From the NCBI RefSeq assembly GCF_001590685.1, contig NZ_CP014616.1:3905001-3969000 (forward strand): a DNA stretch of 64,000 nucleotides, given 5' to 3'. The notes beneath the pieces were generated by a model that was not told where the DNA came from, did no database searches, and saw only the letters and a program-made list of their open reading frames with translations. The position numbers were made by a program, and so were the translations under genes. Origin of the DNA: Sporosarcina psychrophila. Lineage in GTDB: Bacteria > Bacillota > Bacilli > Bacillales_A > Planococcaceae. Shown here piece by piece: positions 1 through 64,000 of the stretch; the stretch's first letter is position 1, and each line of letters opens with the position of its first letter.

Positions 1-1159
1 CGACAATTTGTGGGTAAATTTCTTGTGTAGGAATGGAAAGAAGTTTTTCTTCTTGCGCATTCTCCATCTGCATCATGCCTACTCCTACAGCAACATCCGT
101 CACAGTTAGTGTTTCACCACCGAAGATGAGTGCTTTCTCGGGCAATTGATAACCCACACTTTCAGGACCAATTTTCCATGCACTGTCTTCTAAAGTTACT
201 TGAGTACCGCCCCCTAGACCAAGTGAGTAGATATCAGGCATGCGATAATTGGTACGGACACCACCCACTTCAACGGCAAGAGAAGTTTGTCTCGGGAATC
301 CATTTGCTAATACACCGATATCGGTCGTCGTACCACCAATATCCACGACAATTGCATTGCGCTCTTTCGATAAAAATGAAGCCCCTCGGATTGAATTGGT
401 TGGCCCACATGCGATGGTGAAAATCGGGTACTTTTGAGCAAAGACATTAGTCATCAGTGTACCGTCATTTTGACCGAAATAAATTTTTGCATGAATGCTT
501 TCATTAACCAATGCCTGCTCAAAGCCTTCTGCTACATGCTTGATGACATTCTTAAGTGCAGCATTCAAAATGGTTGCATTTTCCCTTTCAATTAAACCAA
601 TCGTACCGATTTCACTTGAAAGGGAAATCGGAATATGTGGTAACTCCTGTTGGAAAAAAGCTGCTACTTCTTTTTCCTGATCGGCTAGAACCGGAGAAAA
701 TACACCTGTAATAGCAATCGAATCTACTGAGTCTCTAAACAACTCGACAGTCTCTATTAATTCATCTCGCACAATACCTGTAATTGGGGAACCGTTAAAT
801 TCGTAACCTCCGTGAATCAAAGCGGTTTTAGCCTGTAATTTATCGACTAAATCTTCTGGCCAGTCGACAAGTGGAGGAACCGTTGTTCCAGAAGGAAGAC
901 AAATGCGAATGATTCCAATTCTATTTAATGATTTCCTCTCCACGATTGCATTTGTGCAATGCGTCGTGCCTAGTGTTGCTATTTTAATATCTCTGACATT
1001 GACCGCCGAACTAGCTAGTAGTTCTTTAATTGTCGTTTGAATCCCTGAAAAAACATTCTTTGTGGTGGGCGTTTTTGTACTGCAGATTACTTCATTTTTT
1101 GTATTCAACAGAACTCCGTCTGTATTGGTACCGCCAACGTCAATTCCTAACCGTATCAT
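1..1159 (-). CDS. Hydantoinase/oxoprolinase family protein (HyuA-like), 3' end outside window
   Basis: ATP-dependent amidohydrolase-type protein of the hydantoinase A/oxoprolinase family, which acts on cyclic imides or 5-oxoproline-like substrates in the cytoplasm. The frame is open for 386 codons and leaves the window at its left edge; the family is usually 500 residues or more, so roughly the last quarter is missing. The N-terminus has the ASKHA-type glycine motif LGIDVGGTNTDG (residues 4-15). A second phosphate-binding stretch, VVDIGGTTTDIG, lies further in and is followed by the typical FGGETLTVTDVAV segment. The ATG overlaps the stop of the DUF917 gene (ATGA), so translation is probably coupled. 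Context (permease, DUF917, TetR) supports a catabolic role. The substrate cannot be read from sequence. Confidence 0.88.
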   Translation of the reverse strand, partial: MIRLGIDVGGTNTDGVLLNTKNEVICSTKTPTTKNVFSGIQTTIKELLASSAVNVRDIKIATLGTTHCTNAIVERKSLNRIGIIRICLPSGTTVPPLVDWPEDLVDKLQAKTALIHGGYEFNGSPITGIVRDELIETVELFRDSVDSIAITGVFSPVLADQEKEVAAFFQQELPHIPISLSSEIGTIGLIERENATILNAALKNVIKHVAEGFEQALVNESIHAKIYFGQNDGTLMTNVFAQKYPIFTIACGPTNSIRGASFLSKERNAIVVDIGGTTTDIGVLANGFPRQTSLAVEVGGVRTNYRMPDIYSLGLGGGTQVTLEDSAWKIGPESVGYQLPEKALIFGGETLTVTDVAVGVGMMQMENAQEEKLLSIPTQEIYPQIV

Positions 1160-2250
1160 GAAGGCACAAACTCCTTTATCAGTATTTCTAATGGCGTATA
1201 GTCATATGGATACTTGAAATAACGCGGGCCTGCCGTCTCAATGCCAATTGGCGTCCGCCATCTCTCGTTCGCCGGAAAAGCTACAATGATGACGCGAGCT
1301 CCATATCTCAAACCTTCTGTTGTAATGGGCATGCCCGTTTCTTCATCTAAAACAGCAATTAAATCTGGTGTCATAGCAATCGGTTTGTTATTTATTTCAG
1401 CAAGAAGATGTTCATTTTGGAAGGATAGCACGCAAGAATCAAGATTATTTTCTTCGCTGCCTTCAAAAACAGCTTTCCCTCTCGTAAATCCACCCTCGAT
1501 TCCCCTCTTGATTTCAACTGCTTTTCCTCTAAATAATTGATGTCCATTTAATAATGTAAGCATTTGTTCGATTGGATGCACTGCTCCATTTCGTGGCTGT
1601 TTCAGTATCTCGCCTATTTTTTTAGCAAGTGTCAATGTACCTGGAATGACGCTTTTTTTCGCTTGTGTACCCGTCACTCCATAATCAGCTACAATTGACG
1701 ATCCTCCCATCGAGATCGTAATACTACGAGCAATTTTTTCACTCCAGTGGCCATCTGCCGGTTCAATCGTGACCGTGTTTCCTTTTTCATCTGCAATCGT
1801 GACCAATTCAGGTTTTAGCCCATCAAGATGAAAAGTAACCATTTGAGCTTCTGGAAAAGCACGTCCCATTGCATCGCCGTCTAAAATCGGGATCCCTTTC
1901 ATCGCTGCTACAGCCACCGGAATCAATGAGTTAACTCCACCAATTTCGATCGGCATGACGATATCTATTTTTTTCCCGCTCGCTTTTTCATACGCAAGCA
2001 AAGGTGCCATTAACATTTCGAATGAAGGAATTTTTTCGACGAGCACACTGGGGGACCCCATACCGCTAATAGGAACAATCCAATGATCTTCTTTCAACTC
2101 ATCCATCGTAATTACTTGAACAGGTCCATATTTACGAATCGCATGAAGAGCCATTAATTTCCCTATATAGGGATCCCCGCCCCCACCTGTCCCAAGAACG
2201 GATGCTCCGATTGCAATGTGCTCGATATCTTCTTCATTTAACCACTTCAT
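1156..2250 (-). CDS. DUF917 family protein
   Basis: A 364-residue protein of the DUF917 family, which is habitually encoded beside hydantoinase/oxoprolinase genes and is thought to be part of the same amidohydrolase system (family knowledge; no defined reaction). The N-terminal signature ASVLGTGGGGDPYIGK is visible at about residues 14-29. I place the start at the ATG preceded by AAGGAG (position 2250), not at upstream in-frame codons, because the ribosome site sits 6-10 nt before it. The gene overlaps the end of the permease by 17 nt and the start of the hydantoinase by 4 nt, so all three are one transcription unit. Confidence 0.85.
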   Translation of the reverse strand: MKWLNEEDIEHIAIGASVLGTGGGGDPYIGKLMALHAIRKYGPVQVITMDELKEDHWIVPISGMGSPSVLVEKIPSFEMLMAPLLAYEKASGKKIDIVMPIEIGGVNSLIPVAVAAMKGIPILDGDAMGRAFPEAQMVTFHLDGLKPELVTIADEKGNTVTIEPADGHWSEKIARSITISMGGSSIVADYGVTGTQAKKSVIPGTLTLAKKIGEILKQPRNGAVHPIEQMLTLLNGHQLFRGKAVEIKRGIEGGFTRGKAVFEGSEENNLDSCVLSFQNEHLLAEINNKPIAMTPDLIAVLDEETGMPITTEGLRYGARVIIVAFPANERWRTPIGIETAGPRYFKYPYDYTPLEILIKEFVPS

Positions 2251-3526
2251 ACTGATTCTCCTTCGTAAATTGACGTTTAATGACAAAACAAAAAATTCCC
2301 TGTGTAACAAAAGCGATGATGAAACTATCTAAAGATGGAATTGTTGTCAGTTTGAAAAGTTCCAGTCCAATTGGTTTCTCCAGTGTCATCCAGCTCACTA
2401 AAGTCCCCGTCCCCCAAGCGATCAACGGATATGCTTTGTACTTTGCAGAGGATTCAAATGACAGCATTTTTGCCCCGCCTATATAGTAAATGGCCGTATA
2501 CACACCGCCTATTGGTGCGATAAACATTGTGATAATACTCAGGAAGTTAATGAAGTTTCCATAAATCCCGAAGACGGCCATAAGCGTCCCAATTGTACCT
2601 GCCGCAAAAGTTAATTTCGCTTTACTAGTCTTCGTAAAAATAACAGCTAAACCGAGTCCAGAAGAATAAGCATTACTCGTATTAGTTGTCCACTGCGCCA
2701 AAATCAATACGAGAATACCCGGAATCCCAAGACCGACAGTCAGCATAATCGTCGTCAAATTTTCTTCATTCATGACACGGGATAGAATCATCGCAATGAC
2801 CAACATAAAACTATTACCAATAAAGAAACCAAAGAAAGAAGCTAGAACTGCATCTTTTTTTGTTCGAGCCCAGCGTGAAATGTCCGGTGAAATTACCGCA
2901 CCTACAACAAAGATACTAATCACCAGTGAGATTGCCATTCCTATCGAGAATGTATTTTCTACAGGCGCCCCGATACTAGCAGTGCCAAATTTAGTGATCG
3001 CCATTCCAACCGCGAGAATCACTAATATGATTAATAGTGGTACAGACCAAGAACTGAGCTTCTCTATTGCACGGTATCCGAACATCGCCGTTAACATCAT
3101 CAGCAATCCACCTATTCCAGCTAGAAGCGGAATGGGTAATTGAATTCCGATTGCCTCGGAGATAGCAACAGTTGCGTTTTCGGCAAAAAAACCAGCTTGT
3201 ACACCAAACCACCCCATTAACGAGATAGCAAGAAAGGCCGAAACAATTTTCGCGCCTGAACTTCCGAAGGCGGAACGAGAAATCATAGACGTTGATAAGC
3301 CAGTAGCCGCCCCAACGTATGCACAAAATGCAGCTAGAACACCCAATATCAGGGATCCGATTACCACAGACAGCAAGGCGTCATTAAAAGCCATTCCTGC
3401 CCCGAGTTGTGCGCCAAATAGCATAGCAGATAAATCAATTCCAACAGCAATCCAGATTAGACTGATGGAAAACCATTTCTTACGTTCATGCATCGGTACA
3501 ACTTCTCGAGCATAATCATTTTGCAT
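2234..3526 (-). CDS. NCS1-family permease (cytosine permease-like)
   Basis: A 430-residue polytopic membrane protein with about twelve hydrophobic helices, resembling the CodB/purine-cytosine branch of the NCS1 nucleobase:cation symporters. Visible family features are the N-terminal RKKWFSISLIWIAVGIDLSAMLFGAQLGAG region (written here as separate blocks RKKWFSISLIW and GAQLGAG) and the SPDISRWAR stretch in the middle. It presumably imports the cyclic amide or nucleobase-like compound handled by the downstream DUF917/hydantoinase pair. The ATG at 3526 follows GAGGGGGA at good spacing; a TTG six bases upstream is less likely. The start lies inside the end of the TetR gene, showing co-transcription. 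Exact substrate unknown. Confidence 0.85.
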   Translation of the reverse strand: MQNDYAREVVPMHERKKWFSISLIWIAVGIDLSAMLFGAQLGAGMAFNDALLSVVIGSLILGVLAAFCAYVGAATGLSTSMISRSAFGSSGAKIVSAFLAISLMGWFGVQAGFFAENATVAISEAIGIQLPIPLLAGIGGLLMMLTAMFGYRAIEKLSSWSVPLLIILVILAVGMAITKFGTASIGAPVENTFSIGMAISLVISIFVVGAVISPDISRWARTKKDAVLASFFGFFIGNSFMLVIAMILSRVMNEENLTTIMLTVGLGIPGILVLILAQWTTNTSNAYSSGLGLAVIFTKTSKAKLTFAAGTIGTLMAVFGIYGNFINFLSIITMFIAPIGGVYTAIYYIGGAKMLSFESSAKYKAYPLIAWGTGTLVSWMTLEKPIGLELFKLTTIPSLDSFIIAFVTQGIFCFVIKRQFTKENQYEVVK

Positions 3527-4100
3527 CTTCAATCCCCCTCAATATTAGAGTTGTTAGATGGAAAGCATGTTGGAGTTGCTCTGACAAAATATTTTCATCG
3601 TACATATTCATTTCCCAAAAGATGCCGTCCATTAGTAAAAGAAATTGTTTTGTTACATTGACACTTTGTTGATCAGAAATGGATGGGTAGTAATGCTTTA
3701 AAGAAGTGTTTAGCGATTGTATGAGCCAGTTATCAAATTGCTCCATATGATTTTTCAGAAACTGCTTTATCTCTGGCGGAGGAGAAGTGATCAATGAAAT
3801 ATAAGCCGCCGTTTCTTCTTCTTTTTCTTTATGGAATGAGACAGTACCATGCAGCAAACTACAGAAAATCTCTTCTATTGGGGAGTTTTCTACTTCATCC
3901 ATAATTTTTTTCATCTGACTAAAGTGTTCTTCTAATAACTTCTGGAATGCTGCAATAAATAGAGCTTCTTTGTTTTGGTAAAAAAAGTAGATGGAAGCAG
4001 GCTTAATGCCAACTTCTGTAGCAATTTTTTGCATCGTTGCGCCTTGATAACCGTAACGTGAATAATGATAAATAGCCGCTTTCAATAATTTTTCTCTCAT
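3516..4100 (-). CDS. TetR family transcriptional regulator
   Basis: A 194-residue regulator with an N-terminal TetR helix-turn-helix: REKLLKAAIYHYSRYG, then TMQKIATEVGIKPASIYFFYQNKEALF (read in blocks), residues about 2-48. The remainder is an all-helical ligand-binding domain. It is first in the operon with the permease, DUF917 and hydantoinase genes. The ATG at 4100 is preceded by GGTGGGGAT. A palindrome lies between the -10 element and the start, so autoregulation with derepression by the operon's substrate is the simplest model (inference). Confidence 0.88.
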   Translation of the reverse strand: MREKLLKAAIYHYSRYGYQGATMQKIATEVGIKPASIYFFYQNKEALFIAAFQKLLEEHFSQMKKIMDEVENSPIEEIFCSLLHGTVSFHKEKEEETAAYISLITSPPPEIKQFLKNHMEQFDNWLIQSLNTSLKHYYPSISDQQSVNVTKQFLLLMDGIFWEMNMYDENILSEQLQHAFHLTTLILRGIEDAK

Positions 4101-4111
4101 TGTGTATCCCC

Positions 4112-4160
4112 ACCTAATAAGTATTAGGTTAATAATACAACGATACTTTTTAATAATCAA
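4112..4160 (-). promoter_or_regulatory. Promoter and TetR operator-like palindrome
   Basis: On the minus strand TTGATT (4155-4160) and TATTAT (4132-4137) are separated by exactly 17 nt, a good sigma-A promoter. Immediately after the -10 lies a perfect 8-bp inverted repeat, ACCTAATA-AG-TATTAGGT on the plus strand (4112-4129), 11 nt from the TetR start. Such placement is typical of a TetR repressor site that blocks its own operon. Confidence 0.7.
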
Positions 4161-4165
4161 CAACA

Positions 4166-4657
4166 TTCCGACTTATCATTTAATGGAACTTCTTAGCCTT
4201 TGTAATTTTGAAAGAGTTTTTTTATTCTTTGAGATAGCAATTTTCGAGCGCTTTTATGGATTATAATGTACCTGTTCTGGGGGGTCTTTCGACAGAAAAC
4301 AATTTGCGCGGTTGTGGGTGTTAGGAATAAAGTAAAATAAATCATGCGATTCCATAATAATACTAAGGAGTCAGGAAGAGGTCCGTAAATCTGATTGCCA
4401 CTGTATTTTCCGAATAGCTTCACGTAGTGTGGCACCTGAAATTCTTTATACTACAAAAATGCTTTTACAACGTTGCTGATCAAACCAGCTTCAGCTTTGC
4501 CTTTTAGTTCAGACATTTCAAGACTCATCGGCTTGCCCATATCTTGCTTAACGGAAAAATACGGCAATGGCTGCGTAACCCGCATCCTGTGGGCCTCCGA
4601 GCCGTCTAGACATTATTCTAAGTCAAAAAAACGTATACTTTCTTAGCTATGAACAGC
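4166..4657. other. Intergenic region, no convincing gene
   Basis: About 490 nt between the TetR gene and the next terminator. The only long frame lacks a ribosome site and recognisable features. A GC-rich patch at about 4565-4605 (containing CCCGCATCCTG and GGCCTCCGAGCC) resembles part of the element at 5520-5720 and may be a degraded copy. Nothing else seen. Confidence 0.5.
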
Positions 4658-4689
4658 AAAACCAGCCATTTATAATCTTGGCTGGTTTT
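4658..4689. terminator. Bidirectional rho-independent terminator
   Basis: Inverted repeat AAAACCAGCC / GGCTGGTTTT with a 12-nt loop, giving U-rich tails on both strands. It lies just past the stop of the minus-strand hypothetical gene at 4721-5362. Confidence 0.75.
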
Positions 4690-4720
4690 AGTTTAGATTT
4701 TATGTCATTGCATCAGAAAG

Positions 4721-5362
4721 TTATTCTGGAAACGTTATTACAAGATTTCCTTCGATATTTACAACCTCAATCAGTTCCTCGTTAAACAAATACGGTGTAT
4801 CATTTTTGTCCTGTGGTGTTATTGCCTCGTAGCTATTCTTGACAGACAAAACCTGAAATGTAACTGGAATATAGCGGCCTTTATTTAATGTCTTCATGTT
4901 CCCCATCAAAAATACTTCTTTGCTGGAAACGGCAAAACTCAGATGCCCCACTTCTTTATTCAAATTACCCGATACTAATTTTACGTCCTGCAATAAAGAA
5001 ATCGTGCATAAAATGAAATCATTGATGATTTCAGCAGGTAATTTCTCAAAGCCATTTTTCAAAAACAGCGCGTTAAAACCATTCCTTATTTCTTTAAACG
5101 AGAAGATATCCTCAATTTTTTTAGCTTTGACCCCATTACCCAAATTTGCGATAACCTGTTTGCAGTCTCCTAGGTACTCCCCTACATATCCCGAGCTCTT
5201 CTCCCTTAGAGCGATGAAATCAGCAAGTCCATTAACACTATCAATTCCATGCGCATCGTCTCGAACCAACATCATGAAACTATAGAAGTCCTTTTCATCA
5301 AAACTTCTTTCAACAAATTTGTTGTAGTAGTGTGCAAATAACTGTTGTTCTTTCTTATCCAT
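4721..5362 (-). CDS. Hypothetical cytoplasmic protein
   Basis: A 213-residue protein I do not recognise. It has no signal peptide, membrane segment or catalytic motif. The N-terminal half is acidic and helical (DKKEQQLFAHYYNKFVERSF), and the C-terminal third looks beta-rich and ends in VNIEGNLVITFPE. It stands alone, with a terminator directly downstream (4658-4689) and a purine-rich ribosome site (AAAAGGGTGGAAG) before the ATG. Base use and length look like a genuine gene, but no function can be inferred. Confidence 0.6.
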   Translation of the reverse strand: MDKKEQQLFAHYYNKFVERSFDEKDFYSFMMLVRDDAHGIDSVNGLADFIALREKSSGYVGEYLGDCKQVIANLGNGVKAKKIEDIFSFKEIRNGFNALFLKNGFEKLPAEIINDFILCTISLLQDVKLVSGNLNKEVGHLSFAVSSKEVFLMGNMKTLNKGRYIPVTFQVLSVKNSYEAITPQDKNDTPYLFNEELIEVVNIEGNLVITFPE

Positions 5363-5519
5363 GACGCTTCCACCCTTTTCACTATTCTTTTACGTATCTT
5401 TACTATAATCATAACATGCTTAGGAACATACTTTCTACAATGCGGTTGTAAATGTTCGGTATTACTTATTTGGAGTGAACTGGTTGCTACACCTTCATTA
5501 GTATAATGAACAAATCTAG

Positions 5520-5720
5520 CGAAGGAGCGACACTAATGAAAGGCAGCCCAATGTCGCCGCGTCCTGCGGCAAAGGCTGCACACCCGCATCCTGCAGGCGC
5601 CGAAGCAATAAGACCAAGGAGGGATGCAATTCAATCCCTCCCAAGTGATCTTCTGATGGGCTTATTGCGTGAGGCCATCACCAAGCGACAAAGCGGTGTT
5701 GGAAGAACATTCTTTTTGTA
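5520..5720. other. GC-rich structured element, probable dispersed repeat
   Basis: About 200 nt that are richer in GC than their surroundings and contain nested inverted repeats. An outer stem GCAATAAG (5605-5612) / CTTATTGC (5661-5668) encloses an inner stem GGAGGGAT (5618-5625) / ATCCCTCC (5634-5641). A 71-codon plus-strand frame spans it, but composition and structure suggest it is not a gene. A partial similarity is seen at about 4565-4605. From memory, similar sequence recurs between genes in related genomes; I could not check this. Confidence 0.45.
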
Positions 5721-5783
5721 AGTGCCGTCTATATAAATATACACTCGAAATATATTTTTCTTGCTTTTTAACTAGCACAAAAA

Positions 5784-5808
5784 ACCAGCCCTCACAATCC
5801 AGGCTGGT
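5784..5808 (-). terminator. Rho-independent terminator of the alpha/beta hydrolase gene
   Basis: ACCAGCC (5784-5790) pairs with GGCTGGT (5802-5808), and the minus-strand transcript continues into a run of U. It lies 13 nt beyond the stop codon. Confidence 0.75.
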
Positions 5809-5820
5809 CCTCATTTAACA

Positions 5821-6645
5821 TTACGCAATACTAACAAGCTTACTAGTTGCTAATAATTCCTGCTCCACTTTAACTTGTTCCTTGATAAACTGTATAGCTA
5901 TTTGATTGAACTCTTTATGCTTCTCAATATTACAGACATGGCCGCATTGCTCAATAATATGCAATCTAGCGCTTTTATCCTTTATCGTATCTTCTTCAAC
6001 CGGGCCAAGAAACATATAGTCTTGATCACCCATGATGTACATCTTGGGAATTTCATGTTTTTCACAATCAATTCGCGGATAAATTTCACAAACCTTGGCA
6101 GCAAATCGATACCATTTAATAAACCCTTTTTGACGAATTTTCTTTGCTTCTAGGATGAAAACGTCCCTTGATTTCTTATGGTGTGCTTTAGGCATAAGTA
6201 TACGTGCAAATGTTTTATACAACCACATGTAGGGGACCACACTTTTAAGCAAATTTCCTGTTCTCAGAATCAATTTCGCAACACTTGTTAAACGGATAAT
6301 TGCACCACCTAAAATCATGCTTTTAATTCTACTGGGTGCGTAAATATGCATCGCATGTAAGACAACAGAACCCAAACTAATGCCGGCAAAGTGAGCCTTC
6401 TCAATAGAAAGGCAATCCATTACCTTTACGACATCTTTAGCTAAAATTTCAGGTGTATATGTCAGCATTTCAGGTTCATAATTAGCAGAACCGCCATGAT
6501 CTCTTAAGTCAATGAAGAGCAGGTTGAAATGCTTTTTAAACTCTTTTATTTGTTTATACCATATATTTGAATTTCCACCCAAGCCATGAAGAAATACGAC
6601 CCACTCATGCTGAGGACCTAAGTTATGCGTTTCATAATGTAACAA
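5821..6645 (-). CDS. Alpha/beta hydrolase
   Basis: A 274-residue single-domain alpha/beta hydrolase. Visible features are the oxyanion-loop HGLGG (residues 20-24), the nucleophile elbow GISLG with Ser90, the acid region MGDQDYMF (Asp207 or Asp209), and the catalytic His236 in CGHVCNIE. There is no signal peptide, so it is cytoplasmic. The start is probably the TTG at 6645, with AAGAGGG about 10 nt upstream; no ATG suits. It is monocistronic with its own terminator. Substrate unknown; such enzymes are generic esterases or lactonases. Confidence 0.85.
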   Translation of the reverse strand: MLHYETHNLGPQHEWVVFLHGLGGNSNIWYKQIKEFKKHFNLLFIDLRDHGGSANYEPEMLTYTPEILAKDVVKVMDCLSIEKAHFAGISLGSVVLHAMHIYAPSRIKSMILGGAIIRLTSVAKLILRTGNLLKSVVPYMWLYKTFARILMPKAHHKKSRDVFILEAKKIRQKGFIKWYRFAAKVCEIYPRIDCEKHEIPKMYIMGDQDYMFLGPVEEDTIKDKSARLHIIEQCGHVCNIEKHKEFNQIAIQFIKEQVKVEQELLATSKLVSIA

Positions 6646-6694
6646 ATGAAATTAACCCTCTTCCCTTTAGAGCAATCCACAAAAAACCTACATT

Positions 6695-6991
6695 TTATCG
6701 AAATTTGTCGGTTTTTGTTATCTTATGAATACTATTGTAATTCATTCGTTTACAAAAGTCTTGTGCTAGCCTGAAAGAATCGCCTCGAATTTTCCCACTG
6801 TACTTTTTGTTGTCACAAAAGAGAATTATCTCCTTGTGCACGCTACCCTTAGAGAGTTTATCCATTATTAGCCAAATATTATTCCTCAAACTCATCCGCT
6901 TGTATAGGACGTTCATATTCCACCGGTAATCAATCACATTCGCCGCGTGAACGATCATATATCCTGCCAACCGATCATTACTACCACACAA
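6695..6991 (-). CDS. Doubtful small ORF, partly inside repeat array
   Basis: A 98-codon frame whose first third lies in the tandem repeats at 6928-7430. The C-terminal part (KGSVHKEIILFCDNKKYSG and onward) looks like ordinary coding sequence, but no family is recognised and no ribosome site precedes an internal start convincingly. It could be a remnant of a degraded gene into which the array has spread. Confidence 0.2.
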   Translation of the reverse strand: MCGSNDRLAGYMIVHAANVIDYRWNMNVLYKRMSLRNNIWLIMDKLSKGSVHKEIILFCDNKKYSGKIRGDSFRLAQDFCKRMNYNSIHKITKTDKFR

Positions 6992-7430
6992 ACGATCATA
7001 TAACCCGCCAACCGATCATTAACACCACACGCTCGATCATATAACCTGCCAACCGATCATACCCCCGCATGAACGATCATATCCTCTGCCAACCAATCAT
7101 AACGCCACACAAACAATCATATATCCTGCCAACCAATCAGTAACGCCGCACGAACAATCATATATCCTGCCAACCGATCAGTAATACCACACGCTCGATC
7201 ATATTTCCTACCAACCAATCAGTAACGCCGCACGAACGATCATATTTCCCGCCAACCGATCAGTAACACCACACGCTCGATCATATATCCCACCAACCAG
7301 TCATTACTACCTCACGCACGATCATATAATCCTCCAACCAATCATAACGCCACACCAACAATCATATTTCCCGCCAACCGATCATAACCCCCACATAACC
7401 AATCACATACACCCCCCCAGCCCAATCATT
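6928..7430. repeat. Tandem array A1, 20-21 bp units (CGATCATAT family)
   Basis: About 24 degenerate units of 20 or 21 bp, each opening with CRATCATAT or CRATCAKTA on the plus strand. Two unit types alternate: one ending ...TCCTGCCAAC, the other ending ...CCACACGAA or ...CCACACGCT. Read on the minus strand this is the same ATATGATCG core as arrays A2 and A3, in opposite orientation. The period is not a multiple of three and the frames are broken, so it is non-coding. Its right end lies 19 bp from the pgi terminator stem. Confidence 0.9.
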
Positions 7431-7440
7431 TCCTATATAC

Positions 7441-7474
7441 AAAAAAAAATCAGACATTTACGTACATGTCTGAT
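7441..7474 (-). terminator. Rho-independent terminator of pgi
   Basis: ATCAGACA (7449-7456) and TGTCTGAT (7467-7474) form a stem. The minus-strand RNA ends in nine U (plus-strand A run at 7441-7449). Confidence 0.85.
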
Positions 7475-7515
7475 CTTCATTTTATTAAGTTGTAGATCAC
7501 TAAAACTCACACCTG

Positions 7516-8820
7516 TTATAGAGCCGCTATTACATGCCCGGGTTTCTCCAACAATCTAAAGATATTGTTTTTATATTCTTCAACCCCTGGCTGGTCGAAA
7601 GGATTTAGGCCCTGCAAGTAAGCACTCATGGCACATGAAAGTTGGAAGAAATATATGAGATAACCAACATGATAGGCATCTTGTTTAGCCACTTCAAGAC
7701 GTAGTAAAGGTACACCTCCATCTCGGTGCGCTTCCATTGCCCCGTGCATCATTACTTCATTTATTTCATTTAATGTTTTATCCGATAGATAATTCAAGCC
7801 GTCCAAATTCTCTTTAGATGAAGGTATCGCACAATCCTCCGCTTCTTCTGCGAAATGGACAAACGTTTCAAAGAGCATCCGTTGACCATCTTGTATATAT
7901 TGACCGAGGGAATGTAAGTCGGTAGGATATGCGACGGCGGCAGGGAAAATACCGTTTCCGCCCTTCCCTTCACTTTCACCAAAGAGCTGCTTCCACCACT
8001 CATGGAAAGTTTCAAAGGATGGGGAAAAGCTCGCTAAAATTTCGACATTGTAGCCTTCAGATAACAGTAGCGTTCGTAAAGCAGCATACTGATAAGCTAT
8101 ATTCGAACCTATATCTGCGTTCGAGAGATCATGAATGGCTTTTTTTGCTCCTGCAAGGAGTTCTTCAATATCGACCCCAGCTACTGCAAGAGGGATTAAA
8201 CCAACTGGCGTGAGAACAGAATAACGGCCCCCAATATCATTTGGTATGATGAAAGACGTAAATCCTGAACGGACAGCCATTTCCCTCAAGGCACCTTCTG
8301 ATTTATCGGTAATCGCAACAATTCGTTCGCTTGCGGATGAACCATAACGGTTTTCCATATATTCAAGCATAATCCGGAAAGCAATTGCAGGTTCCGTTGT
8401 TGTTCCAGATTTCGAAATAACAATAATGGCAACTTCTTTACTCCCCATATAGCTTAATAATTGTTTCATATACGCACCGCTCAAGTTTTGGCCAGCAAAG
8501 AGTACTTCAGGATCATCCGACTTTTTTTCAAAATACGGTGATAGAGCGTCTTGAATCGCTTTCGCTCCTAAATAAGAACCTCCGATACCTATGACAACAA
8601 CTAAATCTGCATTTTCACGCAGTTTTTTCGCCGCCTTCAGAGCATCCTCTAATTCATTTGACGAAATCTCATTCGGGTAATTCTTCCACCCCAAATAATC
8701 AGCACCTTCAGAAGTACCTTTGTTCATTTCTTGATGAATCGTTTTCACTTGTGTACCAAATACTTCCTCAAGCTTACTTATAGATACATGTGATTGATTT
8801 AATGTTAACGGAATTACCAA
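7516..8820 (-). CDS. pgi: Glucose-6-phosphate isomerase
   Basis: Interconverts glucose-6-phosphate and fructose-6-phosphate in glycolysis and gluconeogenesis. The 434-residue protein has the sugar-phosphate isomerase loop VIGIGGSYLGA, the phosphate-binding VISKSGTTTEP, and the family signature around FHEWWKQLFGESEGKGG. It is slightly shorter than the B. subtilis enzyme (about 450). The start is a TTG at 8820 with AGAAGGGGAG 9 nt before it; an ATG just upstream is out of frame and hits a stop at once. It is monocistronic with a strong terminator. Confidence 0.97.
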   Translation of the reverse strand: MVIPLTLNQSHVSISKLEEVFGTQVKTIHQEMNKGTSEGADYLGWKNYPNEISSNELEDALKAAKKLRENADLVVVIGIGGSYLGAKAIQDALSPYFEKKSDDPEVLFAGQNLSGAYMKQLLSYMGSKEVAIIVISKSGTTTEPAIAFRIMLEYMENRYGSSASERIVAITDKSEGALREMAVRSGFTSFIIPNDIGGRYSVLTPVGLIPLAVAGVDIEELLAGAKKAIHDLSNADIGSNIAYQYAALRTLLLSEGYNVEILASFSPSFETFHEWWKQLFGESEGKGGNGIFPAAVAYPTDLHSLGQYIQDGQRMLFETFVHFAEEAEDCAIPSSKENLDGLNYLSDKTLNEINEVMMHGAMEAHRDGGVPLLRLEVAKQDAYHVGYLIYFFQLSCAMSAYLQGLNPFDQPGVEEYKNNIFRLLEKPGHVIAAL

Positions 8821-9476
8821 TTCGACATTCTCCCCTTCTAGGTGGTTTTATCAATTTAAGTCATAAATTACTATTCATCTAACATGTCCGACTTCTTGCT
8901 ACGGGTTCAATAACAGTCTATCATTTTCAACTCCCACTCATCTTTTATCAAGATAGGGCAGTAACTCATTTCCCAATAGGTGAGCCTCTTCAGCTATCGC
9001 AATTAAAAATAGATCATCAAAGCTCTTCTTCTCTATTATGCCCAAGAAGCATCTTAACTTCAATTCTAAATTTCCGTGGATGATTAAACAGTGGAAGATA
9101 TATTATATGAAGGAATTTCCTTCAGTAACACTTTGTTATCGTAATGCAACTACCCCACTTACACAACATAAGTAATCCGTAACGAATTACTGTTATTTTA
9201 ACCACTGCAAATGAACTATGATTTAATCATCTTGGAATACAATGTATCGTGCACGGTTTAGTGGCCCCGTTATAGCTGAATGAATAAATTATTAGTCAAA
9301 CGTGCACTTAAAAGTCTGTCCACTTGTTGTATAGGAGAGGATTTTCACTCGCAGAATATGTGCAGTAATTCGGTATAAAAGTAGCTGGTGAGAAGAAACT
9401 TCGGGAGCGGATACTTATGAATTTGAAGTGCGAATTAGGGTAACAACAACCAAGCCTAACCAGACACTATAGTAAA
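8821..9476. other. Intergenic region without a recognised feature
   Basis: About 650 nt upstream of pgi. AT-rich, with no frame bearing a ribosome site and no repeat units. It presumably contains the pgi promoter, but I could not single out a convincing -35/-10 pair. Confidence 0.4.
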
Positions 9477-9510
9477 AAACAGCTCCTATCCATCTGGACT
9501 GAAGCTGTTT
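9477..9510 (-). terminator. Terminator of the Excalibur protein gene
   Basis: AAACAGCT (9477-9484) and AGCTGTTT (9503-9510) pair across an 18-nt loop. The minus-strand transcript then reads into a U-rich stretch. Confidence 0.65.
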
Positions 9511-9524
9511 CGTTACTTTTATAG

Positions 9525-9794
9525 TTACTTTTCACACGCGATTAAATCTTTATCGCGGTCGCTTTTTTTGTTCGCATCATAGATTGCCTGAGATACAAAT
9601 GGCTTGTACTTCGTTTCCCCACCTACATTTTTAATAGATGCAGATCTTGCTACGCCGCCTTTATACACTTTGTTTAACTCTGTGCAATTTTTATATGTCA
9701 CGACTTTCGTGCTAGCCGCCTCAACATTCACCGAACTGAATGAGAAGCCTATTGCAATAGTAAATGCCAGCAAGACAGTAAATACTTTCTTCAT
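9525..9794 (-). CDS. Secreted Excalibur calcium-binding domain protein
   Basis: An 89-residue secreted protein. Residues 1-27 are a classic signal peptide with cleavage after VEA. The mature part starts with the YKNCTELNKVYKGGVAR motif and ends in SDRDKDLIACEK, the two cysteines and Asp-rich loop that define the Excalibur domain (an extracellular calcium-binding fold). Many Excalibur domains are attached to nucleases; here it stands alone, as in several Bacillus proteins. AAAAGGAGG precedes the ATG. Role unknown. Confidence 0.88.
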   Translation of the reverse strand: MKKVFTVLLAFTIAIGFSFSSVNVEAASTKVVTYKNCTELNKVYKGGVARSASIKNVGGETKYKPFVSQAIYDANKKSDRDKDLIACEK

Positions 9795-9851
9795 AACAAA
9801 AACCTCCTTTTCAATTAACCCTCTTGGGTATGAACCTGTTTATAGGCATGA

Positions 9852-9900
9852 AAAAACGCCTTCCTTTATCCCAATCATTCATAGCGATCAGGCTGAAGGC
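9852..9900 (-). terminator. Terminator-like hairpin upstream of the Excalibur gene
   Basis: On the minus strand GCCTTC and GAAGGC flank a long loop and are followed by a run of six U. It would stop transcripts arriving through array A2 from the carboxypeptidase side before they enter the Excalibur gene. Confidence 0.55.
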
Positions 9901-9973
9901 ATCCCTCTTGAACTATATAATTACCTTAACAGACTTTGAGTTTATTGAATACCCTGAAAAAACTGGTTGGGGC

Positions 9974-10445
9974 TGATATATGATCGGGTCGCTTGGGATA
10001 TGATCGGTTGCGTCATGATATGATCGGTTAGCGCGGGATTTGATCGACTGCGTCATGATATGATCGGTTAGCGCGGGATTTGATCGACTGCGTCATGATA
10101 TGATCGGGTCGCGTGGGATTTGATCGGCTACGTCGAGATATGATCGGCTACGTCGAGATATGATCGGTTAGCGCGGGATTTGATCGGCTGTGTCGAGATA
10201 TGATCGGGTCGCGTAGGATATGATCGGCTGCGTGGAGATATGATCGGGCCACACGGGATATGATCGGCTGCGCGGAGATATGATTGCGCCACGCGGGATA
10301 TGATCGGCTGCGCGGAGATATGATTGCGCCACGCGGGATATGATCGGTTCGCGCGGAGATATGATTGGGTCACGCGGAATATGATCGGTTCGCGCGGAGA
10401 TATGATTGGTCTGCACGCGGATATGATCGGCTCCAGCTAGTATAT
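9974..10445. repeat. Tandem array A2, exact 20-bp units (GATATGATCGG family)
   Basis: About 23 units with a nearly strict 20-bp period. A typical unit is GATATGATCGGTTAGCGCGG, alternating in the first part with GATTTGATCGACTGCGTCAT. The GATATGATCGG core is the most conserved part. On the minus strand two long frames run through it, but they only reflect the repeat (SYLR, DHIS, PIIS cycling over 60 nt) and are not genes. The right end is 63 bp from the stem beyond the carboxypeptidase gene. Confidence 0.93.
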
Positions 10446-10507
10446 GAATGACCTGCCTATGAAAATGACAAATCCTAGAGATTTCAATTTAGCAGAAGCA
10501 AATAGAC

Positions 10508-10530
10508 CCAGTCATTGTATTAATGACTGG
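10508..10530 (-). terminator. Terminator-like hairpin after the M14 gene
   Basis: CCAGTCATT and AATGACTGG form a perfect 9-bp stem with a 5-nt loop, 84 nt beyond the stop codon. The tail on the minus strand is only moderately U-rich. Confidence 0.5.
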
Positions 10531-10613
10531 ATCCCCTTAATACATTGAAACTTTCTATTTTACTTCGAATTTAACTTGGCGGTAACCGCTATTTATTGTT
10601 TCGCATCAACTAC

Positions 10614-13352
10614 TCACTCTAGCGTTGTATCTTCACTTGCCGAAGCATAGATGCTATTCGCAAGCATGCGGTAATAGTATTTCGTGTGGGCTCTAAATGC
10701 TAAGTCGTTCGCAAATAGCGTCACTGTTGAATCTTCCAACTGCTGCGTAAAGGCGAATGTTTGCCCCTGCACTCCTTCATGTCCAGGCCACCATCCCGAA
10801 ACGAAGAAATCATCCGTATTTTTGACTGTTGCCAATACTTCAGCATCCACAGGCACTTCAGTTATCCATGAACCCCTCGTTGTATATAGAAGCTCATCTG
10901 CCTTATAACCAGAAGTTAATTGGTGATTGACATTTACTGTCGCTTTCACAAGTCCTTCATGTCCACCTTGAGTCGTTACATAATCGAATCCTTCAAGTAA
11001 CTTTGTATCTTTAACGGCTTTTAGTACACTGTTACCAATACCTACGAACGTTTTACCTGATAAATCTTTAGGCAAAGTACTATCAGAGATAATGACTTCT
11101 GCATTTTTCTCATCAACTAGCTTAAAGCCTAGCTCTTTCAACGAAAATGCCAATTGACTAGAACCACTTCCTGCTACCTTTGGCTCCGAAATCCACTTTA
11201 TTTCAAACGCATTGTATGCTGGTAAAGGATTCGCTTCAAAGGTATAATCCTCGACGTAGGAGAGTAAATCACTTGTATTAACTACGAAATCGCCTTTACG
11301 GAATCCGAATTTTTCCTCTTGCACCAAGCCGACTTGTTTTCCTTCTGCAAGGAGTTTGTTCACAAGTTTGATTGTGTCATTATTAGTGTTTTTTAGTACT
11401 TGTCTAGTAGCCGTTTTCTTAACTTCGCTTGCTGGAACTTCTATTGCACTAACCTTTGTTGTATGTCCTTCGAATCCTTCTTCATCTCCAAAACGTACTT
11501 CAACGACGTCAAAACCTCTAAGCGCTGGGAAATTAACAACAACGGGATCGTACATTGCTTCCCAATCAGAAACGTCATCGCCTTTATAAAGCATCGCATT
11601 CGCCAAGCCGCGCTTTGCTTGTTTCATTGGAACAACATAAGTTCCTTTCGGATAAGTAGTTGCTTCAATCATAATGTCTTTAGTCGTTTGTTCAACTGTT
11701 AAACCGTTGCGGATTAAATACGTTACCATATTATAAACTTCTAGCACATTCTTCTGATTTCTTGCATCAGCCGGTAATACATAGTAATCCGGGAAGAAGT
11801 TTTCATTATTCCCGCGAACCCGACCGATTGACTCTCCAGCTGCATTCGTTAACAATGGATCAACGAGACGATTGTCTTGTCCTTTAATTCCACGACTAAA
11901 GATTTCAAGCTGGTTTAAATATAACTCGTCTTTATTCTCAAGGACATAGTTTGTCGCTCCAAAGCCAGTACCTACCATAGCGCGTAAAGAGTCCTGACTT
12001 AAAGTTGGCACCTCGACAGTATGTCCAAGAGTTCCATGAAGCATTGAAAAGATAGGTGTATAGGAAGGACCCATGTCATCCCATCCATCTTTATAGCCTT
12101 CTGAAGCTAGGAAATAAGAAGTTAAATTAGAATTACCAATTCCCGCTTTCCCCATTTCATGTGCCTGTTCAGTCATGCTTTTAATAAGTAAATCATATTC
12201 AAAGTTCGGGTTATGCGGCGGTGTAGCCGGTTCAATTAAGAATCCATTTACATAGCCATGCCCTTCTACCATTGTAAGCGGAGTCCACTTCGCAATTTCC
12301 TGATTCAATTGAATCGTTTCGACCTGTGTTTGGTAAGCATTGTCACGGTTCAAATCAAATCCAAGTGCATTAGCGCGTGTATTCAGGACACGTCCGTCCG
12401 GGTTATGTGAAAAGTTAAAGATAAAAATAATATTGTCTAATACTTTGTCCATATCCAAAATGACTTCTTCAGAATCACCATTTTTATCCGTTGATGTGAA
12501 TTTAACTTGTGATTCCATCGCGAATTTCTTTAGCAGCTCTGTTTGGAAGTCGATTCCTTCCACTTCATCTGGATGGATATTATTGAACCAGACTGGAACT
12601 TGATAATCACCCATCGTGCCGTCTTTAATCTTCTTCATTAGCTCTTCCGGATTTTCAAGCGCAGTCGGTAGTGTTTGATTGAGATACTTATCCACTGCTT
12701 CTTTATCTTTTGCAAGTACTACAAGGTGAAAGTCGCGGCCCTCGACAGATTTACCTGGGCTTTGATACTCTAAATAGCGATCGTTTAATTTATTTGACTC
12801 GGCAAAAATACTATCAATAGATGGCTTAATAGCTTCCCAGTCGAGATATTGGTCATAGACATTTAACTTTACAGTCGTTGATGCATTTAAATCATTTGCG
12901 GCATCAACCAAAGCAAGTTCATAGTCTCCAATTAGCTCTTTGTAGATGACACGAATTGACCGTGTTGATAGATTGTCTGTATTAAAAGGTAGTCCAAACT
13001 CTAGTTCAGCGGCAATTTTAGTTGTTCCGCCGACATAGTGTGGTTCTTTTTTAACAATGATGAATGGATCCCCAGAATATGATTCCGCTTTCGCATCCCA
13101 CATCTTCCACTCCGATAGACTTTTCCCACCAAATTGAAATTCCAGTTTGGTTAGGTCTACTTTCTTTCCAAAATCAACTTCCAACTCTACATCGCGAATC
13201 TCCGTAAGTGAGAATAGGGATTGGCTAACCTCTAGTTGGGTCGCTTGGCTAACTTGGAAAGTATCAACTGTTTGGGCAGCTAACGTTGATGCTGGCAATG
13301 CCATCGTAATTGCCATATAGATGGATAAAAATGCTACTAAAAACCGTTTCAC
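10614..13352 (-). CDS. Secreted M14-family zinc carboxypeptidase
   Basis: A 912-residue extracellular metallopeptidase. Residues 1-26 are a signal peptide (cut near LAA). The M14 catalytic region is recognisable by the zinc ligands His260 and Glu263 in NNIHPDEVEG, by SHNPDGR (315-321) and GFDLNRD (331-337), and by the third ligand His365 in EGHGY. The probable catalytic Glu is in GHTVEVPT. The N-terminal 170 residues look like a beta-rich accessory domain, and about 400 residues follow the peptidase. No sortase motif or SLH domain is seen, so it is probably released. AGGGGGAG precedes the ATG. It probably trims extracellular peptides; specificity unknown. Confidence 0.88.
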   Translation of the reverse strand: MKRFLVAFLSIYMAITMALPASTLAAQTVDTFQVSQATQLEVSQSLFSLTEIRDVELEVDFGKKVDLTKLEFQFGGKSLSEWKMWDAKAESYSGDPFIIVKKEPHYVGGTTKIAAELEFGLPFNTDNLSTRSIRVIYKELIGDYELALVDAANDLNASTTVKLNVYDQYLDWEAIKPSIDSIFAESNKLNDRYLEYQSPGKSVEGRDFHLVVLAKDKEAVDKYLNQTLPTALENPEELMKKIKDGTMGDYQVPVWFNNIHPDEVEGIDFQTELLKKFAMESQVKFTSTDKNGDSEEVILDMDKVLDNIIFIFNFSHNPDGRVLNTRANALGFDLNRDNAYQTQVETIQLNQEIAKWTPLTMVEGHGYVNGFLIEPATPPHNPNFEYDLLIKSMTEQAHEMGKAGIGNSNLTSYFLASEGYKDGWDDMGPSYTPIFSMLHGTLGHTVEVPTLSQDSLRAMVGTGFGATNYVLENKDELYLNQLEIFSRGIKGQDNRLVDPLLTNAAGESIGRVRGNNENFFPDYYVLPADARNQKNVLEVYNMVTYLIRNGLTVEQTTKDIMIEATTYPKGTYVVPMKQAKRGLANAMLYKGDDVSDWEAMYDPVVVNFPALRGFDVVEVRFGDEEGFEGHTTKVSAIEVPASEVKKTATRQVLKNTNNDTIKLVNKLLAEGKQVGLVQEEKFGFRKGDFVVNTSDLLSYVEDYTFEANPLPAYNAFEIKWISEPKVAGSGSSQLAFSLKELGFKLVDEKNAEVIISDSTLPKDLSGKTFVGIGNSVLKAVKDTKLLEGFDYVTTQGGHEGLVKATVNVNHQLTSGYKADELLYTTRGSWITEVPVDAEVLATVKNTDDFFVSGWWPGHEGVQGQTFAFTQQLEDSTVTLFANDLAFRAHTKYYYRMLANSIYASASEDTTLE

Positions 13353-13377
13353 TACTTAACTCCCCCTTTTCATATTG

Positions 13378-13422
13378 TTTGTAGATTGTCAGACTACAGA
13401 TTTAATATAACAAATCTACAAA
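13378..13422 (-). promoter_or_regulatory. Inverted repeat over the M14 gene promoter region
   Basis: TTTGTAGATT (13378-13387) and AATCTACAAA (13413-13422) are perfect 10-bp inverted copies 25 bp apart, 26 nt upstream of the start codon. A TATATT hexamer lies between or at the edge of the arms on the minus strand, with CTGTCA 18 nt before it as a weak -35. Spacing suits a dimeric regulator binding over the promoter. Confidence 0.45.
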
Positions 13423-13561
13423 TTGTTTGACAGTGAATTTACTTCGAATTCTAAACTAATTTGAATAGTGCGCCTATTATTATAGTGAGATATTACTTTA
13501 ATATCGTGATTAGGTTTGAAGGTCCAAAGTTTGTCCGATATTCTACTGTTTATATAGCTCC

Positions 13562-13585
13562 TTGGAAGCAACTAAGTGCTTCCAA
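13562..13585. other. Perfect 9-bp hairpin
   Basis: TTGGAAGCA and TGCTTCCAA with a 6-nt loop, between the M14 promoter and array A3. There is no U-run on either side, so it is not a clear terminator. Confidence 0.4.
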
Positions 13586-13700
13586 ACTTTGAATGGATTT
13601 GCGCTAATTTCCGGCTTGCCTTCCTCGCACAACTATCGACAATTCTCAGTAGTAGGATTGTACGGGCGGCATTCGGTATCATCTATGGTTGGTCTGCAGT

Positions 13701-13983
13701 GGGATATGATCGGTTAGCACGGACATATGATCGGGACCCGTGGGATATGATTGGTTAGCGCGGACATATGATCGGTCTCCCCGGGATATGATCGGTTAGC
13801 ACGGACATATGATCGGGACCCGTGGGATATGATTGGTTAGCGCAGACATATGATCGGGCTGCGTGGGATATGATCGGTTAGCACGGCGATATGATTGGGT
13901 CGCGTGGGATATGATCGGTTAGCGCGGATACATGATTGGGCCACGCGGGATATGATCGGTTGGCGTGGAGGTATGATTGGTTT
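13701..13983. repeat. Tandem array A3, 20-21 bp units (GGATATGATCGG family)
   Basis: About 14 units alternating GGGATATGATCGGTTAGCAC (20 bp) and GGACATATGATCGGGACCCG (about 21 bp with the next base). It has the same core and orientation as A2. The right end is 11 bp from the aldo/keto reductase terminator stem. Confidence 0.9.
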
Positions 13984-13993
13984 AAACCAGAAA

Positions 13994-14025
13994 AACCTCC
14001 CGACCGATAATCCGGTCAGGAGGTT
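13994..14025 (-). terminator. Rho-independent terminator of the aldo/keto reductase gene
   Basis: AACCTCC-C-GACCG pairs with CGGTC-A-GGAGGTT. The minus-strand RNA then runs into U5. Confidence 0.85.
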
Positions 14026-14053
14026 GTTTTCGTTGTAATTGATAATGGTGTTG

Positions 14054-14980
14054 TTATGGAACGATATTTCCAGCTGCTTTATAAATGTCGTACCATTCTT
14101 TCCTTGTTAACGTAATATCTGTGCTCTTACATGCGTCTTTTAATCGCTGAGGATTCGTTGTTCCGAGTACGACTTGGATGTTAGCTGGATGGCGGCTAAT
14201 CCAGGCGGTTGCGATGGCCGTGTTTGTTACGTCATAGTTGGCAGCAATTTCGTCAATCACTTTATTCAACTCTAAAAAATTCTCTAAGTCGCCAAGGAAT
14301 GGACCAGCAAAGAACCCATTTTGAAATGGTGACCATGCTTGTAGCGTGATATCATGCAAACGACTGTATTCTAGTATACTGCTATCACGATTGATAGCTT
14401 GATCTATATTCATATTTAACGCAATTCCCGCGTCAATCATCGGTGTGTGTGCAATACTAAACTGAATTTGGTTGACTACTAATTTATGTGGTGTATATTT
14501 TTGCAACAATTCGATCTGTGCTGGGTTATGGTTCGACACCCCGAAATGTTTTACTTTTCCGCTGCTATGCAATTTCTCAAATGCCTCGGCAACTTCAGCA
14601 GGCTCCATTAATGGATCAGGACGATGAAGGAGTAGCAGGTCCAAGTAATCCGTGTTTAAACGCTTTAAAATACCGTCAACTGAGTCGAGGATATGTTCTT
14701 TGGAAAAATCAAAGTAGTTTTCTTGGCCTTTTATGCCACATTTACTTTGCAAAATCATTTTATCACGAATACTAGGGCTCATTTGAATCGCCTCGGCAAA
14801 TAATTCTTCGCACCGACCCTGACCATAAATATCTGCATGATCAAAGAAGTTAATCCCTTCATCAAGTGCAGTGCGGATTAACTGCTCTATTTCCGTTAAA
14901 GAAAGCTGTGTCAGACGCATATTCCCCATAATAATGTTGGATGCGTTGAGTTCGGTATGTTTAATTTGCGTATATTTCAT
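14054..14980 (-). CDS. Aldo/keto reductase (YdhF-like)
   Basis: A 308-residue NAD(P)H-dependent oxidoreductase of the aldo/keto reductase family. The catalytic tetrad is visible: Asp and Tyr in FFDHADIYGQG, Lys in LQSKCGIKG, and His in LLLLHRPDPL. C-terminal NADP-binding elements include TNPQRLKDACK. The overall shape and the GNMRLTQLS start resemble E. coli YdhF. A cytoplasmic monomeric enzyme of unknown physiological substrate, with its own terminator and no clear operon partner. Confidence 0.9.
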   Translation of the reverse strand: MKYTQIKHTELNASNIIMGNMRLTQLSLTEIEQLIRTALDEGINFFDHADIYGQGRCEELFAEAIQMSPSIRDKMILQSKCGIKGQENYFDFSKEHILDSVDGILKRLNTDYLDLLLLHRPDPLMEPAEVAEAFEKLHSSGKVKHFGVSNHNPAQIELLQKYTPHKLVVNQIQFSIAHTPMIDAGIALNMNIDQAINRDSSILEYSRLHDITLQAWSPFQNGFFAGPFLGDLENFLELNKVIDEIAANYDVTNTAIATAWISRHPANIQVVLGTTNPQRLKDACKSTDITLTRKEWYDIYKAAGNIVP

Positions 14981-15060
14981 GGAAAAAAGCCTCCCTTAAA
15001 TGTAGTCACACTATTTAGAATACCTCACAATCTAGGTAAAAGAACAATTTCATGCTTAGG

Positions 15061-15102
15061 TTGGAGGCTTACGGCGATTCGTTGGACACTTCAAGGGTTC
15101 TA
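15061..15102. repeat. Two-unit remnant of the TTGGACACT repeat family (B4)
   Basis: TTGG begins at 15061 and again at 15082, a 21-bp spacing, with the unit TTGGACACTTCAAGGGTTCT. This matches arrays B1-B3 elsewhere in the window. It abuts the decayed DUF5085 fragment. Confidence 0.6.
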
Positions 15103-15300
15103 CACTCATCTCCGTATAGGTCCGCCCCGCATAGTTTCTTTACTTATTCTTCATTCTATAAGCTACCTCTCTTATTAAAATTAAAGCTTTTAAAGCGGAA
15201 CTTGCAATACAAGATAACGAGCTGCTCCGGCAACACAAAAATCATCGTATAGAATAAAACAAAGCATATGACTGTTATGAAGGCATCCTCGATATCAGCC
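15096..15300 (-). pseudogene. Decayed DUF5085 and membrane-immunity 3' fragments
   Basis: Two gene tails are recognisable on the minus strand. At 15172-15300 a frame reads ADIEDAFITVICFVLFYTMI then FVLPEQLVILYCKFRFKSFN, nearly identical to the C-terminus of the truncated copy at 18725-19063 and close to the intact protein at 20061-20825. At about 15096-15130 the nucleotides match the 3' end of the DUF5085 gene at 19138 (encoding QTYTEMSVGV) with frame damage. Together they mark a third, mostly deleted copy of the immunity/DUF5085 pair. Confidence 0.75.
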
Positions 15301-15321
15301 AATAGGAATGCACTGGAAAAT

Positions 15322-15735
15322 TCAATCCCCTTGAGGTACTTGAATCGAATGTGTTTTTAAATATTCCTTTTTAAAGCCGGAATAGTTTGAGGTCCAAATG
15401 CTATGTACAAAATATAAAAAGGGCAGCGCGGCTACTGGCAATAGAAATAACAAGAACCAATATGGGCTTTCCGTGATTCCTAGGATTGTGCCGCCTATGA
15501 TACCAAACAGAATATAAATCATAGAAATAAAACAAAGACTTGCGTAGACAAGAAAAAAGCAGGTATTTATATAAACTAATACATACACTCTCATCTTTTT
15601 ACTTCTTCCTTGTACGAGTTGACTAAACTTCCAATTCGCCTTTATTTCCGAAGCAGATTGCTTCAATACTTCCCATACGTTCCTTATTATTTTCTTCACG
15701 TTTTCTAGACCTACCTCCCTACATACTTTAAACAT
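15322..15735 (-). CDS. Small two-helix membrane protein
   Basis: Up to 137 residues: a charged N-terminal stretch (IKANWKFSQLVQGRSKK), then two or three hydrophobic segments (VYVLVYINTCFFLVYASLCF and PYWFLLFLLPVAALPFLYFV), then a short polar tail. The ribosome-site-like GGGAGG lies inside the first codons, so the true start may be the GTG at 15699. Not a recognised family. It sits at the distal end of the T7SS accessory region next to lipoprotein and immunity-like genes, so a role in T7SS conflict is possible but unproven. Confidence 0.5.
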   Translation of the reverse strand: MFKVCREVGLENVKKIIRNVWEVLKQSASEIKANWKFSQLVQGRSKKMRVYVLVYINTCFFLVYASLCFISMIYILFGIIGGTILGITESPYWFLLFLLPVAALPFLYFVHSIWTSNYSGFKKEYLKTHSIQVPQGD

Positions 15736-15775
15736 AATAGGCGCTACAACTTCGTAAAAAGCTGTAGCATTTTAG

Positions 15776-16339
15776 TTATTTTTCCAATTCGAATTTAGCG
15801 TTTTCAATTTTCACAGTTTTGTTTTCTTCAGTCATCAATTGAAGTAGTTCTTTCCCCTCTGGTGTAACCGGAACAGTAAATGGAATCGCATGGTTTGGCT
15901 GAACAACTCCTGCAAATGATTCGGATAGGTCTACTTTTTCACTCTTGAATACATATTTTATAGTATCCTCCGTTTCAACGCCCAACGTGTATTCTAACGT
16001 AATATTTTTGATTCCCTTTTCCAATCGATTAATTCCTAAAAATAACATGACACTCTCGCCTGCACTCTTTTCTACAAAGTCAATTGCATGAATACTAAAG
16101 TCTTCCGCAACCCCAATATCGGGATTGGCTTCTACAAGTCCGGACAATTGTTGATACATCTCTTCTTCCAACGTGACGCCATTTTCCTCGTCCGCTTTCA
16201 ATACTTGCATCGAAAGTGCTTGTTGCTCTATCTCTTTTTTCACGTTTTCTTCCTCTCCCGTCTGCGGTTTTTGGTCATTGTCGCCATTACACCCCACTAA
16301 TAGTATTGCGGCGAATAAAATTCTAAGTAGCTTCTTCAT
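15776..16339 (-). CDS. Lipoprotein, paralogue of the one at 17827-18381
   Basis: A 187-residue lipoprotein with signal MKKLLRILFAAILLVGC, lipobox LLVGC, and an acidic linker (DQKPQTGEEENVKKE). The body shares many stretches with the protein at 17827-18381: QVLKADEENGVTLE against QLLKADEEAGVTIE, LFLGINRLEKGIKNI against LFLAINRLDEPMKNI, and QPNHAIPFTVPVTPE against QSNHAVPFSLSITPE. The start was chosen at 16339, where the signal begins. Family not named. Surface lipoproteins in T7SS islands are often immunity or accessory factors; here that is inference from context. Confidence 0.75.
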   Translation of the reverse strand: MKKLLRILFAAILLVGCNGDNDQKPQTGEEENVKKEIEQQALSMQVLKADEENGVTLEEEMYQQLSGLVEANPDIGVAEDFSIHAIDFVEKSAGESVMLFLGINRLEKGIKNITLEYTLGVETEDTIKYVFKSEKVDLSESFAGVVQPNHAIPFTVPVTPEGKELLQLMTEENKTVKIENAKFELEK

Positions 16340-16360
16340 TTCGAGACTCTCCAATCATGA

Positions 16361-16960
16361 TTAAAAATTACTATCGACTATGTATAAGTTTACTATAATG
16401 GAATGATTCAACTTTTTAGTTACGCTGTTCAAATTAGGACTTTCATTGAACGGCCCTAGTTTATCGGTATCCAAAACTACATCTTTTTCCACGCATGTAT
16501 TATTCATAGATGTCGGAATAAGAATCCTATCCTTCATTTGCACGTGTTGTTTTTCAACGCCAGTAAGTATACGTGGATAGATGACGCCATTCCATGTGTC
16601 GTTAGGAGCCCCGTGCATATAGAGCGTGTAATTATTCCCCAAAGTTTTAGAGCATTCAACTACATTCTCTGTACCAAAATAGAATACGTTTTTCTTTTTT
16701 CCATCCGTTATTATTTCCACAGTCAAATTCGTTCTGGACATAATCCAGAGCGCATTGGCGAACACTTCCTCTAACTTAACTTCACCGTCGACGAGGTTAA
16801 CAAGCCCACGAAGATGAAATTTCTTATACGTTTTCTCCCATTCCTTTTCTATTTCCTATTTTGTTAACGCTATAAATGGATTGGAAAAACCGATGATTGA
16901 CTTTGTATTCAGCGTTTGCAACATAACGAAAATATCATTTTCCGTAAACTCTGGAATCAT
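16361..16960 (-). pseudogene. Hypothetical gene interrupted by an in-frame TAG
   Basis: From the ATG at 16960 the frame reads MIPEFTENDIFVMLQTLNTK and on through NPFIALTK, then meets TAG (16856-16858, codon 35). It continues in the same frame as EIEKEWEKTYKKFHLRGLVN and runs without further stops to 16361, about 200 codons in all. The part after the stop is 134 codons if started at the GTG at 16765. Sequence on both sides looks equally coding, so this is a recent nonsense mutation, or less likely a sequencing error or readthrough. Family not recognised. Confidence 0.7.
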
Positions 16961-16964
16961 ATCT

Positions 16965-17528
16965 TCACTTCTTTCTATTACTTTTTTTAGATCCGTCTTG
17001 TCTTTCTTTCAGTGGTAAACTAAACTCCGGATAAACCTGCTTTACAAGATCCTTGTTTTTGACAATATAAAAGTAACGATGCAGATATACAGAAAAATAT
17101 GCTGTTATAATTGATAATAGTGAAATTAAAAAAATGAAAATCATCATTTTTGCGGACTCACTATAGACAAACGTTAATATAAGTTGGCCAATTACATAAC
17201 CTAATCCTGCGAATGATAACCATCTAACATTAATACTCTCCATCTGTTGCATTTTATGATATGTTCCTGTGTACAGCGCCTTTATATTCAACCAGTTCAT
17301 CGTTACCAGTAAGCCGATAAAGAGAAGAAATCCAATAATAAAAGGACCTTTCCCTTCTGCTCCTAAGTGAAGATACAATAACTTTTGTATTGCTAAAAAA
17401 TAGACATATGTATTAACAACCCCATATACACCAAAAAAGAGATAATAGGACTTCTCAAATTTGTATGGGGCGAATAAATAAAGCAATGCCCAAATTTGTA
17501 GGATTGCTACCGGCACAATTGCCGCCAT
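16965..17528 (-). CDS. Polytopic membrane protein, start uncertain
   Basis: From the first ATG (17528) it encodes 187 residues with five or so hydrophobic helices and a basic tail (KERQDGSKKSNRKK). That ATG has no ribosome site, and the same frame stays open upstream for 54 more codons, encoding KIGENRIDTITLSYLKFQ and a further membrane segment (FFLILLYVIGVIPILGV). It ends at ATAGGAG-AGT-ATC (ATC at 17688-17690). The natural start therefore appears to be a codon mutated from ATG to ATC, or a non-canonical one. It is not a recognised family and lies 5 nt from the next (broken) gene. Confidence 0.6.
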   Translation of the reverse strand: MAAIVPVAILQIWALLYLFAPYKFEKSYYLFFGVYGVVNTYVYFLAIQKLLYLHLGAEGKGPFIIGFLLFIGLLVTMNWLNIKALYTGTYHKMQQMESINVRWLSFAGLGYVIGQLILTFVYSESAKMMIFIFLISLLSIITAYFSVYLHRYFYIVKNKDLVKQVYPEFSLPLKERQDGSKKSNRKK

Positions 17529-17696
17529 AAAATAAATAAACGAAAATGGTACTCCTAAAATTGGAATTACACCAATTACATATAATAATATTAAGAAAAA
17601 ACAAATAATATTAGATCTGTTTTCCTTAGGCGTTTGGAATTTTAAATAAGATAATGTAATTGTATCGATTCTATTTTCCCCGATTTTGATACTCTC

Positions 17697-17813
17697 CTAT
17701 CCGTCATACCAAGATGAAACTTTATTAATGATGCCTGTTGTTCTCTTTTTTATTGCATCGCCAATTAAATTATAAATACGAACAACTAAAAGCGTTGCAA
17801 TCATAAGTAGCAT
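17697..17813 (-). CDS. Possible 38-residue hydrophobic peptide
   Basis: MLLMIATLLVVRIYNLIGDA followed by an amphipathic basic tail ending SSWYDG. It overlaps the hairpin at 17789-17824 and lacks a good ribosome site. It may be the tail of a lost gene (LXG and related proteins often end in a W-containing amphipathic helix) or a genuine micro-membrane protein. Low certainty. Confidence 0.25.
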   Translation of the reverse strand: MLLMIATLLVVRIYNLIGDAIKKRTTGIINKVSSWYDG

Positions 17814-17824
17814 TGCAACGCTTT
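17789..17824 (-). terminator. Rho-independent terminator of the second lipoprotein gene
   Basis: AAAGCGTTGCAAT and ATTGCAACGCTTT form a 13-bp perfect stem with a 10-nt loop, immediately after the stop codon at 17827. The minus-strand tail is UUUU-rich. Confidence 0.85.
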
Positions 17825-17826
17825 CA

Positions 17827-18381
17827 TTAATTTACTGAATCAAATTTAAAGTTATCCATCTTCACAACTTGGTTATCTTGTTCAAGTGTGTCGATGAGTG
17901 CTTCTTGTTCAGGCGTTATGCTCAGAGAGAATGGAACTGCATGATTCGATTGAATGATACCTGTTTCCTGCTCGGAAAGGTCCACTTCAACGCCCTCCCA
18001 CACAAATGCACCATTATCATGACCTAATGTATAGTCGAACTTGATGTTTTTCATAGGTTCATCCAAACGATTGATGGCTAAGAAAAGCAATGAAGCGTTT
18101 TCTGTTCCACTGTCCACGATATCAATAATATTAATACTGAAATCATTGGCGAGTCCCATATCTGCATTTTCCGTAATCATTCGATTTAACTCTTTATAGA
18201 CTTCGCTATTTTCAATCGTTACCCCTGCTTCTTCGTCTGCTTTCAATAATTGTAATGAAAGTGTCTGTTGTTCAACTGTTTTATCCACTTTTTCTTCAGC
18301 CCCTTTTTCCCTATTATTATCCTTTGAGGCACATCCTGCCAATAGTAAAACTACTATCAAAAAAAATATGGTTTTTTTCAT
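17827..18381 (-). CDS. Lipoprotein, T7SS-island paralogue
   Basis: A 184-residue lipoprotein. Signal MKKTIFFLIVVLLLAGC with lipobox LLAGC, then a charged linker (ASKDNNREKGAEEKVDK). The ATG at 18381 follows AGGAGG at ideal spacing; longer upstream frames are rejected. The paralogue at 15776-16339 shares the QxLKADEE, LFLxINRL and QxNHAxPF blocks. It lies directly downstream of truncated immunity and DUF5085 genes, has its own terminator, and appears intact. Function unknown; it may protect the envelope or act in secretion. Confidence 0.78.
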   Translation of the reverse strand: MKKTIFFLIVVLLLAGCASKDNNREKGAEEKVDKTVEQQTLSLQLLKADEEAGVTIENSEVYKELNRMITENADMGLANDFSINIIDIVDSGTENASLLFLAINRLDEPMKNIKFDYTLGHDNGAFVWEGVEVDLSEQETGIIQSNHAVPFSLSITPEQEALIDTLEQDNQVVKMDNFKFDSVN

Positions 18382-18428
18382 GCGAATCCTCCTAATCAAA
18401 TTGCAAATAGTAACGCATCGCCTGTTCA

Positions 18429-18712
18429 TCATTGCACGCCTACAGACATCTCCACATTGGTTTGCCCTGCATTCGTTTCTTTGAACTCTATGAATATGGG
18501 CGTTTTCCGACTTATTTCATGCTCTTCAATATAGGTGAGAAGCTCCCAAAACGTTAGCTGTGATTGGACATCAAAGTCATCTGTTAGTCGAGTCATAATC
18601 ATGCGGTCGTTCAGGAAATAACTGTTAAAATTAATTTCCTCTTCTGCTTCAATTGGAATAAACACTTCGGCAGTGGGATTGTTCATAATGGAAAAGAACT
18701 TCTTTCCAACTT
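18429..18712 (-). pseudogene. 5'-truncated DUF5085-like gene
   Basis: Starting at MNNPTAEVFIPIEAEEEINF the frame matches the C-terminal half of the intact protein at 19138-19587 (NPTDEVMTAELFLPI; FHSYFLVDRM against FNSYFLNDRM; ending MSVGVQ against MSVGVL). Upstream codons still encode the homologous GKKFFSI just before the ATG, but the N-terminal half is missing. No ribosome site fits. A remnant of a duplicated DUF5085 gene. Confidence 0.75.
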
Positions 18713-18724
18713 CTTTCCTACAGC

Positions 18725-19063
18725 TTAGTCTTCAGAGTTCATATAACCCCTTTTATCGAAATTAAAGCTTTTGAAGCGGAACTTGCAATACAAGATGACG
18801 AGCTGCTCGGGCAATACAAAAATCATCGTATAGAATACGGCAAAGCATAGGACTGTTATGACAGCCTCTTCGATATCGGCCAAATTGAACGTTCTCACGA
18901 TAAATTGAACGATAAACACAAGTCCAGTACTTCCAATAATAACGGCTGGAATATACGTTTTCGTTTCGAATTTCGCTCGGAGTTCATCTCGTTTCGATCC
19001 CTTTTGATACTTCCCTCTTTTCAATAAAACAGAAAATCGGATGAGAGTAGCAACGAATAGCAC
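18725..19063 (-). pseudogene. 5'-truncated copy of the membrane immunity candidate
   Basis: 112 codons equal to the second half of the protein at 20061-20825: FVATLIRFSVLLKRGKYQKG against FIATFVRFAILLRNGHYRKG, and LPEQLVILYCKFRFKSFNF in both. The first three membrane helices are missing, and the fragment begins next to the terminator at 19076-19115, as if a deletion fused the tail of one copy to the end of another unit. It may still be translated as a three-helix protein, but a ribosome site is not evident. Confidence 0.75.
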
Positions 19064-19075
19064 ACCTCCAAACTC

Positions 19076-19115
19076 AAAAAACCTTGAAAGACTTAAAGCC
19101 AGTCAAGGTTTTTTT
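19076..19115 (-). terminator. Rho-independent terminator after the DUF5085 gene pair
   Basis: AAAAAACCTTGA and TCAAGGTTTTTT flank a short loop, 23 nt past the stop of the gene at 19138. U-runs are present in both directions. It ends the T7SS/LXG operon. Confidence 0.8.
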
Positions 19116-19137
19116 GACCCAATCTTCTAAATAAGTA

Positions 19138-19587
19138 TTATAAAACCCCTACACTCATCTCCGTATAGGTCTGCCCCGCGCGGCTTTTTTTGTACTCTAC
19201 AAAAATAGGTGTTTTTTGAGTTTTTTCATGTGCGTTCATATACTCCATAAGCTCCCAATACTTCACCTGTGCTTCCACTTCAAAATTGCCTTTGATTCGT
19301 GTCGTGAGCATACGGTCAACTAGGAAATAGCTGTGGAAATTAACTTCTGCTTCCTTCGGGATTATAAAATGATTCCCTTTAATGGGAAGGAATAATTCAG
19401 CTGTCATAACTTCATCGGTCGGATTACTGATGATTGAAAAGAACATCGGTCCCGTAATTTGATAGCCATACTCGTCTAGAATCGATACAAAATCCGTTAA
19501 AGCAAGATCAATTTCTTCGGGTAAAAAGTTATATAGTTTGGACGCGACATTGCGGTATGCAATCTGATGGTTTTCTGCAATCATCAT
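19138..19587 (-). CDS. DUF5085 family protein
   Basis: A 149-residue cytoplasmic protein. The stretch LPEEIDLALTDFVSILDEYG, then GPMFFSI, AELFLPI and FHSYFLVDRM, is characteristic of the DUF5085 family as I remember it, found in Bacillales and Listeria beside LXG toxins. The start is the ATG at 19587, which overlaps the stop of the preceding DUF5085 gene (coupled translation); longer frames upstream are shadows. Probably an accessory or chaperone-like factor for the LXG module (inference). Truncated and decayed copies lie at 18429 and 15096. Confidence 0.75.
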   Translation of the reverse strand: MMIAENHQIAYRNVASKLYNFLPEEIDLALTDFVSILDEYGYQITGPMFFSIISNPTDEVMTAELFLPIKGNHFIIPKEAEVNFHSYFLVDRMLTTRIKGNFEVEAQVKYWELMEYMNAHEKTQKTPIFVEYKKSRAGQTYTEMSVGVL

Positions 19588-20039
19588 GCATCGCCCTGCC
19601 CTTTTATCGGCACATAGAGATCGATGATGATATCTCCGTAGACATCCAGTAAAACGCAATAATAAGTAGTGTCCAATTCGATTTGTTGCGTGTTGGCGTA
19701 TGCCTTCACTTCTTCATAGGCAGCGGCGAAATCCATTTTTTCATCAGCCTGCCGTAGGACCAATGCACTTCCGATGCTTAGGTTTTCATGGAAAGTAAAA
19801 TCAGACTCATCTACTAAAACGACTGGACTGCTGATTGGCAAGTAGTAGGTGAATTTCCCGGATGTTTCATCCCCTAGGTTTTGAACAAATGAGAAAAATA
19901 CCGGACCGTTTTTGTAGACATCTTTATTGAGCGTGAACTCTTCTAGCATGAAGATGGCTTCTTGCCAGTTCTCTTTTTTTTGTTCTGTTTCATATGTTAG
20001 TACGTTATTGAAAGTCAGTGAACGTTTTTCGATTCCCAT
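19584..20039 (-). CDS. DUF5085-like protein
   Basis: A 151-residue protein related in layout to its neighbour: an N-terminal MGIEKRSLTFNNVLTYE block, then FMLEEFTLNKDVYKNGPVFF, then FTYYLPI and a C-terminal DLYVPIKGQGDA. Soluble, with no signal peptide. AAAGGGTG precedes the ATG. It follows the membrane immunity candidate by 21 nt and overlaps the next DUF5085 gene. The two members may form a heterodimer (inference). Confidence 0.7.
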   Translation of the reverse strand: MGIEKRSLTFNNVLTYETEQKKENWQEAIFMLEEFTLNKDVYKNGPVFFSFVQNLGDETSGKFTYYLPISSPVVLVDESDFTFHENLSIGSALVLRQADEKMDFAAAYEEVKAYANTQQIELDTTYYCVLLDVYGDIIIDLYVPIKGQGDA

Positions 20040-20060
20040 TTACAAACACCCTTTCTAACA

Positions 20061-20825
20061 TCACTTTTCGTTATATAAGTTTCCTTGTTCATTAAAATTA
20101 AAGCTTTTAAAACGGAACTTGCAATACAAGATGACGAGCTGCTCGGGCAGGATGAATAGCATGACGTAGAACAGTAAAATGCCTATCGCAATGACAACCA
20201 TGATATTGATATCTGTGATTGCAGAGGTCCTGGCAATGTACTGGATCACAAAGACCAATCCAATTCCGCCAAGAACAGCGGCTGGTATGTACGATTTTGT
20301 TTCAAACCGTGTTCTAAGCTCATCTTTTTTCGACCCTTTGCGATAATGTCCATTTCGCAGTAAAATAGCGAAACGAACGAATGTTGCGATAAAAACCAGT
20401 AACCCTATCAGGAGTGTGATATAGGTGAAATTCAGAAGTGATTCTGGTGCAACCGACGAGCCTTCCCCTTTCTTTCCGATGAAAAATAATGCACAGATAA
20501 AAAGAGAAACGGAAAATAGGTTTTGGGCCACTAAGATGGACAGTAAATACTGGACCTTGCCACTTCTTTTATACACTGCTGGAATTGCATAAATAAGAGA
20601 CAGCACAATAAGTCCCGCCGTTATCCAGAAATGAACCTTCAATATTTCATCTTTGTATGGATAAGCTGTCACATCTCCTGCAACAAAATATTCTAGTGAG
20701 AATAGTAATGCCTGGAGGAATACGCATAGAACCAGGACACCCGCCAAAGCAGAGGGGCGCTGCCTACCTGATTCAAGAGGTCCTCTTAGAACTTCGAAAT
20801 CTTCAACTGTTCGTTTGGAGGACAT
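20061..20825 (-). CDS. Six-helix membrane protein, candidate immunity to the LXG toxin
   Basis: A 254-residue integral membrane protein with about six hydrophobic helices: ALAGVLVLCVFLQALLF, WITAGLIVLSLIYAI, LLSILVAQNLFSVSLFICAL, YITLLIGLLVFIATFV, YIPAAVLGGIGLVFVIQ, IGILLFYVMLFILP. It ends in a basic KFRFKSFNF motif. The ATG at 20825 is inside the end region of the LXG operon: the LXG stop is at 20846. Immediate 3' position behind a toxin whose C-terminus looks pore-forming, plus several truncated copies further downstream, is the usual pattern for immunity genes. Direct evidence of neutralisation is lacking. Confidence 0.7.
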   Translation of the reverse strand: MSSKRTVEDFEVLRGPLESGRQRPSALAGVLVLCVFLQALLFSLEYFVAGDVTAYPYKDEILKVHFWITAGLIVLSLIYAIPAVYKRSGKVQYLLSILVAQNLFSVSLFICALFFIGKKGEGSSVAPESLLNFTYITLLIGLLVFIATFVRFAILLRNGHYRKGSKKDELRTRFETKSYIPAAVLGGIGLVFVIQYIARTSAITDINIMVVIAIGILLFYVMLFILPEQLVILYCKFRFKSFNFNEQGNLYNEK

Positions 20826-20845
20826 CAAATGCACCCTTTCTTCGC

Positions 20846-22423
20846 TCAATGGAACCACCCTTTAATATGGTCCATTGCTGATTTATCGTCATCTCCAAAT
20901 TTGACATTCAATAAGGAGTTCACTGCTATTCCTGCCACTACACCGACTGCGGTACCTACACCCGGTATCGGGATTAGCGCTGTACCGGCTGCAGTGAATC
21001 CGACTTGTACTGCGCCGCCGATCGCTAAATCGATTGCCGTGTCAACTGTTGCCCTACCTGCAGCTGCACCGTCGTCTAGTCCTTCGTCTTTCGCTGTAGA
21101 ATAGTTACTATAATAACTAAGACCTGCTCCTAAAGGTGCGAGTGATTTAGCAGCTCCTTTTACAATGCCGCTATTCGCAATGCCTTTAAAATCAACGACA
21201 TCCGTAAAGGACTTACCTGCGCCTTTAATGGTCGCTGTTCCTATTGTTTTTGCCTGTTGTTTAATGGTTGCTTGGTCATTCCAGTAAGCCAAAGTTGGAT
21301 GCTTTTTCAGTACACTCTCTCCAGTACCTGACCAGCCGCTCTGTCCCGATTTCTGTGACGCAAACTTCAGCATCGCCTGATTGGTAGCTTGAATGCCATA
21401 ATGCTTCGGAGACCATTTTTTATTCCCTTTAGGAAGTCCTGCCATGAGTTCTTTAAGTGCTCTTGCATCGGGATTGACCTTTAAACGGTCTAATGCGGTT
21501 TGGGTTGCATTGATGCGATATGAATAGTTGCCTGTTTGCAGATTTAAGTGTCTTGAAGTACTCAAACCACCGTCTTTACCTGCAACATACATGCCAAAAC
21601 TAGAGAGCCCTCCAGTAATCGTACTGTTCGCTTTTTTTGCCAAACCGACAGCTTCTTTCAACATCATTACATAGCCATTGGCAGAAGTAGTTGATACCTC
21701 TCCCGTTTCATCCACTGAACCGTCTTCGACAACGCCATTCATAACGTCAACTCGGTGTTGCAGTTCTGTTTTGAGCGGTTGGTTTTCCGATTGCTCCGCC
21801 CACTGTTCAGGTTGAAAATCTATATCGGTCAGGCCATTGCTCATCATACCTTCTATTTCAAGCAACCACAGTTCCATTGTCAGCAAATCCGCTTCAATCT
21901 GCGTTAATGCGGCTGTCTGCGTTGCATCGAATTCATGGAGATCAGTGACCGTTTTTTCCTGCTTCGTTTGTGCACGTTTCACGCCTTCGTGCACTTCGCT
22001 GTCATTCAAGTGCGGAAGAGCGACGATGTCACTGACTTCATCCATGATAGCATTCGCTTCGTCCGTCAAAGTGAGCGTTAATTGGTCAATTGTTGTCAGT
22101 CCTTGTTTAACGTCACTTTCGAGAAAACTTTCTTGGATGTAACCGTTCGAAGCCGATTCCAGCGTGTCGAGAGCGGATTTCATTTGGCATAGAACGCTGT
22201 CATAAGAAGATTTAAAGGTCGTGAAAAACTGTAAGAATGGCATATGACAATCGTTATAAAATGCTCGGATAGCGTTTCCGCCTTGCCCCTTCAGGGAATC
22301 ATCCAGCGCAACGAGCCCTCCAACGGCAGTTTCAATTGCTTTCATCTCACCTTCCAAACGGCTGAGCATAGTAATATTGTTCTGCAAACCTTCTTCAAAT
22401 GGGCTGACGTCCAGTACCTTCAT
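20846..22423 (-). CDS. LXG-domain T7SS effector with glycine-zipper C-terminus
   Basis: A 525-residue type VII secretion substrate. Residues 1-220 are a long helical LXG domain starting MKVLDVSPFEEGLQNNITML. The middle (about 300-420) is a linker with SPKHYGIQATNQAMLKFASQ. The C-terminus (about 420-515) has GLSYYSNYSTAKDEGLDDG, then a glycine/alanine-rich membrane-like tract (AIGGAVQVGFTAAG, IPIPGVGTAVGVVAGIAVN), ending MDHIKGWFH. No nuclease, ADP-ribosyl or NAD-glycohydrolase motif is seen, so membrane disruption, as reported for glycine-zipper LXG toxins such as TelE, is the likeliest activity. It overlaps the upstream partner gene by 4 nt. Confidence 0.82.
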   Translation of the reverse strand: MKVLDVSPFEEGLQNNITMLSRLEGEMKAIETAVGGLVALDDSLKGQGGNAIRAFYNDCHMPFLQFFTTFKSSYDSVLCQMKSALDTLESASNGYIQESFLESDVKQGLTTIDQLTLTLTDEANAIMDEVSDIVALPHLNDSEVHEGVKRAQTKQEKTVTDLHEFDATQTAALTQIEADLLTMELWLLEIEGMMSNGLTDIDFQPEQWAEQSENQPLKTELQHRVDVMNGVVEDGSVDETGEVSTTSANGYVMMLKEAVGLAKKANSTITGGLSSFGMYVAGKDGGLSTSRHLNLQTGNYSYRINATQTALDRLKVNPDARALKELMAGLPKGNKKWSPKHYGIQATNQAMLKFASQKSGQSGWSGTGESVLKKHPTLAYWNDQATIKQQAKTIGTATIKGAGKSFTDVVDFKGIANSGIVKGAAKSLAPLGAGLSYYSNYSTAKDEGLDDGAAAGRATVDTAIDLAIGGAVQVGFTAAGTALIPIPGVGTAVGVVAGIAVNSLLNVKFGDDDKSAMDHIKGWFH

Positions 22424-22722
22424 TGTGACACCTGCTTCGGTCCTGCAAGTGTGCACTGCATGACAGATGCTACTTTTTCATCCGATTCACTCATAAACTT
22501 GACTGAATTGGTAGTCGTTACACTATTAGCAAGAAGCACCGTTTGATAACTCGTTAGTAACGTTTCTAGCTTAGTCGAAAGCTCCGTCAATTTCGTCACG
22601 ACATCCAGTGTATTCCCTGTAATTGGTGATTCCGCTTTCGGATTAAGCAATGTGGTTGCATTGCTCATGTCACTGATTTTACTTTCAACATCTGCATACA
22701 CTATTTTCACTTCGGTAGTCAT
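22420..22722 (-). CDS. YwqI/YxiC-like small LXG partner protein (DUF5344-like)
   Basis: A 100-residue helical protein with no signal peptide: MTTEVKIVYADVESKISDMS at the start and an alpha-helical body rich in Thr/Leu (VVTKLTELSTKLETLLTSYQ). Size, position between a DUF5082-type gene and the LXG gene, and composition match the YwqI/YxiC class, which bind LXG domains and form the secretion signal. It has 4-nt ATGA overlaps with both neighbours. Confidence 0.75.
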   Translation of the reverse strand: MTTEVKIVYADVESKISDMSNATTLLNPKAESPITGNTLDVVTKLTELSTKLETLLTSYQTVLLANSVTTTNSVKFMSESDEKVASVMQCTLAGPKQVSQ

Positions 22723-23081
22723 CTAGTTTTTGCCTCCTCTGCTTCTTCCTTAGCTTCCGCCTCAAGACGCGCAATGGTCTGTTCGATAGAAACGATTTCA
22801 GCGTTAAGCGAATTAATCTTGTCAGCAATTGCAGTAAACACGTTCGTGAACTGGGCTCCGGTTATTTCCAGGAAAGGTGTATGGATTCCCGCTTCACGAA
22901 TATCTTGAAAAGCAGTGGCCAGCGTACCATGCCATGTACTCGTAGATAATTCTGGTTCCAGACACTTTTTTTCATCCGATTGAAATTCCGATTGTTTTAT
23001 CCCTAAGTCTGATTGGCATTTGGTGAGACGCCTCACTTCTTCCAGCTTTTTCCGTAATAGTTCATTGTAATAAGCCAGCAA
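22719..23081 (-). CDS. YwqH-like small LXG partner protein (DUF5082)
   Basis: A 120-residue coiled-coil protein starting LAYYNELLRKKLEEVRRL with an internal W (STSTWHG) and a long C-terminal helix rich in Glu/Ala (EQTIARLEAEAKEEAEEAK). This is the layout of DUF5082/YwqH proteins, helical partners of LXG toxins. The start is a TTG at 23081 with AGGAGGAAAAGAC upstream. First gene of the LXG cassette, 12 nt after essA, so the toxin cassette is expressed with the secretion machine. Confidence 0.8.
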   Translation of the reverse strand: MLAYYNELLRKKLEEVRRLTKCQSDLGIKQSEFQSDEKKCLEPELSTSTWHGTLATAFQDIREAGIHTPFLEITGAQFTNVFTAIADKINSLNAEIVSIEQTIARLEAEAKEEAEEAKTR

Positions 23082-23092
23082 GTCTTTTCCTC

Positions 23093-23629
23093 CTATCCTG
23101 TTGTTTTATCACTCCGTAAATTTCGTTGATCCCCTTCAGAAGTGTTGACTAGCTTTGGCAAGAAAAACGTAAACAAGGTAACGAGCCCAGCCACAATAAT
23201 GGCCAATAAAATCAGTGTCCTCGGCTTATTAGTAGCGGTATTCTCTTCTACGATCTTGACAGCGTTGGTTTTCTTTCCACTCTTTTCAGCACTGGTAAAG
23301 AGACCGAGTTCGGCTGTTTTTGCTGCGACAGTACTTTTCTCTCCACGTTCCTTAGTCTGGAAAAGATAGGATCCATTGCTTCTCTTCGGTAATTGCCTTC
23401 TACCATCAAAGTAAATATCAAACTGTTTAACAGGAATTGTGTTTCTCATCTCAACCTTTTTACTGTCATGCAAATAATCGGTGTTTTTCTTGAACTTTAG
23501 TTTTTCATAAACAACTGGTTCCAAATCGAGATTGGGTTCATCATCCGGAGCTGCTTGAACGGTACTATGACCCGCCGTCCAAGCGATTAACAGTATTACA
23601 AGTAGCAGCCAAGTCGATTTAGTTATCAT
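23093..23629 (-). CDS. essA: T7SS component EssA (YueC-like)
   Basis: About 178 residues: an N-terminal signal/anchor (MITKSTWLLLVILLIAWTAG), an extracytoplasmic region with YLHDSKKVEMRNTIP and FDIYFDGRRQL, and a C-terminal membrane helix (LILLAIIVAGLVTLFTFFLP) with a short basic tail. EssA is a small membrane component of the Bacillota T7SSb channel, normally next to EsaA as here. Two ATGs compete (23656 and 23629); I prefer the one directly at the signal sequence, although neither has a strong ribosome site. It overlaps the end of esaA. Confidence 0.78.
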   Translation of the reverse strand: MITKSTWLLLVILLIAWTAGHSTVQAAPDDEPNLDLEPVVYEKLKFKKNTDYLHDSKKVEMRNTIPVKQFDIYFDGRRQLPKRSNGSYLFQTKERGEKSTVAAKTAELGLFTSAEKSGKKTNAVKIVEENTATNKPRTLILLAIIVAGLVTLFTFFLPKLVNTSEGDQRNLRSDKTTG

Positions 23630-26447
23630 GAGCTTGTTCTGCCGTTGACGTGTCATTTGTTTTGTATTTATTGATCAAATAAGAAATCATGATCATCGCA
23701 ATCGCAATGATACCTGTAAGTACTGCTCCCCATATGAAGTTCGTTTCAGGTTCATATTTTATGGACATATAAACAGTCGATAAAATATCTGGAATGTTTA
23801 TTTCAGGTACTGCAAGGATCAGCAGCGGAGTAATGTATAGACACATCAGTACGACACTCGCAATCCATCCTGCTGTTTGCCCGAATTCAAGTGCTGCACG
23901 AATAACCGCGGCACTAGCCATTAGGAGAAGGATGGTGAATACTGTCCATTCAACTGCACGTTGGTCATTCAGCACATACATGTTTATGCTGTAGAGACTG
24001 ATAATAAGACCTACGAGTAAAGACAGCATGCAAGTCAATCCTAAGCGGAAGCCAATTGGACCTTCTTTAATTTGATAACTAAAGAAACCAATTAACAGGC
24101 TACTAATAAGCAAAATGAGTAGTAGAATAACAGGCGGTACTTTCCTCACTTCATCCGCAAATGCGGCCTCTCCTTTTACCTGGAGTGGATTGACAAAATG
24201 ATTGAACACATAGCCATTCTCTTGGCCGTCAACATAGGTGTTACCAAGAAAGTCTTGAATATCCGTATCAAATGCTGACATTGCATCCACATTCGTTTCC
24301 CACTTATCGCTGAATGCGGTAGACGTTTCTTTCATATTATCCGCTTTTGCAGTTAGATCACTCGCGTAATTGACAAGACCTTTTTGCCTCTCTGACAATG
24401 AATCCATCATGCCGCTGAGCGAAACAAGTTGACCACTCACATTTCTTTGACTAGCAGCAACTTCGCCTTCACTTGTTGCCGCAACAGGTTCGCCTGCAGT
24501 ATTTTGAATCTGGCTAAGTAAAACGTTTGCTTGCTCATCAATCAAACTCAAATCATTCAATAGCGCAGCATGCTGCTCTTGCACTGTTTCTTTGTAACCG
24601 GACATGATTGCAGCAAACGTTGTACTCAACTCACTCATACCGAGCTCAGTTTCAGGGATACCGTCCCCTACAGAAGTCCAGCCTTCGAGTTCTATTTCAT
24701 TCATCTCGACAACGTTTTTCAATAATGCGGTTAAGATTTCATCTTTTAGAACGCCATCTTTATGCGTACTTTGCCCCTGCTCGTCGAGGGTAAAACCAAA
24801 TTGTTCGAGCGTTGCATAATAGGTCAACAATGTTTTGGTATCCGTGCTAGCAGCACCTTTCGCAAACAAGTCTGCTAATCTATTCCGTTGATCCCCCGAC
24901 AATCCATCGTGCTTAAGAAGGGATGCTTCTTTTTGCTTTATTTGATAAATCATCTGCGCTGTATCTGCAGGGGCTGAATTCAAAATTTGTTGAATCGATT
25001 CATATTCCTTGTTCAATACATCATAATCACCAACCAGATCCTTGTAGTCGGTGGATGCTTTTACATAATCATCCGTTCCTTCTTTCTTTGTACCGCTCCA
25101 AAGTGCTTCCTTTTCTGACATGACTGCGTTCATCGATGATAGCTCGCCTTCAAGCTGTTCCAATTCACTTATGAATGTAGAATCGGGAGTCGCTTCGGCA
25201 ACACTAGCTTTCATCGCGGTCAATGCTGCTAAAATCGCAGTCACTTTATTTTGCTCTTCTTCGAGCCCTGGCAATGCAACTGCGAGCTTAGCACCGGCTT
25301 TGCGGTCCATTTCTTCTTTGATTGCGTTCATTTGTTGCTGATCAGCTGTTGGATTAGTTGTACCACCTACAGCCGATCCATCTTTTCCAGCCGCAATTCC
25401 TTTTTCCAAATTACCTAAAATCGAATTATTATAGCGATCAATCGCAGTTCCTTGGACGACAAGAAGGTCCACTAGTTGTCGATCGACTTCGTTTTTACGC
25501 AAATCGGACAGTGCATTGAATTTTTCTTTATTCGCGTCAATTTTTTCATTCACTTTGACAATTTCACCGTTTAACTTTTCGTTATTTTCTTCAAGCATCT
25601 GGACCGATTCGTTGAACTGGCTCGATTGAGTTGCCGCAGCAGCATGAATCTTAGCTAGACTATCATCTTGGACTTGTTGAAGAATATTTTTTTGCTGTTG
25701 TTGAAATTCTTTATACTGCTGTACATATGTGATGAAACCGTTCATTTGCTGTCCGAATGAGTCTGCATTTTCAATTCGGGCATTATGACCATTATTTGCA
25801 TCACTGATTACGGAGCGCAGTCCTTCCATTTGTTTTTTCTGGCTCTTCATCTCTTCCGCTAGCTTCTCGGACCCTGGTTTATAATAGTCGGACATCGCAG
25901 TAAGGAATTCTGTTTCCTTGCCCAGAATCGTTGTGAACTCTTTTTTAATATGATCCATTTCTTGTGCAACATAACTCCAATAGAGTGTCGAAACCTTTTC
26001 GTTTACACGGTTTGTGGCCGTTTCAATTTCATGGAGTACTTTTTCTTTTTCTGAACCCGCTTTTTGGCGTTGTACTTCATAGGAGAATTCCGCTTGCTCT
26101 GGATTCTGCTGATCATATGACATGATACTTTCCGAGAAGTCTGAAGGAATATACACAATCGCTTCATGCTGATTCGATTTTAACCCGTTAACAGCGGTAC
26201 CACGGCTCATGACTTTCCATTCATACTTTGAATCTTCGGCTAGAATGGAAACAACCTCTTCTCCCATATCGACGGTTTCATCATCCTTGGACATACCTTG
26301 GTCTTCATTGACAATCGCTATAATTCGTTTATTGGAACTATCCGCATTAAACAGATTCACACCTAGTAGTTGAAAAAACAAAATGGGAACAGCTAGTATT
26401 AATACAATTCCCGCACCAATTTTCAGTAAACTCTTATTCTTTTTCAT
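23619..26447 (-). CDS. esaA: T7SS component EsaA (YueB-like)
   Basis: A 942-residue membrane protein of the T7SSb apparatus, homologous to B. subtilis YueB (the SPP1 phage receptor). Residues 1-32 contain the N-terminal helix (IVLILAVPILFFQLLGV). A very long extracellular coiled-coil-rich region follows (about 35-765), and the C-terminus holds five or six helices, beginning VPPVILLLILLISSLLIGFF. It is thought to project through the cell wall. The ATG overlaps the essC stop (ATGA). Length is in the range of YueB/EsaA (about 1000). Confidence 0.9.
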   Translation of the reverse strand: MKKNKSLLKIGAGIVLILAVPILFFQLLGVNLFNADSSNKRIIAIVNEDQGMSKDDETVDMGEEVVSILAEDSKYEWKVMSRGTAVNGLKSNQHEAIVYIPSDFSESIMSYDQQNPEQAEFSYEVQRQKAGSEKEKVLHEIETATNRVNEKVSTLYWSYVAQEMDHIKKEFTTILGKETEFLTAMSDYYKPGSEKLAEEMKSQKKQMEGLRSVISDANNGHNARIENADSFGQQMNGFITYVQQYKEFQQQQKNILQQVQDDSLAKIHAAAATQSSQFNESVQMLEENNEKLNGEIVKVNEKIDANKEKFNALSDLRKNEVDRQLVDLLVVQGTAIDRYNNSILGNLEKGIAAGKDGSAVGGTTNPTADQQQMNAIKEEMDRKAGAKLAVALPGLEEEQNKVTAILAALTAMKASVAEATPDSTFISELEQLEGELSSMNAVMSEKEALWSGTKKEGTDDYVKASTDYKDLVGDYDVLNKEYESIQQILNSAPADTAQMIYQIKQKEASLLKHDGLSGDQRNRLADLFAKGAASTDTKTLLTYYATLEQFGFTLDEQGQSTHKDGVLKDEILTALLKNVVEMNEIELEGWTSVGDGIPETELGMSELSTTFAAIMSGYKETVQEQHAALLNDLSLIDEQANVLLSQIQNTAGEPVAATSEGEVAASQRNVSGQLVSLSGMMDSLSERQKGLVNYASDLTAKADNMKETSTAFSDKWETNVDAMSAFDTDIQDFLGNTYVDGQENGYVFNHFVNPLQVKGEAAFADEVRKVPPVILLLILLISSLLIGFFSYQIKEGPIGFRLGLTCMLSLLVGLIISLYSINMYVLNDQRAVEWTVFTILLLMASAAVIRAALEFGQTAGWIASVVLMCLYITPLLILAVPEINIPDILSTVYMSIKYEPETNFIWGAVLTGIIAIAMIMISYLINKYKTNDTSTAEQAHDN

Positions 26448-29400
26448 TGCAGAATCTTCCTCTCAATCTCACTTAACGGAATTTGTATTTTACTAGCATT
26501 GCCATTCAAAATATAATGTGCAAATCCTAACGGAAGATCCATTTCTTTGCGTTCGTACGCAACAGTATATAATGTCTGCTCTGATTTTTTCATGAAGATA
26601 AGCGCTTGCCGAACCAGCTTCAATTCATTCGTGAATGCATCGTAGCCTTTCGTGATTTCCGCATTATTTCCAGAGATAATGACATTGAACCCTAAGTGGG
26701 AATACTTTTTCATCAGCTTCGATAAGCGATCTTGTATGCCAATATCTGCTACTTGTAAAAATCGTGTATAGCCATCGATGATGAAATAAGAGGGTACAAG
26801 TTCAGCTGCCCTATTTCCTGACTGGACGGTTTCCAGATACGCATTTTCAGCCTGAATATAGAATTGTTCAGCTTGCGTTAGCCACTCCATGAGACGTTCT
26901 TTCGTTTCCAAGTAGTCGACTTTCGGGTCTCCAGAAAACATGGATAAGCCCCGGTCAAATGAGTCGAATATCGCGATGAAGCCAACGTCTTGCTCCATCA
27001 GCGTATGAAGGATCCACTTCAATGTATTTGTTTTTCCTCGCTGTACTTGTCCAACTAGCAGACAATGGCGATTTTTCCTGAAGTCGATCTTTATCGGCCG
27101 TACTGTTTCTTCATCCAATCCGATTGCAACAAGTCCATTTTCCTGTTCCCCTGATACATAAGAAGGGAAAATGGTTGACGTCAATTCGAACGGCAACATC
27201 GGAATCGGTTGAGGAAGTTCCTCGCCACGGTATTTCTCCTTCAGTTCTCGAGCAATCATTTTAATCGCTTCCAGGACTTCGAAATCATTTGCCCCTGGCG
27301 CCGGAAGGTAAACTTGCGCGAAATGTGGATCCTCTTTTTTGATAATGGCCCTGCCAGGGAACGGCTCCAACTCAAATGGGACACGTCCAATGACTGTAAA
27401 GGATTCCGTAGCATCCATTAAATAATGAACAACTTTCGTTTTCAAATTATTCATGAGTGATTGTCTAACTGATTGCACGCGCGTCGCAGCGATAAACAGA
27501 TAGATACCAAGCGACTGTCCGTCACGCCCGAATTGGATCAGTTGCATTTCGAGCTCTTCCATCTCTTCACGGATGATATCGTAATTATCGACTACAATGT
27601 AGATCAGCGGCAAACGATGCGCAGACAATTCGTTGTACATATTAATATTGCTGACTTCCGCTTGTTGGAATGCCAATTTCCTTTTCGTAATCTCATCTTT
27701 CATCAACTTAACGAGTTTTTCCCGCTTCAACTCTTCATCCAGCGTGAAATAGTCAGCTGTATGCGGTAGTTGCCGAAGTGGTAGTAGCGATCCATTGCCG
27801 AAGTCCAAAATGTAAAAGTTCGCTTCGCTCGGCGGTAGATGATCAGCTATTCCAAGAACTGCCGTCAGCAGTGTATACGACTTTCCATACCCTGATGATC
27901 CGAAAACACCCAGATTGCCATCCTTCGTCCAATCATAACCAATTGGTGTTTGACTTTGTTTTTCTGGCTCATCAATCATCCCGAGCGGAAAGCCAACTTG
28001 TATTGCAGAACGATCTTCCATCGTTTCGATTCGCATTGCCAGCGGCGGTAACCACGGACTCGCTAACTTCAGGATGGACATATCCGCTTGTGTTTGTGCA
28101 ATTTTTGCTGTTACGGCTTCCATTTCCGTTAAACCGCTTCTTTTCTTACTGATATTTGTTTCGATGCCGGAAAGAGAATGCAGACCAAGGTCTGTGACAA
28201 TCGCAATGTCATCTTCGCCCTCCAATGTTTCCTCCATATACGGCGCGCCGCTCCAAGCAGATTGAAACAATTCATAGACTTCATTGTTCCCCACTTGTAA
28301 ATAGCCTCGACCGGTTACAGTAATTGTGGCAGCATCGCCATTTTTCAAAATCTCTTTACTATCCGATGCATCCTGTACTTTCAATGCGACACGAAAACGG
28401 GCATTACTCCAAATCTGTTCGTCGATGATACCGCCCGGTTTTTGTGTTGCCAAAATAAGATGGACACCCAGGCTTCGGCCAATTCTGGCGGTACTAACTA
28501 GCTCGCGAATGAATTCAGGTTCTTCACTTTTCAACTCTGCGAATTCATCTGAAATCAGGAACAGATGCGGTAAGGGTTCAGCTGCATTTCCTTCCTTATA
28601 GAGCGTCGTGTAATCATCGATATGTGTGACAACATATTGGTCGAATAAACGTTGCCGCCTTTTCAGTTCACTATTAATAGAAGTAAGTGCACGCATACTG
28701 AAGTTTTTACTGCCTTCAATGTTTGTGATGGTGCCTAATAGATGAGGAATATTTCTAAACGGTTGCGCCATTCCTCCACCCTTATAGTCAATCAATAGAA
28801 AAGCAACTTCATGGGGATGGAAATTGACGGCAAGCGATAGAATATACGTTTGAAGAAATTCACTTTTCCCTGAACCCGTCGTCCCTGCCAGCAAACCATG
28901 AGGACCATGCGCTTTTTCGTGTAGATTCAAATGAACAAGTTCCTCTTTTCCTTTGAAACCGATTGGAACGGCAAGTGACTTCGAAGATTCGTTCGTCAGC
29001 CAATTGCGTCCAATCGGAACATCTTTAACATCCTTCACCCCGAACATTTCAAGGAAACTGACCGAACTCGGTATCGAATTCTTCATACCAATCTGATGAT
29101 TGAGCGACTTCAGCATTCGGGCAAAGCGTTCATTCGTTTTCTCATCATAGGCATCCAGTTGAAATGGCGTATTAACTGCTTTTCCAGCATTGATGAGGAT
29201 ATCGCCTTCCCAGTCATTTACGTAACGGACAAGCGTATGAACATTTTCAGTCATACGCTCTTGTGCCGACTCAGCAAATATGACAGAAATGCCGAGATCC
29301 TCATTACTTTTCCCTTCCAAGTACTCTAGAATGACATGCTCCGCAATTAACGGGTAATTGGAAACGATGAATACGAGATGTGGTGTGAATCTCACTTTCC

Positions 29401-30928
29401 CTTTCATGTCATCCATATCGCGTTCGCGAATTATTTCATAGAGTGACGACAGCAACTGATCGCGCGTCTCTTCATTATGAATCAATCCTTTTGCATGCAT
29501 ATTTGGAAGTGTGAAATGTGGCAACCATTTCATCCATTCAATGTCTGCGTAGTCCTTGTTGTTAAAGATGTAGATGAAACGTGTATCATGGTAACTATGA
29601 GAAAATGCGAGCTGCCCAACGATCTGGCGTAATTCACGCTTGATAATCGATGCTTTTCCGATAAGTCCTAAAATTCCTTGCGATATACGGGCAGTGATTG
29701 GGGCACCTGGAATTTCCTTATAGACCGTTTCCATACGCTGTGCTTGTTCCAACAAATCATCGACTTCTCTATTCGCCAAATCCCCCGATGACAACTTAAT
29801 GTCATAACTAGCGGGCACATTGCCGGTACCAAGTCTAAATTCCAGAAAGTCATGACTTTCCAATGTCTTTTCCCAAATTCTACCCGACAACTGATTCGTC
29901 AATTGCTTCATCTGTTCAAACGGTGGAAAATGATAGTCCAATACTTCTTTTTGCTTTTTGGATAATTCATATAGTTCTTGACGCATATTTTGCAAGTAGA
30001 TTGTGTAGACACGGCGTCTTTTCGCTTCATTTACCTTACGTCTTTTCCGATCTTTAAAAAATTGCACAGTTGAAGTGACCAAGGTCATTAGGAACATGGA
30101 AATGGAAATGATGATGAAAATCCCACGGGGTATCAAAATGGCAACAAGCCCCATGACGATGAGCATAACTAGCGGCGGTGCAATAATAAGCAAAAGACCG
30201 CGCCCTGAATCATCACTTTCCTGCGTTGGAAAGGATAGTGACACTTTGTCTTCAGGCAAGTCGTAGATCATTCTGGGTGTCCGTCTGTAATCGGGATACA
30301 TCGTAACGAGTTCAGACTGTGGTACGTCAATTTCTGACAGTCGGGTTTCGTACTGGGCAGCAGTAACGACTTCTAAAATGTCTTGTTCGATTAATTTCAT
30401 TTCCATGAATGCCCACTGAACTACATCTCCGATTTGAAGGGGCTCATTCATGTCAACTCTTTTGCCGTTCACATAGAGCGGGCAACTGTAATTTTTCTTA
30501 ATTATCCAGCCAGCCAATGTCTTATTCAATGAAAATTGACCGGATTCTACATTTGAAAAAGTAACTTCTTCTCGGTTGAATGTTGCAGATTCAAGTCGAC
30601 TCTCAAACGAAACTTCATTTTCATAGTCGAGATAGTACGTTTTGGTAGAAGCGGGAGCAGTTAAGACATATAAATGAAGAATTAGTTCTTTTTGTTCAAT
30701 CGACAAACTCCCTTTGTCCGATATTCGACCGACGTGATCGACTCCATCATGAACCGTAAAACCATCCTCTTCCTTCGCTACTGTGAAATGGCCCGATGTA
30801 AATGGATACGACAGGATTGTGATATCATTTTCGATAGCTGGCCCGATAGTTAGTGAAGTAAAAGAATTTTCATCCACATCGATACGTTGATAATGTTCCC
30901 CGTAAAACACCCATAGTTGTTTCATCAT
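26444..30928 (-). CDS. essC: T7SS ATPase EssC (YukBA-like)
   Basis: The motor of the T7SSb, about 1494 residues. Two FHA-like domains occupy residues 1-180; two membrane helices lie at about 244-290 (LLLIIAPPLVMLIVMGLVAI and the next segment). Three FtsK/SpoIIIE ATPase domains follow, with P-loops GTTGSGKSE near 682, GSSGYGKS near 1009 and GQVQRGKTN near 1293. A single fused polypeptide, as in most Bacillales. The start is one of two adjacent ATGs after AGAAGG; a GTG two codons upstream is less likely. The C-terminal domain is the substrate-selective part in this family. Confidence 0.95.
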   Translation of the reverse strand: MMKQLWVFYGEHYQRIDVDENSFTSLTIGPAIENDITILSYPFTSGHFTVAKEEDGFTVHDGVDHVGRISDKGSLSIEQKELILHLYVLTAPASTKTYYLDYENEVSFESRLESATFNREEVTFSNVESGQFSLNKTLAGWIIKKNYSCPLYVNGKRVDMNEPLQIGDVVQWAFMEMKLIEQDILEVVTAAQYETRLSEIDVPQSELVTMYPDYRRTPRMIYDLPEDKVSLSFPTQESDDSGRGLLLIIAPPLVMLIVMGLVAILIPRGIFIIISISMFLMTLVTSTVQFFKDRKRRKVNEAKRRRVYTIYLQNMRQELYELSKKQKEVLDYHFPPFEQMKQLTNQLSGRIWEKTLESHDFLEFRLGTGNVPASYDIKLSSGDLANREVDDLLEQAQRMETVYKEIPGAPITARISQGILGLIGKASIIKRELRQIVGQLAFSHSYHDTRFIYIFNNKDYADIEWMKWLPHFTLPNMHAKGLIHNEETRDQLLSSLYEIIRERDMDDMKGKVRFTPHLVFIVSNYPLIAEHVILEYLEGKSNEDLGISVIFAESAQERMTENVHTLVRYVNDWEGDILINAGKAVNTPFQLDAYDEKTNERFARMLKSLNHQIGMKNSIPSSVSFLEMFGVKDVKDVPIGRNWLTNESSKSLAVPIGFKGKEELVHLNLHEKAHGPHGLLAGTTGSGKSEFLQTYILSLAVNFHPHEVAFLLIDYKGGGMAQPFRNIPHLLGTITNIEGSKNFSMRALTSINSELKRRQRLFDQYVVTHIDDYTTLYKEGNAAEPLPHLFLISDEFAELKSEEPEFIRELVSTARIGRSLGVHLILATQKPGGIIDEQIWSNARFRVALKVQDASDSKEILKNGDAATITVTGRGYLQVGNNEVYELFQSAWSGAPYMEETLEGEDDIAIVTDLGLHSLSGIETNISKKRSGLTEMEAVTAKIAQTQADMSILKLASPWLPPLAMRIETMEDRSAIQVGFPLGMIDEPEKQSQTPIGYDWTKDGNLGVFGSSGYGKSYTLLTAVLGIADHLPPSEANFYILDFGNGSLLPLRQLPHTADYFTLDEELKREKLVKLMKDEITKRKLAFQQAEVSNINMYNELSAHRLPLIYIVVDNYDIIREEMEELEMQLIQFGRDGQSLGIYLFIAATRVQSVRQSLMNNLKTKVVHYLMDATESFTVIGRVPFELEPFPGRAIIKKEDPHFAQVYLPAPGANDFEVLEAIKMIARELKEKYRGEELPQPIPMLPFELTSTIFPSYVSGEQENGLVAIGLDEETVRPIKIDFRKNRHCLLVGQVQRGKTNTLKWILHTLMEQDVGFIAIFDSFDRGLSMFSGDPKVDYLETKERLMEWLTQAEQFYIQAENAYLETVQSGNRAAELVPSYFIIDGYTRFLQVADIGIQDRLSKLMKKYSHLGFNVIISGNNAEITKGYDAFTNELKLVRQALIFMKKSEQTLYTVAYERKEMDLPLGFAHYILNGNASKIQIPLSEIERKILQ

Positions 30929-30970
30929 GTACACCTTCTTTTTTTAGTTCCTAGTTTTCGCTTACGAATT

Positions 30971-32326
30971 TCATTCCTTATCTACTGTTTCAACTTTATC
31001 TACCTTCTCTTGCTTTTCTACTTTGTCTGCTTTATCTTGTTTCTCTGCTTCGGCTGCCTGTTTTTTGTTCTCTACTTTGTCTAGCTTTTGTTGCTCCACT
31101 ACTTTAGCTGCCTTTTCTTGCTTCTCTATTTCTGCTTCGGCTTCGGCTTTTTCTGCCTCGTCTTCCTCATTCTGCTCCATCAATTTTTCATACTCTTCCA
31201 CTTCTCTATCTACTTCTTCTAACAGATATTGTTTCTCTTCGCCTGTAAGCGTATGATCAGCTTGGAGTTCTTCACGTCTTTTAAGTAATCCAAAAGTGAT
31301 GAGTTCACCATCTTCCATTGACCTAGCCAAATCAACCGCATTCGCGGCTTCCCCCCGGCCAAGGTAAATCCAATACTTCAAGTAGTCGGAATCTGTTTGC
31401 AACGTGATATTCGACAGCACATTTCTTTTTTGTTCTTCATCCAATTTTTCATTTGTTACGAATGAATGAGCCAGTTCATACAGCATCACATAAGGCATCG
31501 ACTTTATGCTGTACGGGCTTAGTACGGTGACGACCTGACTATAATTCCGCTGCAAAAAGTATTCATGGCTATCAATGTACGCTTCATTTTTCGGCTTTTC
31601 GTGTATGAAATAAATAAATGCAAATAGTAGTGCTGGAATAAGTAGCACGCTAAGACCGATAGATAACCATTTAGTCATTTTCCACTTTTTACGCGGTAAT
31701 TTCACAAAGCTTTGTTCTTTGATATCCAGATTTTCAAGTTGTTGCTCAATATAGTCGAGTAGCGCTCGGCTATCCTGAATGGACATCACTTTCGCACTTG
31801 TCTCATTAAGCTCCAGGACCTCGTTATACTTTAAATATTCTTCATATGTGAATGAGCCATCTACTGCCGCAGCTACTGCCGCCCTCGTTTCCAGCCAGAC
31901 GCGCTCTGCATCATTTCTAAATGGCGGCAAACTCTCCATCACCCCGTAATAGATGAAAACAGGGGCCATGCCTTTGCTATACACTATATTTTCGGGACAA
32001 ACGATCAGATTTAGACGGGGATACGGATGAGCATCAACCTTTTCTACAAGCTGATGCGCAAACATCCATCTTGACTTAGCATCTTCCGTTTGAATTTCAT
32101 CAAACTGCTTCAACGAACTTGGAATGTCTGCTTGTATGATTAACTCGTCATCTGTTATGACAATTTCTTTTCTGATTTCAGGATTGACTTCTTTTAAAAA
32201 GACAATCTCAGTACTTCTTTTAAATCCGAAACGTTCTTTTTGAAAGATGAATGTTCTTTTGTTCTCTTCTTCATTTATCTCTACACCTATCAAATCTTTT
32301 AAATATGTATGTACATGAGTCGGCAT
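30971..32326 (-). CDS. essB: T7SS component EssB (YukC-like)
   Basis: A 451-residue single-span membrane protein. The N-terminal cytoplasmic pseudokinase-like domain (about 1-210) is followed by one membrane helix (WLSIGLSVLLIPALLFAFIY, about 215-235) and an extracytoplasmic helical domain. The tail of about 80 residues is unusually repetitive and charged (EKQEKAAK, DKVENKKQ, DKADKVEKQEKVDK). The ATG at 32326 follows GAAGGAG; the frame upstream of it overlaps the yukD gene and is not translated. Forms the T7SSb core with EssC. Confidence 0.92.
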   Translation of the reverse strand: MPTHVHTYLKDLIGVEINEEENKRTFIFQKERFGFKRSTEIVFLKEVNPEIRKEIVITDDELIIQADIPSSLKQFDEIQTEDAKSRWMFAHQLVEKVDAHPYPRLNLIVCPENIVYSKGMAPVFIYYGVMESLPPFRNDAERVWLETRAAVAAAVDGSFTYEEYLKYNEVLELNETSAKVMSIQDSRALLDYIEQQLENLDIKEQSFVKLPRKKWKMTKWLSIGLSVLLIPALLFAFIYFIHEKPKNEAYIDSHEYFLQRNYSQVVTVLSPYSIKSMPYVMLYELAHSFVTNEKLDEEQKRNVLSNITLQTDSDYLKYWIYLGRGEAANAVDLARSMEDGELITFGLLKRREELQADHTLTGEEKQYLLEEVDREVEEYEKLMEQNEEDEAEKAEAEAEIEKQEKAAKVVEQQKLDKVENKKQAAEAEKQDKADKVEKQEKVDKVETVDKE

Positions 32327-32339
32327 CTTTTTTTCTCCT

Positions 32340-32579
32340 TCAAATGATTTCAATACGGTCACCTGTCCTAATCCCACAATGTGCCAGTGTCAAATGCCCT
32401 GGAAATAGCTTGTCTTTATTAACTACCCGTATCCAGTGACCTTCACGCGGATTTATTGAAATAGAATTTGCCTGCCAAGCAATGTCTATCATTTTTTTCA
32501 TAGTATAGTAATCGGATAATCTAAGATCGATTATATCGCCCTCGTAATTTGAAAGATCTACAGTAATTTCGATATACAT
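32340..32579 (-). CDS. yukD: T7SS ubiquitin-like protein YukD/EsaB
   Basis: A 79-residue beta-grasp protein of the YukD/EsaB family, a small cytoplasmic component or regulator of T7SSb that interacts with EssC. It begins MYIEITVDLSNYEGDIIDLR and ends GIRTGDRIEII, both typical. The ATG at 32579 is preceded by GAGGTGG. 13 nt separate it from essB. Confidence 0.9.
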   Translation of the reverse strand: MYIEITVDLSNYEGDIIDLRLSDYYTMKKMIDIAWQANSISINPREGHWIRVVNKDKLFPGHLTLAHCGIRTGDRIEII

Positions 32580-32659
32580 AATTTCCACCTCAATGAAGGA
32601 AAAGCGCCTTCCTTTTAGGGAATGACGCTCCACTATTTTCAACTTCTGAATCTGAACAA

Positions 32660-32953
32660 TTAGCCGCGAATTTGACCAGCGATTTGCTGATCCGCGTCTT
32701 GTAATGCTTGTCCTGCACGGCTTAACTGTACTCCGACTTCACTTAATAATTCACGCATTTCGTTAAAACTTGGCTTAAGGCGCTCATATTGCTCCGCAAA
32801 CGCTGCACTAGAAGCCCCTTCCCACATGGATTGCAATTCACCAATCATTCCGTCCAAACGGCCGATTTGTGAAGCAACCTCCCCTGATTCGTGATTGTAG
32901 CGTGATGCCATTGCATCCAGTTCTGCTGGTGTTACGCGAATAATTCCTGACAT
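32660..32953 (-). CDS. esxA: WXG100 protein YukE/EsxA
   Basis: A 97-residue WXG100-family helical hairpin, the signature secreted substrate and structural partner of T7SSb. It is strikingly like B. subtilis YukE, also 97 residues: IRVTPAELDAMA, the turn motif SMWEGASSAAFAEQYE, and the terminal QQIAGQIRG. The ATG at 32953 has AAGGGAG 9 nt upstream, whereas an ATG three codons earlier abuts the ribosome site. First gene of the core apparatus operon, with a possible promoter at 32989-33018. Confidence 0.95.
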   Translation of the reverse strand: MSGIIRVTPAELDAMASRYNHESGEVASQIGRLDGMIGELQSMWEGASSAAFAEQYERLKPSFNEMRELLSEVGVQLSRAGQALQDADQQIAGQIRG

Positions 32954-32988
32954 TCCAAACATCTCCCTTTTCCTTGAATTTTAGTGCA

Positions 32989-33018
32989 TGTATAAAATAA
33001 CTGTATGGATAACGACAA
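32989..33018 (-). promoter_or_regulatory. Possible esxA operon promoter
   Basis: Minus strand TTGTCG (33013-33018) and TATACA (32989-32994) with 18 nt between, 36 nt upstream of the esxA start. The -10 is good and the -35 matches 4 of 6. The 137-nt gap after the preceding gene supports an internal promoter here. Confidence 0.4.
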
Positions 33019-33099
33019 TTTCTCATCGCAATACAGAAACTTCTGAATTTAGACTCGCGGTTTTTTGCGGCATCACCTCCTTTCCGTTTCGATGAGCAA

Positions 33100-33468
33100 T
33101 TATGGTGCAAGAATCATCGATGTAGTCTCTACTGTTTCCCTAATCCGATAAGTGATTGTGATTGGTTGAGTCGCAAGGTCATTGTAAATCGTGTTATATT
33201 CCCGGGTCGCGCCCGTCACATAGTATTTTTGGAAGTTGCAGACATTTACTTGTTCAATCGCGCGTTCATCGACTTCAGCTATTATTTTTTCAACAATCGT
33301 GCCTTTTGCATGCTGTAATTCCGCATCAACCAACCGATTCAATCGAAGCGCCAATTCTTCCATTTCGCCCAGCAGACCATTCACATATACACCACTGGGC
33401 TGCATGTCTTCGTTTGGTAAAAAACAATAATCCATATTGATTTGTCCCAATTTCAACTCCCCCTCCAT
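33100..33468 (-). CDS. Small helical protein following the lipase effector
   Basis: Up to 122 residues. N-terminal DYCFLPNEDMQPSGVYVNGL, then a long predicted helix (LGEMEELALRLNRLVDAELQ) and a C-terminal ITYRIRETVETTSMILAP. No signal peptide. The ATG at 33468 overlaps the stop of the lipase (TAATG), but GGAGGGGGAG just after it would better serve a TTG at 33450. Family not recognised. Its position and helical content make it a candidate secretion partner of the lipase effector, comparable in role to the small TlaA/TlaB proteins of the TslA system (inference). Confidence 0.6.
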   Translation of the reverse strand: MEGELKLGQINMDYCFLPNEDMQPSGVYVNGLLGEMEELALRLNRLVDAELQHAKGTIVEKIIAEVDERAIEQVNVCNFQKYYVTGATREYNTIYNDLATQPITITYRIRETVETTSMILAP

Positions 33469-35435
33469 TAGCGAAGCTCAAACATCACCGTAAGTTGCTG
33501 ATCTTCAGTAAAAAGTTGAATAATTGCATCCTTCATTTGACTGAATAACAGCTTCCCTTTTTCTATATCGGCTGCGTAGAAACTTTGAATTCCATCCATC
33601 ACATTTGTAATTTGTGACGGCATGGGCGGAATGTGTTCTTGAACAGAAATACCGATCATCTCGCGATCACCACCGCCAAGCAAATAACTGTATGAATGAG
33701 GATTCGTTTCCATATAGCCTATTTGAGTTAGTAAGTCTTTTCGTCTGGACTCGTAAGGTTGTTCAAACTTCTCGATATAAGCACGTTGTATACGCTGGAT
33801 GACATGGCTCTTTTCTTCGTAGTTATCCAATCCCATCCAATACAACCGGGTCGCAGAAGATACATTCACCTCGATAATGGAAGCTCCCCCTCCTGCGGAA
33901 TAAATGAGGTCATTCCCTACATAGCGCCGATTCGGTTGGGAAAGCCCGTTGATAAGAGCCTCTAATGCATGCGCATCGAATGATCCTAATACATCTGCTA
34001 GAAGGTCCTTCCCTGATTCCCATAAAAGATGAAAGTCAGATACGATACCATCCAATTGTTGAATCGCATACTTAATTCCCTTGAAGCTATCATTGAACCC
34101 TTTAATTGTCGTGATATCAAAAGTCGAAATTGCAAGCAGCACATTCGACACCTTCTCCGCACGCTCCTGTATGCTTCTCAAATAATCTGAAATCCGTTGT
34201 CCCTCTTCCCCCGACATTGCATCGGCAATCACTATAAGCGTCGGAAGCTGCTTGATCAACGTTAGCAGCCGTTCTTGAATAACAGGAATTTGGTTAACAA
34301 TTCCCTTGAAAGCCGCATGCCGATTCTTTGCCGCCTTGAATGGATTGGAGATTGTAAATTTCGCAATGTTTTTCAGGCTTAAAGCCCCTTCACTTTCGGG
34401 ATCTCCAGTCAGCAAGACATTAACATTTTGAAGGAAGTTATTATCGATGCCCGTTGCAAAGTAGAATAACCCATCCATACCCGCCTCTTCATAGTAAGGT
34501 GCCGCTGTCGCTACGTACTTTTGCAGTGATTGCAACTGCTTATCCGGAATTCTACTGATTACATCGTGAAGTCCTGTTATGTTAGGGTCCGTATCGACTA
34601 CTTGTTCATTTCCAAAACGTATAAATCCTCTGGTAAGATGTAAGGGATAGAGCGCATCTTCTTCGGACGTAATATGCTCGATGTGTTTGCCCTTTGATTT
34701 GTAGTAGTTTAATGCGAAAGTACGGAGTTGATTTGGGTCGAGTTTGTAAAGTTCAGAAACCTTCTGGATTTGTTGTCCGAACTTTTTTCGAATTCCATTA
34801 AAAAAGTCCGCGTCATTTGCAGCAAGTTGATAGACGGTCGGCGCTGCATCATTTAATGCATAGACTCCGTCAAATTCTGCCCCCAATAAATGCAGCATTT
34901 GAATGTGGTTACCACCTAGTGAATGCCCAATGCCAATTTTTCTAAGTTCAGGAATTCTCATATCGTTTCCACTCGTATTTCCCGTTTTAATTACTTTATT
35001 TATTTCTTCACTTGCCCATTTCTCGAAATCCTTCGCATCTTGTAATTGATCATTTACTTCCCCAGTGAAAATACCTAACCCATTGTATATCCAGTCGAGC
35101 GGTTGCCCATCTCCCTCTCCACCACTCTCTGCGTGCTCAGAGCCACGAGGTATCATATAACTTTGATTTATGCCCTTCTCTGAATCGTAGAAATGAATGA
35201 CCGTCCCATCGAAACCGCTATCTCTTCCCTCTCTTTTGAAATCATTGGATTTATATAAAGTAATCGCGCTTGGTGGTTCTGCACCTGTTTCTTCAATATA
35301 AATGCGTCGTATATCCTCAATTGAAATTGAAGTGAATTTCCCATCATCTATAGTTCCATATTCTAATTTTGCAATTCGCGCTTTAAGAATAGCGGAGTCG
35401 AGTACGTCTAGTTGTTCGTCATTTAATTTATTCAT
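33468..35435 (-). CDS. Lipase-type T7SS effector with reversed domain order (TslA-like)
   Basis: A 655-residue protein with no signal peptide. Residues about 40-300 form an alpha/beta hydrolase: the nucleophile motif GIGHSLGGNH with Ser172, and candidate acid and base residues Asp260 and His290 (in GLHDVISRIP). Residues about 330-655 are mostly helical, ending in QLTVMFELR, with no catalytic motif. An N-terminal lipase and C-terminal helical region directly upstream of esxA match the reverse-architecture T7SS lipase TslA, whose helical part is the secretion signal. AGAGGGGAGGACAAG precedes the ATG. Preceded by an array of lipoprotein genes, the class that includes TslA's immunity protein TilA. 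Activity unproven here. Confidence 0.75.
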   Translation of the reverse strand: MNKLNDEQLDVLDSAILKARIAKLEYGTIDDGKFTSISIEDIRRIYIEETGAEPPSAITLYKSNDFKREGRDSGFDGTVIHFYDSEKGINQSYMIPRGSEHAESGGEGDGQPLDWIYNGLGIFTGEVNDQLQDAKDFEKWASEEINKVIKTGNTSGNDMRIPELRKIGIGHSLGGNHIQMLHLLGAEFDGVYALNDAAPTVYQLAANDADFFNGIRKKFGQQIQKVSELYKLDPNQLRTFALNYYKSKGKHIEHITSEEDALYPLHLTRGFIRFGNEQVVDTDPNITGLHDVISRIPDKQLQSLQKYVATAAPYYEEAGMDGLFYFATGIDNNFLQNVNVLLTGDPESEGALSLKNIAKFTISNPFKAAKNRHAAFKGIVNQIPVIQERLLTLIKQLPTLIVIADAMSGEEGQRISDYLRSIQERAEKVSNVLLAISTFDITTIKGFNDSFKGIKYAIQQLDGIVSDFHLLWESGKDLLADVLGSFDAHALEALINGLSQPNRRYVGNDLIYSAGGGASIIEVNVSSATRLYWMGLDNYEEKSHVIQRIQRAYIEKFEQPYESRRKDLLTQIGYMETNPHSYSYLLGGGDREMIGISVQEHIPPMPSQITNVMDGIQSFYAADIEKGKLLFSQMKDAIIQLFTEDQQLTVMFELR

Positions 35436-35477
35436 CTTGTCCTCCCCTCTAGCAAGACTTGGATAGTGAATACACGA

Positions 35478-36146
35478 TCAGCTTTTATCCTCAAATTTTA
35501 CTGATTTGACTAGTTCCCAAAAATGTTCTTCAATACTTTTTGTATCTGCATTACAATTTGTGGTCCAATCACTGCAATGGTGATTGAATAATATCCCCAA
35601 TGCTTTATCACTGTTTTTATCTTTGATGAAGCCTATATGTGAATAGACAGGGATTTTTTCTTCTCCTTCTTCTCCAACCTCAGAAGTTCTTTTGCCAAAG
35701 TAATAAATATTATTCTCATCTTCACTTTTACTATATTCACCCTCAAATTTAGAGAAGTCAGACAAATGTTCTAAGCCCATCTCTTCAGAATCAGGTCGGT
35801 CCTCAAATTGACCGTAAACGCCATAGGATAAATTTTCTTCGTTATCTAGCCACGCATATAAAAATCGTTCCCAGTGCTTTTCTCTTTTCTCATAGAAGAC
35901 AGAATCCAATGTTGCATCTGTCGGAATCCACATCGTATATGCCTCTGTCCATGGCTTAAAGGCATAATGCCCATCCGCAACTTCGTCAGTTGAAATGAGG
36001 AAAGAACGTGTATATTCATCTTGAGCTGCAATTGTATCTGGAAGTACCGTTTTTGTTTCCTCATTATCGCCCGATTTCTCCATGCCTGTGCAGCCCCCTA
36101 TCAATATCGAAAAAACTATCAAGATTGTCATTTGTAATCGTTTCAA
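35478..36146 (-). CDS. Lipoprotein, candidate immunity to the lipase (copy 1)
   Basis: About 222 residues. The start is a TTG at 36146 with AAGGAG 8 nt before it, giving KRLQMTILIVFSILIGGC with lipobox LIGGC. Conserved blocks are DEYTRSFLISTDEVADGHYA, KPWTEAYTMWIP, EKREKHWERFLYAW, EDRPDSEEMGLEHLSDF, IPVYSHIGFIKDK and CSDWTTNCNADT. Three tandem paralogues follow upstream. It ends 42 nt before the lipase start, so toxin and lipoprotein are co-transcribed. Surface lipoprotein immunity to an exported phospholipase is the favoured role (inference from position and the TslA/TilA precedent). Confidence 0.72.
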   Translation of the reverse strand: MKRLQMTILIVFSILIGGCTGMEKSGDNEETKTVLPDTIAAQDEYTRSFLISTDEVADGHYAFKPWTEAYTMWIPTDATLDSVFYEKREKHWERFLYAWLDNEENLSYGVYGQFEDRPDSEEMGLEHLSDFSKFEGEYSKSEDENNIYYFGKRTSEVGEEGEEKIPVYSHIGFIKDKNSDKALGILFNHHCSDWTTNCNADTKSIEEHFWELVKSVKFEDKS

Positions 36147-36683
36147 CTTGTAGTCTCCTTCCAATTGAACCATTCGTCTCTTAGTCGGTGGCATGTGTTT
36201 TTCATGATGGAATTCAATCTTGCTGGAATACGGCTTCGTACAAGAAATCTTATAACTTCGGAGTTCGCCGCTTAGATTATCCAACCAATTTTACTAAGTC
36301 TTTATCGCTAGCCGACGAATATGTTACTCGATTGATTTTTACTGACTCTTTTATTTGCTAAAAATTCATTTTAATTAATTCCCATAGGTTTCCATTATAT
36401 TAATAAATAACACTTGGATAAGCCGCTGTCAAAGAACACCAATTTTCAGCAAATTAGACTCAGCCCTTTAAGCCCACTTAACTATTTAAAATCTATTTTC
36501 CGGAGTAATAATTGGTTGATATCAATCTAGTTGAGTAGTTATTATTTAATAGATAATCAAGATTTCTATTCCGAATCTATTACTTTAGATTCATTTTAAG
36601 TTTTTGAAAATTAAAATAATATCTCGATATAAAGATGCTTGAAATGAAGGGATGTATTTGATTTAGAAATTGACTGAGGTTTT
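36147..36683. other. Spacer between lipoprotein copies 1 and 2
   Basis: About 540 nt, very AT-rich, no gene. The first 50 nt are conserved upstream of every lipoprotein copy, and the stretch at about 36300-36400 and 36630-36680 closely matches 38470-38660 between copies 3 and 4. It is part of the duplicated unit, not unique sequence. Confidence 0.6.
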
Positions 36684-36743
36684 TTATTCTTGGGGCATTG
36701 CGGAATTGAGTATATCTAGATGTTCGTCATTCGATTTATTCAT
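36684..36743 (-). pseudogene. Vestigial lipase-effector start after lipoprotein copy 2
   Basis: Behind the conserved ribosome site (CTAGAGGGGGGACAAG) an ATG opens a 19-codon frame MNKSNDEHLDILNSAMPQE, matching the first 15 residues of the lipase effector (MNKLNDEQLDVLDSA), then a stop. The rest of the gene is gone. Confidence 0.8.
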
Positions 36744-36790
36744 CTTGTCCCCCCTCTAGCAAGACTTGGATAATTAATTTATGATCTACT

Positions 36791-37453
36791 TTAATCCTCA
36801 AATTTTACTGATTTGACCAGTTTCCAAAAGTGTTCTTCAATACTTTTTGTATTTGCGTCACAATTTGTTGTCCAGTCACTGCAATGGTGATCAAATAATA
36901 TCCCTAATGCTTTATCACTGTTTTTATCTTTGATGAAGCCTATATGTGAATAGACCGGGATTTTTTCTTCCCCTTCTTGTCCAGTCTCATGAACACTTTT
37001 ACCGTAATAATAGATATTGTTTTCATCGTCACTTTTACTATATTCACCCACATACTGAGCGTAGTCAGACAAATGTTCTAACCCTACCACTTCAGAGTCA
37101 GGTCGATCTTCAAACTGCGCAAATAAGCCGTAGGAAAGATTTTCTTCGTTATCTAGCCATGCATATGAAAATCGTTCCCAATGTTTTTCTCGCTTTTCAT
37201 AAAACCCTTGGGATAGTTTAGCATCCACAGGTATCCACATCGTGTAAGCTTCTGTCCAAGTCTTAAAAGCATAATGCCCTTCTGTCACTTCGTCAGTTGA
37301 AACGAGGAAAGTACGTGTAAACTCATCTTGTGCTGCAATTTTATCTGGAAGGTCCGTTGTTGTTTCTTCATTATCGCCCAATTTCTCCATGCCTGTGCAG
37401 CCCACTATCAAAATCGTAAAAACTATCAAGATTGTCATTTGTAATCGTTTCAA
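36791..37453 (-). CDS. Lipoprotein, candidate immunity (copy 2)
   Basis: About 220 residues, TTG start at 37453 after AAGGAG; lipobox LIVGC. Closely similar to copy 1 along its full length (DEFTRTFLVSTDEVTEGHYA, KTWTEAYTMWIP, EDRPDSEVVGLEHLSDY, CSDWTTNCDANT). It ends 47 nt before the vestigial effector start at 36743, the same arrangement as copy 1 with the intact effector. An orphan immunity-type gene that looks intact. Confidence 0.72.
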   Translation of the reverse strand: MKRLQMTILIVFTILIVGCTGMEKLGDNEETTTDLPDKIAAQDEFTRTFLVSTDEVTEGHYAFKTWTEAYTMWIPVDAKLSQGFYEKREKHWERFSYAWLDNEENLSYGLFAQFEDRPDSEVVGLEHLSDYAQYVGEYSKSDDENNIYYYGKSVHETGQEGEEKIPVYSHIGFIKDKNSDKALGILFDHHCSDWTTNCDANTKSIEEHFWKLVKSVKFED

Positions 37454-37584
37454 CTCGTAGTCTCCTTCCAATTGAACGCTTCATTTCTTAGTTGGTTTGT
37501 ATGTGTTTTTCATGATGGGAATAAATCCTCCCGGAACACTATATTCAAAAGACATTCTACGAACTACGGCGTACACTGTTGGAG

Positions 37585-37620
37585 TTACTTATCTAATTGT
37601 TCGTCATTTGATTTATTCAT
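37585..37620 (-). pseudogene. Vestigial lipase-effector start after lipoprotein copy 3
   Basis: ATG at 37620 with the same AGGGGAGGACAAG ribosome site opens MNKSNDEQLDK, then a stop. The match to the effector N-terminus covers ten residues. Confidence 0.75.
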
Positions 37621-37668
37621 CTTGTCCTCCCCTCTAGTAAGACTTGAATAGTTAATTCATTATCTACT

Positions 37669-38322
37669 TTAATCCACAAATTTTACTGATTTGACCAGTT
37701 TCCAAAAATGATCTTCTATACGTTTTGTATCTGCGTTACAATTCGTTGTCCAATCGCTGCAATTTCTTTCATATATTATTCCAATCGATTTATCACTTTT
37801 TTTATGTTTAATAAAACCTATATGAGCGTATACAGGTATACTGTTTTCTCCAACTTCAAAAATATCATTTGTATAGTAAAAAATATTATCGCCTTCTTCG
37901 AAACGTTCGTAGTTTCCTTCATATTTCGCGTAGAAAGACAGGTGATCCAAACCTACTTTTTCAGAATCAGGTCGTTCTTCAAAAAGGCCATACAATAGGT
38001 AGGAAATGTTTTCTTCCTCTTCTTCCCATGCATATAAGAATCGTTCAAAATGTTTTTCCCTTTTTTCATAAAATGTAGAATCCAATGTTGCATCCGTCGG
38101 AATCCACATCGAATATGCTTCTGTCCACGGTTTAAATGCATAATGCCCTGCTGCAACTTCATCTGTTGAAACGAGGAAAGAACGTGTATATTCATCTTGT
38201 GCTGCAATTGTATTTGGAAGTTCCGTCATTGTTTCCTCATTATCGCCCGATTTCTCCATACCCGTGCAACCCCCTATCAAAATCGCTAAAACTATTAAAA
38301 TTGTCATTTGTAATCGTTTCAA
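37669..38322 (-). CDS. Lipoprotein, candidate immunity (copy 3)
   Basis: About 217 residues with a TTG start at 38322 and lipobox LIGGC. It is the most diverged intact copy: the middle reads EDRPDSEKV-like FEERPDSEKVGLDHLSFYAK and the acidic YSKSEDE region is replaced by YERFEEGDNIFYYTNDIFE. CSDWTTNCNADT and the C-terminal FWKLVKSVKFVD are kept. The divergence is concentrated in the middle, where specificity for different toxin variants could lie (inference). Confidence 0.72.
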   Translation of the reverse strand: MKRLQMTILIVLAILIGGCTGMEKSGDNEETMTELPNTIAAQDEYTRSFLVSTDEVAAGHYAFKPWTEAYSMWIPTDATLDSTFYEKREKHFERFLYAWEEEEENISYLLYGLFEERPDSEKVGLDHLSFYAKYEGNYERFEEGDNIFYYTNDIFEVGENSIPVYAHIGFIKHKKSDKSIGIIYERNCSDWTTNCNADTKRIEDHFWKLVKSVKFVD

Positions 38323-38608
38323 CTCGTAGTCTCCTTCCAATGGAACCCTTCGTTTCTAAGTTGGTTTGTATGTATTTTTCATGATGGGAATAAATCCCGC
38401 CGGAATACCGTTATGTAAAAGACATTCTATGAACTACGGCGTACAATGTTGGATTTATTTATCTAATTCAAATAAATCTTTATCACTAGCCATCGAATAT
38501 ACTACTCGATTGATTTTAACTGACTCTTTAATTTGCTAAAAATTTATCTTAATTAATCCCCAATAGATAATTAAGATTTCGATATGAAGATGCTTGAAAT
38601 GAAGGGAT

Positions 38609-38698
38609 TTATTTGAATTGAAAATTGACTGAGGGTTTTTGTTCTTGGGGCATAGCGGAGCCGAGTACTTCTAGTTGTTCGTCATTTGATTTATTCAT
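38609..38698 (-). pseudogene. Vestigial lipase-effector start after lipoprotein copy 4
   Basis: ATG at 38698 opens a 29-codon frame beginning MNKSNDEQLEVLGSAMPQEQ. The first 15 residues match the effector N-terminus; the rest runs into spacer sequence shared with the 36684 vestige (MPQE) before a stop. Confidence 0.75.
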
Positions 38699-38746
38699 CT
38701 TGGCCCCCCCTCTAGCAAGACTTGGGTAATTAATTCATAATCTAGT

Positions 38747-39408
38747 TTAATCCACAAATTTTACTGATTTGACCAGTTTCAAAAAATGCTCCTTAATTCG
38801 TTGTGTATCTGCATCACAATTTGTGGTCCAATCACTGCATCTATGATCAAATAAAATCCCCAACGCTTTATCACTGTTTTTATGTTTAATGAATCCTATG
38901 TTTGAATAGACAGGAATTTTTCCTCCCCTTCTTCACCAACCTCGGAGATCATTTCACCATAATAATAGACATTTTTTTCATCGTCGCTTTTACTATATTC
39001 ACCTTCGAAACCTGAAAATCGCGTCAAGTGGTTCAATCCATACTCCTCAGAGTCTGGGCGATCTTCAAATTGCCCAAATATGCCGTAGGAAAGATTTTTT
39101 TGTTGTTCTTCCCATGAATACGAAAATCGTTCCCAGTGTTTTTCTCTTTTCTCATAAAAAGTTTCTGATAGCGTCCCGTCCACAGGTATCCACATGGTAT
39201 ATGCTTCCGTCCATGGCTTAAAGGCATAATGTCCATCCGCAACTTCGTCAGTTGAAACGAGGAAAGAACGTGTATATTCATCTTGTGCTGCAATTGTATC
39301 TGGAAGTTCCGTCATTGTTTCTTCATTACCGCCCGATTTCTCCATTCCTGTGCAACCCCCTATCAAAATCGCAAAAACTATCAAGATTGTCATTTGTAAT
39401 CGTTTCAA
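38747..39408 (-). pseudogene. Lipoprotein copy 4, frameshifted
   Basis: TTG start at 39408, lipobox LIGGC, and normal family sequence up to EVGEEGEEK. There one A is missing from a run of A compared with copies 1 and 2 (GAAAAAATTCCTGTC expected), near 38925. The frame then ends in FLSIQT instead of IPVYSxIGFIK. The remainder is still readable in the other frame through CSDWTTNCDADT to FVD and a stop at 38747. A recent single-base inactivation; phase variation at the homopolymer is possible but not shown. Confidence 0.8.
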
Positions 39409-39590
39409 CTCGTAGTCTCCTTTCAATTGAACCCTTCGTTTCTAAGTTGGTTTGTATGAGGTTTTCATCATGGAATTTAATCTTTCCAGAAATAAATCGA
39501 AATTAAGAATCCCTTGTAAGACCCCTACGCAGTATTTACTCAACTTATATAGCCGCCGAATATGAGACTTGAGGGATTTTTTCTACCTCC

Positions 39591-40544
39591 TCATTCTTTC
39601 AAAACTTCATTTGGATTCATACTTTCCAGCGTATTATCCTTTGTTCCGATACCTCTTCTTTTATCAATCAAGTTATCATTCAAAATAATTGTATATGCAC
39701 CTCTAGGTATACCTTCCATCTCATTAATATCTGAAACGATTTTATCAAAGACCGCCTGATCGGGTTCCGTGTCAGATTCTTTCATAAATAATTCTATGAG
39801 AATCAACATTTGATCGGGCTTGAAATCAGCTTTACTCAAATTCTTTTTTATTTCTTCTTTACTAATTTCTGGGTTTTCTAAATACATATCATATATCCCT
39901 TGAAATTCGTTACCGAGCTTGCTTGTTCTGTACACTGAACTCGAGAATCCTGAACCTCCGACTTTTTCTATTGCCTCTATTGGTACTCCGACAACAGGGT
40001 ATTTTTGAAGTATACTTTCCAAGTATTCATCTAGCGTTGCAAATTCTTGTTCATAAATCATTGCATATAATGCGCCTTGAATCGCATTTTCAACTTGCCC
40101 TTCTTCGGACCAGACTTCATCAGTTTCCGCGGTTTCACTATCCACATCGATTGGTATAATTGCATACGTATAAAAATGGGGTTCACCTACCGATTCCACA
40201 AATACGGTTGCTCCATCGACTGCCCCGATGATGTTATGGACAATTACTTCCGTTTTATAGGTGCTTAAGAAATACTCTTGGACCGCTTCTACGATTTCTT
40301 CCCCGTATTCTTCAGCCAGTTGGCCCGTTTCTGGACGGCTGTCGCGCAATTTATATCCTTCACCAGTGTAGTCTTGTACACGTACGAAGTTCTCTATTTC
40401 GTACGCATTTCTCTTGTTTTCAGTCGACGGTTTCTTAACCTCAATTTTTTTATTATTGGTTAAATTATCCATATCTGTACATCCTCCTACTAGTAATGAG
40501 GAGCTCAATGTTAGTGCCAGTATGTTTTTATAGCCAATATTCAA
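39591..40544 (-). CDS. Lipoprotein (DUF1672-like)
   Basis: About 317 residues, TTG start at 40544 with GAGGTG upstream, signal MNIGYKNILALTLSSSLLVG and lipobox LVGGC. The body (NFVRVQDYTGEGYKLRDSRP; AEEYGEEIVEAVQEYFLSTY; VHNIIGAVDGATVFVESVGE) resembles DUF1672 lipoproteins of staphylococci and Bacillales. It is not a paralogue of copies 1-4. At the head of the lipoprotein array upstream of the lipase effector it may be a second kind of immunity or accessory lipoprotein (inference). Confidence 0.7.
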   Translation of the reverse strand: MNIGYKNILALTLSSSLLVGGCTDMDNLTNNKKIEVKKPSTENKRNAYEIENFVRVQDYTGEGYKLRDSRPETGQLAEEYGEEIVEAVQEYFLSTYKTEVIVHNIIGAVDGATVFVESVGEPHFYTYAIIPIDVDSETAETDEVWSEEGQVENAIQGALYAMIYEQEFATLDEYLESILQKYPVVGVPIEAIEKVGGSGFSSSVYRTSKLGNEFQGIYDMYLENPEISKEEIKKNLSKADFKPDQMLILIELFMKESDTEPDQAVFDKIVSDINEMEGIPRGAYTIILNDNLIDKRRGIGTKDNTLESMNPNEVLKE

Positions 40545-40916
40545 TGAATACACCTCAAATGTCTATAGTAGATTGTTGTCGCTCTTCTATATAAAAAGTG
40601 CTATCAATGATTTACATGAATTTTCCATAATACTAATAGATACCACTAGGATAACCAACTGTCAAAGAAAGACAATATACAATGATATAAGCTTAGATCA
40701 TTTAACCCACAAGAAATATGCCATTCCATTTAAACAAGTAACAATTGTCTGCTATTAGTAAATACCATTCTAGTAAACTGTTACTAATACAGTAAGATAC
40801 CTTACGGACTGCCCCGTAACCATTACTTTAGATTCATTCTCCCTATTTTTAAGAATCGGAAAATACCTTGATATGAAGGGATTTATGTGGTTAGTAGATA
40901 ATTGGATTTCTGTTTG
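40545..40916. other. Intergenic region upstream of the lipoprotein array
   Basis: About 370 nt, AT-rich, sharing short stretches with the spacers at 36400-36680 (for example ATACCACT and GATATGAAGGGATTTAT), so part of the same duplicated DNA. It probably holds the array promoter; no clear -35/-10 was picked. Confidence 0.4.
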
Positions 40917-40988
40917 TTGGACACTTTACTGATTTGATTGGACACTCCTCCCTTTGCTGGACGCTTTCGCGGATTCATTGGATACTAA
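40917..40988. repeat. Tandem array B1 (TTGGACACT family)
   Basis: Four units of about 20-21 bp beginning TTGGACACTTTACTG, TTGGACACTCCTCCC, CTGGACGCTTTCGCG and TTGGATACTAACCC. The right end is 72 bp from the terminator of the aminotransferase gene. Confidence 0.75.
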
Positions 40989-41059
40989 CCCAAGAATAGT
41001 TAGATTCCTACGGTGCCACCTAACCAAGTTCGACATTATCACATCTTCGAATCCTAATA

Positions 41060-41103
41060 AAAACAGCTTCAATCCAGATATAAAGTCTGAATTGAAGCTG
41101 TTT
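41060..41103 (-). terminator. Rho-independent terminator of the aminotransferase operon
   Basis: AAAACAGCTTCAAT and ATTGAAGCTGTTT form a 13-bp stem. The minus-strand tail is UUUUA-rich. Confidence 0.8.
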
Positions 41104-41150
41104 CTATTTTAGAGCCCTCGCGTAAAACAGAGTTTATTTCCAGTCCCCTT

Positions 41151-42431
41151 TCACCGTGTTATTTCAGAAATCTTCTGTGTGATTTCAAGGAATTTATCTA
41201 CATCTGTAGACGTATGGCAATGAATTGGAGAGACTCGAACAATGGCATCCAAATTCACTGCATCCAGAATTCTTTTGGAGTAGTGGCTGCTCGACTCCCT
41301 TGCGTAGACCAAAATATTTTGTTCTCCATATAATTGGACAGCCTCTTCGCAAGATATATTATCGAAGGTCAATGCCAAAATAAGATCTTGTCTAATTCCA
41401 TTCGCTTCTTCGAAATGTACTGTAACATTCGAAATATCCTTTATACCTGGCCTTTCATTCGATCCGTTAATCAGCCGGTTTAAGATAGCCTGCTCTTGCA
41501 AATGGATTCGATTCATCCCTTCTGAAATTAATGTTCTACGATCGTCAGACGAGTTGAAATAACTGCCTATTTCGCAAATATAATCAATTACTTTAGAAAA
41601 ACTTGCAAATTGTGCAGGTGTCGGACTACCAATATTCCAGTTATCATCATCTGTCGCAAGTAATCTATGATGCGGAAGCGAAGCAATGCGATTAGAAAGA
41701 TACGCATATCCTACACCGCGATTGCCGAACATTTTATATGGAGCAATATTTAGAGCATCAATTTTCCATTTATCAACATCAATTGGACCATGGGGGGCTC
41801 CCTGTACGGCATCTACCACGATAATAGTATCAGGATTTTTTAGACGTATCGCATCCGCATAGCCTTTAATATCATGCATGGCTCCTGTAATATTGGAGGT
41901 TAAAATAACGGATACAAGAACTGTTTCTTCGTCAATCAGCTTCAGAATATTTTCCAAAGGAATGCTGCCTGACTTTGGATCAGCCTTAGCAACCCGCAAC
42001 TCATGTTTGTATTGCTCTGCTGAAAACTGACATGCGTCATAAGATGAAGGATGTTCAATGTCTGTTGTTACAATGTTACCACTAGACTTATCCATTGCAA
42101 TGGTCGTAATTATTTCAAACATCAACTTGGATGCAGTGAGGGACGTTGCAATCGAACCATCCTTGGCATTCAGAATAAGTCGGATATCTTCCGTTCCTTT
42201 TTCAATTACTTTCCGAATGTCCATTGCTATATCATGCGTACGCTCAGGACAGTCCGGCAACGAGGATAACTGTGTTTGTGCGTCAACAGCAGATTTTAAT
42301 CTTAACGATCCCCCTGCATTTTCAAAAAATAGCCGATCATTCCCGTAAGCATCCTCATTTACGTATAAGAAACTGTCAGATATCAACTTTTGTAATTGTT
42401 GTGGAAAAAAATTAGTATTGCGTTCTAACAT
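41151..42431 (-). CDS. Class V aminotransferase (CsdA-like fold)
   Basis: A 426-residue PLP enzyme. Visible elements: the N-terminal ENAGGSLRLKSAV phosphate-loop region, GNIVTTDIEHPSSYDACQF, the Asp of VVDAVQGAPHGPIDVDKW that contacts the PLP pyridine, and the Schiff-base Lys in NIAPYKMFGNRGVGY. The C-terminal domain contains VRVSPIHCHTSTDVDKFLE. The fold is that of cysteine desulfurases and isopenicillin-N epimerases, but no cysteine-desulfurase loop is evident. It is 26 nt downstream of a dicarboxylate/amino-acid symporter, so it probably acts on an imported amino acid. Confidence 0.87.
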   Translation of the reverse strand: MLERNTNFFPQQLQKLISDSFLYVNEDAYGNDRLFFENAGGSLRLKSAVDAQTQLSSLPDCPERTHDIAMDIRKVIEKGTEDIRLILNAKDGSIATSLTASKLMFEIITTIAMDKSSGNIVTTDIEHPSSYDACQFSAEQYKHELRVAKADPKSGSIPLENILKLIDEETVLVSVILTSNITGAMHDIKGYADAIRLKNPDTIIVVDAVQGAPHGPIDVDKWKIDALNIAPYKMFGNRGVGYAYLSNRIASLPHHRLLATDDDNWNIGSPTPAQFASFSKVIDYICEIGSYFNSSDDRRTLISEGMNRIHLQEQAILNRLINGSNERPGIKDISNVTVHFEEANGIRQDLILALTFDNISCEEAVQLYGEQNILVYARESSSHYSKRILDAVNLDAIVRVSPIHCHTSTDVDKFLEITQKISEITR

Positions 42432-42457
42432 AACAGCACGACCTCTCCAGTGATATA

Positions 42458-43720
42458 TTAAAAGACTTCTTGTTCATCCGTCTTTATTTTATTATTTTTC
42501 GCATTGAATATTTCTTCATTTAAATCGTCGTTCTTAGTGGCAACGATTGTTGTACCTGTCAAATCACCGGCAATGTTCAATGTTGTATGTCCCATATCAA
42601 TTACTGGCCAAATTGCGGCTAAAATTGGAATAATCAATAGTGGCATGCCTAATGCTTCCAAAAGGACAATAGACATGACAATTCCCGCACCTCGCACCCC
42701 TGCGGCACCTATTGACAAGACCAATCCTAATAAAACAAATTGTACTATTAAACCAAATGTAATTTCTATTCCATATAAATTTGCGGCAAATACAGAAATG
42801 ATCCCAATTGCAACCGCAAAACCATCCATATTCGCCGTTGCACCAAACGGAATTGTGAATCCAGCAGTTTTTTCAGAAATTCCCAAGTTCCTTTTTGTAA
42901 CTTGGAGTGAAACCGGAATGGTAGCAGAACTTGTAGATGTCGTAAATGCAAAGAGCATCGATGGATATATGTTTTTATAGAATTGAATCGGATTTAAACC
43001 GGTTGTAAATTTTAACATGATCGGATAGACAACTAGCAATACAACCATCAATGCAATATAGTCTGCAACTACAAATTTCACAACAGCAGATAACATTTCT
43101 GACCCGAATGTCCCTACCAGATTTGCAAGCAGTGCAAGTATTCCATAAGGCGCTAATTGAATAATATATCCCGTTAATTTCAGCATGAGGTTCGCACCTT
43201 CATTAACAAACTTTGTAATAGTCGGAACCTTTTCTTCACCAAGGGTAAGCATGACAAGTCCAATGATCACTGTAAATACAATGATTTGGAGCATCTCCAT
43301 ATTCGCCAATGATTGGAATATATTATTAGGCACCCACGATAGAAAGTGTTCTACGAAATCGAACTCCACCGTTTCAACCTTTTCTCCATGATTTAATAAT
43401 GATTGTAATCCTTTACCTGGTTTTAGTATAAGCGCAACAATTACCCCAATCGTTGTTGCAATGATACTCGTAATGATCAAATAGACTAAAAAAGAACCGC
43501 CGACTTTACCAACTGATTTTGCATCTTTCATACTTAATATCCCAGCCAGAACCGACGTGATAACTAGCGGTATAATTAACATTTGGAGCAAGCGAATAAA
43601 TAACGTCCCCAAAGGTGCTATGTATTTTGCATTCTCCCCTAAAATAAATCCAAGGATTATTCCAAGTATCCCCCCGATTGCGATTTGCGTGTACAATGGT
43701 AATTTAAGCCACCGTTTCAT
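42458..43720 (-). CDS. Dicarboxylate/amino acid:cation symporter (DAACS family)
   Basis: A 420-residue GltP/DctA-type transporter with eight helices and two re-entrant loops. Hallmarks: LFIRLLQMLIIPLVITSVLA near residues 40-60, the serine-rich AFTTSTSSATIPVS loop at about 270-283, GATANMDG at about 305, and the final WPVIDMGHTTLNIAGDL. It imports glutamate, aspartate, serine or a dicarboxylate with Na+ or H+. AAGGGGGAA precedes the ATG. It is transcribed away from the LysR gene and together with the aminotransferase. Confidence 0.93.
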   Translation of the reverse strand: MKRWLKLPLYTQIAIGGILGIILGFILGENAKYIAPLGTLFIRLLQMLIIPLVITSVLAGILSMKDAKSVGKVGGSFLVYLIITSIIATTIGVIVALILKPGKGLQSLLNHGEKVETVEFDFVEHFLSWVPNNIFQSLANMEMLQIIVFTVIIGLVMLTLGEEKVPTITKFVNEGANLMLKLTGYIIQLAPYGILALLANLVGTFGSEMLSAVVKFVVADYIALMVVLLVVYPIMLKFTTGLNPIQFYKNIYPSMLFAFTTSTSSATIPVSLQVTKRNLGISEKTAGFTIPFGATANMDGFAVAIGIISVFAANLYGIEITFGLIVQFVLLGLVLSIGAAGVRGAGIVMSIVLLEALGMPLLIIPILAAIWPVIDMGHTTLNIAGDLTGTTIVATKNDDLNEEIFNAKNNKIKTDEQEVF

Positions 43721-43850
43721 TTCAATTCCCCCTTTTTGAAATATTGTGAAAGCCCTTTCATAGTTTTAAGTGTAACAAGCAAGATATATATAGTAAAATT
43801 AAATATATAACTATTAATTATCGATAAATTAGATATATAGGGGGAATTAT
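43721..43850. promoter_or_regulatory. Divergent control region between LysR regulator and symporter
   Basis: A 130-nt AT-rich divergent intergenic region with partial dyads (TAATTATCGATAAATTA) about 25-40 nt before the LysR start. LysR proteins commonly bind such a site to control both their own gene and the divergent target, so the symporter/aminotransferase operon is the likely regulon. Confidence 0.5.
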
Positions 43851-44759
43851 ATGAATCTTAGTCAAGTCGAAACTTTCTTGTCTATTGTCAGACTGGGTAG
43901 TCTTTCGAAAGCGGCGAATCATCTTTATGTTTCTCAATCAACAATAAGCCAGCGTTTGAATAACATTGAAAAAGAATACAGTGTCATATTATTGGAACGT
44001 GAAAAAGGTGTAAAAAGCGTTTCACTGACAAATGAAGGTGAACGATTTTATCAAATTGCATTGAAGTATGAATCCTTATTATTGGAAGCGAAAAATTTGA
44101 AATCGATGAGCACGGAAGCTACCATCACAATTGGGGCTGTCGATAGCGTGCATAATTATATATTGAATACCATATATCCATTGATTTCTCAGCAAAACTC
44201 CCATATCCGTATTGCTGTTCACACACATCAATCCAATGAAATTTATTCCCTGATTGATCGCAGAGAAATCGATATAGGCTTTTCTTTACAAGATCGTATT
44301 CTGCGTAACGTAAAGGTAAGTCTATTGTTTGAAGAACAAATGGTATTGATTCGAAGTAAGGAAAATGACTTTATCGATCGCATTATTCCCAATAATGAAC
44401 TTATCCCGGAAAATCAGCTTTATATTAATTGGGGAATCGATTATCATATTTGGCATGAGAAACATTGGGGGCCACCTACTAATACATATATTCAAATCGA
44501 CACGGCAAAAATGCTACTGGAGTTCCTATCTAAAGGGGATTATTGGGCGGTTGTTCCTGTTTCAATTGCCAGGAATTTTCATAAACAAGGGTGGATTGAC
44601 GTCTGCTTACTCGAAGATCCACCGCCATTTAGGAATTGCTACCAGGTTGAAAGAGAAGGTCTAAACATCCACGCACAACAGGTCAGTGAATTCATTTTTC
44701 AATCAAAAACAAGGATTGAGCAAATAGTAAGACCTTGGGAAAATCAAATTGGTTACTAA
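43851..44759 (+). CDS. LysR family transcriptional regulator
   Basis: A 302-residue regulator: N-terminal winged helix-turn-helix MNLSQVETFLSIVRLGSLSK followed by AANHLYVSQSTISQRLNNIE (residues about 1-40), then a periplasmic-binding-protein-like effector domain. TAGGGGGAATTAT lies before the ATG. It is the only convincing plus-strand protein gene in the window. It probably responds to the compound imported by the divergent symporter (inference). Confidence 0.92.
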   Translation: MNLSQVETFLSIVRLGSLSKAANHLYVSQSTISQRLNNIEKEYSVILLEREKGVKSVSLTNEGERFYQIALKYESLLLEAKNLKSMSTEATITIGAVDSVHNYILNTIYPLISQQNSHIRIAVHTHQSNEIYSLIDRREIDIGFSLQDRILRNVKVSLLFEEQMVLIRSKENDFIDRIIPNNELIPENQLYINWGIDYHIWHEKHWGPPTNTYIQIDTAKMLLEFLSKGDYWAVVPVSIARNFHKQGWIDVCLLEDPPPFRNCYQVEREGLNIHAQQVSEFIFQSKTRIEQIVRPWENQIGY

Positions 44760-44960
44760 CTATTGTCCGATTACATAACTGGGACTGTTTAAAATTGGTT
44801 TCAATCTACCGAAGGATTATTTTAATTTTGTCGAGACTAAAGGAAACAGGAATCAGATATTGACTAACATGATTTTTCATGGGATGAATACCTAGGTTAT
44901 GTGGAACACCTGGAGGGATTTTTCTCTTTGGAGTTTTTGGTGTGGATTGATGACGTCGGG

Positions 44961-45063
44961 TTGGGAATGGTTGGAGGCTTTCCTGAGTTTGTTGGACACT
45001 CCTTCGTTGGTTGGGCGCTTTCCGTGAAAGATTGAACACTTTCGGCGATTCGTTGGAGACCCC
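44961..45063. repeat. Tandem array B2 (TTGGACACT family)
   Basis: Five or so units of 19-21 bp: TTGGAGGCTTTCCTG, TTGGACACTCCTTCG, TTGGGCGCTTTCCGT, TTGAACACTTTCGGC, TTGGAGACCCC. It lies between the convergent LysR and GHL10 genes, 46 bp from a strong terminator. A minus-strand 91-codon frame across it is an artefact. Confidence 0.8.
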
Positions 45064-45108
45064 ACCAATTTTATTACTCACATTAACTTGTCTCTATCAT
45101 CAAAACAC

Positions 45109-45139
45109 AAAAAGCCCTTTGATTGCTAAAAGGGCTTTT
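45109..45139. terminator. Bidirectional terminator between LysR and GHL10 genes
   Basis: AAAAAGCCCTTT and AAAGGGCTTTT form a stem with an 8-nt loop. A/T runs on both sides serve the minus-strand GHL10 gene and, in the other direction, the LysR gene. Confidence 0.85.
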
Positions 45140-45265
45140 CTGTTTGCTATGAATGACTAACTTTTCTTTGGTTACCGAAACACCTGTAGGCTCAATATAG
45201 CGCACCTACACTTCGTTTATTCCAGGTATTCATCTGTCCAACCTATACAAATTAGCGTTATTTCC

Positions 45266-46834
45266 CTAGCGCCTAACCTCTTCAGACGTCACAACATATG
45301 CATTCTCACTCTCAACGCCAGTGGCGGATACGGAAGTAATTCCATATGTGTATTGTTTGTTGCGGTTTGCTGTCTTATCTAAAAATACGGTATTTCCTTT
45401 TGTATTATAGACAACATCTACTATGCTATGAGGATTTTCATAGAATCCCACTTGGTTTCCTTCAAAACGGTAGATCACATATTTTCTTGGTTGTGTAGTC
45501 GTTTGATCCTGGATGACTAACTTCATTCCGGCTATATCCTTGTTAGCTTGTACCCATGTTGGTTCTGCTGGAATTGCTGCGTTGCTCCAAGAAGTTGCTG
45601 GAGTTAAAGCAGTATAATTATAAAGTTGTTGCTTCAGGATTGTTGCATAACCAAGCTGATTTTTTTGGATGCTCTTTAAAGAAAAGTGCATTTGACCCGT
45701 AGCTATTTGGTTTGCTCTGTTGGCAAATACTTGGTTGGGTAACTCCATTTTGTTCTTCCACGCTTTATCAGCGTCAATGCCAACTTTATAATCAGCTAGA
45801 CCAATATATAGATTAACAGGATGTTTGTCGGCATATGTTTCTACTTCATTACTCCACCAATCCAATAGAGTTGAATACTTAGCTACTGACAGTGTTTTAG
45901 ACCAGTAGATTTGTGGCGTAATATAATCTATACTGCCGTCTTTAATCCATTGTCTTGTATCCGCATATAAGTCATCATAATTTGTTACACCAGCTCGCGT
46001 ACTGCTGCCAGTAGGATCCATTGATTGATTGCGCCACACTCCAAATGGAGAAATCCCAAATTGCACATGCGGTTTAGTCGTTTTAATAGATGAATAGACC
46101 TTTTTGACGAGTTGGTTAACATTATCTCGACGCCAATCGGCTATTTTTTTGAAAGATGATCCATATTTCTTAAATGCAGCTTGATCGGGAAATGTTTCAT
46201 TTTTAATTTTATAAGGATAAAAATAATCATCCATATGAACAGCATCAATATCATATTTAGCTACTAATTCTTTGACTGTAGCTATTAAATAATTTTGTAC
46301 TTCAGGAAGTCCAGGATTCAAATAATATTGCTTACCATATTTAACTACCCATCCAGGATTTGTACGGGCTACATTACTAGGCGCAAGGCTTGCCAATGTT
46401 TGGCCAGGCATTGTAACTCGGTAAGGGTTGACCCATGCATGTAGCTCCATACCACGCTTGTGCGCTTCATTTATCATTATTAATAAAGGATCGTAACCAG
46501 GGCTTTTCCCTTGTCTCCCCCCTGTTATATAGGATGACCATGGCGCCAATTTAGAAGGATACAACGCATCATTTGTTGGTTTTACTTGATAAATAACTGC
46601 ATTGAATTTATTAGCTTTCAAGTGATCCAATGTTTTCTGTACCCAAGCAGTATATTGAGTTGCATTCATGCCTGGTTTCATATCCACATTTTGAACGGTT
46701 GCAATCCAAGCCGCACGCATCTCATTCTTAGGGGGCGTCACGCTTGCTCCTTTAACCTGTAATGGCAGGAGTGAAATAAGTAAAACGAGTGTTATAGCCG
46801 CTGATAATGTAGCTTTAAATAGATGTTTTTTCAT
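45266..46834 (-). CDS. Secreted GHL10/DUF187 glycoside hydrolase-like protein (YngK-like)
   Basis: A 522-residue secreted protein. Signal peptide 1-30 (cut after VKGA). It then carries a family-10-like glycosylhydrolase TIM barrel: MRAAWIATVQNVDM near 43-56, YQVKPTNDALYPS, ELHAWVNPYRV, the catalytic-type VHMDDYFYPY near 190-200, FGISPFGVWRN, and DYITPQIYW. The C-terminal about 90 residues look like an FN3-like beta domain. B. subtilis YngK is about 510 residues and has the same layout. It probably cleaves cell-wall or extracellular glycans; substrate uncertain. AGGAAGGAAG precedes the ATG. Confidence 0.88.
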   Translation of the reverse strand: MKKHLFKATLSAAITLVLLISLLPLQVKGASVTPPKNEMRAAWIATVQNVDMKPGMNATQYTAWVQKTLDHLKANKFNAVIYQVKPTNDALYPSKLAPWSSYITGGRQGKSPGYDPLLIMINEAHKRGMELHAWVNPYRVTMPGQTLASLAPSNVARTNPGWVVKYGKQYYLNPGLPEVQNYLIATVKELVAKYDIDAVHMDDYFYPYKIKNETFPDQAAFKKYGSSFKKIADWRRDNVNQLVKKVYSSIKTTKPHVQFGISPFGVWRNQSMDPTGSSTRAGVTNYDDLYADTRQWIKDGSIDYITPQIYWSKTLSVAKYSTLLDWWSNEVETYADKHPVNLYIGLADYKVGIDADKAWKNKMELPNQVFANRANQIATGQMHFSLKSIQKNQLGYATILKQQLYNYTALTPATSWSNAAIPAEPTWVQANKDIAGMKLVIQDQTTTQPRKYVIYRFEGNQVGFYENPHSIVDVVYNTKGNTVFLDKTANRNKQYTYGITSVSATGVESENAYVVTSEEVRR

Positions 46835-47120
46835 TATAAATAACTTCCTTCCTTACCCTATGTAATGGTTTTTCTAGTATCTCGAGTAGTTGTCCATCTT
46901 TTTGACTTCTTTATTTCCATTTCCTCCTGTATCCTTATCCTATTCTAATTGTATCCAATTATAGGTAAATATGAAAGGAGTAATTCCCCCAATTAAAGTA
47001 TCCACAAGAACTTCCTAATGAAGGCGGTATGAAAGCGCGTTATGTTTAAGCCCACCAAGTGCCAACAAGCATATCGAAAATAAAATACATGCCCCTTGTA
47101 TCCTTTTCTTATGAATTGAT
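46835..47120. other. Intergenic region upstream of the GHL10 gene
   Basis: About 290 nt with no gene or repeat recognised. It should contain the GHL10 promoter. Another 136 nt without features lie between 47155 and 47290. Confidence 0.4.
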
Positions 47121-47154
47121 AAAAAAAAAGACCATCCCACTTTCGGAATGGTCT
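47121..47154 (-). terminator. Rho-independent terminator of the MFS transporter gene
   Basis: AGACCAT (47129-47135) and ATGGTCT (47148-47154) with flanking partial pairing. The minus-strand RNA ends in nine U. It is 137 nt past the stop codon. Confidence 0.8.
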
Positions 47155-47290
47155 TCTCTACGCTAGATTAGTCTATACACTGCACGTCAAAAATCTTCGC
47201 TACTTGTATTCAATCAATTTCGCATGGATTATCAATTGCTCTATTTTTCGATAGTAAATCGATTCCTACTACTAAACAAAGTGTATTTGA

Positions 47291-48730
47291 TCAGGATCCA
47301 CTGTTAAGAACGAACGATTTTTCAGTTTCATCTTTTTCAGTTCGAAGCTCGGGTACTACTTTCCCCTCATTGCTCGAAATTGTTAGCATTATGGAGATTA
47401 GCGCAGGAATAGCAAAAATGACGTTTACTAAAATCCCCAAGGGCGCTGCAGCCTCTACGTTTCCAGTTGCTATTACCGCTCCGTAAACAGCTGCTGAAAT
47501 CGCTATTCCAAATGAAAAGCCAAGTGAACTGGACATTTTATAAATTCCTGATGCCACTCCGATTTTATCGATCGAAACACTCGCTACAGCCGTATCAACA
47601 GATGGGGTCGCGTACAATCCTAGTCCAGCGCCTGAAAGCATGAAGCCGAAAAATACGACAATTATATAAGTCATATCGGGCAAGAAAGTTAGCGCAGTTA
47701 AACTAATCCCAACAGAAGACATGATGGATGCAGCTATCATAGGTTTTCTCGCACCTACTTTTTGCAGCAATTTCTCGCCAACACGAATCATCAAAAGAAG
47801 AGCTACTAAATTACCGATTGTTAAAAGGCCTGACTGAAACGCTGTAAAACCTCTTGATATCTGCACATACGTATTCGTCACAACAAAAGTTCCAGCAACA
47901 GCATTTAGTAAAAAGTTTGAAGTCGTTGCTCCCGTATAAGCTTTAATTTTAAATAAAGAAAAATCAATAAATTTATTTGATTTCCTTATTTCAATGATAA
48001 AGAATAAAACACTTCCAATCAAAACGGCAGCAATCAAGGCGATCGTAAGCGGGCTTGTCCATCCGAACTCATCTCCACGCGTAATGGTTAAATTTAGTGC
48101 GAGCATAATACCGATAAAGATTATAAAACCGGTTAAATCAAATCTAGAGTTATTCGATTGTACAGCTTTACTTTCGGCTATGTCTTTCAGTAGGTACATC
48201 GCAACTAAAGAGATTACGATGGAAAATACAAAAATCCATCTCCAGCCCATGTACGTGGCAATGGCGCCGCCTATTAAATATGTGGAGCCACCGCCTCCCC
48301 AAGAACCGATTGACCAATAACTAAGGGCACGCTGCCTGTCAGCCCCCTCAAAGTATGCTTTAACTAAAGCAATAGTTGAAGGCATAATACACGCCGCAGA
48401 AAAACCTTGGATAATGCGACCTGTGATTAAAAGTGTAGTATCTTGTGCTAAAATAAGGCATAAGGAACCAATAATGCTTAAAATCAATCCTAAATAAGTT
48501 AGTTTCTTACGACCGACTTTATCAGAAATTCCACCAGCCGCAACAATAAACATACCCGAGAACAAAGCTGTTAAACTGATGGCAATATTTAACGTTCCTA
48601 ATGAAATACCCAAATCTGCTTGAACTGCGGGACCAATGCTTACCATTGACTGAGCAAAAAGCCAAAATGTGAGTACAGCCAATACGATGCCGATCATCAT
48701 TTTAGTTGAACCTTGCTTGCTTGTTTCCAT
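47291..48730 (-). CDS. MFS transporter, DHA2-type (14 helices)
   Basis: A 479-residue major facilitator. Loop 2-3 motif GGISDKVGRKKLTYLG near 66-81; motif C-like SGAGLGLYATPSVDTAVA in the second half; about 14 hydrophobic helices and a charged C-terminal tail (EGKVVPELRTEKDETEKS). AGGAGG sits 6 nt before the ATG. It lies 264 nt downstream of the ureohydrolase gene, behind a hairpin, with a cre-like site in the gap. It probably moves the guanidino substrate or its product, although DHA2 proteins are more often exporters. Confidence 0.85.
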   Translation of the reverse strand: METSKQGSTKMMIGIVLAVLTFWLFAQSMVSIGPAVQADLGISLGTLNIAISLTALFSGMFIVAAGGISDKVGRKKLTYLGLILSIIGSLCLILAQDTTLLITGRIIQGFSAACIMPSTIALVKAYFEGADRQRALSYWSIGSWGGGGSTYLIGGAIATYMGWRWIFVFSIVISLVAMYLLKDIAESKAVQSNNSRFDLTGFIIFIGIMLALNLTITRGDEFGWTSPLTIALIAAVLIGSVLFFIIEIRKSNKFIDFSLFKIKAYTGATTSNFLLNAVAGTFVVTNTYVQISRGFTAFQSGLLTIGNLVALLLMIRVGEKLLQKVGARKPMIAASIMSSVGISLTALTFLPDMTYIIVVFFGFMLSGAGLGLYATPSVDTAVASVSIDKIGVASGIYKMSSSLGFSFGIAISAAVYGAVIATGNVEAAAPLGILVNVIFAIPALISIMLTISSNEGKVVPELRTEKDETEKSFVLNSGS

Positions 48731-48807
48731 TATAAACCTCCTATAATTCTATCTAAGCCTTCTTGCCGTATATATCTGAGGAGATACTCTTAATTATTCT
48801 TTCAATA

Positions 48808-48822
48808 ATAAAGCGCTTTCAT
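48808..48822 (-). promoter_or_regulatory. Candidate catabolite-responsive element (cre)
   Basis: Minus strand ATGAAAGCGCTTTAT matches the CcpA operator consensus TGWAANCGNTNWCA at all but one or two positions and is nearly palindromic around AAAGCGCTTT. It lies 78-92 nt upstream of the MFS start, in the promoter region. Confidence 0.6.
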
Positions 48823-48949
48823 TTTTTATTATAAAGAACTATTTTAACTCCATATTTATCCACAGCTTTCTTTACTACTCGACCCAGATTTAGTTTATAC
48901 AGGTTATCCCAACAGATTTAAATAACAAGCGTGACAATGGATTGTACAT

Positions 48950-48979
48950 TATAGAGGAAGCTGTACATCTTCCTCTATA
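48950..48979. terminator. Strong hairpin after the ureohydrolase gene
   Basis: TATAGAGGAAG and CTTCCTCTATA form a perfect 11-bp stem with an 8-nt loop, 15 nt beyond the stop. No long U-run follows, so termination may be partial and it may instead protect the 3' end. Confidence 0.6.
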
Positions 48980-48994
48980 GTATCAAATTTAGTT

Positions 48995-49984
48995 CTAGCT
49001 ATTTATTTGCATAGCTGAAGCAAACTGCAGACTATTTTCTTTTTCCTTTAAAATAAAACTAATAAAATCAAGAATAAGCCTTGCCCCCACCTGACTCGTT
49101 ATACCAGTTGGGTCGTATGGCGGAGAGACCTCCACTAAGTCGAAACCAATAACATTTCCCCTTTTTGCAATCCCTTCCAAGAGCTCATTCACTTCATCAT
49201 AGTACAATCCACCAGGAGAAGGAGTACCTGTTCCAGGTGCCAACGATGGGTCTAATCCATCGATATCAATTGTTACATAATATTTTTCCCCTTCTGGAAT
49301 CAGATCTAGCACGGATTCAAGGCTCATTTTCCTCATTTGTCGTGGGGATAAAATGACACTGCCATATTCCCGAGCGGCATCTACATCTTCTTTTGTACTA
49401 CTACTAATTCCACGAATTCCGAATTGGAACATTTTATCGACGTAGTCCATTTCCGATAAACGACGAAGCGTGCTACCATGTCCATATCTTTGTCCCGAGC
49501 GATGATCTGCCCAATCCAAATGGGCATCTATTTGGATAACGTGGAATGGACCAACGGAATCCAATGCTCTCCCTACAGGAATAGTAATGGAATGGTCTCC
49601 CCCCATTACAACAGGTATAGCTCCTTTGGAAACAATTTTTCTAATCGATTCTTCCACATTGTCGAAGCTCTGTTCCAGATCACCATGCACGATATCTACA
49701 TCACCGCAATCGACTACTTTACAGTCTGGACCTAAGTACATAATATCTTTTTCAATATCATAGGCCCCTTCTAATCCGAAACTATACAAAGTAGAGCCTT
49801 CTCGCATTCCGCGTGGTCCCATTCTGGTTCCCGATTTCCATTGTGTTCCCATATCGTAGGGAACACCAATAACCGCCATATCCGCGTCTAATTCATCGAG
49901 ACTTGTACAGATTGGATATTTCCCAAACGAGCAAATACCCGTGAACGGTAGGTTAAGAATTTGTTTTTCATTTTGATTCGTCAT
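48995..49984 (-). CDS. Ureohydrolase (agmatinase/arginase family)
   Basis: A 329-residue binuclear-manganese hydrolase that releases urea from a guanidino compound. The metal-binding motifs are all present: VVMGGDHSI, QIDAHLDWADH, and TIDIDGLDPSLAPGTGTPSPGG, with EVSPPYDPT towards the end. The 35-residue N-terminal extension (LNLPFTGICSFGKYPICTSL) is typical of the agmatinase/guanidinobutyrase branch rather than arginase. AGGAGG precedes the ATG. Expression appears to depend on sigma-54 (promoter at 50065-50082) and the adjacent activator. Exact substrate (agmatine, guanidinobutyrate, other guanidines) cannot be read. Confidence 0.9.
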   Translation of the reverse strand: MTNQNEKQILNLPFTGICSFGKYPICTSLDELDADMAVIGVPYDMGTQWKSGTRMGPRGMREGSTLYSFGLEGAYDIEKDIMYLGPDCKVVDCGDVDIVHGDLEQSFDNVEESIRKIVSKGAIPVVMGGDHSITIPVGRALDSVGPFHVIQIDAHLDWADHRSGQRYGHGSTLRRLSEMDYVDKMFQFGIRGISSSTKEDVDAAREYGSVILSPRQMRKMSLESVLDLIPEGEKYYVTIDIDGLDPSLAPGTGTPSPGGLYYDEVNELLEGIAKRGNVIGFDLVEVSPPYDPTGITSQVGARLILDFISFILKEKENSLQFASAMQINS

Positions 49985-50064
49985 TATAATTCCTCCTCAT
50001 GGTTCAATTATTGGTTTCAAGAAAGAGCGTGAGTGCCAGCATCTTTTCTTGGTGCTATACATTA

Positions 50065-50082
50065 TTGCAAGTATCATGCCAA
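50065..50082 (-). promoter_or_regulatory. Sigma-54 (-24/-12) promoter for the ureohydrolase
   Basis: Minus strand TTGGCATGATACTTGCAA fits the sigma-54 consensus TGGCAYR-N4-TTGCW exactly, with GG and GC the required spacing apart. It is about 80 nt upstream of the ureohydrolase start and just downstream of a gene for a sigma-54 activator. Confidence 0.85.
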
Positions 50083-50108
50083 CAGCAAGAGACTGGATTA
50101 CACCAAAA

Positions 50109-50132
50109 AACCTAGTCAACTCTGACTAGGTT
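50109..50132 (-). terminator. Terminator overlapping the end of the sigma-54 activator gene
   Basis: AACCTAGTCA and TGACTAGGTT form a 10-bp stem followed on the minus strand by UUUUUU. The stem includes the last five codons and stop of the activator gene. Confidence 0.8.
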
Positions 50133-51474
50133 GGTTCATGATATATTGATTAATCTTTCGATTGGCAGTGGATTGACTGATTCCTAATTTTTTAGACAAC
50201 TTAATACTGCTTGGATACTTTTCATACATCCGAACAATATAATCGCCTTCAATCATTTCGATATATTGATGTAAAGTCATGTCCTTTTGGAAATGGGTGA
50301 TATCAACTTGGTCGACGTCAACAATCGTGTCATTGGAAGTAATCAAGATGCGTTCGATGAAATTTCTTAGTTCCCTAATATTTCCTGGCCATTCCTGTTT
50401 ACTTAACCAAGAAAACATAGTTGTAGAGAGCTCTTTCTTTAGGTTATGTTTATCGTTAAATTCATTTATCAGTTCAGACACTAAACCATTTATTTCTTCT
50501 CTTCTTTCACGTAAAGGTGGAATGAAAATCTTGATGACATTAATTCGATAGTATAAATCTTCTCTAAATCTTTTTTCTACAATTAATTGTTGTAAGTTTT
50601 GGTTTGTTGCACATATGATTCGACAGTTTAAACGAATGATTGAATTGCCACCTACACGTTGTACCGTCCGATTTTGAAGAACAGATAATAGTTTAACTTG
50701 GAGATTAAGTGGCAGCTCGGAAATCTCATCAAGAAATATAGTTCCTTTCCCAGCGGCTTCAAAATAGCCTTTTTTCCCGCCTTTTCTTGCACCCGTAAAC
50801 GCCCCTTCTTCATATCCAAAAAGCTCCGATTCAATTAATGATTCAGGAATGGCGCCACAGTTTACTTCAATAAAAGGCTCCGTTTTCCGAATGGATTTTT
50901 GATGGATTTTCTGCGCTATATAGTTTTTCCCGACTCCTGATTCCCCTTCCAGTAATACTGAAACGTCTAAGTTAGATACCTTTTCGACAATGCTGAAAAC
51001 ATATCCCATTTTACCGAAATCAGTACGTGAAAGGGATGACTGTTCATTTTTCATCTTTTCAATTTCTTTCTCATATAAAAGCATTCTTTTAGCTACTTGA
51101 TTATTTGTCTTTTTTAGATAATCAAGTTCTGTAATATCTCTTGAGAAACTAATGACCCCCTGTAGTTTTTGATCGTCATCAAAAATCGGATAAGCAGAGA
51201 CAACTATTTTCCTTCCCATTATCGTTTCTTGAATCATCGTTTCAACTTGTTTTGTTTTCAGTACTTTACCTGTAACCGAAGGGGATAAAATCCCTTGTTC
51301 TTCTAGTGCAAAAACATTTTGATTCATAATTTCTTTAGCATCGATTCCAAAAAAGTTTTTAAAGCTTTCACTCGTAAAAATAATGGTGCCGTCCGCATCA
51401 GTCACAAAAATTTCATCGAACGAATATTTAATAATACTTTCTAAAATCAGATGACTTTGCTGTAGTGGAAGCAC
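50116..51474 (-). CDS. Sigma-54-dependent activator with PAS domain (RocR-like)
   Basis: A 452-residue enhancer-binding protein. N-terminal PAS domain (ILESIIKYSFDEIFVTDADG, residues about 10-115), then a short coiled coil. An AAA+ domain follows: Walker A EGESGVGKN near 172, the sigma-54 contact loop EEGAFTGA, Walker B GTIFLDEIS, and the R finger region FREDLYYRIN. The C-terminal helix-turn-helix is IKLSKKLGISQSTANRKI. The start is a GTG after AGGGGGAATAGGA. The adjacent sigma-54 promoter and ureohydrolase make guanidino-compound or arginine-pathway induction its likely job. Confidence 0.93.
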   Translation of the reverse strand: MLPLQQSHLILESIIKYSFDEIFVTDADGTIIFTSESFKNFFGIDAKEIMNQNVFALEEQGILSPSVTGKVLKTKQVETMIQETIMGRKIVVSAYPIFDDDQKLQGVISFSRDITELDYLKKTNNQVAKRMLLYEKEIEKMKNEQSSLSRTDFGKMGYVFSIVEKVSNLDVSVLLEGESGVGKNYIAQKIHQKSIRKTEPFIEVNCGAIPESLIESELFGYEEGAFTGARKGGKKGYFEAAGKGTIFLDEISELPLNLQVKLLSVLQNRTVQRVGGNSIIRLNCRIICATNQNLQQLIVEKRFREDLYYRINVIKIFIPPLRERREEINGLVSELINEFNDKHNLKKELSTTMFSWLSKQEWPGNIRELRNFIERILITSNDTIVDVDQVDITHFQKDMTLHQYIEMIEGDYIVRMYEKYPSSIKLSKKLGISQSTANRKINQYIMNQPSQS

Positions 51475-51810
51475 TCCTATTCCCCCTAGTCAATTATGAT
51501 TACATACTATTCTAAATTGACTACAAATTCAATGAAAATATGAACGATATAGATTGAAATAAAGAATCCCATTGAATTCGCTACGGCGCTCGGATAATAT
51601 AGGTATTCATTTGTTCACCATATATAGTATCAAAGAGCGAAAAAGAGGACAAAAAGTGACACAGCGCAATACTGTAATCATTCGTAGTCCTCTGGTTAGG
51701 TTGGGGGGCTGTTTTTTTATATTCTTTAAATTAAATGTTCATATAATGATGCATGTTTTGTCATGCCTTTCCCTCCTAATTTTTATACCTAAAATACCAC
51801 ATCAGACATC
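51475..51810. other. Intergenic region upstream of the sigma-54 activator
   Basis: 336 nt between the activator start and the 3' end of the Bcr/CflA gene. A plus-strand frame of 80 codons lacks a ribosome site and features. No clear terminator was seen for the exporter gene. Confidence 0.4.
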
Positions 51811-53019
51811 TTAGTCGATCACTTGCCTCTTTCTCACCAAAAGTAAAAATAGTACGAGCGCAACGCTGCTACACGTAATAATAATTATTCCCATCGGCAA
51901 CGCCGTTTGATCCCCTGCAATTCCTACGAGTGGCGCAACGATAGCCCCTCCGATAAATGGGAGGAGCCCCAGAAAGGCCGAAGCACTTCCAGCCGATTTC
52001 CCTTGGCTTTGCATACCGAGCGAAAATGCGGACGTTGATACCATACCGACGCTTGAAACGACGAGGAAAAGGGCTACGGTCATTGCCAATAATGGAAGTT
52101 CATTTAACACAACGATAACGAGTATAATACTTCCCGTGAATGACACTAAAACCCCTGTTAACAGTAATTTCACTTCGCCAACTGTGCTTGATAATCTTCC
52201 TGTCACTTGCGCCGCGATTATAATGCCGACACCGTTTAGTGCAAACAACATGGAAAACTGTTGAGGTGTGACATTGTAAAGGTTTTGCAGAACAAAAGGA
52301 GACCCCGCAATGTACGCAAACATACTCGACATAATAAAGGCTTGTGTGCCCGCTATCCCCATAAACACGCGATTTTTAAACAAATTCCCGAATGTCTTGA
52401 CGACCGCTAACATACTTCCCTCAGACCTTTTTTCTTTAGGCAACGTCTCAGGGAGAAAAAACGTAACGGCCAAAAACAGCATGAGACCAATAATCGCTAT
52501 TATGATAAACACGACGTTCCATGAGGCGAAATTTAACACAACTCCACCCGATATTGGCGCAAGAATCGGTGCTGCGCCGTTTACAAGTGCAAGTAATGCA
52601 ATAAACTTCGTCAAATCTTTACCGGAATACATATCCCGTGCAGATGCACGGGCGATAACAATTCCCGCCGCACCGGATACCCCTTGGATAAATCGTAAGC
52701 CAATAAAAACCCAAATCGTCGTGCTGAATGCACATAACACGGAGGCAATCGCGTACACAATCAACGAGAATATGAGTGGCCGGCGTCTTCCCCGAATATC
52801 ACTCAATGGACCGAATATTAGTTGTCCGACTGCAAGTCCTATTAAACATGCGGTCAAGCTTAATTGTGCAAGCGATGTTGAGGTATGTAAATCAGTTGCA
52901 ACAATTGGAAGTGCCGGCAAATACATATCCATTGATAGCGGTCCAATAGCCGTAAGGAACCCCAATAAAAGTACAATCCAAAACTTATGTAATGTCACTT
53001 CTTTTTTCACTTTATCCAC
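51811..53019 (-). CDS. Bcr/CflA family multidrug MFS transporter
   Basis: A 402-residue, 12-helix drug:H+ antiporter. Signatures are the N-terminal MDMYLPALPIVATDL, the loop 2-3 motif FGPLSDIRGRRRPL, RFIQGVSGAAGIVIARASAR in helix 4 to loop 4-5, and APILAPISGGVV. It probably exports drugs such as bicyclomycin or sulfonamides, or metabolites. The start appears to be a GTG (53019) with GAGGGG about 14 nt upstream, longer than ideal; no better start is in frame. It is monocistronic. Confidence 0.9.
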   Translation of the reverse strand: MDKVKKEVTLHKFWIVLLLGFLTAIGPLSMDMYLPALPIVATDLHTSTSLAQLSLTACLIGLAVGQLIFGPLSDIRGRRRPLIFSLIVYAIASVLCAFSTTIWVFIGLRFIQGVSGAAGIVIARASARDMYSGKDLTKFIALLALVNGAAPILAPISGGVVLNFASWNVVFIIIAIIGLMLFLAVTFFLPETLPKEKRSEGSMLAVVKTFGNLFKNRVFMGIAGTQAFIMSSMFAYIAGSPFVLQNLYNVTPQQFSMLFALNGVGIIIAAQVTGRLSSTVGEVKLLLTGVLVSFTGSIILVIVVLNELPLLAMTVALFLVVSSVGMVSTSAFSLGMQSQGKSAGSASAFLGLLPFIGGAIVAPLVGIAGDQTALPMGIIIITCSSVALVLFLLLVRKRQVID

Positions 53020-53055
53020 AAGAACACGTCATTCCCCTCTTATTCAATGAATCCA

Positions 53056-53256
53056 TCATTTATCAATAATCGTTACAAGTTCGCAACTAGCTGTCCTTTC
53101 TTGAGCATTTGGTACATGTTTCGGATACCCATTCATTCGTATGTCTTGGCCTCTTTCCCAAGCCGCAAGTTGGAAGTTTTTTTTCTTGAAACATGTACGT
53201 ACTTCCTTGCCACAATCATACCATGTATTGGTACTTACTTTATCTTCTGAAAACAA
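53056..53256 (-). CDS. Possible small hypothetical protein
   Basis: A 66-codon frame upstream of the exporter: STNTWYDCGKEVRTCFKKKN followed by FQLAAWERGQDI and ending SCELVTIIDK. Composition looks coding (balanced, with three Cys and two Trp), but there is no strong ribosome site and I know no family. It may be co-transcribed with the Bcr/CflA gene. Confidence 0.35.
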   Translation of the reverse strand: MFSEDKVSTNTWYDCGKEVRTCFKKKNFQLAAWERGQDIRMNGYPKHVPNAQERTASCELVTIIDK

Positions 53257-53380
53257 TATTTCTTCACTTATGAACTATCAATCTACACTAAAAATAAACC
53301 AACCTCTGCAATCCTCTAACTCATTTAGGAATGATTGCAGAAATCGGATTTCATAAAACTTTGTTAAAACTCCTTTGTTG

Positions 53381-53486
53381 GTTGGACCGTTCTCGGGAAT
53401 GGTTGGAGGCTTTCAGAGATTGGTTGGGGGCTTTTCTGCGTTCGTTGGACACTTCGAGGGTTTTGTTGGACACTTCGAGGCAATTC
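53381..53486. repeat. Tandem array B3 (TTGGACACT family), 21-bp period
   Basis: Five units with an exact 21-bp spacing, beginning TTGGACCGTTCTCGG, TTGGAGGCTTTCAGA, TTGGGGGCTTTTCTG, TTGGACACTTCGAGG and TTGGACACTTCGAGG. The right end is 65 bp from the terminator at 53551. Confidence 0.85.
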
Positions 53487-53550
53487 CCGAAGCCCCCACT
53501 GATTCTAATTGCTCAAGTCTACTAGTACCCACACAATCATAGACAGAAAA

Positions 53551-53597
53551 AGACGCCTTCCACATGACCATTTACTGTGATCAGCTGGAAGGCGTCT
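53551..53597 (-). terminator. Rho-independent terminator, probably of the dual-nuclease gene
   Basis: AGACGCCTTCCA (53551-53562) and TGGAAGGCGTCT (53586-53597) form a 12-bp stem; a run of U follows on the minus strand. It is about 190 nt beyond the stop of the gene at 53785. Confidence 0.8.
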
Positions 53598-53784
53598 TCA
53601 ATCGATACTACAGGGTTCTTATCTTAGTCTTACATCAATTTCTTTATTGAAGTCCGAAATTCGGGGTACAGTTTATTCTTCAAACAACCTTTATCCATCC
53701 ATGCAAATCATTCTATGATGGGGTTGCTGAATTGTGTTAGACATCATGATTTTCATTTATTCCTAGTTCTTAACTAATCTTGCC

Positions 53785-56700
53785 TCAAGATGCAATTTGC
53801 GTATCAGCTAAACCAACCTGTTTCCAAATCAGTTCCACCCACTCCGGATGATCAATAAACGGATTACGGTTACCTTGCCATTCCTGGATGACATTGTTGC
53901 GATTCCGTTCAAATTCATCGACTGGGTCTTGTTTATGCCATTCTAGTAGGACTGAAAGTTTACCATGGTATGGTGCACTTCCGTTATTCAGTTTTTCATT
54001 TAATTCGAGGTCTACACGATCGCCTTTTTCATAGCGTGTCGCCATATAGAAGAGAATTCTTGCTACGTCGCCTTTTACTCGATCTGGTGGCTCAAATGAA
54101 TTCGTAGTTTTAAAACATCCGTTACATCCTTTAACTGCGCTTCCGCCGTTATCAAAATCCAAATTTCCTCTTAAACCATTTACTTGAACATCCGTAGGAC
54201 GCAAGTGATGGATATCTGTGCCTTGGCCTATACTTGTTCCAAAGTCACCGTGCGATTTTGCCCAGGTATGTTCGCGGTTCCAGTCGCCGTTATTCCCTCC
54301 GTTACGAGTTTTCGAGCGGGACTCTCCTGAATAAAATAGAATCACATTGTTGGCGTTATTTGGGTCTTCATCTGTTTCACGCAATGCTACCCATGCTTGA
54401 TCGTAAGAAAGCTCTATATGTCCATCAATAATTTCATGAAGCGCGTTTTTTAACGCTTGTCCATCTTTACCAATCGCACCTTTGTAATAGTTATCTGTTG
54501 GCAATTCAACATCAACTGTTACCGTTACGGAAAAACTAATTGTAACAGACTTATTCCCGTCTGAAGCCGTCACTCCTACGATATAGTTACCTTCAGAGAG
54601 TGTTAGATTTAATGAATTCCCTTCAATTGTGCCCAGCGTAGACACGAAAGTAAGCCCGTCGTTTTCAGGTTCGGAAAAGTAGTCAGTCAATAAGAGTGAG
54701 ATCGATTCCCCATTTTTAACTGTTTGATTCGGAATAGCTTTCTTTACAATCGGTGCATTGTTTCCACCAGGCAAAGAAGGAACCACAATGGGTTCCCCTT
54801 TCGCATTTGTGAATATAATGTTTTCCTTACTTGCACCGTTGATAAATTTAATGTCTTGAATGTTTTCAGCGCCTCTAACTTCTTTTACGTTCGCGCCATC
54901 AATGATGACTTCTTTTACATGAGTACCCTTGATATCAATAATCGCTCCAGACTCAACTGACTTAAGTGTTACTGCTGTGCTTGCAAAGCCTACACCATGG
55001 AATTCTGCATAAGCACCTGTGAACACAATACCTTCGATAATAACTGACTTGTCGTCGAGTGTAATAGAAACGCTCGGCTTACCAATTGTTAATTTTTTCG
55101 TTTTAAGATTTTTAATGTTGTATATTTTTTCAGCTTTGCTTGGCACAACAACATCTTCACCTTTAAGATCAATTTGAACCATTACAGGGTCATGGTCACT
55201 TGCACGGCCTTGAGCTTCTGTATAGTTTGCATTGATATGGATCATGTCTACTTCTGTTTTGTTTTCTAAGTTTTTAGAAACAAGAATATGGTCTAATACT
55301 TGGTTGTTTCCTTGGAAGAAATAAGAGAAACGATCGTTAGCTGGTGCTTTATCTACCATATTAACCATTTCGTTACCTTTAAGTATTTCTAGTGTTTTTG
55401 TAAATTCGAAGTCGTTCATATCCCCAGCAAGAACGATGTTTAAATTAGGATCTTTTGCTAATCCGTCTTTGATGAACGCATTAACAGTAGTAGCTAATTT
55501 AAAGCGTTCTGCTTCAGAACCTAAAAATGGAGGTTGTGAAGAGCCCCATAATGATTGGTCCCCGCCTTTAGAATTTAAGTGCACACCGATGACAACTACT
55601 TTTTTCCCTTTGAAGTCAAATTGAGCTGCAATCGGCTTACGTGTATCTTTAAATTTGGATGGATCTAGCACACCTGGATTCAATGCCAAGTTTCCTTGTG
55701 CATCCCATGAATTTCCTTCTGAACCAGTGCCATTTTCACCTTCGACTAATGAAACACGTTCCGGATTGTACAGGTAGCCAACACGAATGTTACCACCAGG
55801 TGCTCCCCCATTATCATTATCTTTAGGCGCAACCTCAGTCCATTTATACGTTTTACCACCTGCTGCAGTAATCGCCGCGATTAAGCGTTCATAGTTTTTT
55901 GATCCATCGACGGTTCCTGAATTTGTTTCTCCATCATTATCTTGCACTTCTACTAATGTAATGATATCGGGATTTTTCATGTTCGTTACAAATGTTGTTG
56001 CAATTCTTCTAACCTTTTCATCGGAAGTTGTCATAGAGAAATTTTCTATATTGTAAGATGCTACTGTTAGTTTATCCTCAGTAGGTTCAATATGAGTTAT
56101 TTCTACTGTTCTATTACCTTTAACAAGTGTCGGTAATGTTTCAGGTAATACTCTGTATCCATCAGCTGTATAGGAGATTACGCCAATAACATCTCCGTCA
56201 AAATGATCTCCTGATGTAATATCAACTGATCCCGTATTTGTTAAGAATATCTTTTCTGGATTGTAGTCATCCGCTGCAATAGTAAGCCCACCTAATAGAT
56301 TGAACTCATTATTTGTTGTACTCTCCACTACGATTGGAGTAGCTCCACTATATGGAGGACCAACTACTTTTGCATTTGGGAATGAAAGCCGCATAAATTC
56401 TACTGATTCCCAGAAATCGATACCGTCTTCCGCCGGATCAAATGAAGTTAAGTTATCATTATCAATTATTTTATTTGGTGGAATAATATCTACTCCTACT
56501 ACAAGCGGTGCTGGAAGTTCTGCTGTTCCATCTGTTTTAACTTGAGTTGCATTAATGCGCGTTGTAGATAGATTTACGCCACTACCATTTTCTGCCACAG
56601 TACCTGTCACTTTTACTTTAGCGCCAACTTTAACACCATTTGCCGATTTGTTCACTTGGATTGCTTCTGATGTCGAGTTGTCTTTATCTGCATTTTCCAC

Positions 56701-58374
56701 ATCTTGCATCACAAAGTTTGTTCCATCAATTACGTACGTTACTACACCAGTCACTTCTGTCACTGTTGCGCCAACATATGGTGATTGATGACCTTTTCCT
56801 TGGATTTCTCGAATGATTACACCATCTGCTTTAACAATCGTGTAAGTAAAACTAAATGCTTCACTTGTCGTTTCGTTTGTTACTGCAATTGCTTTAATCG
56901 TTGTTGTTCCAGTAGGTAATGAGATTGGAACATTGTATTTAGTGCTCGCTTGAGTTGGTTCCGATCCGTCAAGTGTGAAGTAGATTTCAGCACCTTCCAA
57001 ACCTGATCCAAGTGCAATTTTCGTATCTACTGGTACCGTTCCTTCATATGCAGAAGAGTAAACTGCTGGTTTGTTAACTAAGTCAAAACTTTCAAGACCT
57101 ACTGTTTTAAGCTGGAATGTAGTTCCAAAGATTGCCGCGATACCTGTAAGATTTACTTTATCGCCTTCTTTGAAAACTTTGATGAAGTCAGCGTATACGA
57201 CTCCTGTACGATTATCATGTCGTACAAGTACCTTTTCACCATTTTCTGCTATTGCTTGGAATTCAAAAGTCCCATAATTATCAACTGTTAAGTCAGTAAT
57301 CGTAACATTATTTATAGTTACTAATTCTCCTTGTGTATCTTCGTTCACTCCAGACGGTTCTACAACTTGAGCTTCTGGAATGCTATTTCCTGATGAAATC
57401 ACTTCAATAATAGGATTTTCTATTTCTACTTCATTTGAATAAGTTATTACTTTACCTGTTACTTTAATTTTATCCCCAGGTTGAACATTCGCTGAGCTAG
57501 CGTATACATACATACCTGCTGTTTCATCCTGCATGTAGAATGCTCCATTGCCCCATAATCCAGGATTAGTAGTGACAATTCCTTCGATTTGAACAGTTTG
57601 ATTAATCGCAGTACGGGCTCCTGATATTGTTTGAGTATCAGCGATTGTATACGTAAATATTGATAGTTCACTATTGTCTAATTCTTCCTTCATAGCAATT
57701 GCCTTAACTGTAGTTGCCTCATTAATGATAATTGGCGTTGTATATGACGTACTTTCGATAGTTGGATCTGTTCCATCTGTCGTATAGTAGATTGTTGCTC
57801 CAGCAGTTTTTGTTGATAATGTAATTTCAGTTCCCGCTTTAACACTTGAAGCGGGAGTAGATGCAGTTACAGCTTCAACTAAATTAGGGTCTACTGGATC
57901 TGGATTAGTTGGTACTTCATTCGCAAAAGCCATAGATGTTGGTGATTTCAGACCTGCATGATTTCCAAAATATTTTTCAAGCGATCCTCCCATCACCACT
58001 TTTTTCCCTATATTAGTTGGATTTGTCTGCAAGCCAAAATCTGTTCGTAATGAAGCCGGTGAAGCTGGTAATTGAACATATATCATTTTTGATAAATCAG
58101 TTTCTTCAGGAGTTGAAGCAATTGCATAATTGGTATTTGAAGTAGCAGTACCTGTTACACTTGTTTCACTCACTACAAAACCTACTATATAACCCTCTAC
58201 TGATATATTTTTACTCGCACCTACTACATATTGTTCAATTGCTTCATCAACCGTTATTGACGTCTCTGCTGAAGCACTTGTTACTGATATGAAAGGTGTA
58301 ATCATTGAAACTACTAGTAAGAACGCTAATACAATCTTACTAAAAACATGATTTAATATCCCTTTACTTTTCAT
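53785..58374 (-). CDS. Secreted multidomain dual nuclease (EEP phosphatase/nuclease plus endonuclease I)
   Basis: A 1529-residue exported enzyme. Signal peptide to about residue 38. OB-fold/DUF6359-like N-terminus (to about 160); chitobiase-type C-terminal repeats near 170-245 and 455-525 (GATIYYTTDGTDPT, GAEIYFTLDGSEPT), each followed by an OB-type domain (TVQIEGIVTT, ATVTEVTGVVTY). An endonuclease/exonuclease/phosphatase domain spans about 766-1070 (VASYNIENF, TLVEVQDNDG, VVIGVHLNSKGGD, VLAGDMNDF, RASDHDPVMV). An endonuclease I domain fills about 1290-1529 (WNREHTWAKSHG, GTDIHHLRPTDV, RGNLDFDNGG). The ATG at 58374 follows AGGGG. No anchor is seen. Likely degrades extracellular DNA or RNA together with the upstream nucleotidase. 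Confidence 0.88.
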   Translation of the reverse strand: MKSKGILNHVFSKIVLAFLLVVSMITPFISVTSASAETSITVDEAIEQYVVGASKNISVEGYIVGFVVSETSVTGTATSNTNYAIASTPEETDLSKMIYVQLPASPASLRTDFGLQTNPTNIGKKVVMGGSLEKYFGNHAGLKSPTSMAFANEVPTNPDPVDPNLVEAVTASTPASSVKAGTEITLSTKTAGATIYYTTDGTDPTIESTSYTTPIIINEATTVKAIAMKEELDNSELSIFTYTIADTQTISGARTAINQTVQIEGIVTTNPGLWGNGAFYMQDETAGMYVYASSANVQPGDKIKVTGKVITYSNEVEIENPIIEVISSGNSIPEAQVVEPSGVNEDTQGELVTINNVTITDLTVDNYGTFEFQAIAENGEKVLVRHDNRTGVVYADFIKVFKEGDKVNLTGIAAIFGTTFQLKTVGLESFDLVNKPAVYSSAYEGTVPVDTKIALGSGLEGAEIYFTLDGSEPTQASTKYNVPISLPTGTTTIKAIAVTNETTSEAFSFTYTIVKADGVIIREIQGKGHQSPYVGATVTEVTGVVTYVIDGTNFVMQDVENADKDNSTSEAIQVNKSANGVKVGAKVKVTGTVAENGSGVNLSTTRINATQVKTDGTAELPAPLVVGVDIIPPNKIIDNDNLTSFDPAEDGIDFWESVEFMRLSFPNAKVVGPPYSGATPIVVESTTNNEFNLLGGLTIAADDYNPEKIFLTNTGSVDITSGDHFDGDVIGVISYTADGYRVLPETLPTLVKGNRTVEITHIEPTEDKLTVASYNIENFSMTTSDEKVRRIATTFVTNMKNPDIITLVEVQDNDGETNSGTVDGSKNYERLIAAITAAGGKTYKWTEVAPKDNDNGGAPGGNIRVGYLYNPERVSLVEGENGTGSEGNSWDAQGNLALNPGVLDPSKFKDTRKPIAAQFDFKGKKVVVIGVHLNSKGGDQSLWGSSQPPFLGSEAERFKLATTVNAFIKDGLAKDPNLNIVLAGDMNDFEFTKTLEILKGNEMVNMVDKAPANDRFSYFFQGNNQVLDHILVSKNLENKTEVDMIHINANYTEAQGRASDHDPVMVQIDLKGEDVVVPSKAEKIYNIKNLKTKKLTIGKPSVSITLDDKSVIIEGIVFTGAYAEFHGVGFASTAVTLKSVESGAIIDIKGTHVKEVIIDGANVKEVRGAENIQDIKFINGASKENIIFTNAKGEPIVVPSLPGGNNAPIVKKAIPNQTVKNGESISLLLTDYFSEPENDGLTFVSTLGTIEGNSLNLTLSEGNYIVGVTASDGNKSVTISFSVTVTVDVELPTDNYYKGAIGKDGQALKNALHEIIDGHIELSYDQAWVALRETDEDPNNANNVILFYSGESRSKTRNGGNNGDWNREHTWAKSHGDFGTSIGQGTDIHHLRPTDVQVNGLRGNLDFDNGGSAVKGCNGCFKTTNSFEPPDRVKGDVARILFYMATRYEKGDRVDLELNEKLNNGSAPYHGKLSVLLEWHKQDPVDEFERNRNNVIQEWQGNRNPFIDHPEWVELIWKQVGLADTQIAS

Positions 58375-58420
58375 CCAATTCACCCCTAAAGTTTTTTGTG
58401 AACTTTTACTGTTTTTTAAT

Positions 58421-58455
58421 TACAAAGCCTTCTATCTTTGACAGAAGGCTTTGTA
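58421..58455. terminator. Terminator between the nucleotidase and dual-nuclease genes
   Basis: TACAAAGCCTTCT and AGAAGGCTTTGTA form a perfect 13-bp stem with a 9-nt loop, with T/A runs on both sides. It separates two functionally related genes only 90 nt apart and may attenuate expression of the second. Confidence 0.88.
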
Positions 58456-58464
58456 AAAAATAAA

Positions 58465-61400
58465 TTAAAGAGTAATTTCACCGTCTACAATGATGCCGTC
58501 CATGTTTAGAATTTCCCCATTAAGTCCTGAAAGATCTGCATTTCCTTTAACCTCAATGTTTGTAATCGACAACGAATCTTTCGGGGTACCAGTTAGTATT
58601 AAATCCCCCATAATCACTGCGTTTTCTAGTTTTTCTGCCTCTGTAACGGAAACTTTCACGTTACCTGCATAAACTTTTGGTTCTTCAACAGTCCCAGAGA
58701 AATCAGCTGCTGAAACTAGTGTTACTGGTGTTACTGGTGTTACTGGTATTTCCGGAATTCCAGTTCCTTCAAATTCATATACCGCAACTGTTCCTGACAT
58801 TTCGTGTGTTGCCGCAAGTAATGCGTTGCCTGTTGGGCTTTCAAAAGCTGAGATAAATCTTAAGCCTTCCGGAGCTACATCCCCTGCAACTTCCTCGGAG
58901 AAGTCACGGCTTGTAATAAATGTCACAAACTCTGGACTTGATGGATTGGTAAGTTCATAAACCATAATACCGCTGATGCGTTCTAAAGCGATAAATGCAT
59001 ACATCTTGCCATTCATTTCACCAGTTACTACCGATTCCGGTTCTGGACCTTTACTATTACTGCGATCATCTACTTTTACATTGTCATTACTTACGTTGAA
59101 GTATTGTTTTAATCTAGGGTCATTTGCAATGATAGATTCGAAATCACTTCCGCTATCAAATGCCAGCTCCATTGTTTTTGCATTAAAGATAGAGAAGCTA
59201 CGTCCGCCATATCCATAAAGTGCTTCGTATTCTCCAGCTTCATTTTTTCCATCTTCAGTCGTAATTTTATAATCATTTAGTGTCGTGAGGTCAAATGCAT
59301 CTAGTTCTTCTTGTGTATATCCTGCATAATGCTCTGCTTTCAATTTAACTTTATCAATAATTTTATCTACTTTTTTATCTTCACTAAACCCTTTATAGTC
59401 ACGTGCATCACCTTCGTTAGGTGTGATGATATACGTTTGAGCTGTATAACCTGTACCTACCGTGAACGTTTCAATTGCATCTGGCATATAGAAGGAAAGT
59501 ATTGGTTGTTTTTCTAGTTTTACTACTCCATCTTTGAGCGCATCTAGTTCATTACCAGTTTTTGAAAAATCTTTCACGCCAAGTCCTTTAACTTGTAGGA
59601 TTTCTCCTTTTACAAGATCTACTGTTGCGATTGCGTTGTTTTCTTGTAGGGAAACGTAAGCCGTTTTGCTATCAGCAGACACTGTTACATATTCAGGCTC
59701 TAATTGAGCTAAGTACGATTTGCCCTTTCCTTGATAAGACATCCGAACTTTATCGTCTAACATTTCTTCCGTAAATTGTAGTTCTGTATGCGCATAAGTT
59801 GCTACATCAATGATTGAAATAGAACCAGCTGGATCAATTAATTCACTTGTTTTCTCCGCATTATCATCTGGTTCTCCTTCATTTGCAACAATTGCTTTTG
59901 TCCCATCCGGAGTGAATGTCACCATGTCTGGTAATGCTCCGACTTGAACAGATTTCAAAAACTTCCCGTCTTTCGTTGCAAATATGATGTAGCCTCGTTC
60001 TGTTTTTGGATTGCTAACTGCAGAAATTGCGATTAAATCTTTTGTTGGATGGGAAGCAATGCTAGTAGTATCAGCTACACCATCAATGCCAAAACTTGAT
60101 AATAAAACTCTTGTCGTTTCTGTAATGCCTGTTAATGTGCCCGATTTCAAATTTTCGAATGATACAATGTCAAAACCTTTTACTGCACCATTTGTTACGA
60201 ATGCTATTTTTAAGTGCGCATCATATGCTAAAATTTCTGTTCCTGTTTCTCCTTGACCGCTGTCATAGCGGGCAACTTGAGAGACTGCTAATTTTTCAGG
60301 GTTCGTATTATAAAAGCCCGTGATTGGATCTTTGATTGGTTCTGGTTCTGGTTCTGGCTCTACTACTTGCCCTGCAACGTCTATAATACGACCTTCAATT
60401 TCAGTTGGAATGGTTTCTAGTGATATTAATTGTTCTCTTAAGTTTTCCCAATCTGAAAGTCCAAGATCAGTTACACGACCTTGTTCATACGCTTTTTTAA
60501 GCACATCATAGCCGTCTCCACCTTTTGCAGTGAACGCGTTTGTTGCTACTGTATATGTCTTAGCGTCTTCGACTGCAGTGTACGTACCATCTGAATTTTG
60601 ATAGTTAATTGAAACTACACGTTGTCCAGCAGGTTTAGAAGAATCGAACTCTACTTTCGCACCTGATACATGTAAGAAACCACCACTTTCAGCAGGATAT
60701 GTGCTAACGCTTAGTTCAAATGCTTCTTTTATTTCTGCACCTGTTATCTCCATTGTTGCTAATGTGTTACCAAATGGAAGTACTTTAATAACATCCCCTA
60801 CTGTGATTGGACCCGCGTCAATATCAGCGCGAATTCCTCCACCATTTTGGAAAGCCATTACGACTTTGTCATTATATTGCTTCGCTTTAATAAGCATGCC
60901 ATCTGTAATTAAATTACCAAGTATCGTTTCATTTTTCCGTACACTTGGTTTCGTATTATCTCCACCTGTACGAGGACTTTCCAATGCAGTTTCAAGAGTT
61001 ACACCAATTTCTTCTTTCTCTATTTCTGAAATTTTATCCGCATATTTTTTAAGCATTTCTTTTGCCTCAACATCTTCTGCTTTATCAACCGTTGCAATTA
61101 ACTTTCCTGCGTGTCCTATTACGACACCATTTTTATCAAATTCAACATCTAAAGTCCCAAGGTAATCTGAATATTGATAGGCTTGTACAATAATTGTTTT
61201 ATCTTTCACTTTCCCATTTCCATCTTTGTCTACAACTACAGGTTTGTCTAACTGAGTATGACTATGTCCACCCACAATTACGTCAATCCCAGCTACATTT
61301 GCAGCTAGTTCTTGGTCATTGTCCATAGCGGCATTATCATCAAAACCAATATGTGTAAGTGCAACGATTTTGTTAACACCCATTGCTTCAAATTCAGCAA

Positions 61401-63585
61401 CCATTTTTTTCGCATCTGCAATATAGTTTGAGAATGTAATTTTCCCTGGACTAGCAATGTCCGCCGTTTCCGCAGTTGTTAGACCAAAGATACCGACTTT
61501 TTCACCGTTTATTTCTTTTACAATTCCCGTGTAGATATTGCTGCTTTCAGGAGTTGTTGAAATTTTTGTATTGAACAGCCCATTAAACAATGGATCTTTC
61601 GAAAAATCTACGTTCGATGATACAAATGGGAAGTCTGCTGCTTTAATGAAGTCGACCAATGCTTTGTGACCTTCCTTTGATGAACCAAGGTCAAACTCAT
61701 GGTTACCAAATGTCATAGCATCGACTTTCATTAAATTCATAAATTCTAAGTCTGCTTGTCCTAGGAATTCATTAAAATATAAAGTACCTGAGAAAACATC
61801 CCCTGCATTTAATAACAATGCATCCGGTTTAACTGTCCGTACTTCTTTCACTGCTGTAACAAGCCTTGGTGCTTTGTCGGTATTCGCATGTATATCATTT
61901 ACGTGCATTAAAGAAAGGTTAAACGTTTTTCCATCATAGATGATTGGTGGATTCGGGTTTGGATTCGGGCTAGGGTCCCTATCTGAGCCTGTGTTCCCAC
62001 CATTAGTACCACCGCTATTGGATCCATCAAAATTCACAATAACATCTTTTAACGTTATTCCCTCTGGTAGGTCAAAACTAGCAACTTTTGTTCTATCTCC
62101 TAATGTAATTGTTGTACCTTTAAGTTTAACAATGACTTTTTGGATTTCCCCAATTGTTAAGAGCTTCAAGTCAATTTTGTATTCGACGATAACATTTTTG
62201 ATAGTGGCTGTTCCATCAATCGACAATGCATTAGGCGTGTTCACTGATAGGTTGTCCACTGACGCGTCAAGCGTTACCTTCGTCGCACCTTTTTCGACAG
62301 TCACTTTTGGCAATGTAATTCCCTTATCGGCTTTTAAGTGGACGTTCGATAAAAGAGTGAAGCCTTGGGCTGTTGAATTCCCTTTTACTTCAATTAGTAC
62401 TTTTTTACTCTTCGACACTTCAACAGTTTGGATGACAGAGTCCGTGAAAACAAAACTTGGTTCTTTCATTTCTACAGCAGCTGTTGAAAACACTTTATTG
62501 ACTTGGCTTACTGAGGTTTTATCGGTAAGATTTATTCCCCCTAAAACCGTCATTCCATTCGCTTTGAAACTGTTTTCTACCTCTGTCCCTATCTCTAAAT
62601 TGCCTGCAATCGTTATGTTTTTCAATGAAACATAATCACCATTAACACGTACTGTTCCTGCAAATTTAGATCCTTGTCCATCTAGTACAACATTGTTTAT
62701 TTCATTGCCATTCGCTGTAAGTTCAATTGAAGCAATTTCAATGAGTACGCCGTCTTTAACTGTATAGTCTAAGACTGCTCCTGAAAGAGCTGCCGAATTG
62801 GAAGCATTTAAAACTTCCTTCATGTCTGCGGACATTGCATATGTTCCAGTCGATAGCTTAACGGACTCATTTGTTACACTAACCAGTTTTCCCGTATTTT
62901 TGACTGTGGAGTCATTTTGATCAACAAGGGAAGCCGTTTCACTTCGAACGATTAAAGAAGCCATTTGCCCTCTTGTAACGAAAGCATTCGGTTCAAATGT
63001 AGTTGGTGTGGTTCCAGTTGTAATTTCATTGGTGATCAAAGCTTGAACATAATCTGCAAACCAGTGTTCAGCTTTCACATCTTTAAATGGGCTATTCGTA
63101 AGCTTGGCTTCTTCTAGATTAAATCCGATACTTATCATCTTGGCTATGTGCGCACGTGTCAATGACCCTCCAGGTTTAAATGTCTTATCGTCATACCCTT
63201 TTACTATACCTGCTTCAACAAGGGCAGCAATTCCCCCATAATGCGGGTCAGTCAATTTCAAATCTTTGAATCCCGGGTTTTTCACATTTTTTGTGTCTAG
63301 TCCAAGTGTTTGCGCTAAAACGCTTGCGATTTGTCCCCGAGTTACTGACTGATTAGGTTTAAAAGTTCCATCGGCAAAACCTTTTACTATACCTCTAGAA
63401 GCCAAACTTGTAACACTGTCATAGAAATGATGGCTTTCAATGTTCTTTACATCAGAAAACGTGGGGATTTCCACCTCATTGGCTTTTATATATACTGGTG
63501 CACCTACTGCTATCGTTCCAGTTGCTACCGCTAGAGCTAATGACGCCCCGAATACTTTTTGATATGGATTGGTATGCTTCTTCAT
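58465..63585 (-). CDS. SLH-anchored 5'-nucleotidase with choice-of-anchor I propeller
   Basis: A 1706-residue cell-surface enzyme. Signal peptide to about 35; three S-layer homology domains at about 40-215 (GIVKGFADGTFKPNQSVTRG, GIVKGYDDKTFKPGGSLTRA, TTFEPNAFVTRG) attach it to the wall. A beta-rich region follows, then a metallophosphoesterase and 5'-nucleotidase C-domain at about 552-1070 (LMHVNDIHAN, LLNAGDVFSG, TFGNHEFDLG, VGGHSHTQLD, AFQNGGGIRAD). A beta-propeller of the choice-of-anchor I/phytase-like type spans about 1095-1608 (ISVARY-type VSQVARYDSG, TPDGTKAIVANEGEPDD). AAAGGAGG precedes the ATG. It releases nucleosides and phosphate from extracellular nucleotides. Confidence 0.9.
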   Translation of the reverse strand: MKKHTNPYQKVFGASLALAVATGTIAVGAPVYIKANEVEIPTFSDVKNIESHHFYDSVTSLASRGIVKGFADGTFKPNQSVTRGQIASVLAQTLGLDTKNVKNPGFKDLKLTDPHYGGIAALVEAGIVKGYDDKTFKPGGSLTRAHIAKMISIGFNLEEAKLTNSPFKDVKAEHWFADYVQALITNEITTGTTPTTFEPNAFVTRGQMASLIVRSETASLVDQNDSTVKNTGKLVSVTNESVKLSTGTYAMSADMKEVLNASNSAALSGAVLDYTVKDGVLIEIASIELTANGNEINNVVLDGQGSKFAGTVRVNGDYVSLKNITIAGNLEIGTEVENSFKANGMTVLGGINLTDKTSVSQVNKVFSTAAVEMKEPSFVFTDSVIQTVEVSKSKKVLIEVKGNSTAQGFTLLSNVHLKADKGITLPKVTVEKGATKVTLDASVDNLSVNTPNALSIDGTATIKNVIVEYKIDLKLLTIGEIQKVIVKLKGTTITLGDRTKVASFDLPEGITLKDVIVNFDGSNSGGTNGGNTGSDRDPSPNPNPNPPIIYDGKTFNLSLMHVNDIHANTDKAPRLVTAVKEVRTVKPDALLLNAGDVFSGTLYFNEFLGQADLEFMNLMKVDAMTFGNHEFDLGSSKEGHKALVDFIKAADFPFVSSNVDFSKDPLFNGLFNTKISTTPESSNIYTGIVKEINGEKVGIFGLTTAETADIASPGKITFSNYIADAKKMVAEFEAMGVNKIVALTHIGFDDNAAMDNDQELAANVAGIDVIVGGHSHTQLDKPVVVDKDGNGKVKDKTIIVQAYQYSDYLGTLDVEFDKNGVVIGHAGKLIATVDKAEDVEAKEMLKKYADKISEIEKEEIGVTLETALESPRTGGDNTKPSVRKNETILGNLITDGMLIKAKQYNDKVVMAFQNGGGIRADIDAGPITVGDVIKVLPFGNTLATMEITGAEIKEAFELSVSTYPAESGGFLHVSGAKVEFDSSKPAGQRVVSINYQNSDGTYTAVEDAKTYTVATNAFTAKGGDGYDVLKKAYEQGRVTDLGLSDWENLREQLISLETIPTEIEGRIIDVAGQVVEPEPEPEPIKDPITGFYNTNPEKLAVSQVARYDSGQGETGTEILAYDAHLKIAFVTNGAVKGFDIVSFENLKSGTLTGITETTRVLLSSFGIDGVADTTSIASHPTKDLIAISAVSNPKTERGYIIFATKDGKFLKSVQVGALPDMVTFTPDGTKAIVANEGEPDDNAEKTSELIDPAGSISIIDVATYAHTELQFTEEMLDDKVRMSYQGKGKSYLAQLEPEYVTVSADSKTAYVSLQENNAIATVDLVKGEILQVKGLGVKDFSKTGNELDALKDGVVKLEKQPILSFYMPDAIETFTVGTGYTAQTYIITPNEGDARDYKGFSEDKKVDKIIDKVKLKAEHYAGYTQEELDAFDLTTLNDYKITTEDGKNEAGEYEALYGYGGRSFSIFNAKTMELAFDSGSDFESIIANDPRLKQYFNVSNDNVKVDDRSNSKGPEPESVVTGEMNGKMYAFIALERISGIMVYELTNPSSPEFVTFITSRDFSEEVAGDVAPEGLRFISAFESPTGNALLAATHEMSGTVAVYEFEGTGIPEIPVTPVTPVTLVSAADFSGTVEEPKVYAGNVKVSVTEAEKLENAVIMGDLILTGTPKDSLSITNIEVKGNADLSGLNGEILNMDGIIVDGEITL

Positions 63586-64000
63586 TTACTGACCTCCTTT
63601 AATCGTATGTAATTTGAGGATTGAGTTAATCCTTAAATTAAGGTTACCATTTTAAATCCCTTTAAATGTTAAGTGATTATTAATATTGGGGTGTATTGTT
63701 ATTTCATTGTAAAAAGTGTTAAATTTATCACATGTGTTGATTAACCAAAAACAACCAGCAAATAACTGAATCAACACTAGGCGCTTCGTGTACAGTATGA
63801 TTGGAATTGCTTTGGAATTAAACGACCTCTATACGATTACCGAAATGTCTTGATCTGTAGGGATGCGTATAGTTCTTATTCATCCCTCGAGCTCCAAATT
63901 CATACGTACACAAAGTGCTAAAGCTTTTCGGGACGAAAGAATAGCTGGGCGAGTTTTTCAAGCCTTTCTTACCTGCTCTTTATGCAAGAAGATGGTTAAT
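63586..64000. other. Upstream region of the nucleotidase gene, right edge of window
   Basis: 415 nt without a convincing gene. The first 150 nt are AT-rich and hold the nucleotidase promoter. TTTACA and ATAACA on the minus strand lie 11 bp apart at 63697-63713, reminiscent of Pho-box half-sites, with TTAACA nearby at 63717-63722 and 63667-63672. Beyond 63780 nothing was recognised. Confidence 0.4.

What the first reader, a model, noticed from the sequence alone, without database searches (positions are those of the whole stretch)
15096..22423. Glycine-zipper LXG toxin followed by a membrane immunity candidate and decayed copies of it
The LXG protein has a C-terminal Gly/Ala membrane-like tract and no enzymatic motif. 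The next gene encodes a six-helix membrane protein. Truncated second halves of that protein recur at 18725-19063 and 15172-15300, each beside remnants of DUF5085 genes (18429-18712, 15096-15130). The pattern is that of toxin replacement leaving orphan immunity tails. Pore formation is inferred by analogy with TelE-type glycine-zipper LXG toxins.
Basis: partly seen in the sequence, partly recalled or inferred. Interest (0 to 1): 0.72.

Follow-up and report, generated by a model that had tools for sequence, protein, structure and literature searches.

The report
Pore-toxin operon with decayed immunity genes
A soil bacterium (genus Sporosarcina) carries a secreted toxin that probably short-circuits rival cells' membranes, its own two-layer antidote, and the broken antidote genes of older, replaced toxins; this is a new relative of toxins known from Staphylococcus and Streptococcus, with a membrane antidote family that appears to be unnamed.

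Summary
Window 15096-22423 (- strand) is the 3' end of a T7SSb locus: DUF5082 and DUF5344 partners, a 525-aa LXG protein with an invariant GxxxGxxxG zipper, a 254-aa six-helix membrane protein (here "MP6"), then two DUF5085 genes. This is the gene order of S. aureus esxX-exiC-exiA-exiB and S. gallolyticus telE.

MP6 follows this toxin domain in 49 of 69 loci across many Bacillales and co-diverges with it. It is not housekeeping (10 of 101 relatives). It shows no detectable homology to ExiC (DUF5079).

"Toxin replacement" is supported. Both truncated MP6 tails belong to a second type (II), resident in three sister genomes whose LXG N-domains are 79-90% identical but whose C-domains differ. One of those carries an intact type-I MP6 as the reciprocal orphan. 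A 20-residue scar of another LXG toxin precedes a third decayed membrane gene (16965-17528).

Verdict: a new member of the EsxX/TelE kind with an unnamed membrane immunity candidate. Depolarisation, and MP6 protection from outside, are inferred, not shown. Toxin-domain fold prediction failed (pLDDT 53).

The parts
20846..22423 (-). LXG toxin, 525 aa; LXG domain about 1-200, glycine-zipper C-domain about 410-525 with G490/G494/G498
   Evidence: Pfam LXG 212 bits; alignments A2 and A5; zipper glycines invariant in 38 of 38
22719..23081 (-). LXG partner protein, DUF5082/YwqH-like
   Evidence: Pfam YwqH-like 32.4 bits, just under the cut-off of 33.7; position
22420..22722 (-). LXG partner protein, DUF5344
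   Evidence: Pfam DUF5344 78 bits
20061..20825 (-). MP6, 254-aa six-helix membrane protein, resident type I; candidate immunity against toxin from outside
   Evidence: AlphaFold2 pLDDT 87.6; directly after this toxin domain in 49 of 69 loci and co-diverging with it
19584..20039 (-). DUF5085 protein a (ExiA position), 151 aa
   Evidence: Pfam DUF5085 31.1 bits, cut-off 30
19138..19587 (-). DUF5085 protein b (ExiB/TipE position), 149 aa; likely cytoplasmic antidote
   Evidence: Pfam DUF5085 61.4 bits; function by precedent
18725..19063 (-). Orphan MP6 type-II tail 1 (last about 112 residues), truncated
   Evidence: 76-89% identical to type-II MP6 of sister genomes, 55-58% to type I; deletion junction near 19059-19072
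18429..18712 (-). 3' remnant of a DUF5085b gene of the former unit
   Evidence: Pfam DUF5085 32.7 bits over model positions 56-137; junction 18707-18711 against L040
17827..18381 (-). lipo1, predicted lipoprotein found beside several LXG loci; possible extracytoplasmic accessory
   Evidence: Lipobox-like N-terminus; 13 of 101 relatives, 9 of them among the 10 with MP6; within three genes of DUF5085b in 14 of 46 loci
17703..17765 (-). Scar: about 20 C-terminal residues of another glycine-zipper LXG toxin (LXG-III)
   Evidence: 70% identical, E 6e-5; same scar in G002 90% identical, E 4e-8
16965..17528 (-). mp187, six-helix membrane protein paired with LXG-III elsewhere; orphan here, frame open to about 17697 but without a standard start codon there
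   Evidence: Homologues directly follow LXG-III in L057 and L060; alignment A3
15776..16339 (-). lipo2, lipoprotein belonging with another LXG unit
   Evidence: LXG-DUF4176-lipo2-mp137 in G050 and G058, and in G060
15322..15735 (-). mp137, small membrane protein of the same other unit
   Evidence: Same synteny
15156..15302 (-). Orphan MP6 type-II tail 2 (last 48 residues)
   Evidence: 94% identical to the intact G031 orphan over 48 residues; deletion junction 15301/15302
15100..15141 (-). 3' end of another DUF5085b gene
   Evidence: 86% identical over 42 bp to 19149-19190, E 2e-7

Best explanation
This is an EsxX/TelE-type antibacterial unit of the T7SSb. The LXG domain with its two small helical partners (DUF5082, DUF5344) forms the export rod. 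The C-terminal domain inserts its glycine-zipper helices into the target membrane and depolarises it. The DUF5085 pair caps the zipper in the producer's cytoplasm before export, as ExiAB/TipE do. MP6 sits in the membrane and protects against toxin arriving from outside. C-domain, MP6 and the DUF5085 pair are exchanged together (types I and II) behind a constant secretion locus and LXG N-domain. Exchanges leave previous immunity genes downstream as orphans, intact in some sister genomes, truncated by deletions here. Shown here: anatomy, types, co-divergence, synteny, junctions. Taken from studied relatives: depolarisation, DUF5085 neutralisation. Inferred: MP6 immunity and the order of events.
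For: Same gene order as esxX-exiC-exiA-exiB and telE. Zipper glycines invariant in 38 of 38. MP6 directly after this toxin domain in 49 of 69 loci, 48 with DUF5085. Among 101 relatives MP6, DUF5085 and the toxin domain occur in the same genomes. Toxin C-domain to MP6 distance correlation 0.88 against 0.52 for the LXG N-domain; partial 0.60 given EssC in a stricter set. N-domains 79-90% but C-domains 58-61% identical between types, with the resident MP6 following the type. Tails in the type-II clade, support 0.993, with a reciprocal type-I orphan in G002. DUF5085 remnants beside both tails.
Against: No activity was tested. The C-domain model is unreliable (pLDDT 53), so topology is not established. 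MP6 shows no detectable homology to ExiC/DUF5079 (hhalign probability 3-7%), and no constant ExiD-like partner was found although ExiC alone did not protect. Part of the co-divergence reflects strain relatedness, and extra MP6 copies often correlate almost as well as the resident one.
Confidence: 0.83

Rival explanations
1. MP6 is an export or assembly factor for zipper toxins rather than an immunity protein; the DUF5085 pair is the only antidote.
For: MP6 lies in the toxin operon at a fixed position; the six-helix neighbour of telE did not protect in E. coli.
Against: MP6 occurs in arrays and alone where no LXG gene lies within reach (L068 six copies, L073, L099, L106), as immunity genes do; intact orphans of the other type sit beside a foreign toxin in G031 and G002.
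Confidence: 0.1
2. The type-II tails descend from orphan immunity genes acquired by transfer, not from a toxin unit once resident here.
For: Intact orphan MP6-II genes beside mp137 exist in G031 and G027; orphan membrane immunity is common in antitoxin islands. This fits tail 2 best, which sits beside mp137 as in those genomes.
Against: DUF5085 remnants, which accompany toxins and in EsxX do not protect from outside, lie beside both tails. Tail 1 is syntenic with complete type-II units followed by lipo1 in G060 and by lipo1 and mp187 in G002.
Confidence: 0.25
3. Tail 1 is still a functional short protein (two membrane helices plus the conserved end) or a recombination reserve, not debris.
For: Its frame is open for 112 residues from a GTG, and its most conserved motif is kept. 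Recombination between tandem T7SS immunity paralogues is documented.
Against: Four of six helices are lost, its DUF5085 neighbour is truncated, and tail 2 keeps only 48 coding residues.
Confidence: 0.07

Closest known systems
EsxX with ExiA, ExiB, ExiC, ExiD, S. aureus ST398 (PMC12744356)
   Same: DUF5344 and DUF5082 partners, LXG protein with C-terminal glycine zipper, six-helix gene next, then a DUF5085 pair; orphan membrane immunity genes in strains without the toxin
   Different: MP6 has no detectable homology to ExiC (DUF5079); no constant second six-helix gene (ExiD, DUF5080); a lipoprotein gene is often nearby
TelE with TipE, Streptococcus gallolyticus (PMC10434224)
   Same: LXG glycine-zipper toxin, six-helix gene directly downstream, DUF5085 antidote as third gene; several toxin variants between strains
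   Different: TelE permeabilises to propidium iodide; not known for this protein. Sequence relation of MP6 to Gallo_0563 was not tested
TspA with TsaI (DUF443), S. aureus
   Same: Membrane-depolarising LXG toxin with polytopic membrane immunity and multiple paralogues
   Different: TspA acts only from outside and has no DUF5085 antidote (as described in PMC12744356); no DUF443 match in MP6
T7SSb variable regions of Listeria monocytogenes and S. aureus (PMC10327511, PMC9484751)
   Same: Orphan immunity genes, truncated pieces and recombination among paralogues downstream of essC
   Different: Here resident and orphan types can be matched reciprocally between sister species, and a 20-residue toxin scar precedes one orphan gene

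Membership tests
LXG substrates of T7SSb (PF04740) | N-terminal LXG domain, beside a T7SSb locus | tested here: met
   212 bits, cut-off 26.5; WXG100, YukD, YukC, FtsK/SpoIIIE, EssA upstream
LXG substrates of T7SSb (PF04740) | Partner proteins DUF5344 and DUF5082 | tested here: met
   DUF5344 78 bits; YwqH-like/DUF5082 32.4 bits against a cut-off of 33.7, accepted by position and homologues
EsxX/TelE-type zipper toxins | C-terminal glycine zipper, pattern (G/A/S)xxxGxxxG | tested here: met
   G490xxxG494xxxG498 in a hydrophobic stretch, invariant in 38 of 38
EsxX/TelE-type zipper toxins | Gene order toxin, six-helix protein, two DUF5085 genes | tested here: met
   repeated in most of the 49 linked loci
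EsxX/TelE-type zipper toxins | Sequence homology of the toxin domain to EsxX or TelE | not tested
   Their toxin sequences were not fetched; only the published zipper peptide was read
EsxX/TelE-type zipper toxins | Membrane depolarisation or permeabilisation | not testable with these tools
   Needs expression and dye assays
ExiAB/TipE (DUF5085) | Match to PF16895 | tested here: met
   31.1 and 61.4 bits, cut-off 30
ExiAB/TipE (DUF5085) | Binds the zipper and neutralises cytoplasmic toxin | not testable with these tools
   By precedent only
ExiC (DUF5079) | Homology to DUF5079 | tested here: not met
   No Pfam match; hhalign probability 3-7%; DUF5079 and MP6 never in one genome of 399
ExiCD pair | A second six-helix gene constantly linked to the toxin | tested here: not met
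   mp187 family is limited to a few loci and pairs with another toxin

The most novel reading that the evidence does not exclude
MP6 is a new, unnamed family of membrane immunity proteins that, without an ExiD-like partner, protects Bacillales from zipper toxins arriving from outside, and it fills the gene slot that the unrelated DUF5079 family fills in Staphylococcus.
Probability: 0.5. Interest if true: 0.55.

Novelty: new member of a known kind. Interest (0 to 1): 0.42.

Why it matters
It extends the two-compartment immunity model (cytoplasmic DUF5085 pair plus a membrane protein) from Staphylococcus and Streptococcus to many Bacillaceae and Planococcaceae. It points to a candidate membrane immunity family without a Pfam, NCBIfam or PDB-fold match. 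It also offers a natural test set: sister Sporosarcina genomes with reciprocal resident and orphan immunity types, so type specificity can be tested directly.

Tried and rejected
mp187 as the ExiD counterpart: my first idea, rejected because its homologues follow a different LXG toxin in Psychrobacillus and a scar of that toxin precedes it here. Duplication of the resident MP6 as origin of the tails: rejected, they are type II. Housekeeping membrane protein: rejected, 10 of 101 relatives. Enzymatic C-domain: no support; ten members hit the P22 gp7 DNA-ejection family at best 5.6e-5, probably shared hydrophobic composition. MP6 homology to DUF5079: not detectable. PDB fold search with MP6: nothing at E 0.001. 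AlphaFold2 of the toxin C-domain: unusable. lipo1 as a specific fifth component: undecided, the lipoprotein accompanies several LXG types. ORF 16361-16765: no family found. Toxin sequences of the studied pathogens were not fetched.
Full report
The locus. On the minus strand a T7SSb core runs from the WXG100 protein (32962) to EssA (23093), followed by DUF5082-like and DUF5344 small helical proteins, the LXG protein (20846-22423, 525 aa), a six-helix membrane protein (20061-20825, 254 aa, here MP6) and two DUF5085 genes (19584-20039, 19138-19587).

What the toxin looks like. The last 70 residues contain two hydrophobic stretches joined by a near-invariant PIPG motif. The second stretch carries G490xxxG494xxxG498; these glycines are identical in all 38 aligned homologues. 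A single GxxxGxxxG is not rare for this composition (P 0.16-0.26 by shuffling), so the weight lies on the conservation. No enzymatic family or solved structure matches. AlphaFold2 gives helices but no reliable fold (pLDDT 53); [quoted passage not shown]

Relation to known systems. EsxX of S. aureus ST398 depolarises membranes. In the cytoplasm it is neutralised by a DUF5085 heterodimer (ExiAB) that holds the zipper; from outside by two six-helix proteins, ExiC (DUF5079) and ExiD (DUF5080), which were needed together (PMC12744356). TelE of S. gallolyticus has a similar layout: DUF5085 TipE protects, and the six-helix Gallo_0563 does not, against toxin made inside E. coli (PMC10434224). The window shows this layout, so the DUF5085 pair is the best-supported antidote here, and MP6 is the candidate for protection from outside.

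MP6 as a family. It has no Pfam or NCBIfam match, a confident six-helix model (pLDDT 87.6) and no PDB fold match. A scan of GTDB genomes gave 63 loci in many Bacillales genera, among them Psychrobacillus, Bhargavaea, Solibacillus, Virgibacillus and Gracilibacillus. In 49 of 69 examined loci (these 63 plus the window and five more from its relatives; a few are the same place twice) the gene directly upstream is an LXG protein with this C-domain, and 48 of those have DUF5085 genes. Twenty-nine loci have several MP6 genes, and some arrays have no LXG nearby (L068, six copies). Among 101 relatives, MP6, DUF5085 and the toxin domain mark the same genomes: all eight genomes with a strong toxin match have both. 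Over 399 Bacilli, DUF5079 was found in one genus only (Staphylococcus by inference, its DUF5085 included) and MP6 in six genera; no genome has both. Toxin C-domain and MP6 distances correlate at 0.88, LXG N-domain and MP6 at 0.52; the partial correlation given the N-domain is 0.83. In a stricter set of 24 closer loci with EssC as background it is 0.60, permutation P 0.001, while EssC to MP6 given the toxin is still 0.34, so strain relatedness contributes.

Types and replacement. Against the window, the LXG N-domains of G002 and G027 are 90% and 89% identical, but their C-domains only 61% and 60%; the G002 and G027 C-domains are 93% identical to each other. Window and G031 carry type I; G002, G027 and G060 carry type II. 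EsaA/YueB and DUF5344 are 95% and 98% identical between window and G027. The resident MP6 follows the toxin type. Orphans of the other type are present: both window tails fall in the type-II clade (support 0.993), G031 has an intact type-II orphan, and G002 has an intact type-I orphan 79% identical to the window's resident MP6. G002's toxin and MP6-II lie on different contigs, so their adjacency is assumed. The two window tails differ (83% over 48 residues) and group with different orphans, so they are probably two separate relics.

How the fragments arose. Compared with G031 or G060, three deletions describe them: the 5' half of one MP6-II lost near 19059-19072; DUF5085a and the 5' part of DUF5085b lost at 18707-18711; the 5' part of another MP6-II lost at 15301/15302. 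The junctions show only short homologies. DUF5085 remnants beside both tails argue that complete toxin units once stood there, because the DUF5085 pair follows the toxin and, in EsxX, does not protect from outside. Acquisition as an orphan with later decay is not excluded, least of all for the second tail.

Further relics in the same stretch. Between lipo1 and the six-helix gene mp187 lies a 20-residue scar (17703-17765) that matches the very C-terminus of another zipper LXG toxin, intact in Psychrobacillus directly before the mp187 homologue; the scar is clearer in G002 (90%). mp187 has no standard start codon at its expected 5' end. lipo2 and mp137 are downstream partners of a further LXG unit (LXG-DUF4176-lipo2-mp137) seen in G050, G058 and G060. 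The stretch thus keeps parts of at least three other toxin units.

Judgement. The corrections are the role of DUF5085, the type of the tails, and the extra relics. Function rests on precedent, not on a test made here. The overall kind is known; the membrane protein family, its spread and the reciprocal types are what is new.

Noticed in passing
window 16361-16960 (-): Decayed open frame (one in-frame stop near 16858) between mp187 and lipo2; no Pfam or NCBIfam match.
   Followed up: partly
window 15776-16339 and 17827-18381 (-): Two members of an unnamed lipoprotein family that accompanies several kinds of LXG loci in Bacillales; possibly an extracytoplasmic accessory or antidote.
   Followed up: partly
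L057:11863-14075, L060:6082-9063: A second glycine-zipper LXG toxin type with its own six-helix partner and no DUF5085 pair, in Psychrobacillus.
   Followed up: partly
G000:C1:3037728-3048756 (L047): A second island in the same genome with several LXG genes in tandem and no T7SS core gene among those recognised there.
   Followed up: no
window 5532-5597 (+): Rfam Bacillaceae-1 RNA, 55 bits.
   Followed up: no
window 53785-58383 and 58465-63585 (-): Two adjacent very long ORFs (1532 and 1706 aa), not examined.
   Followed up: no
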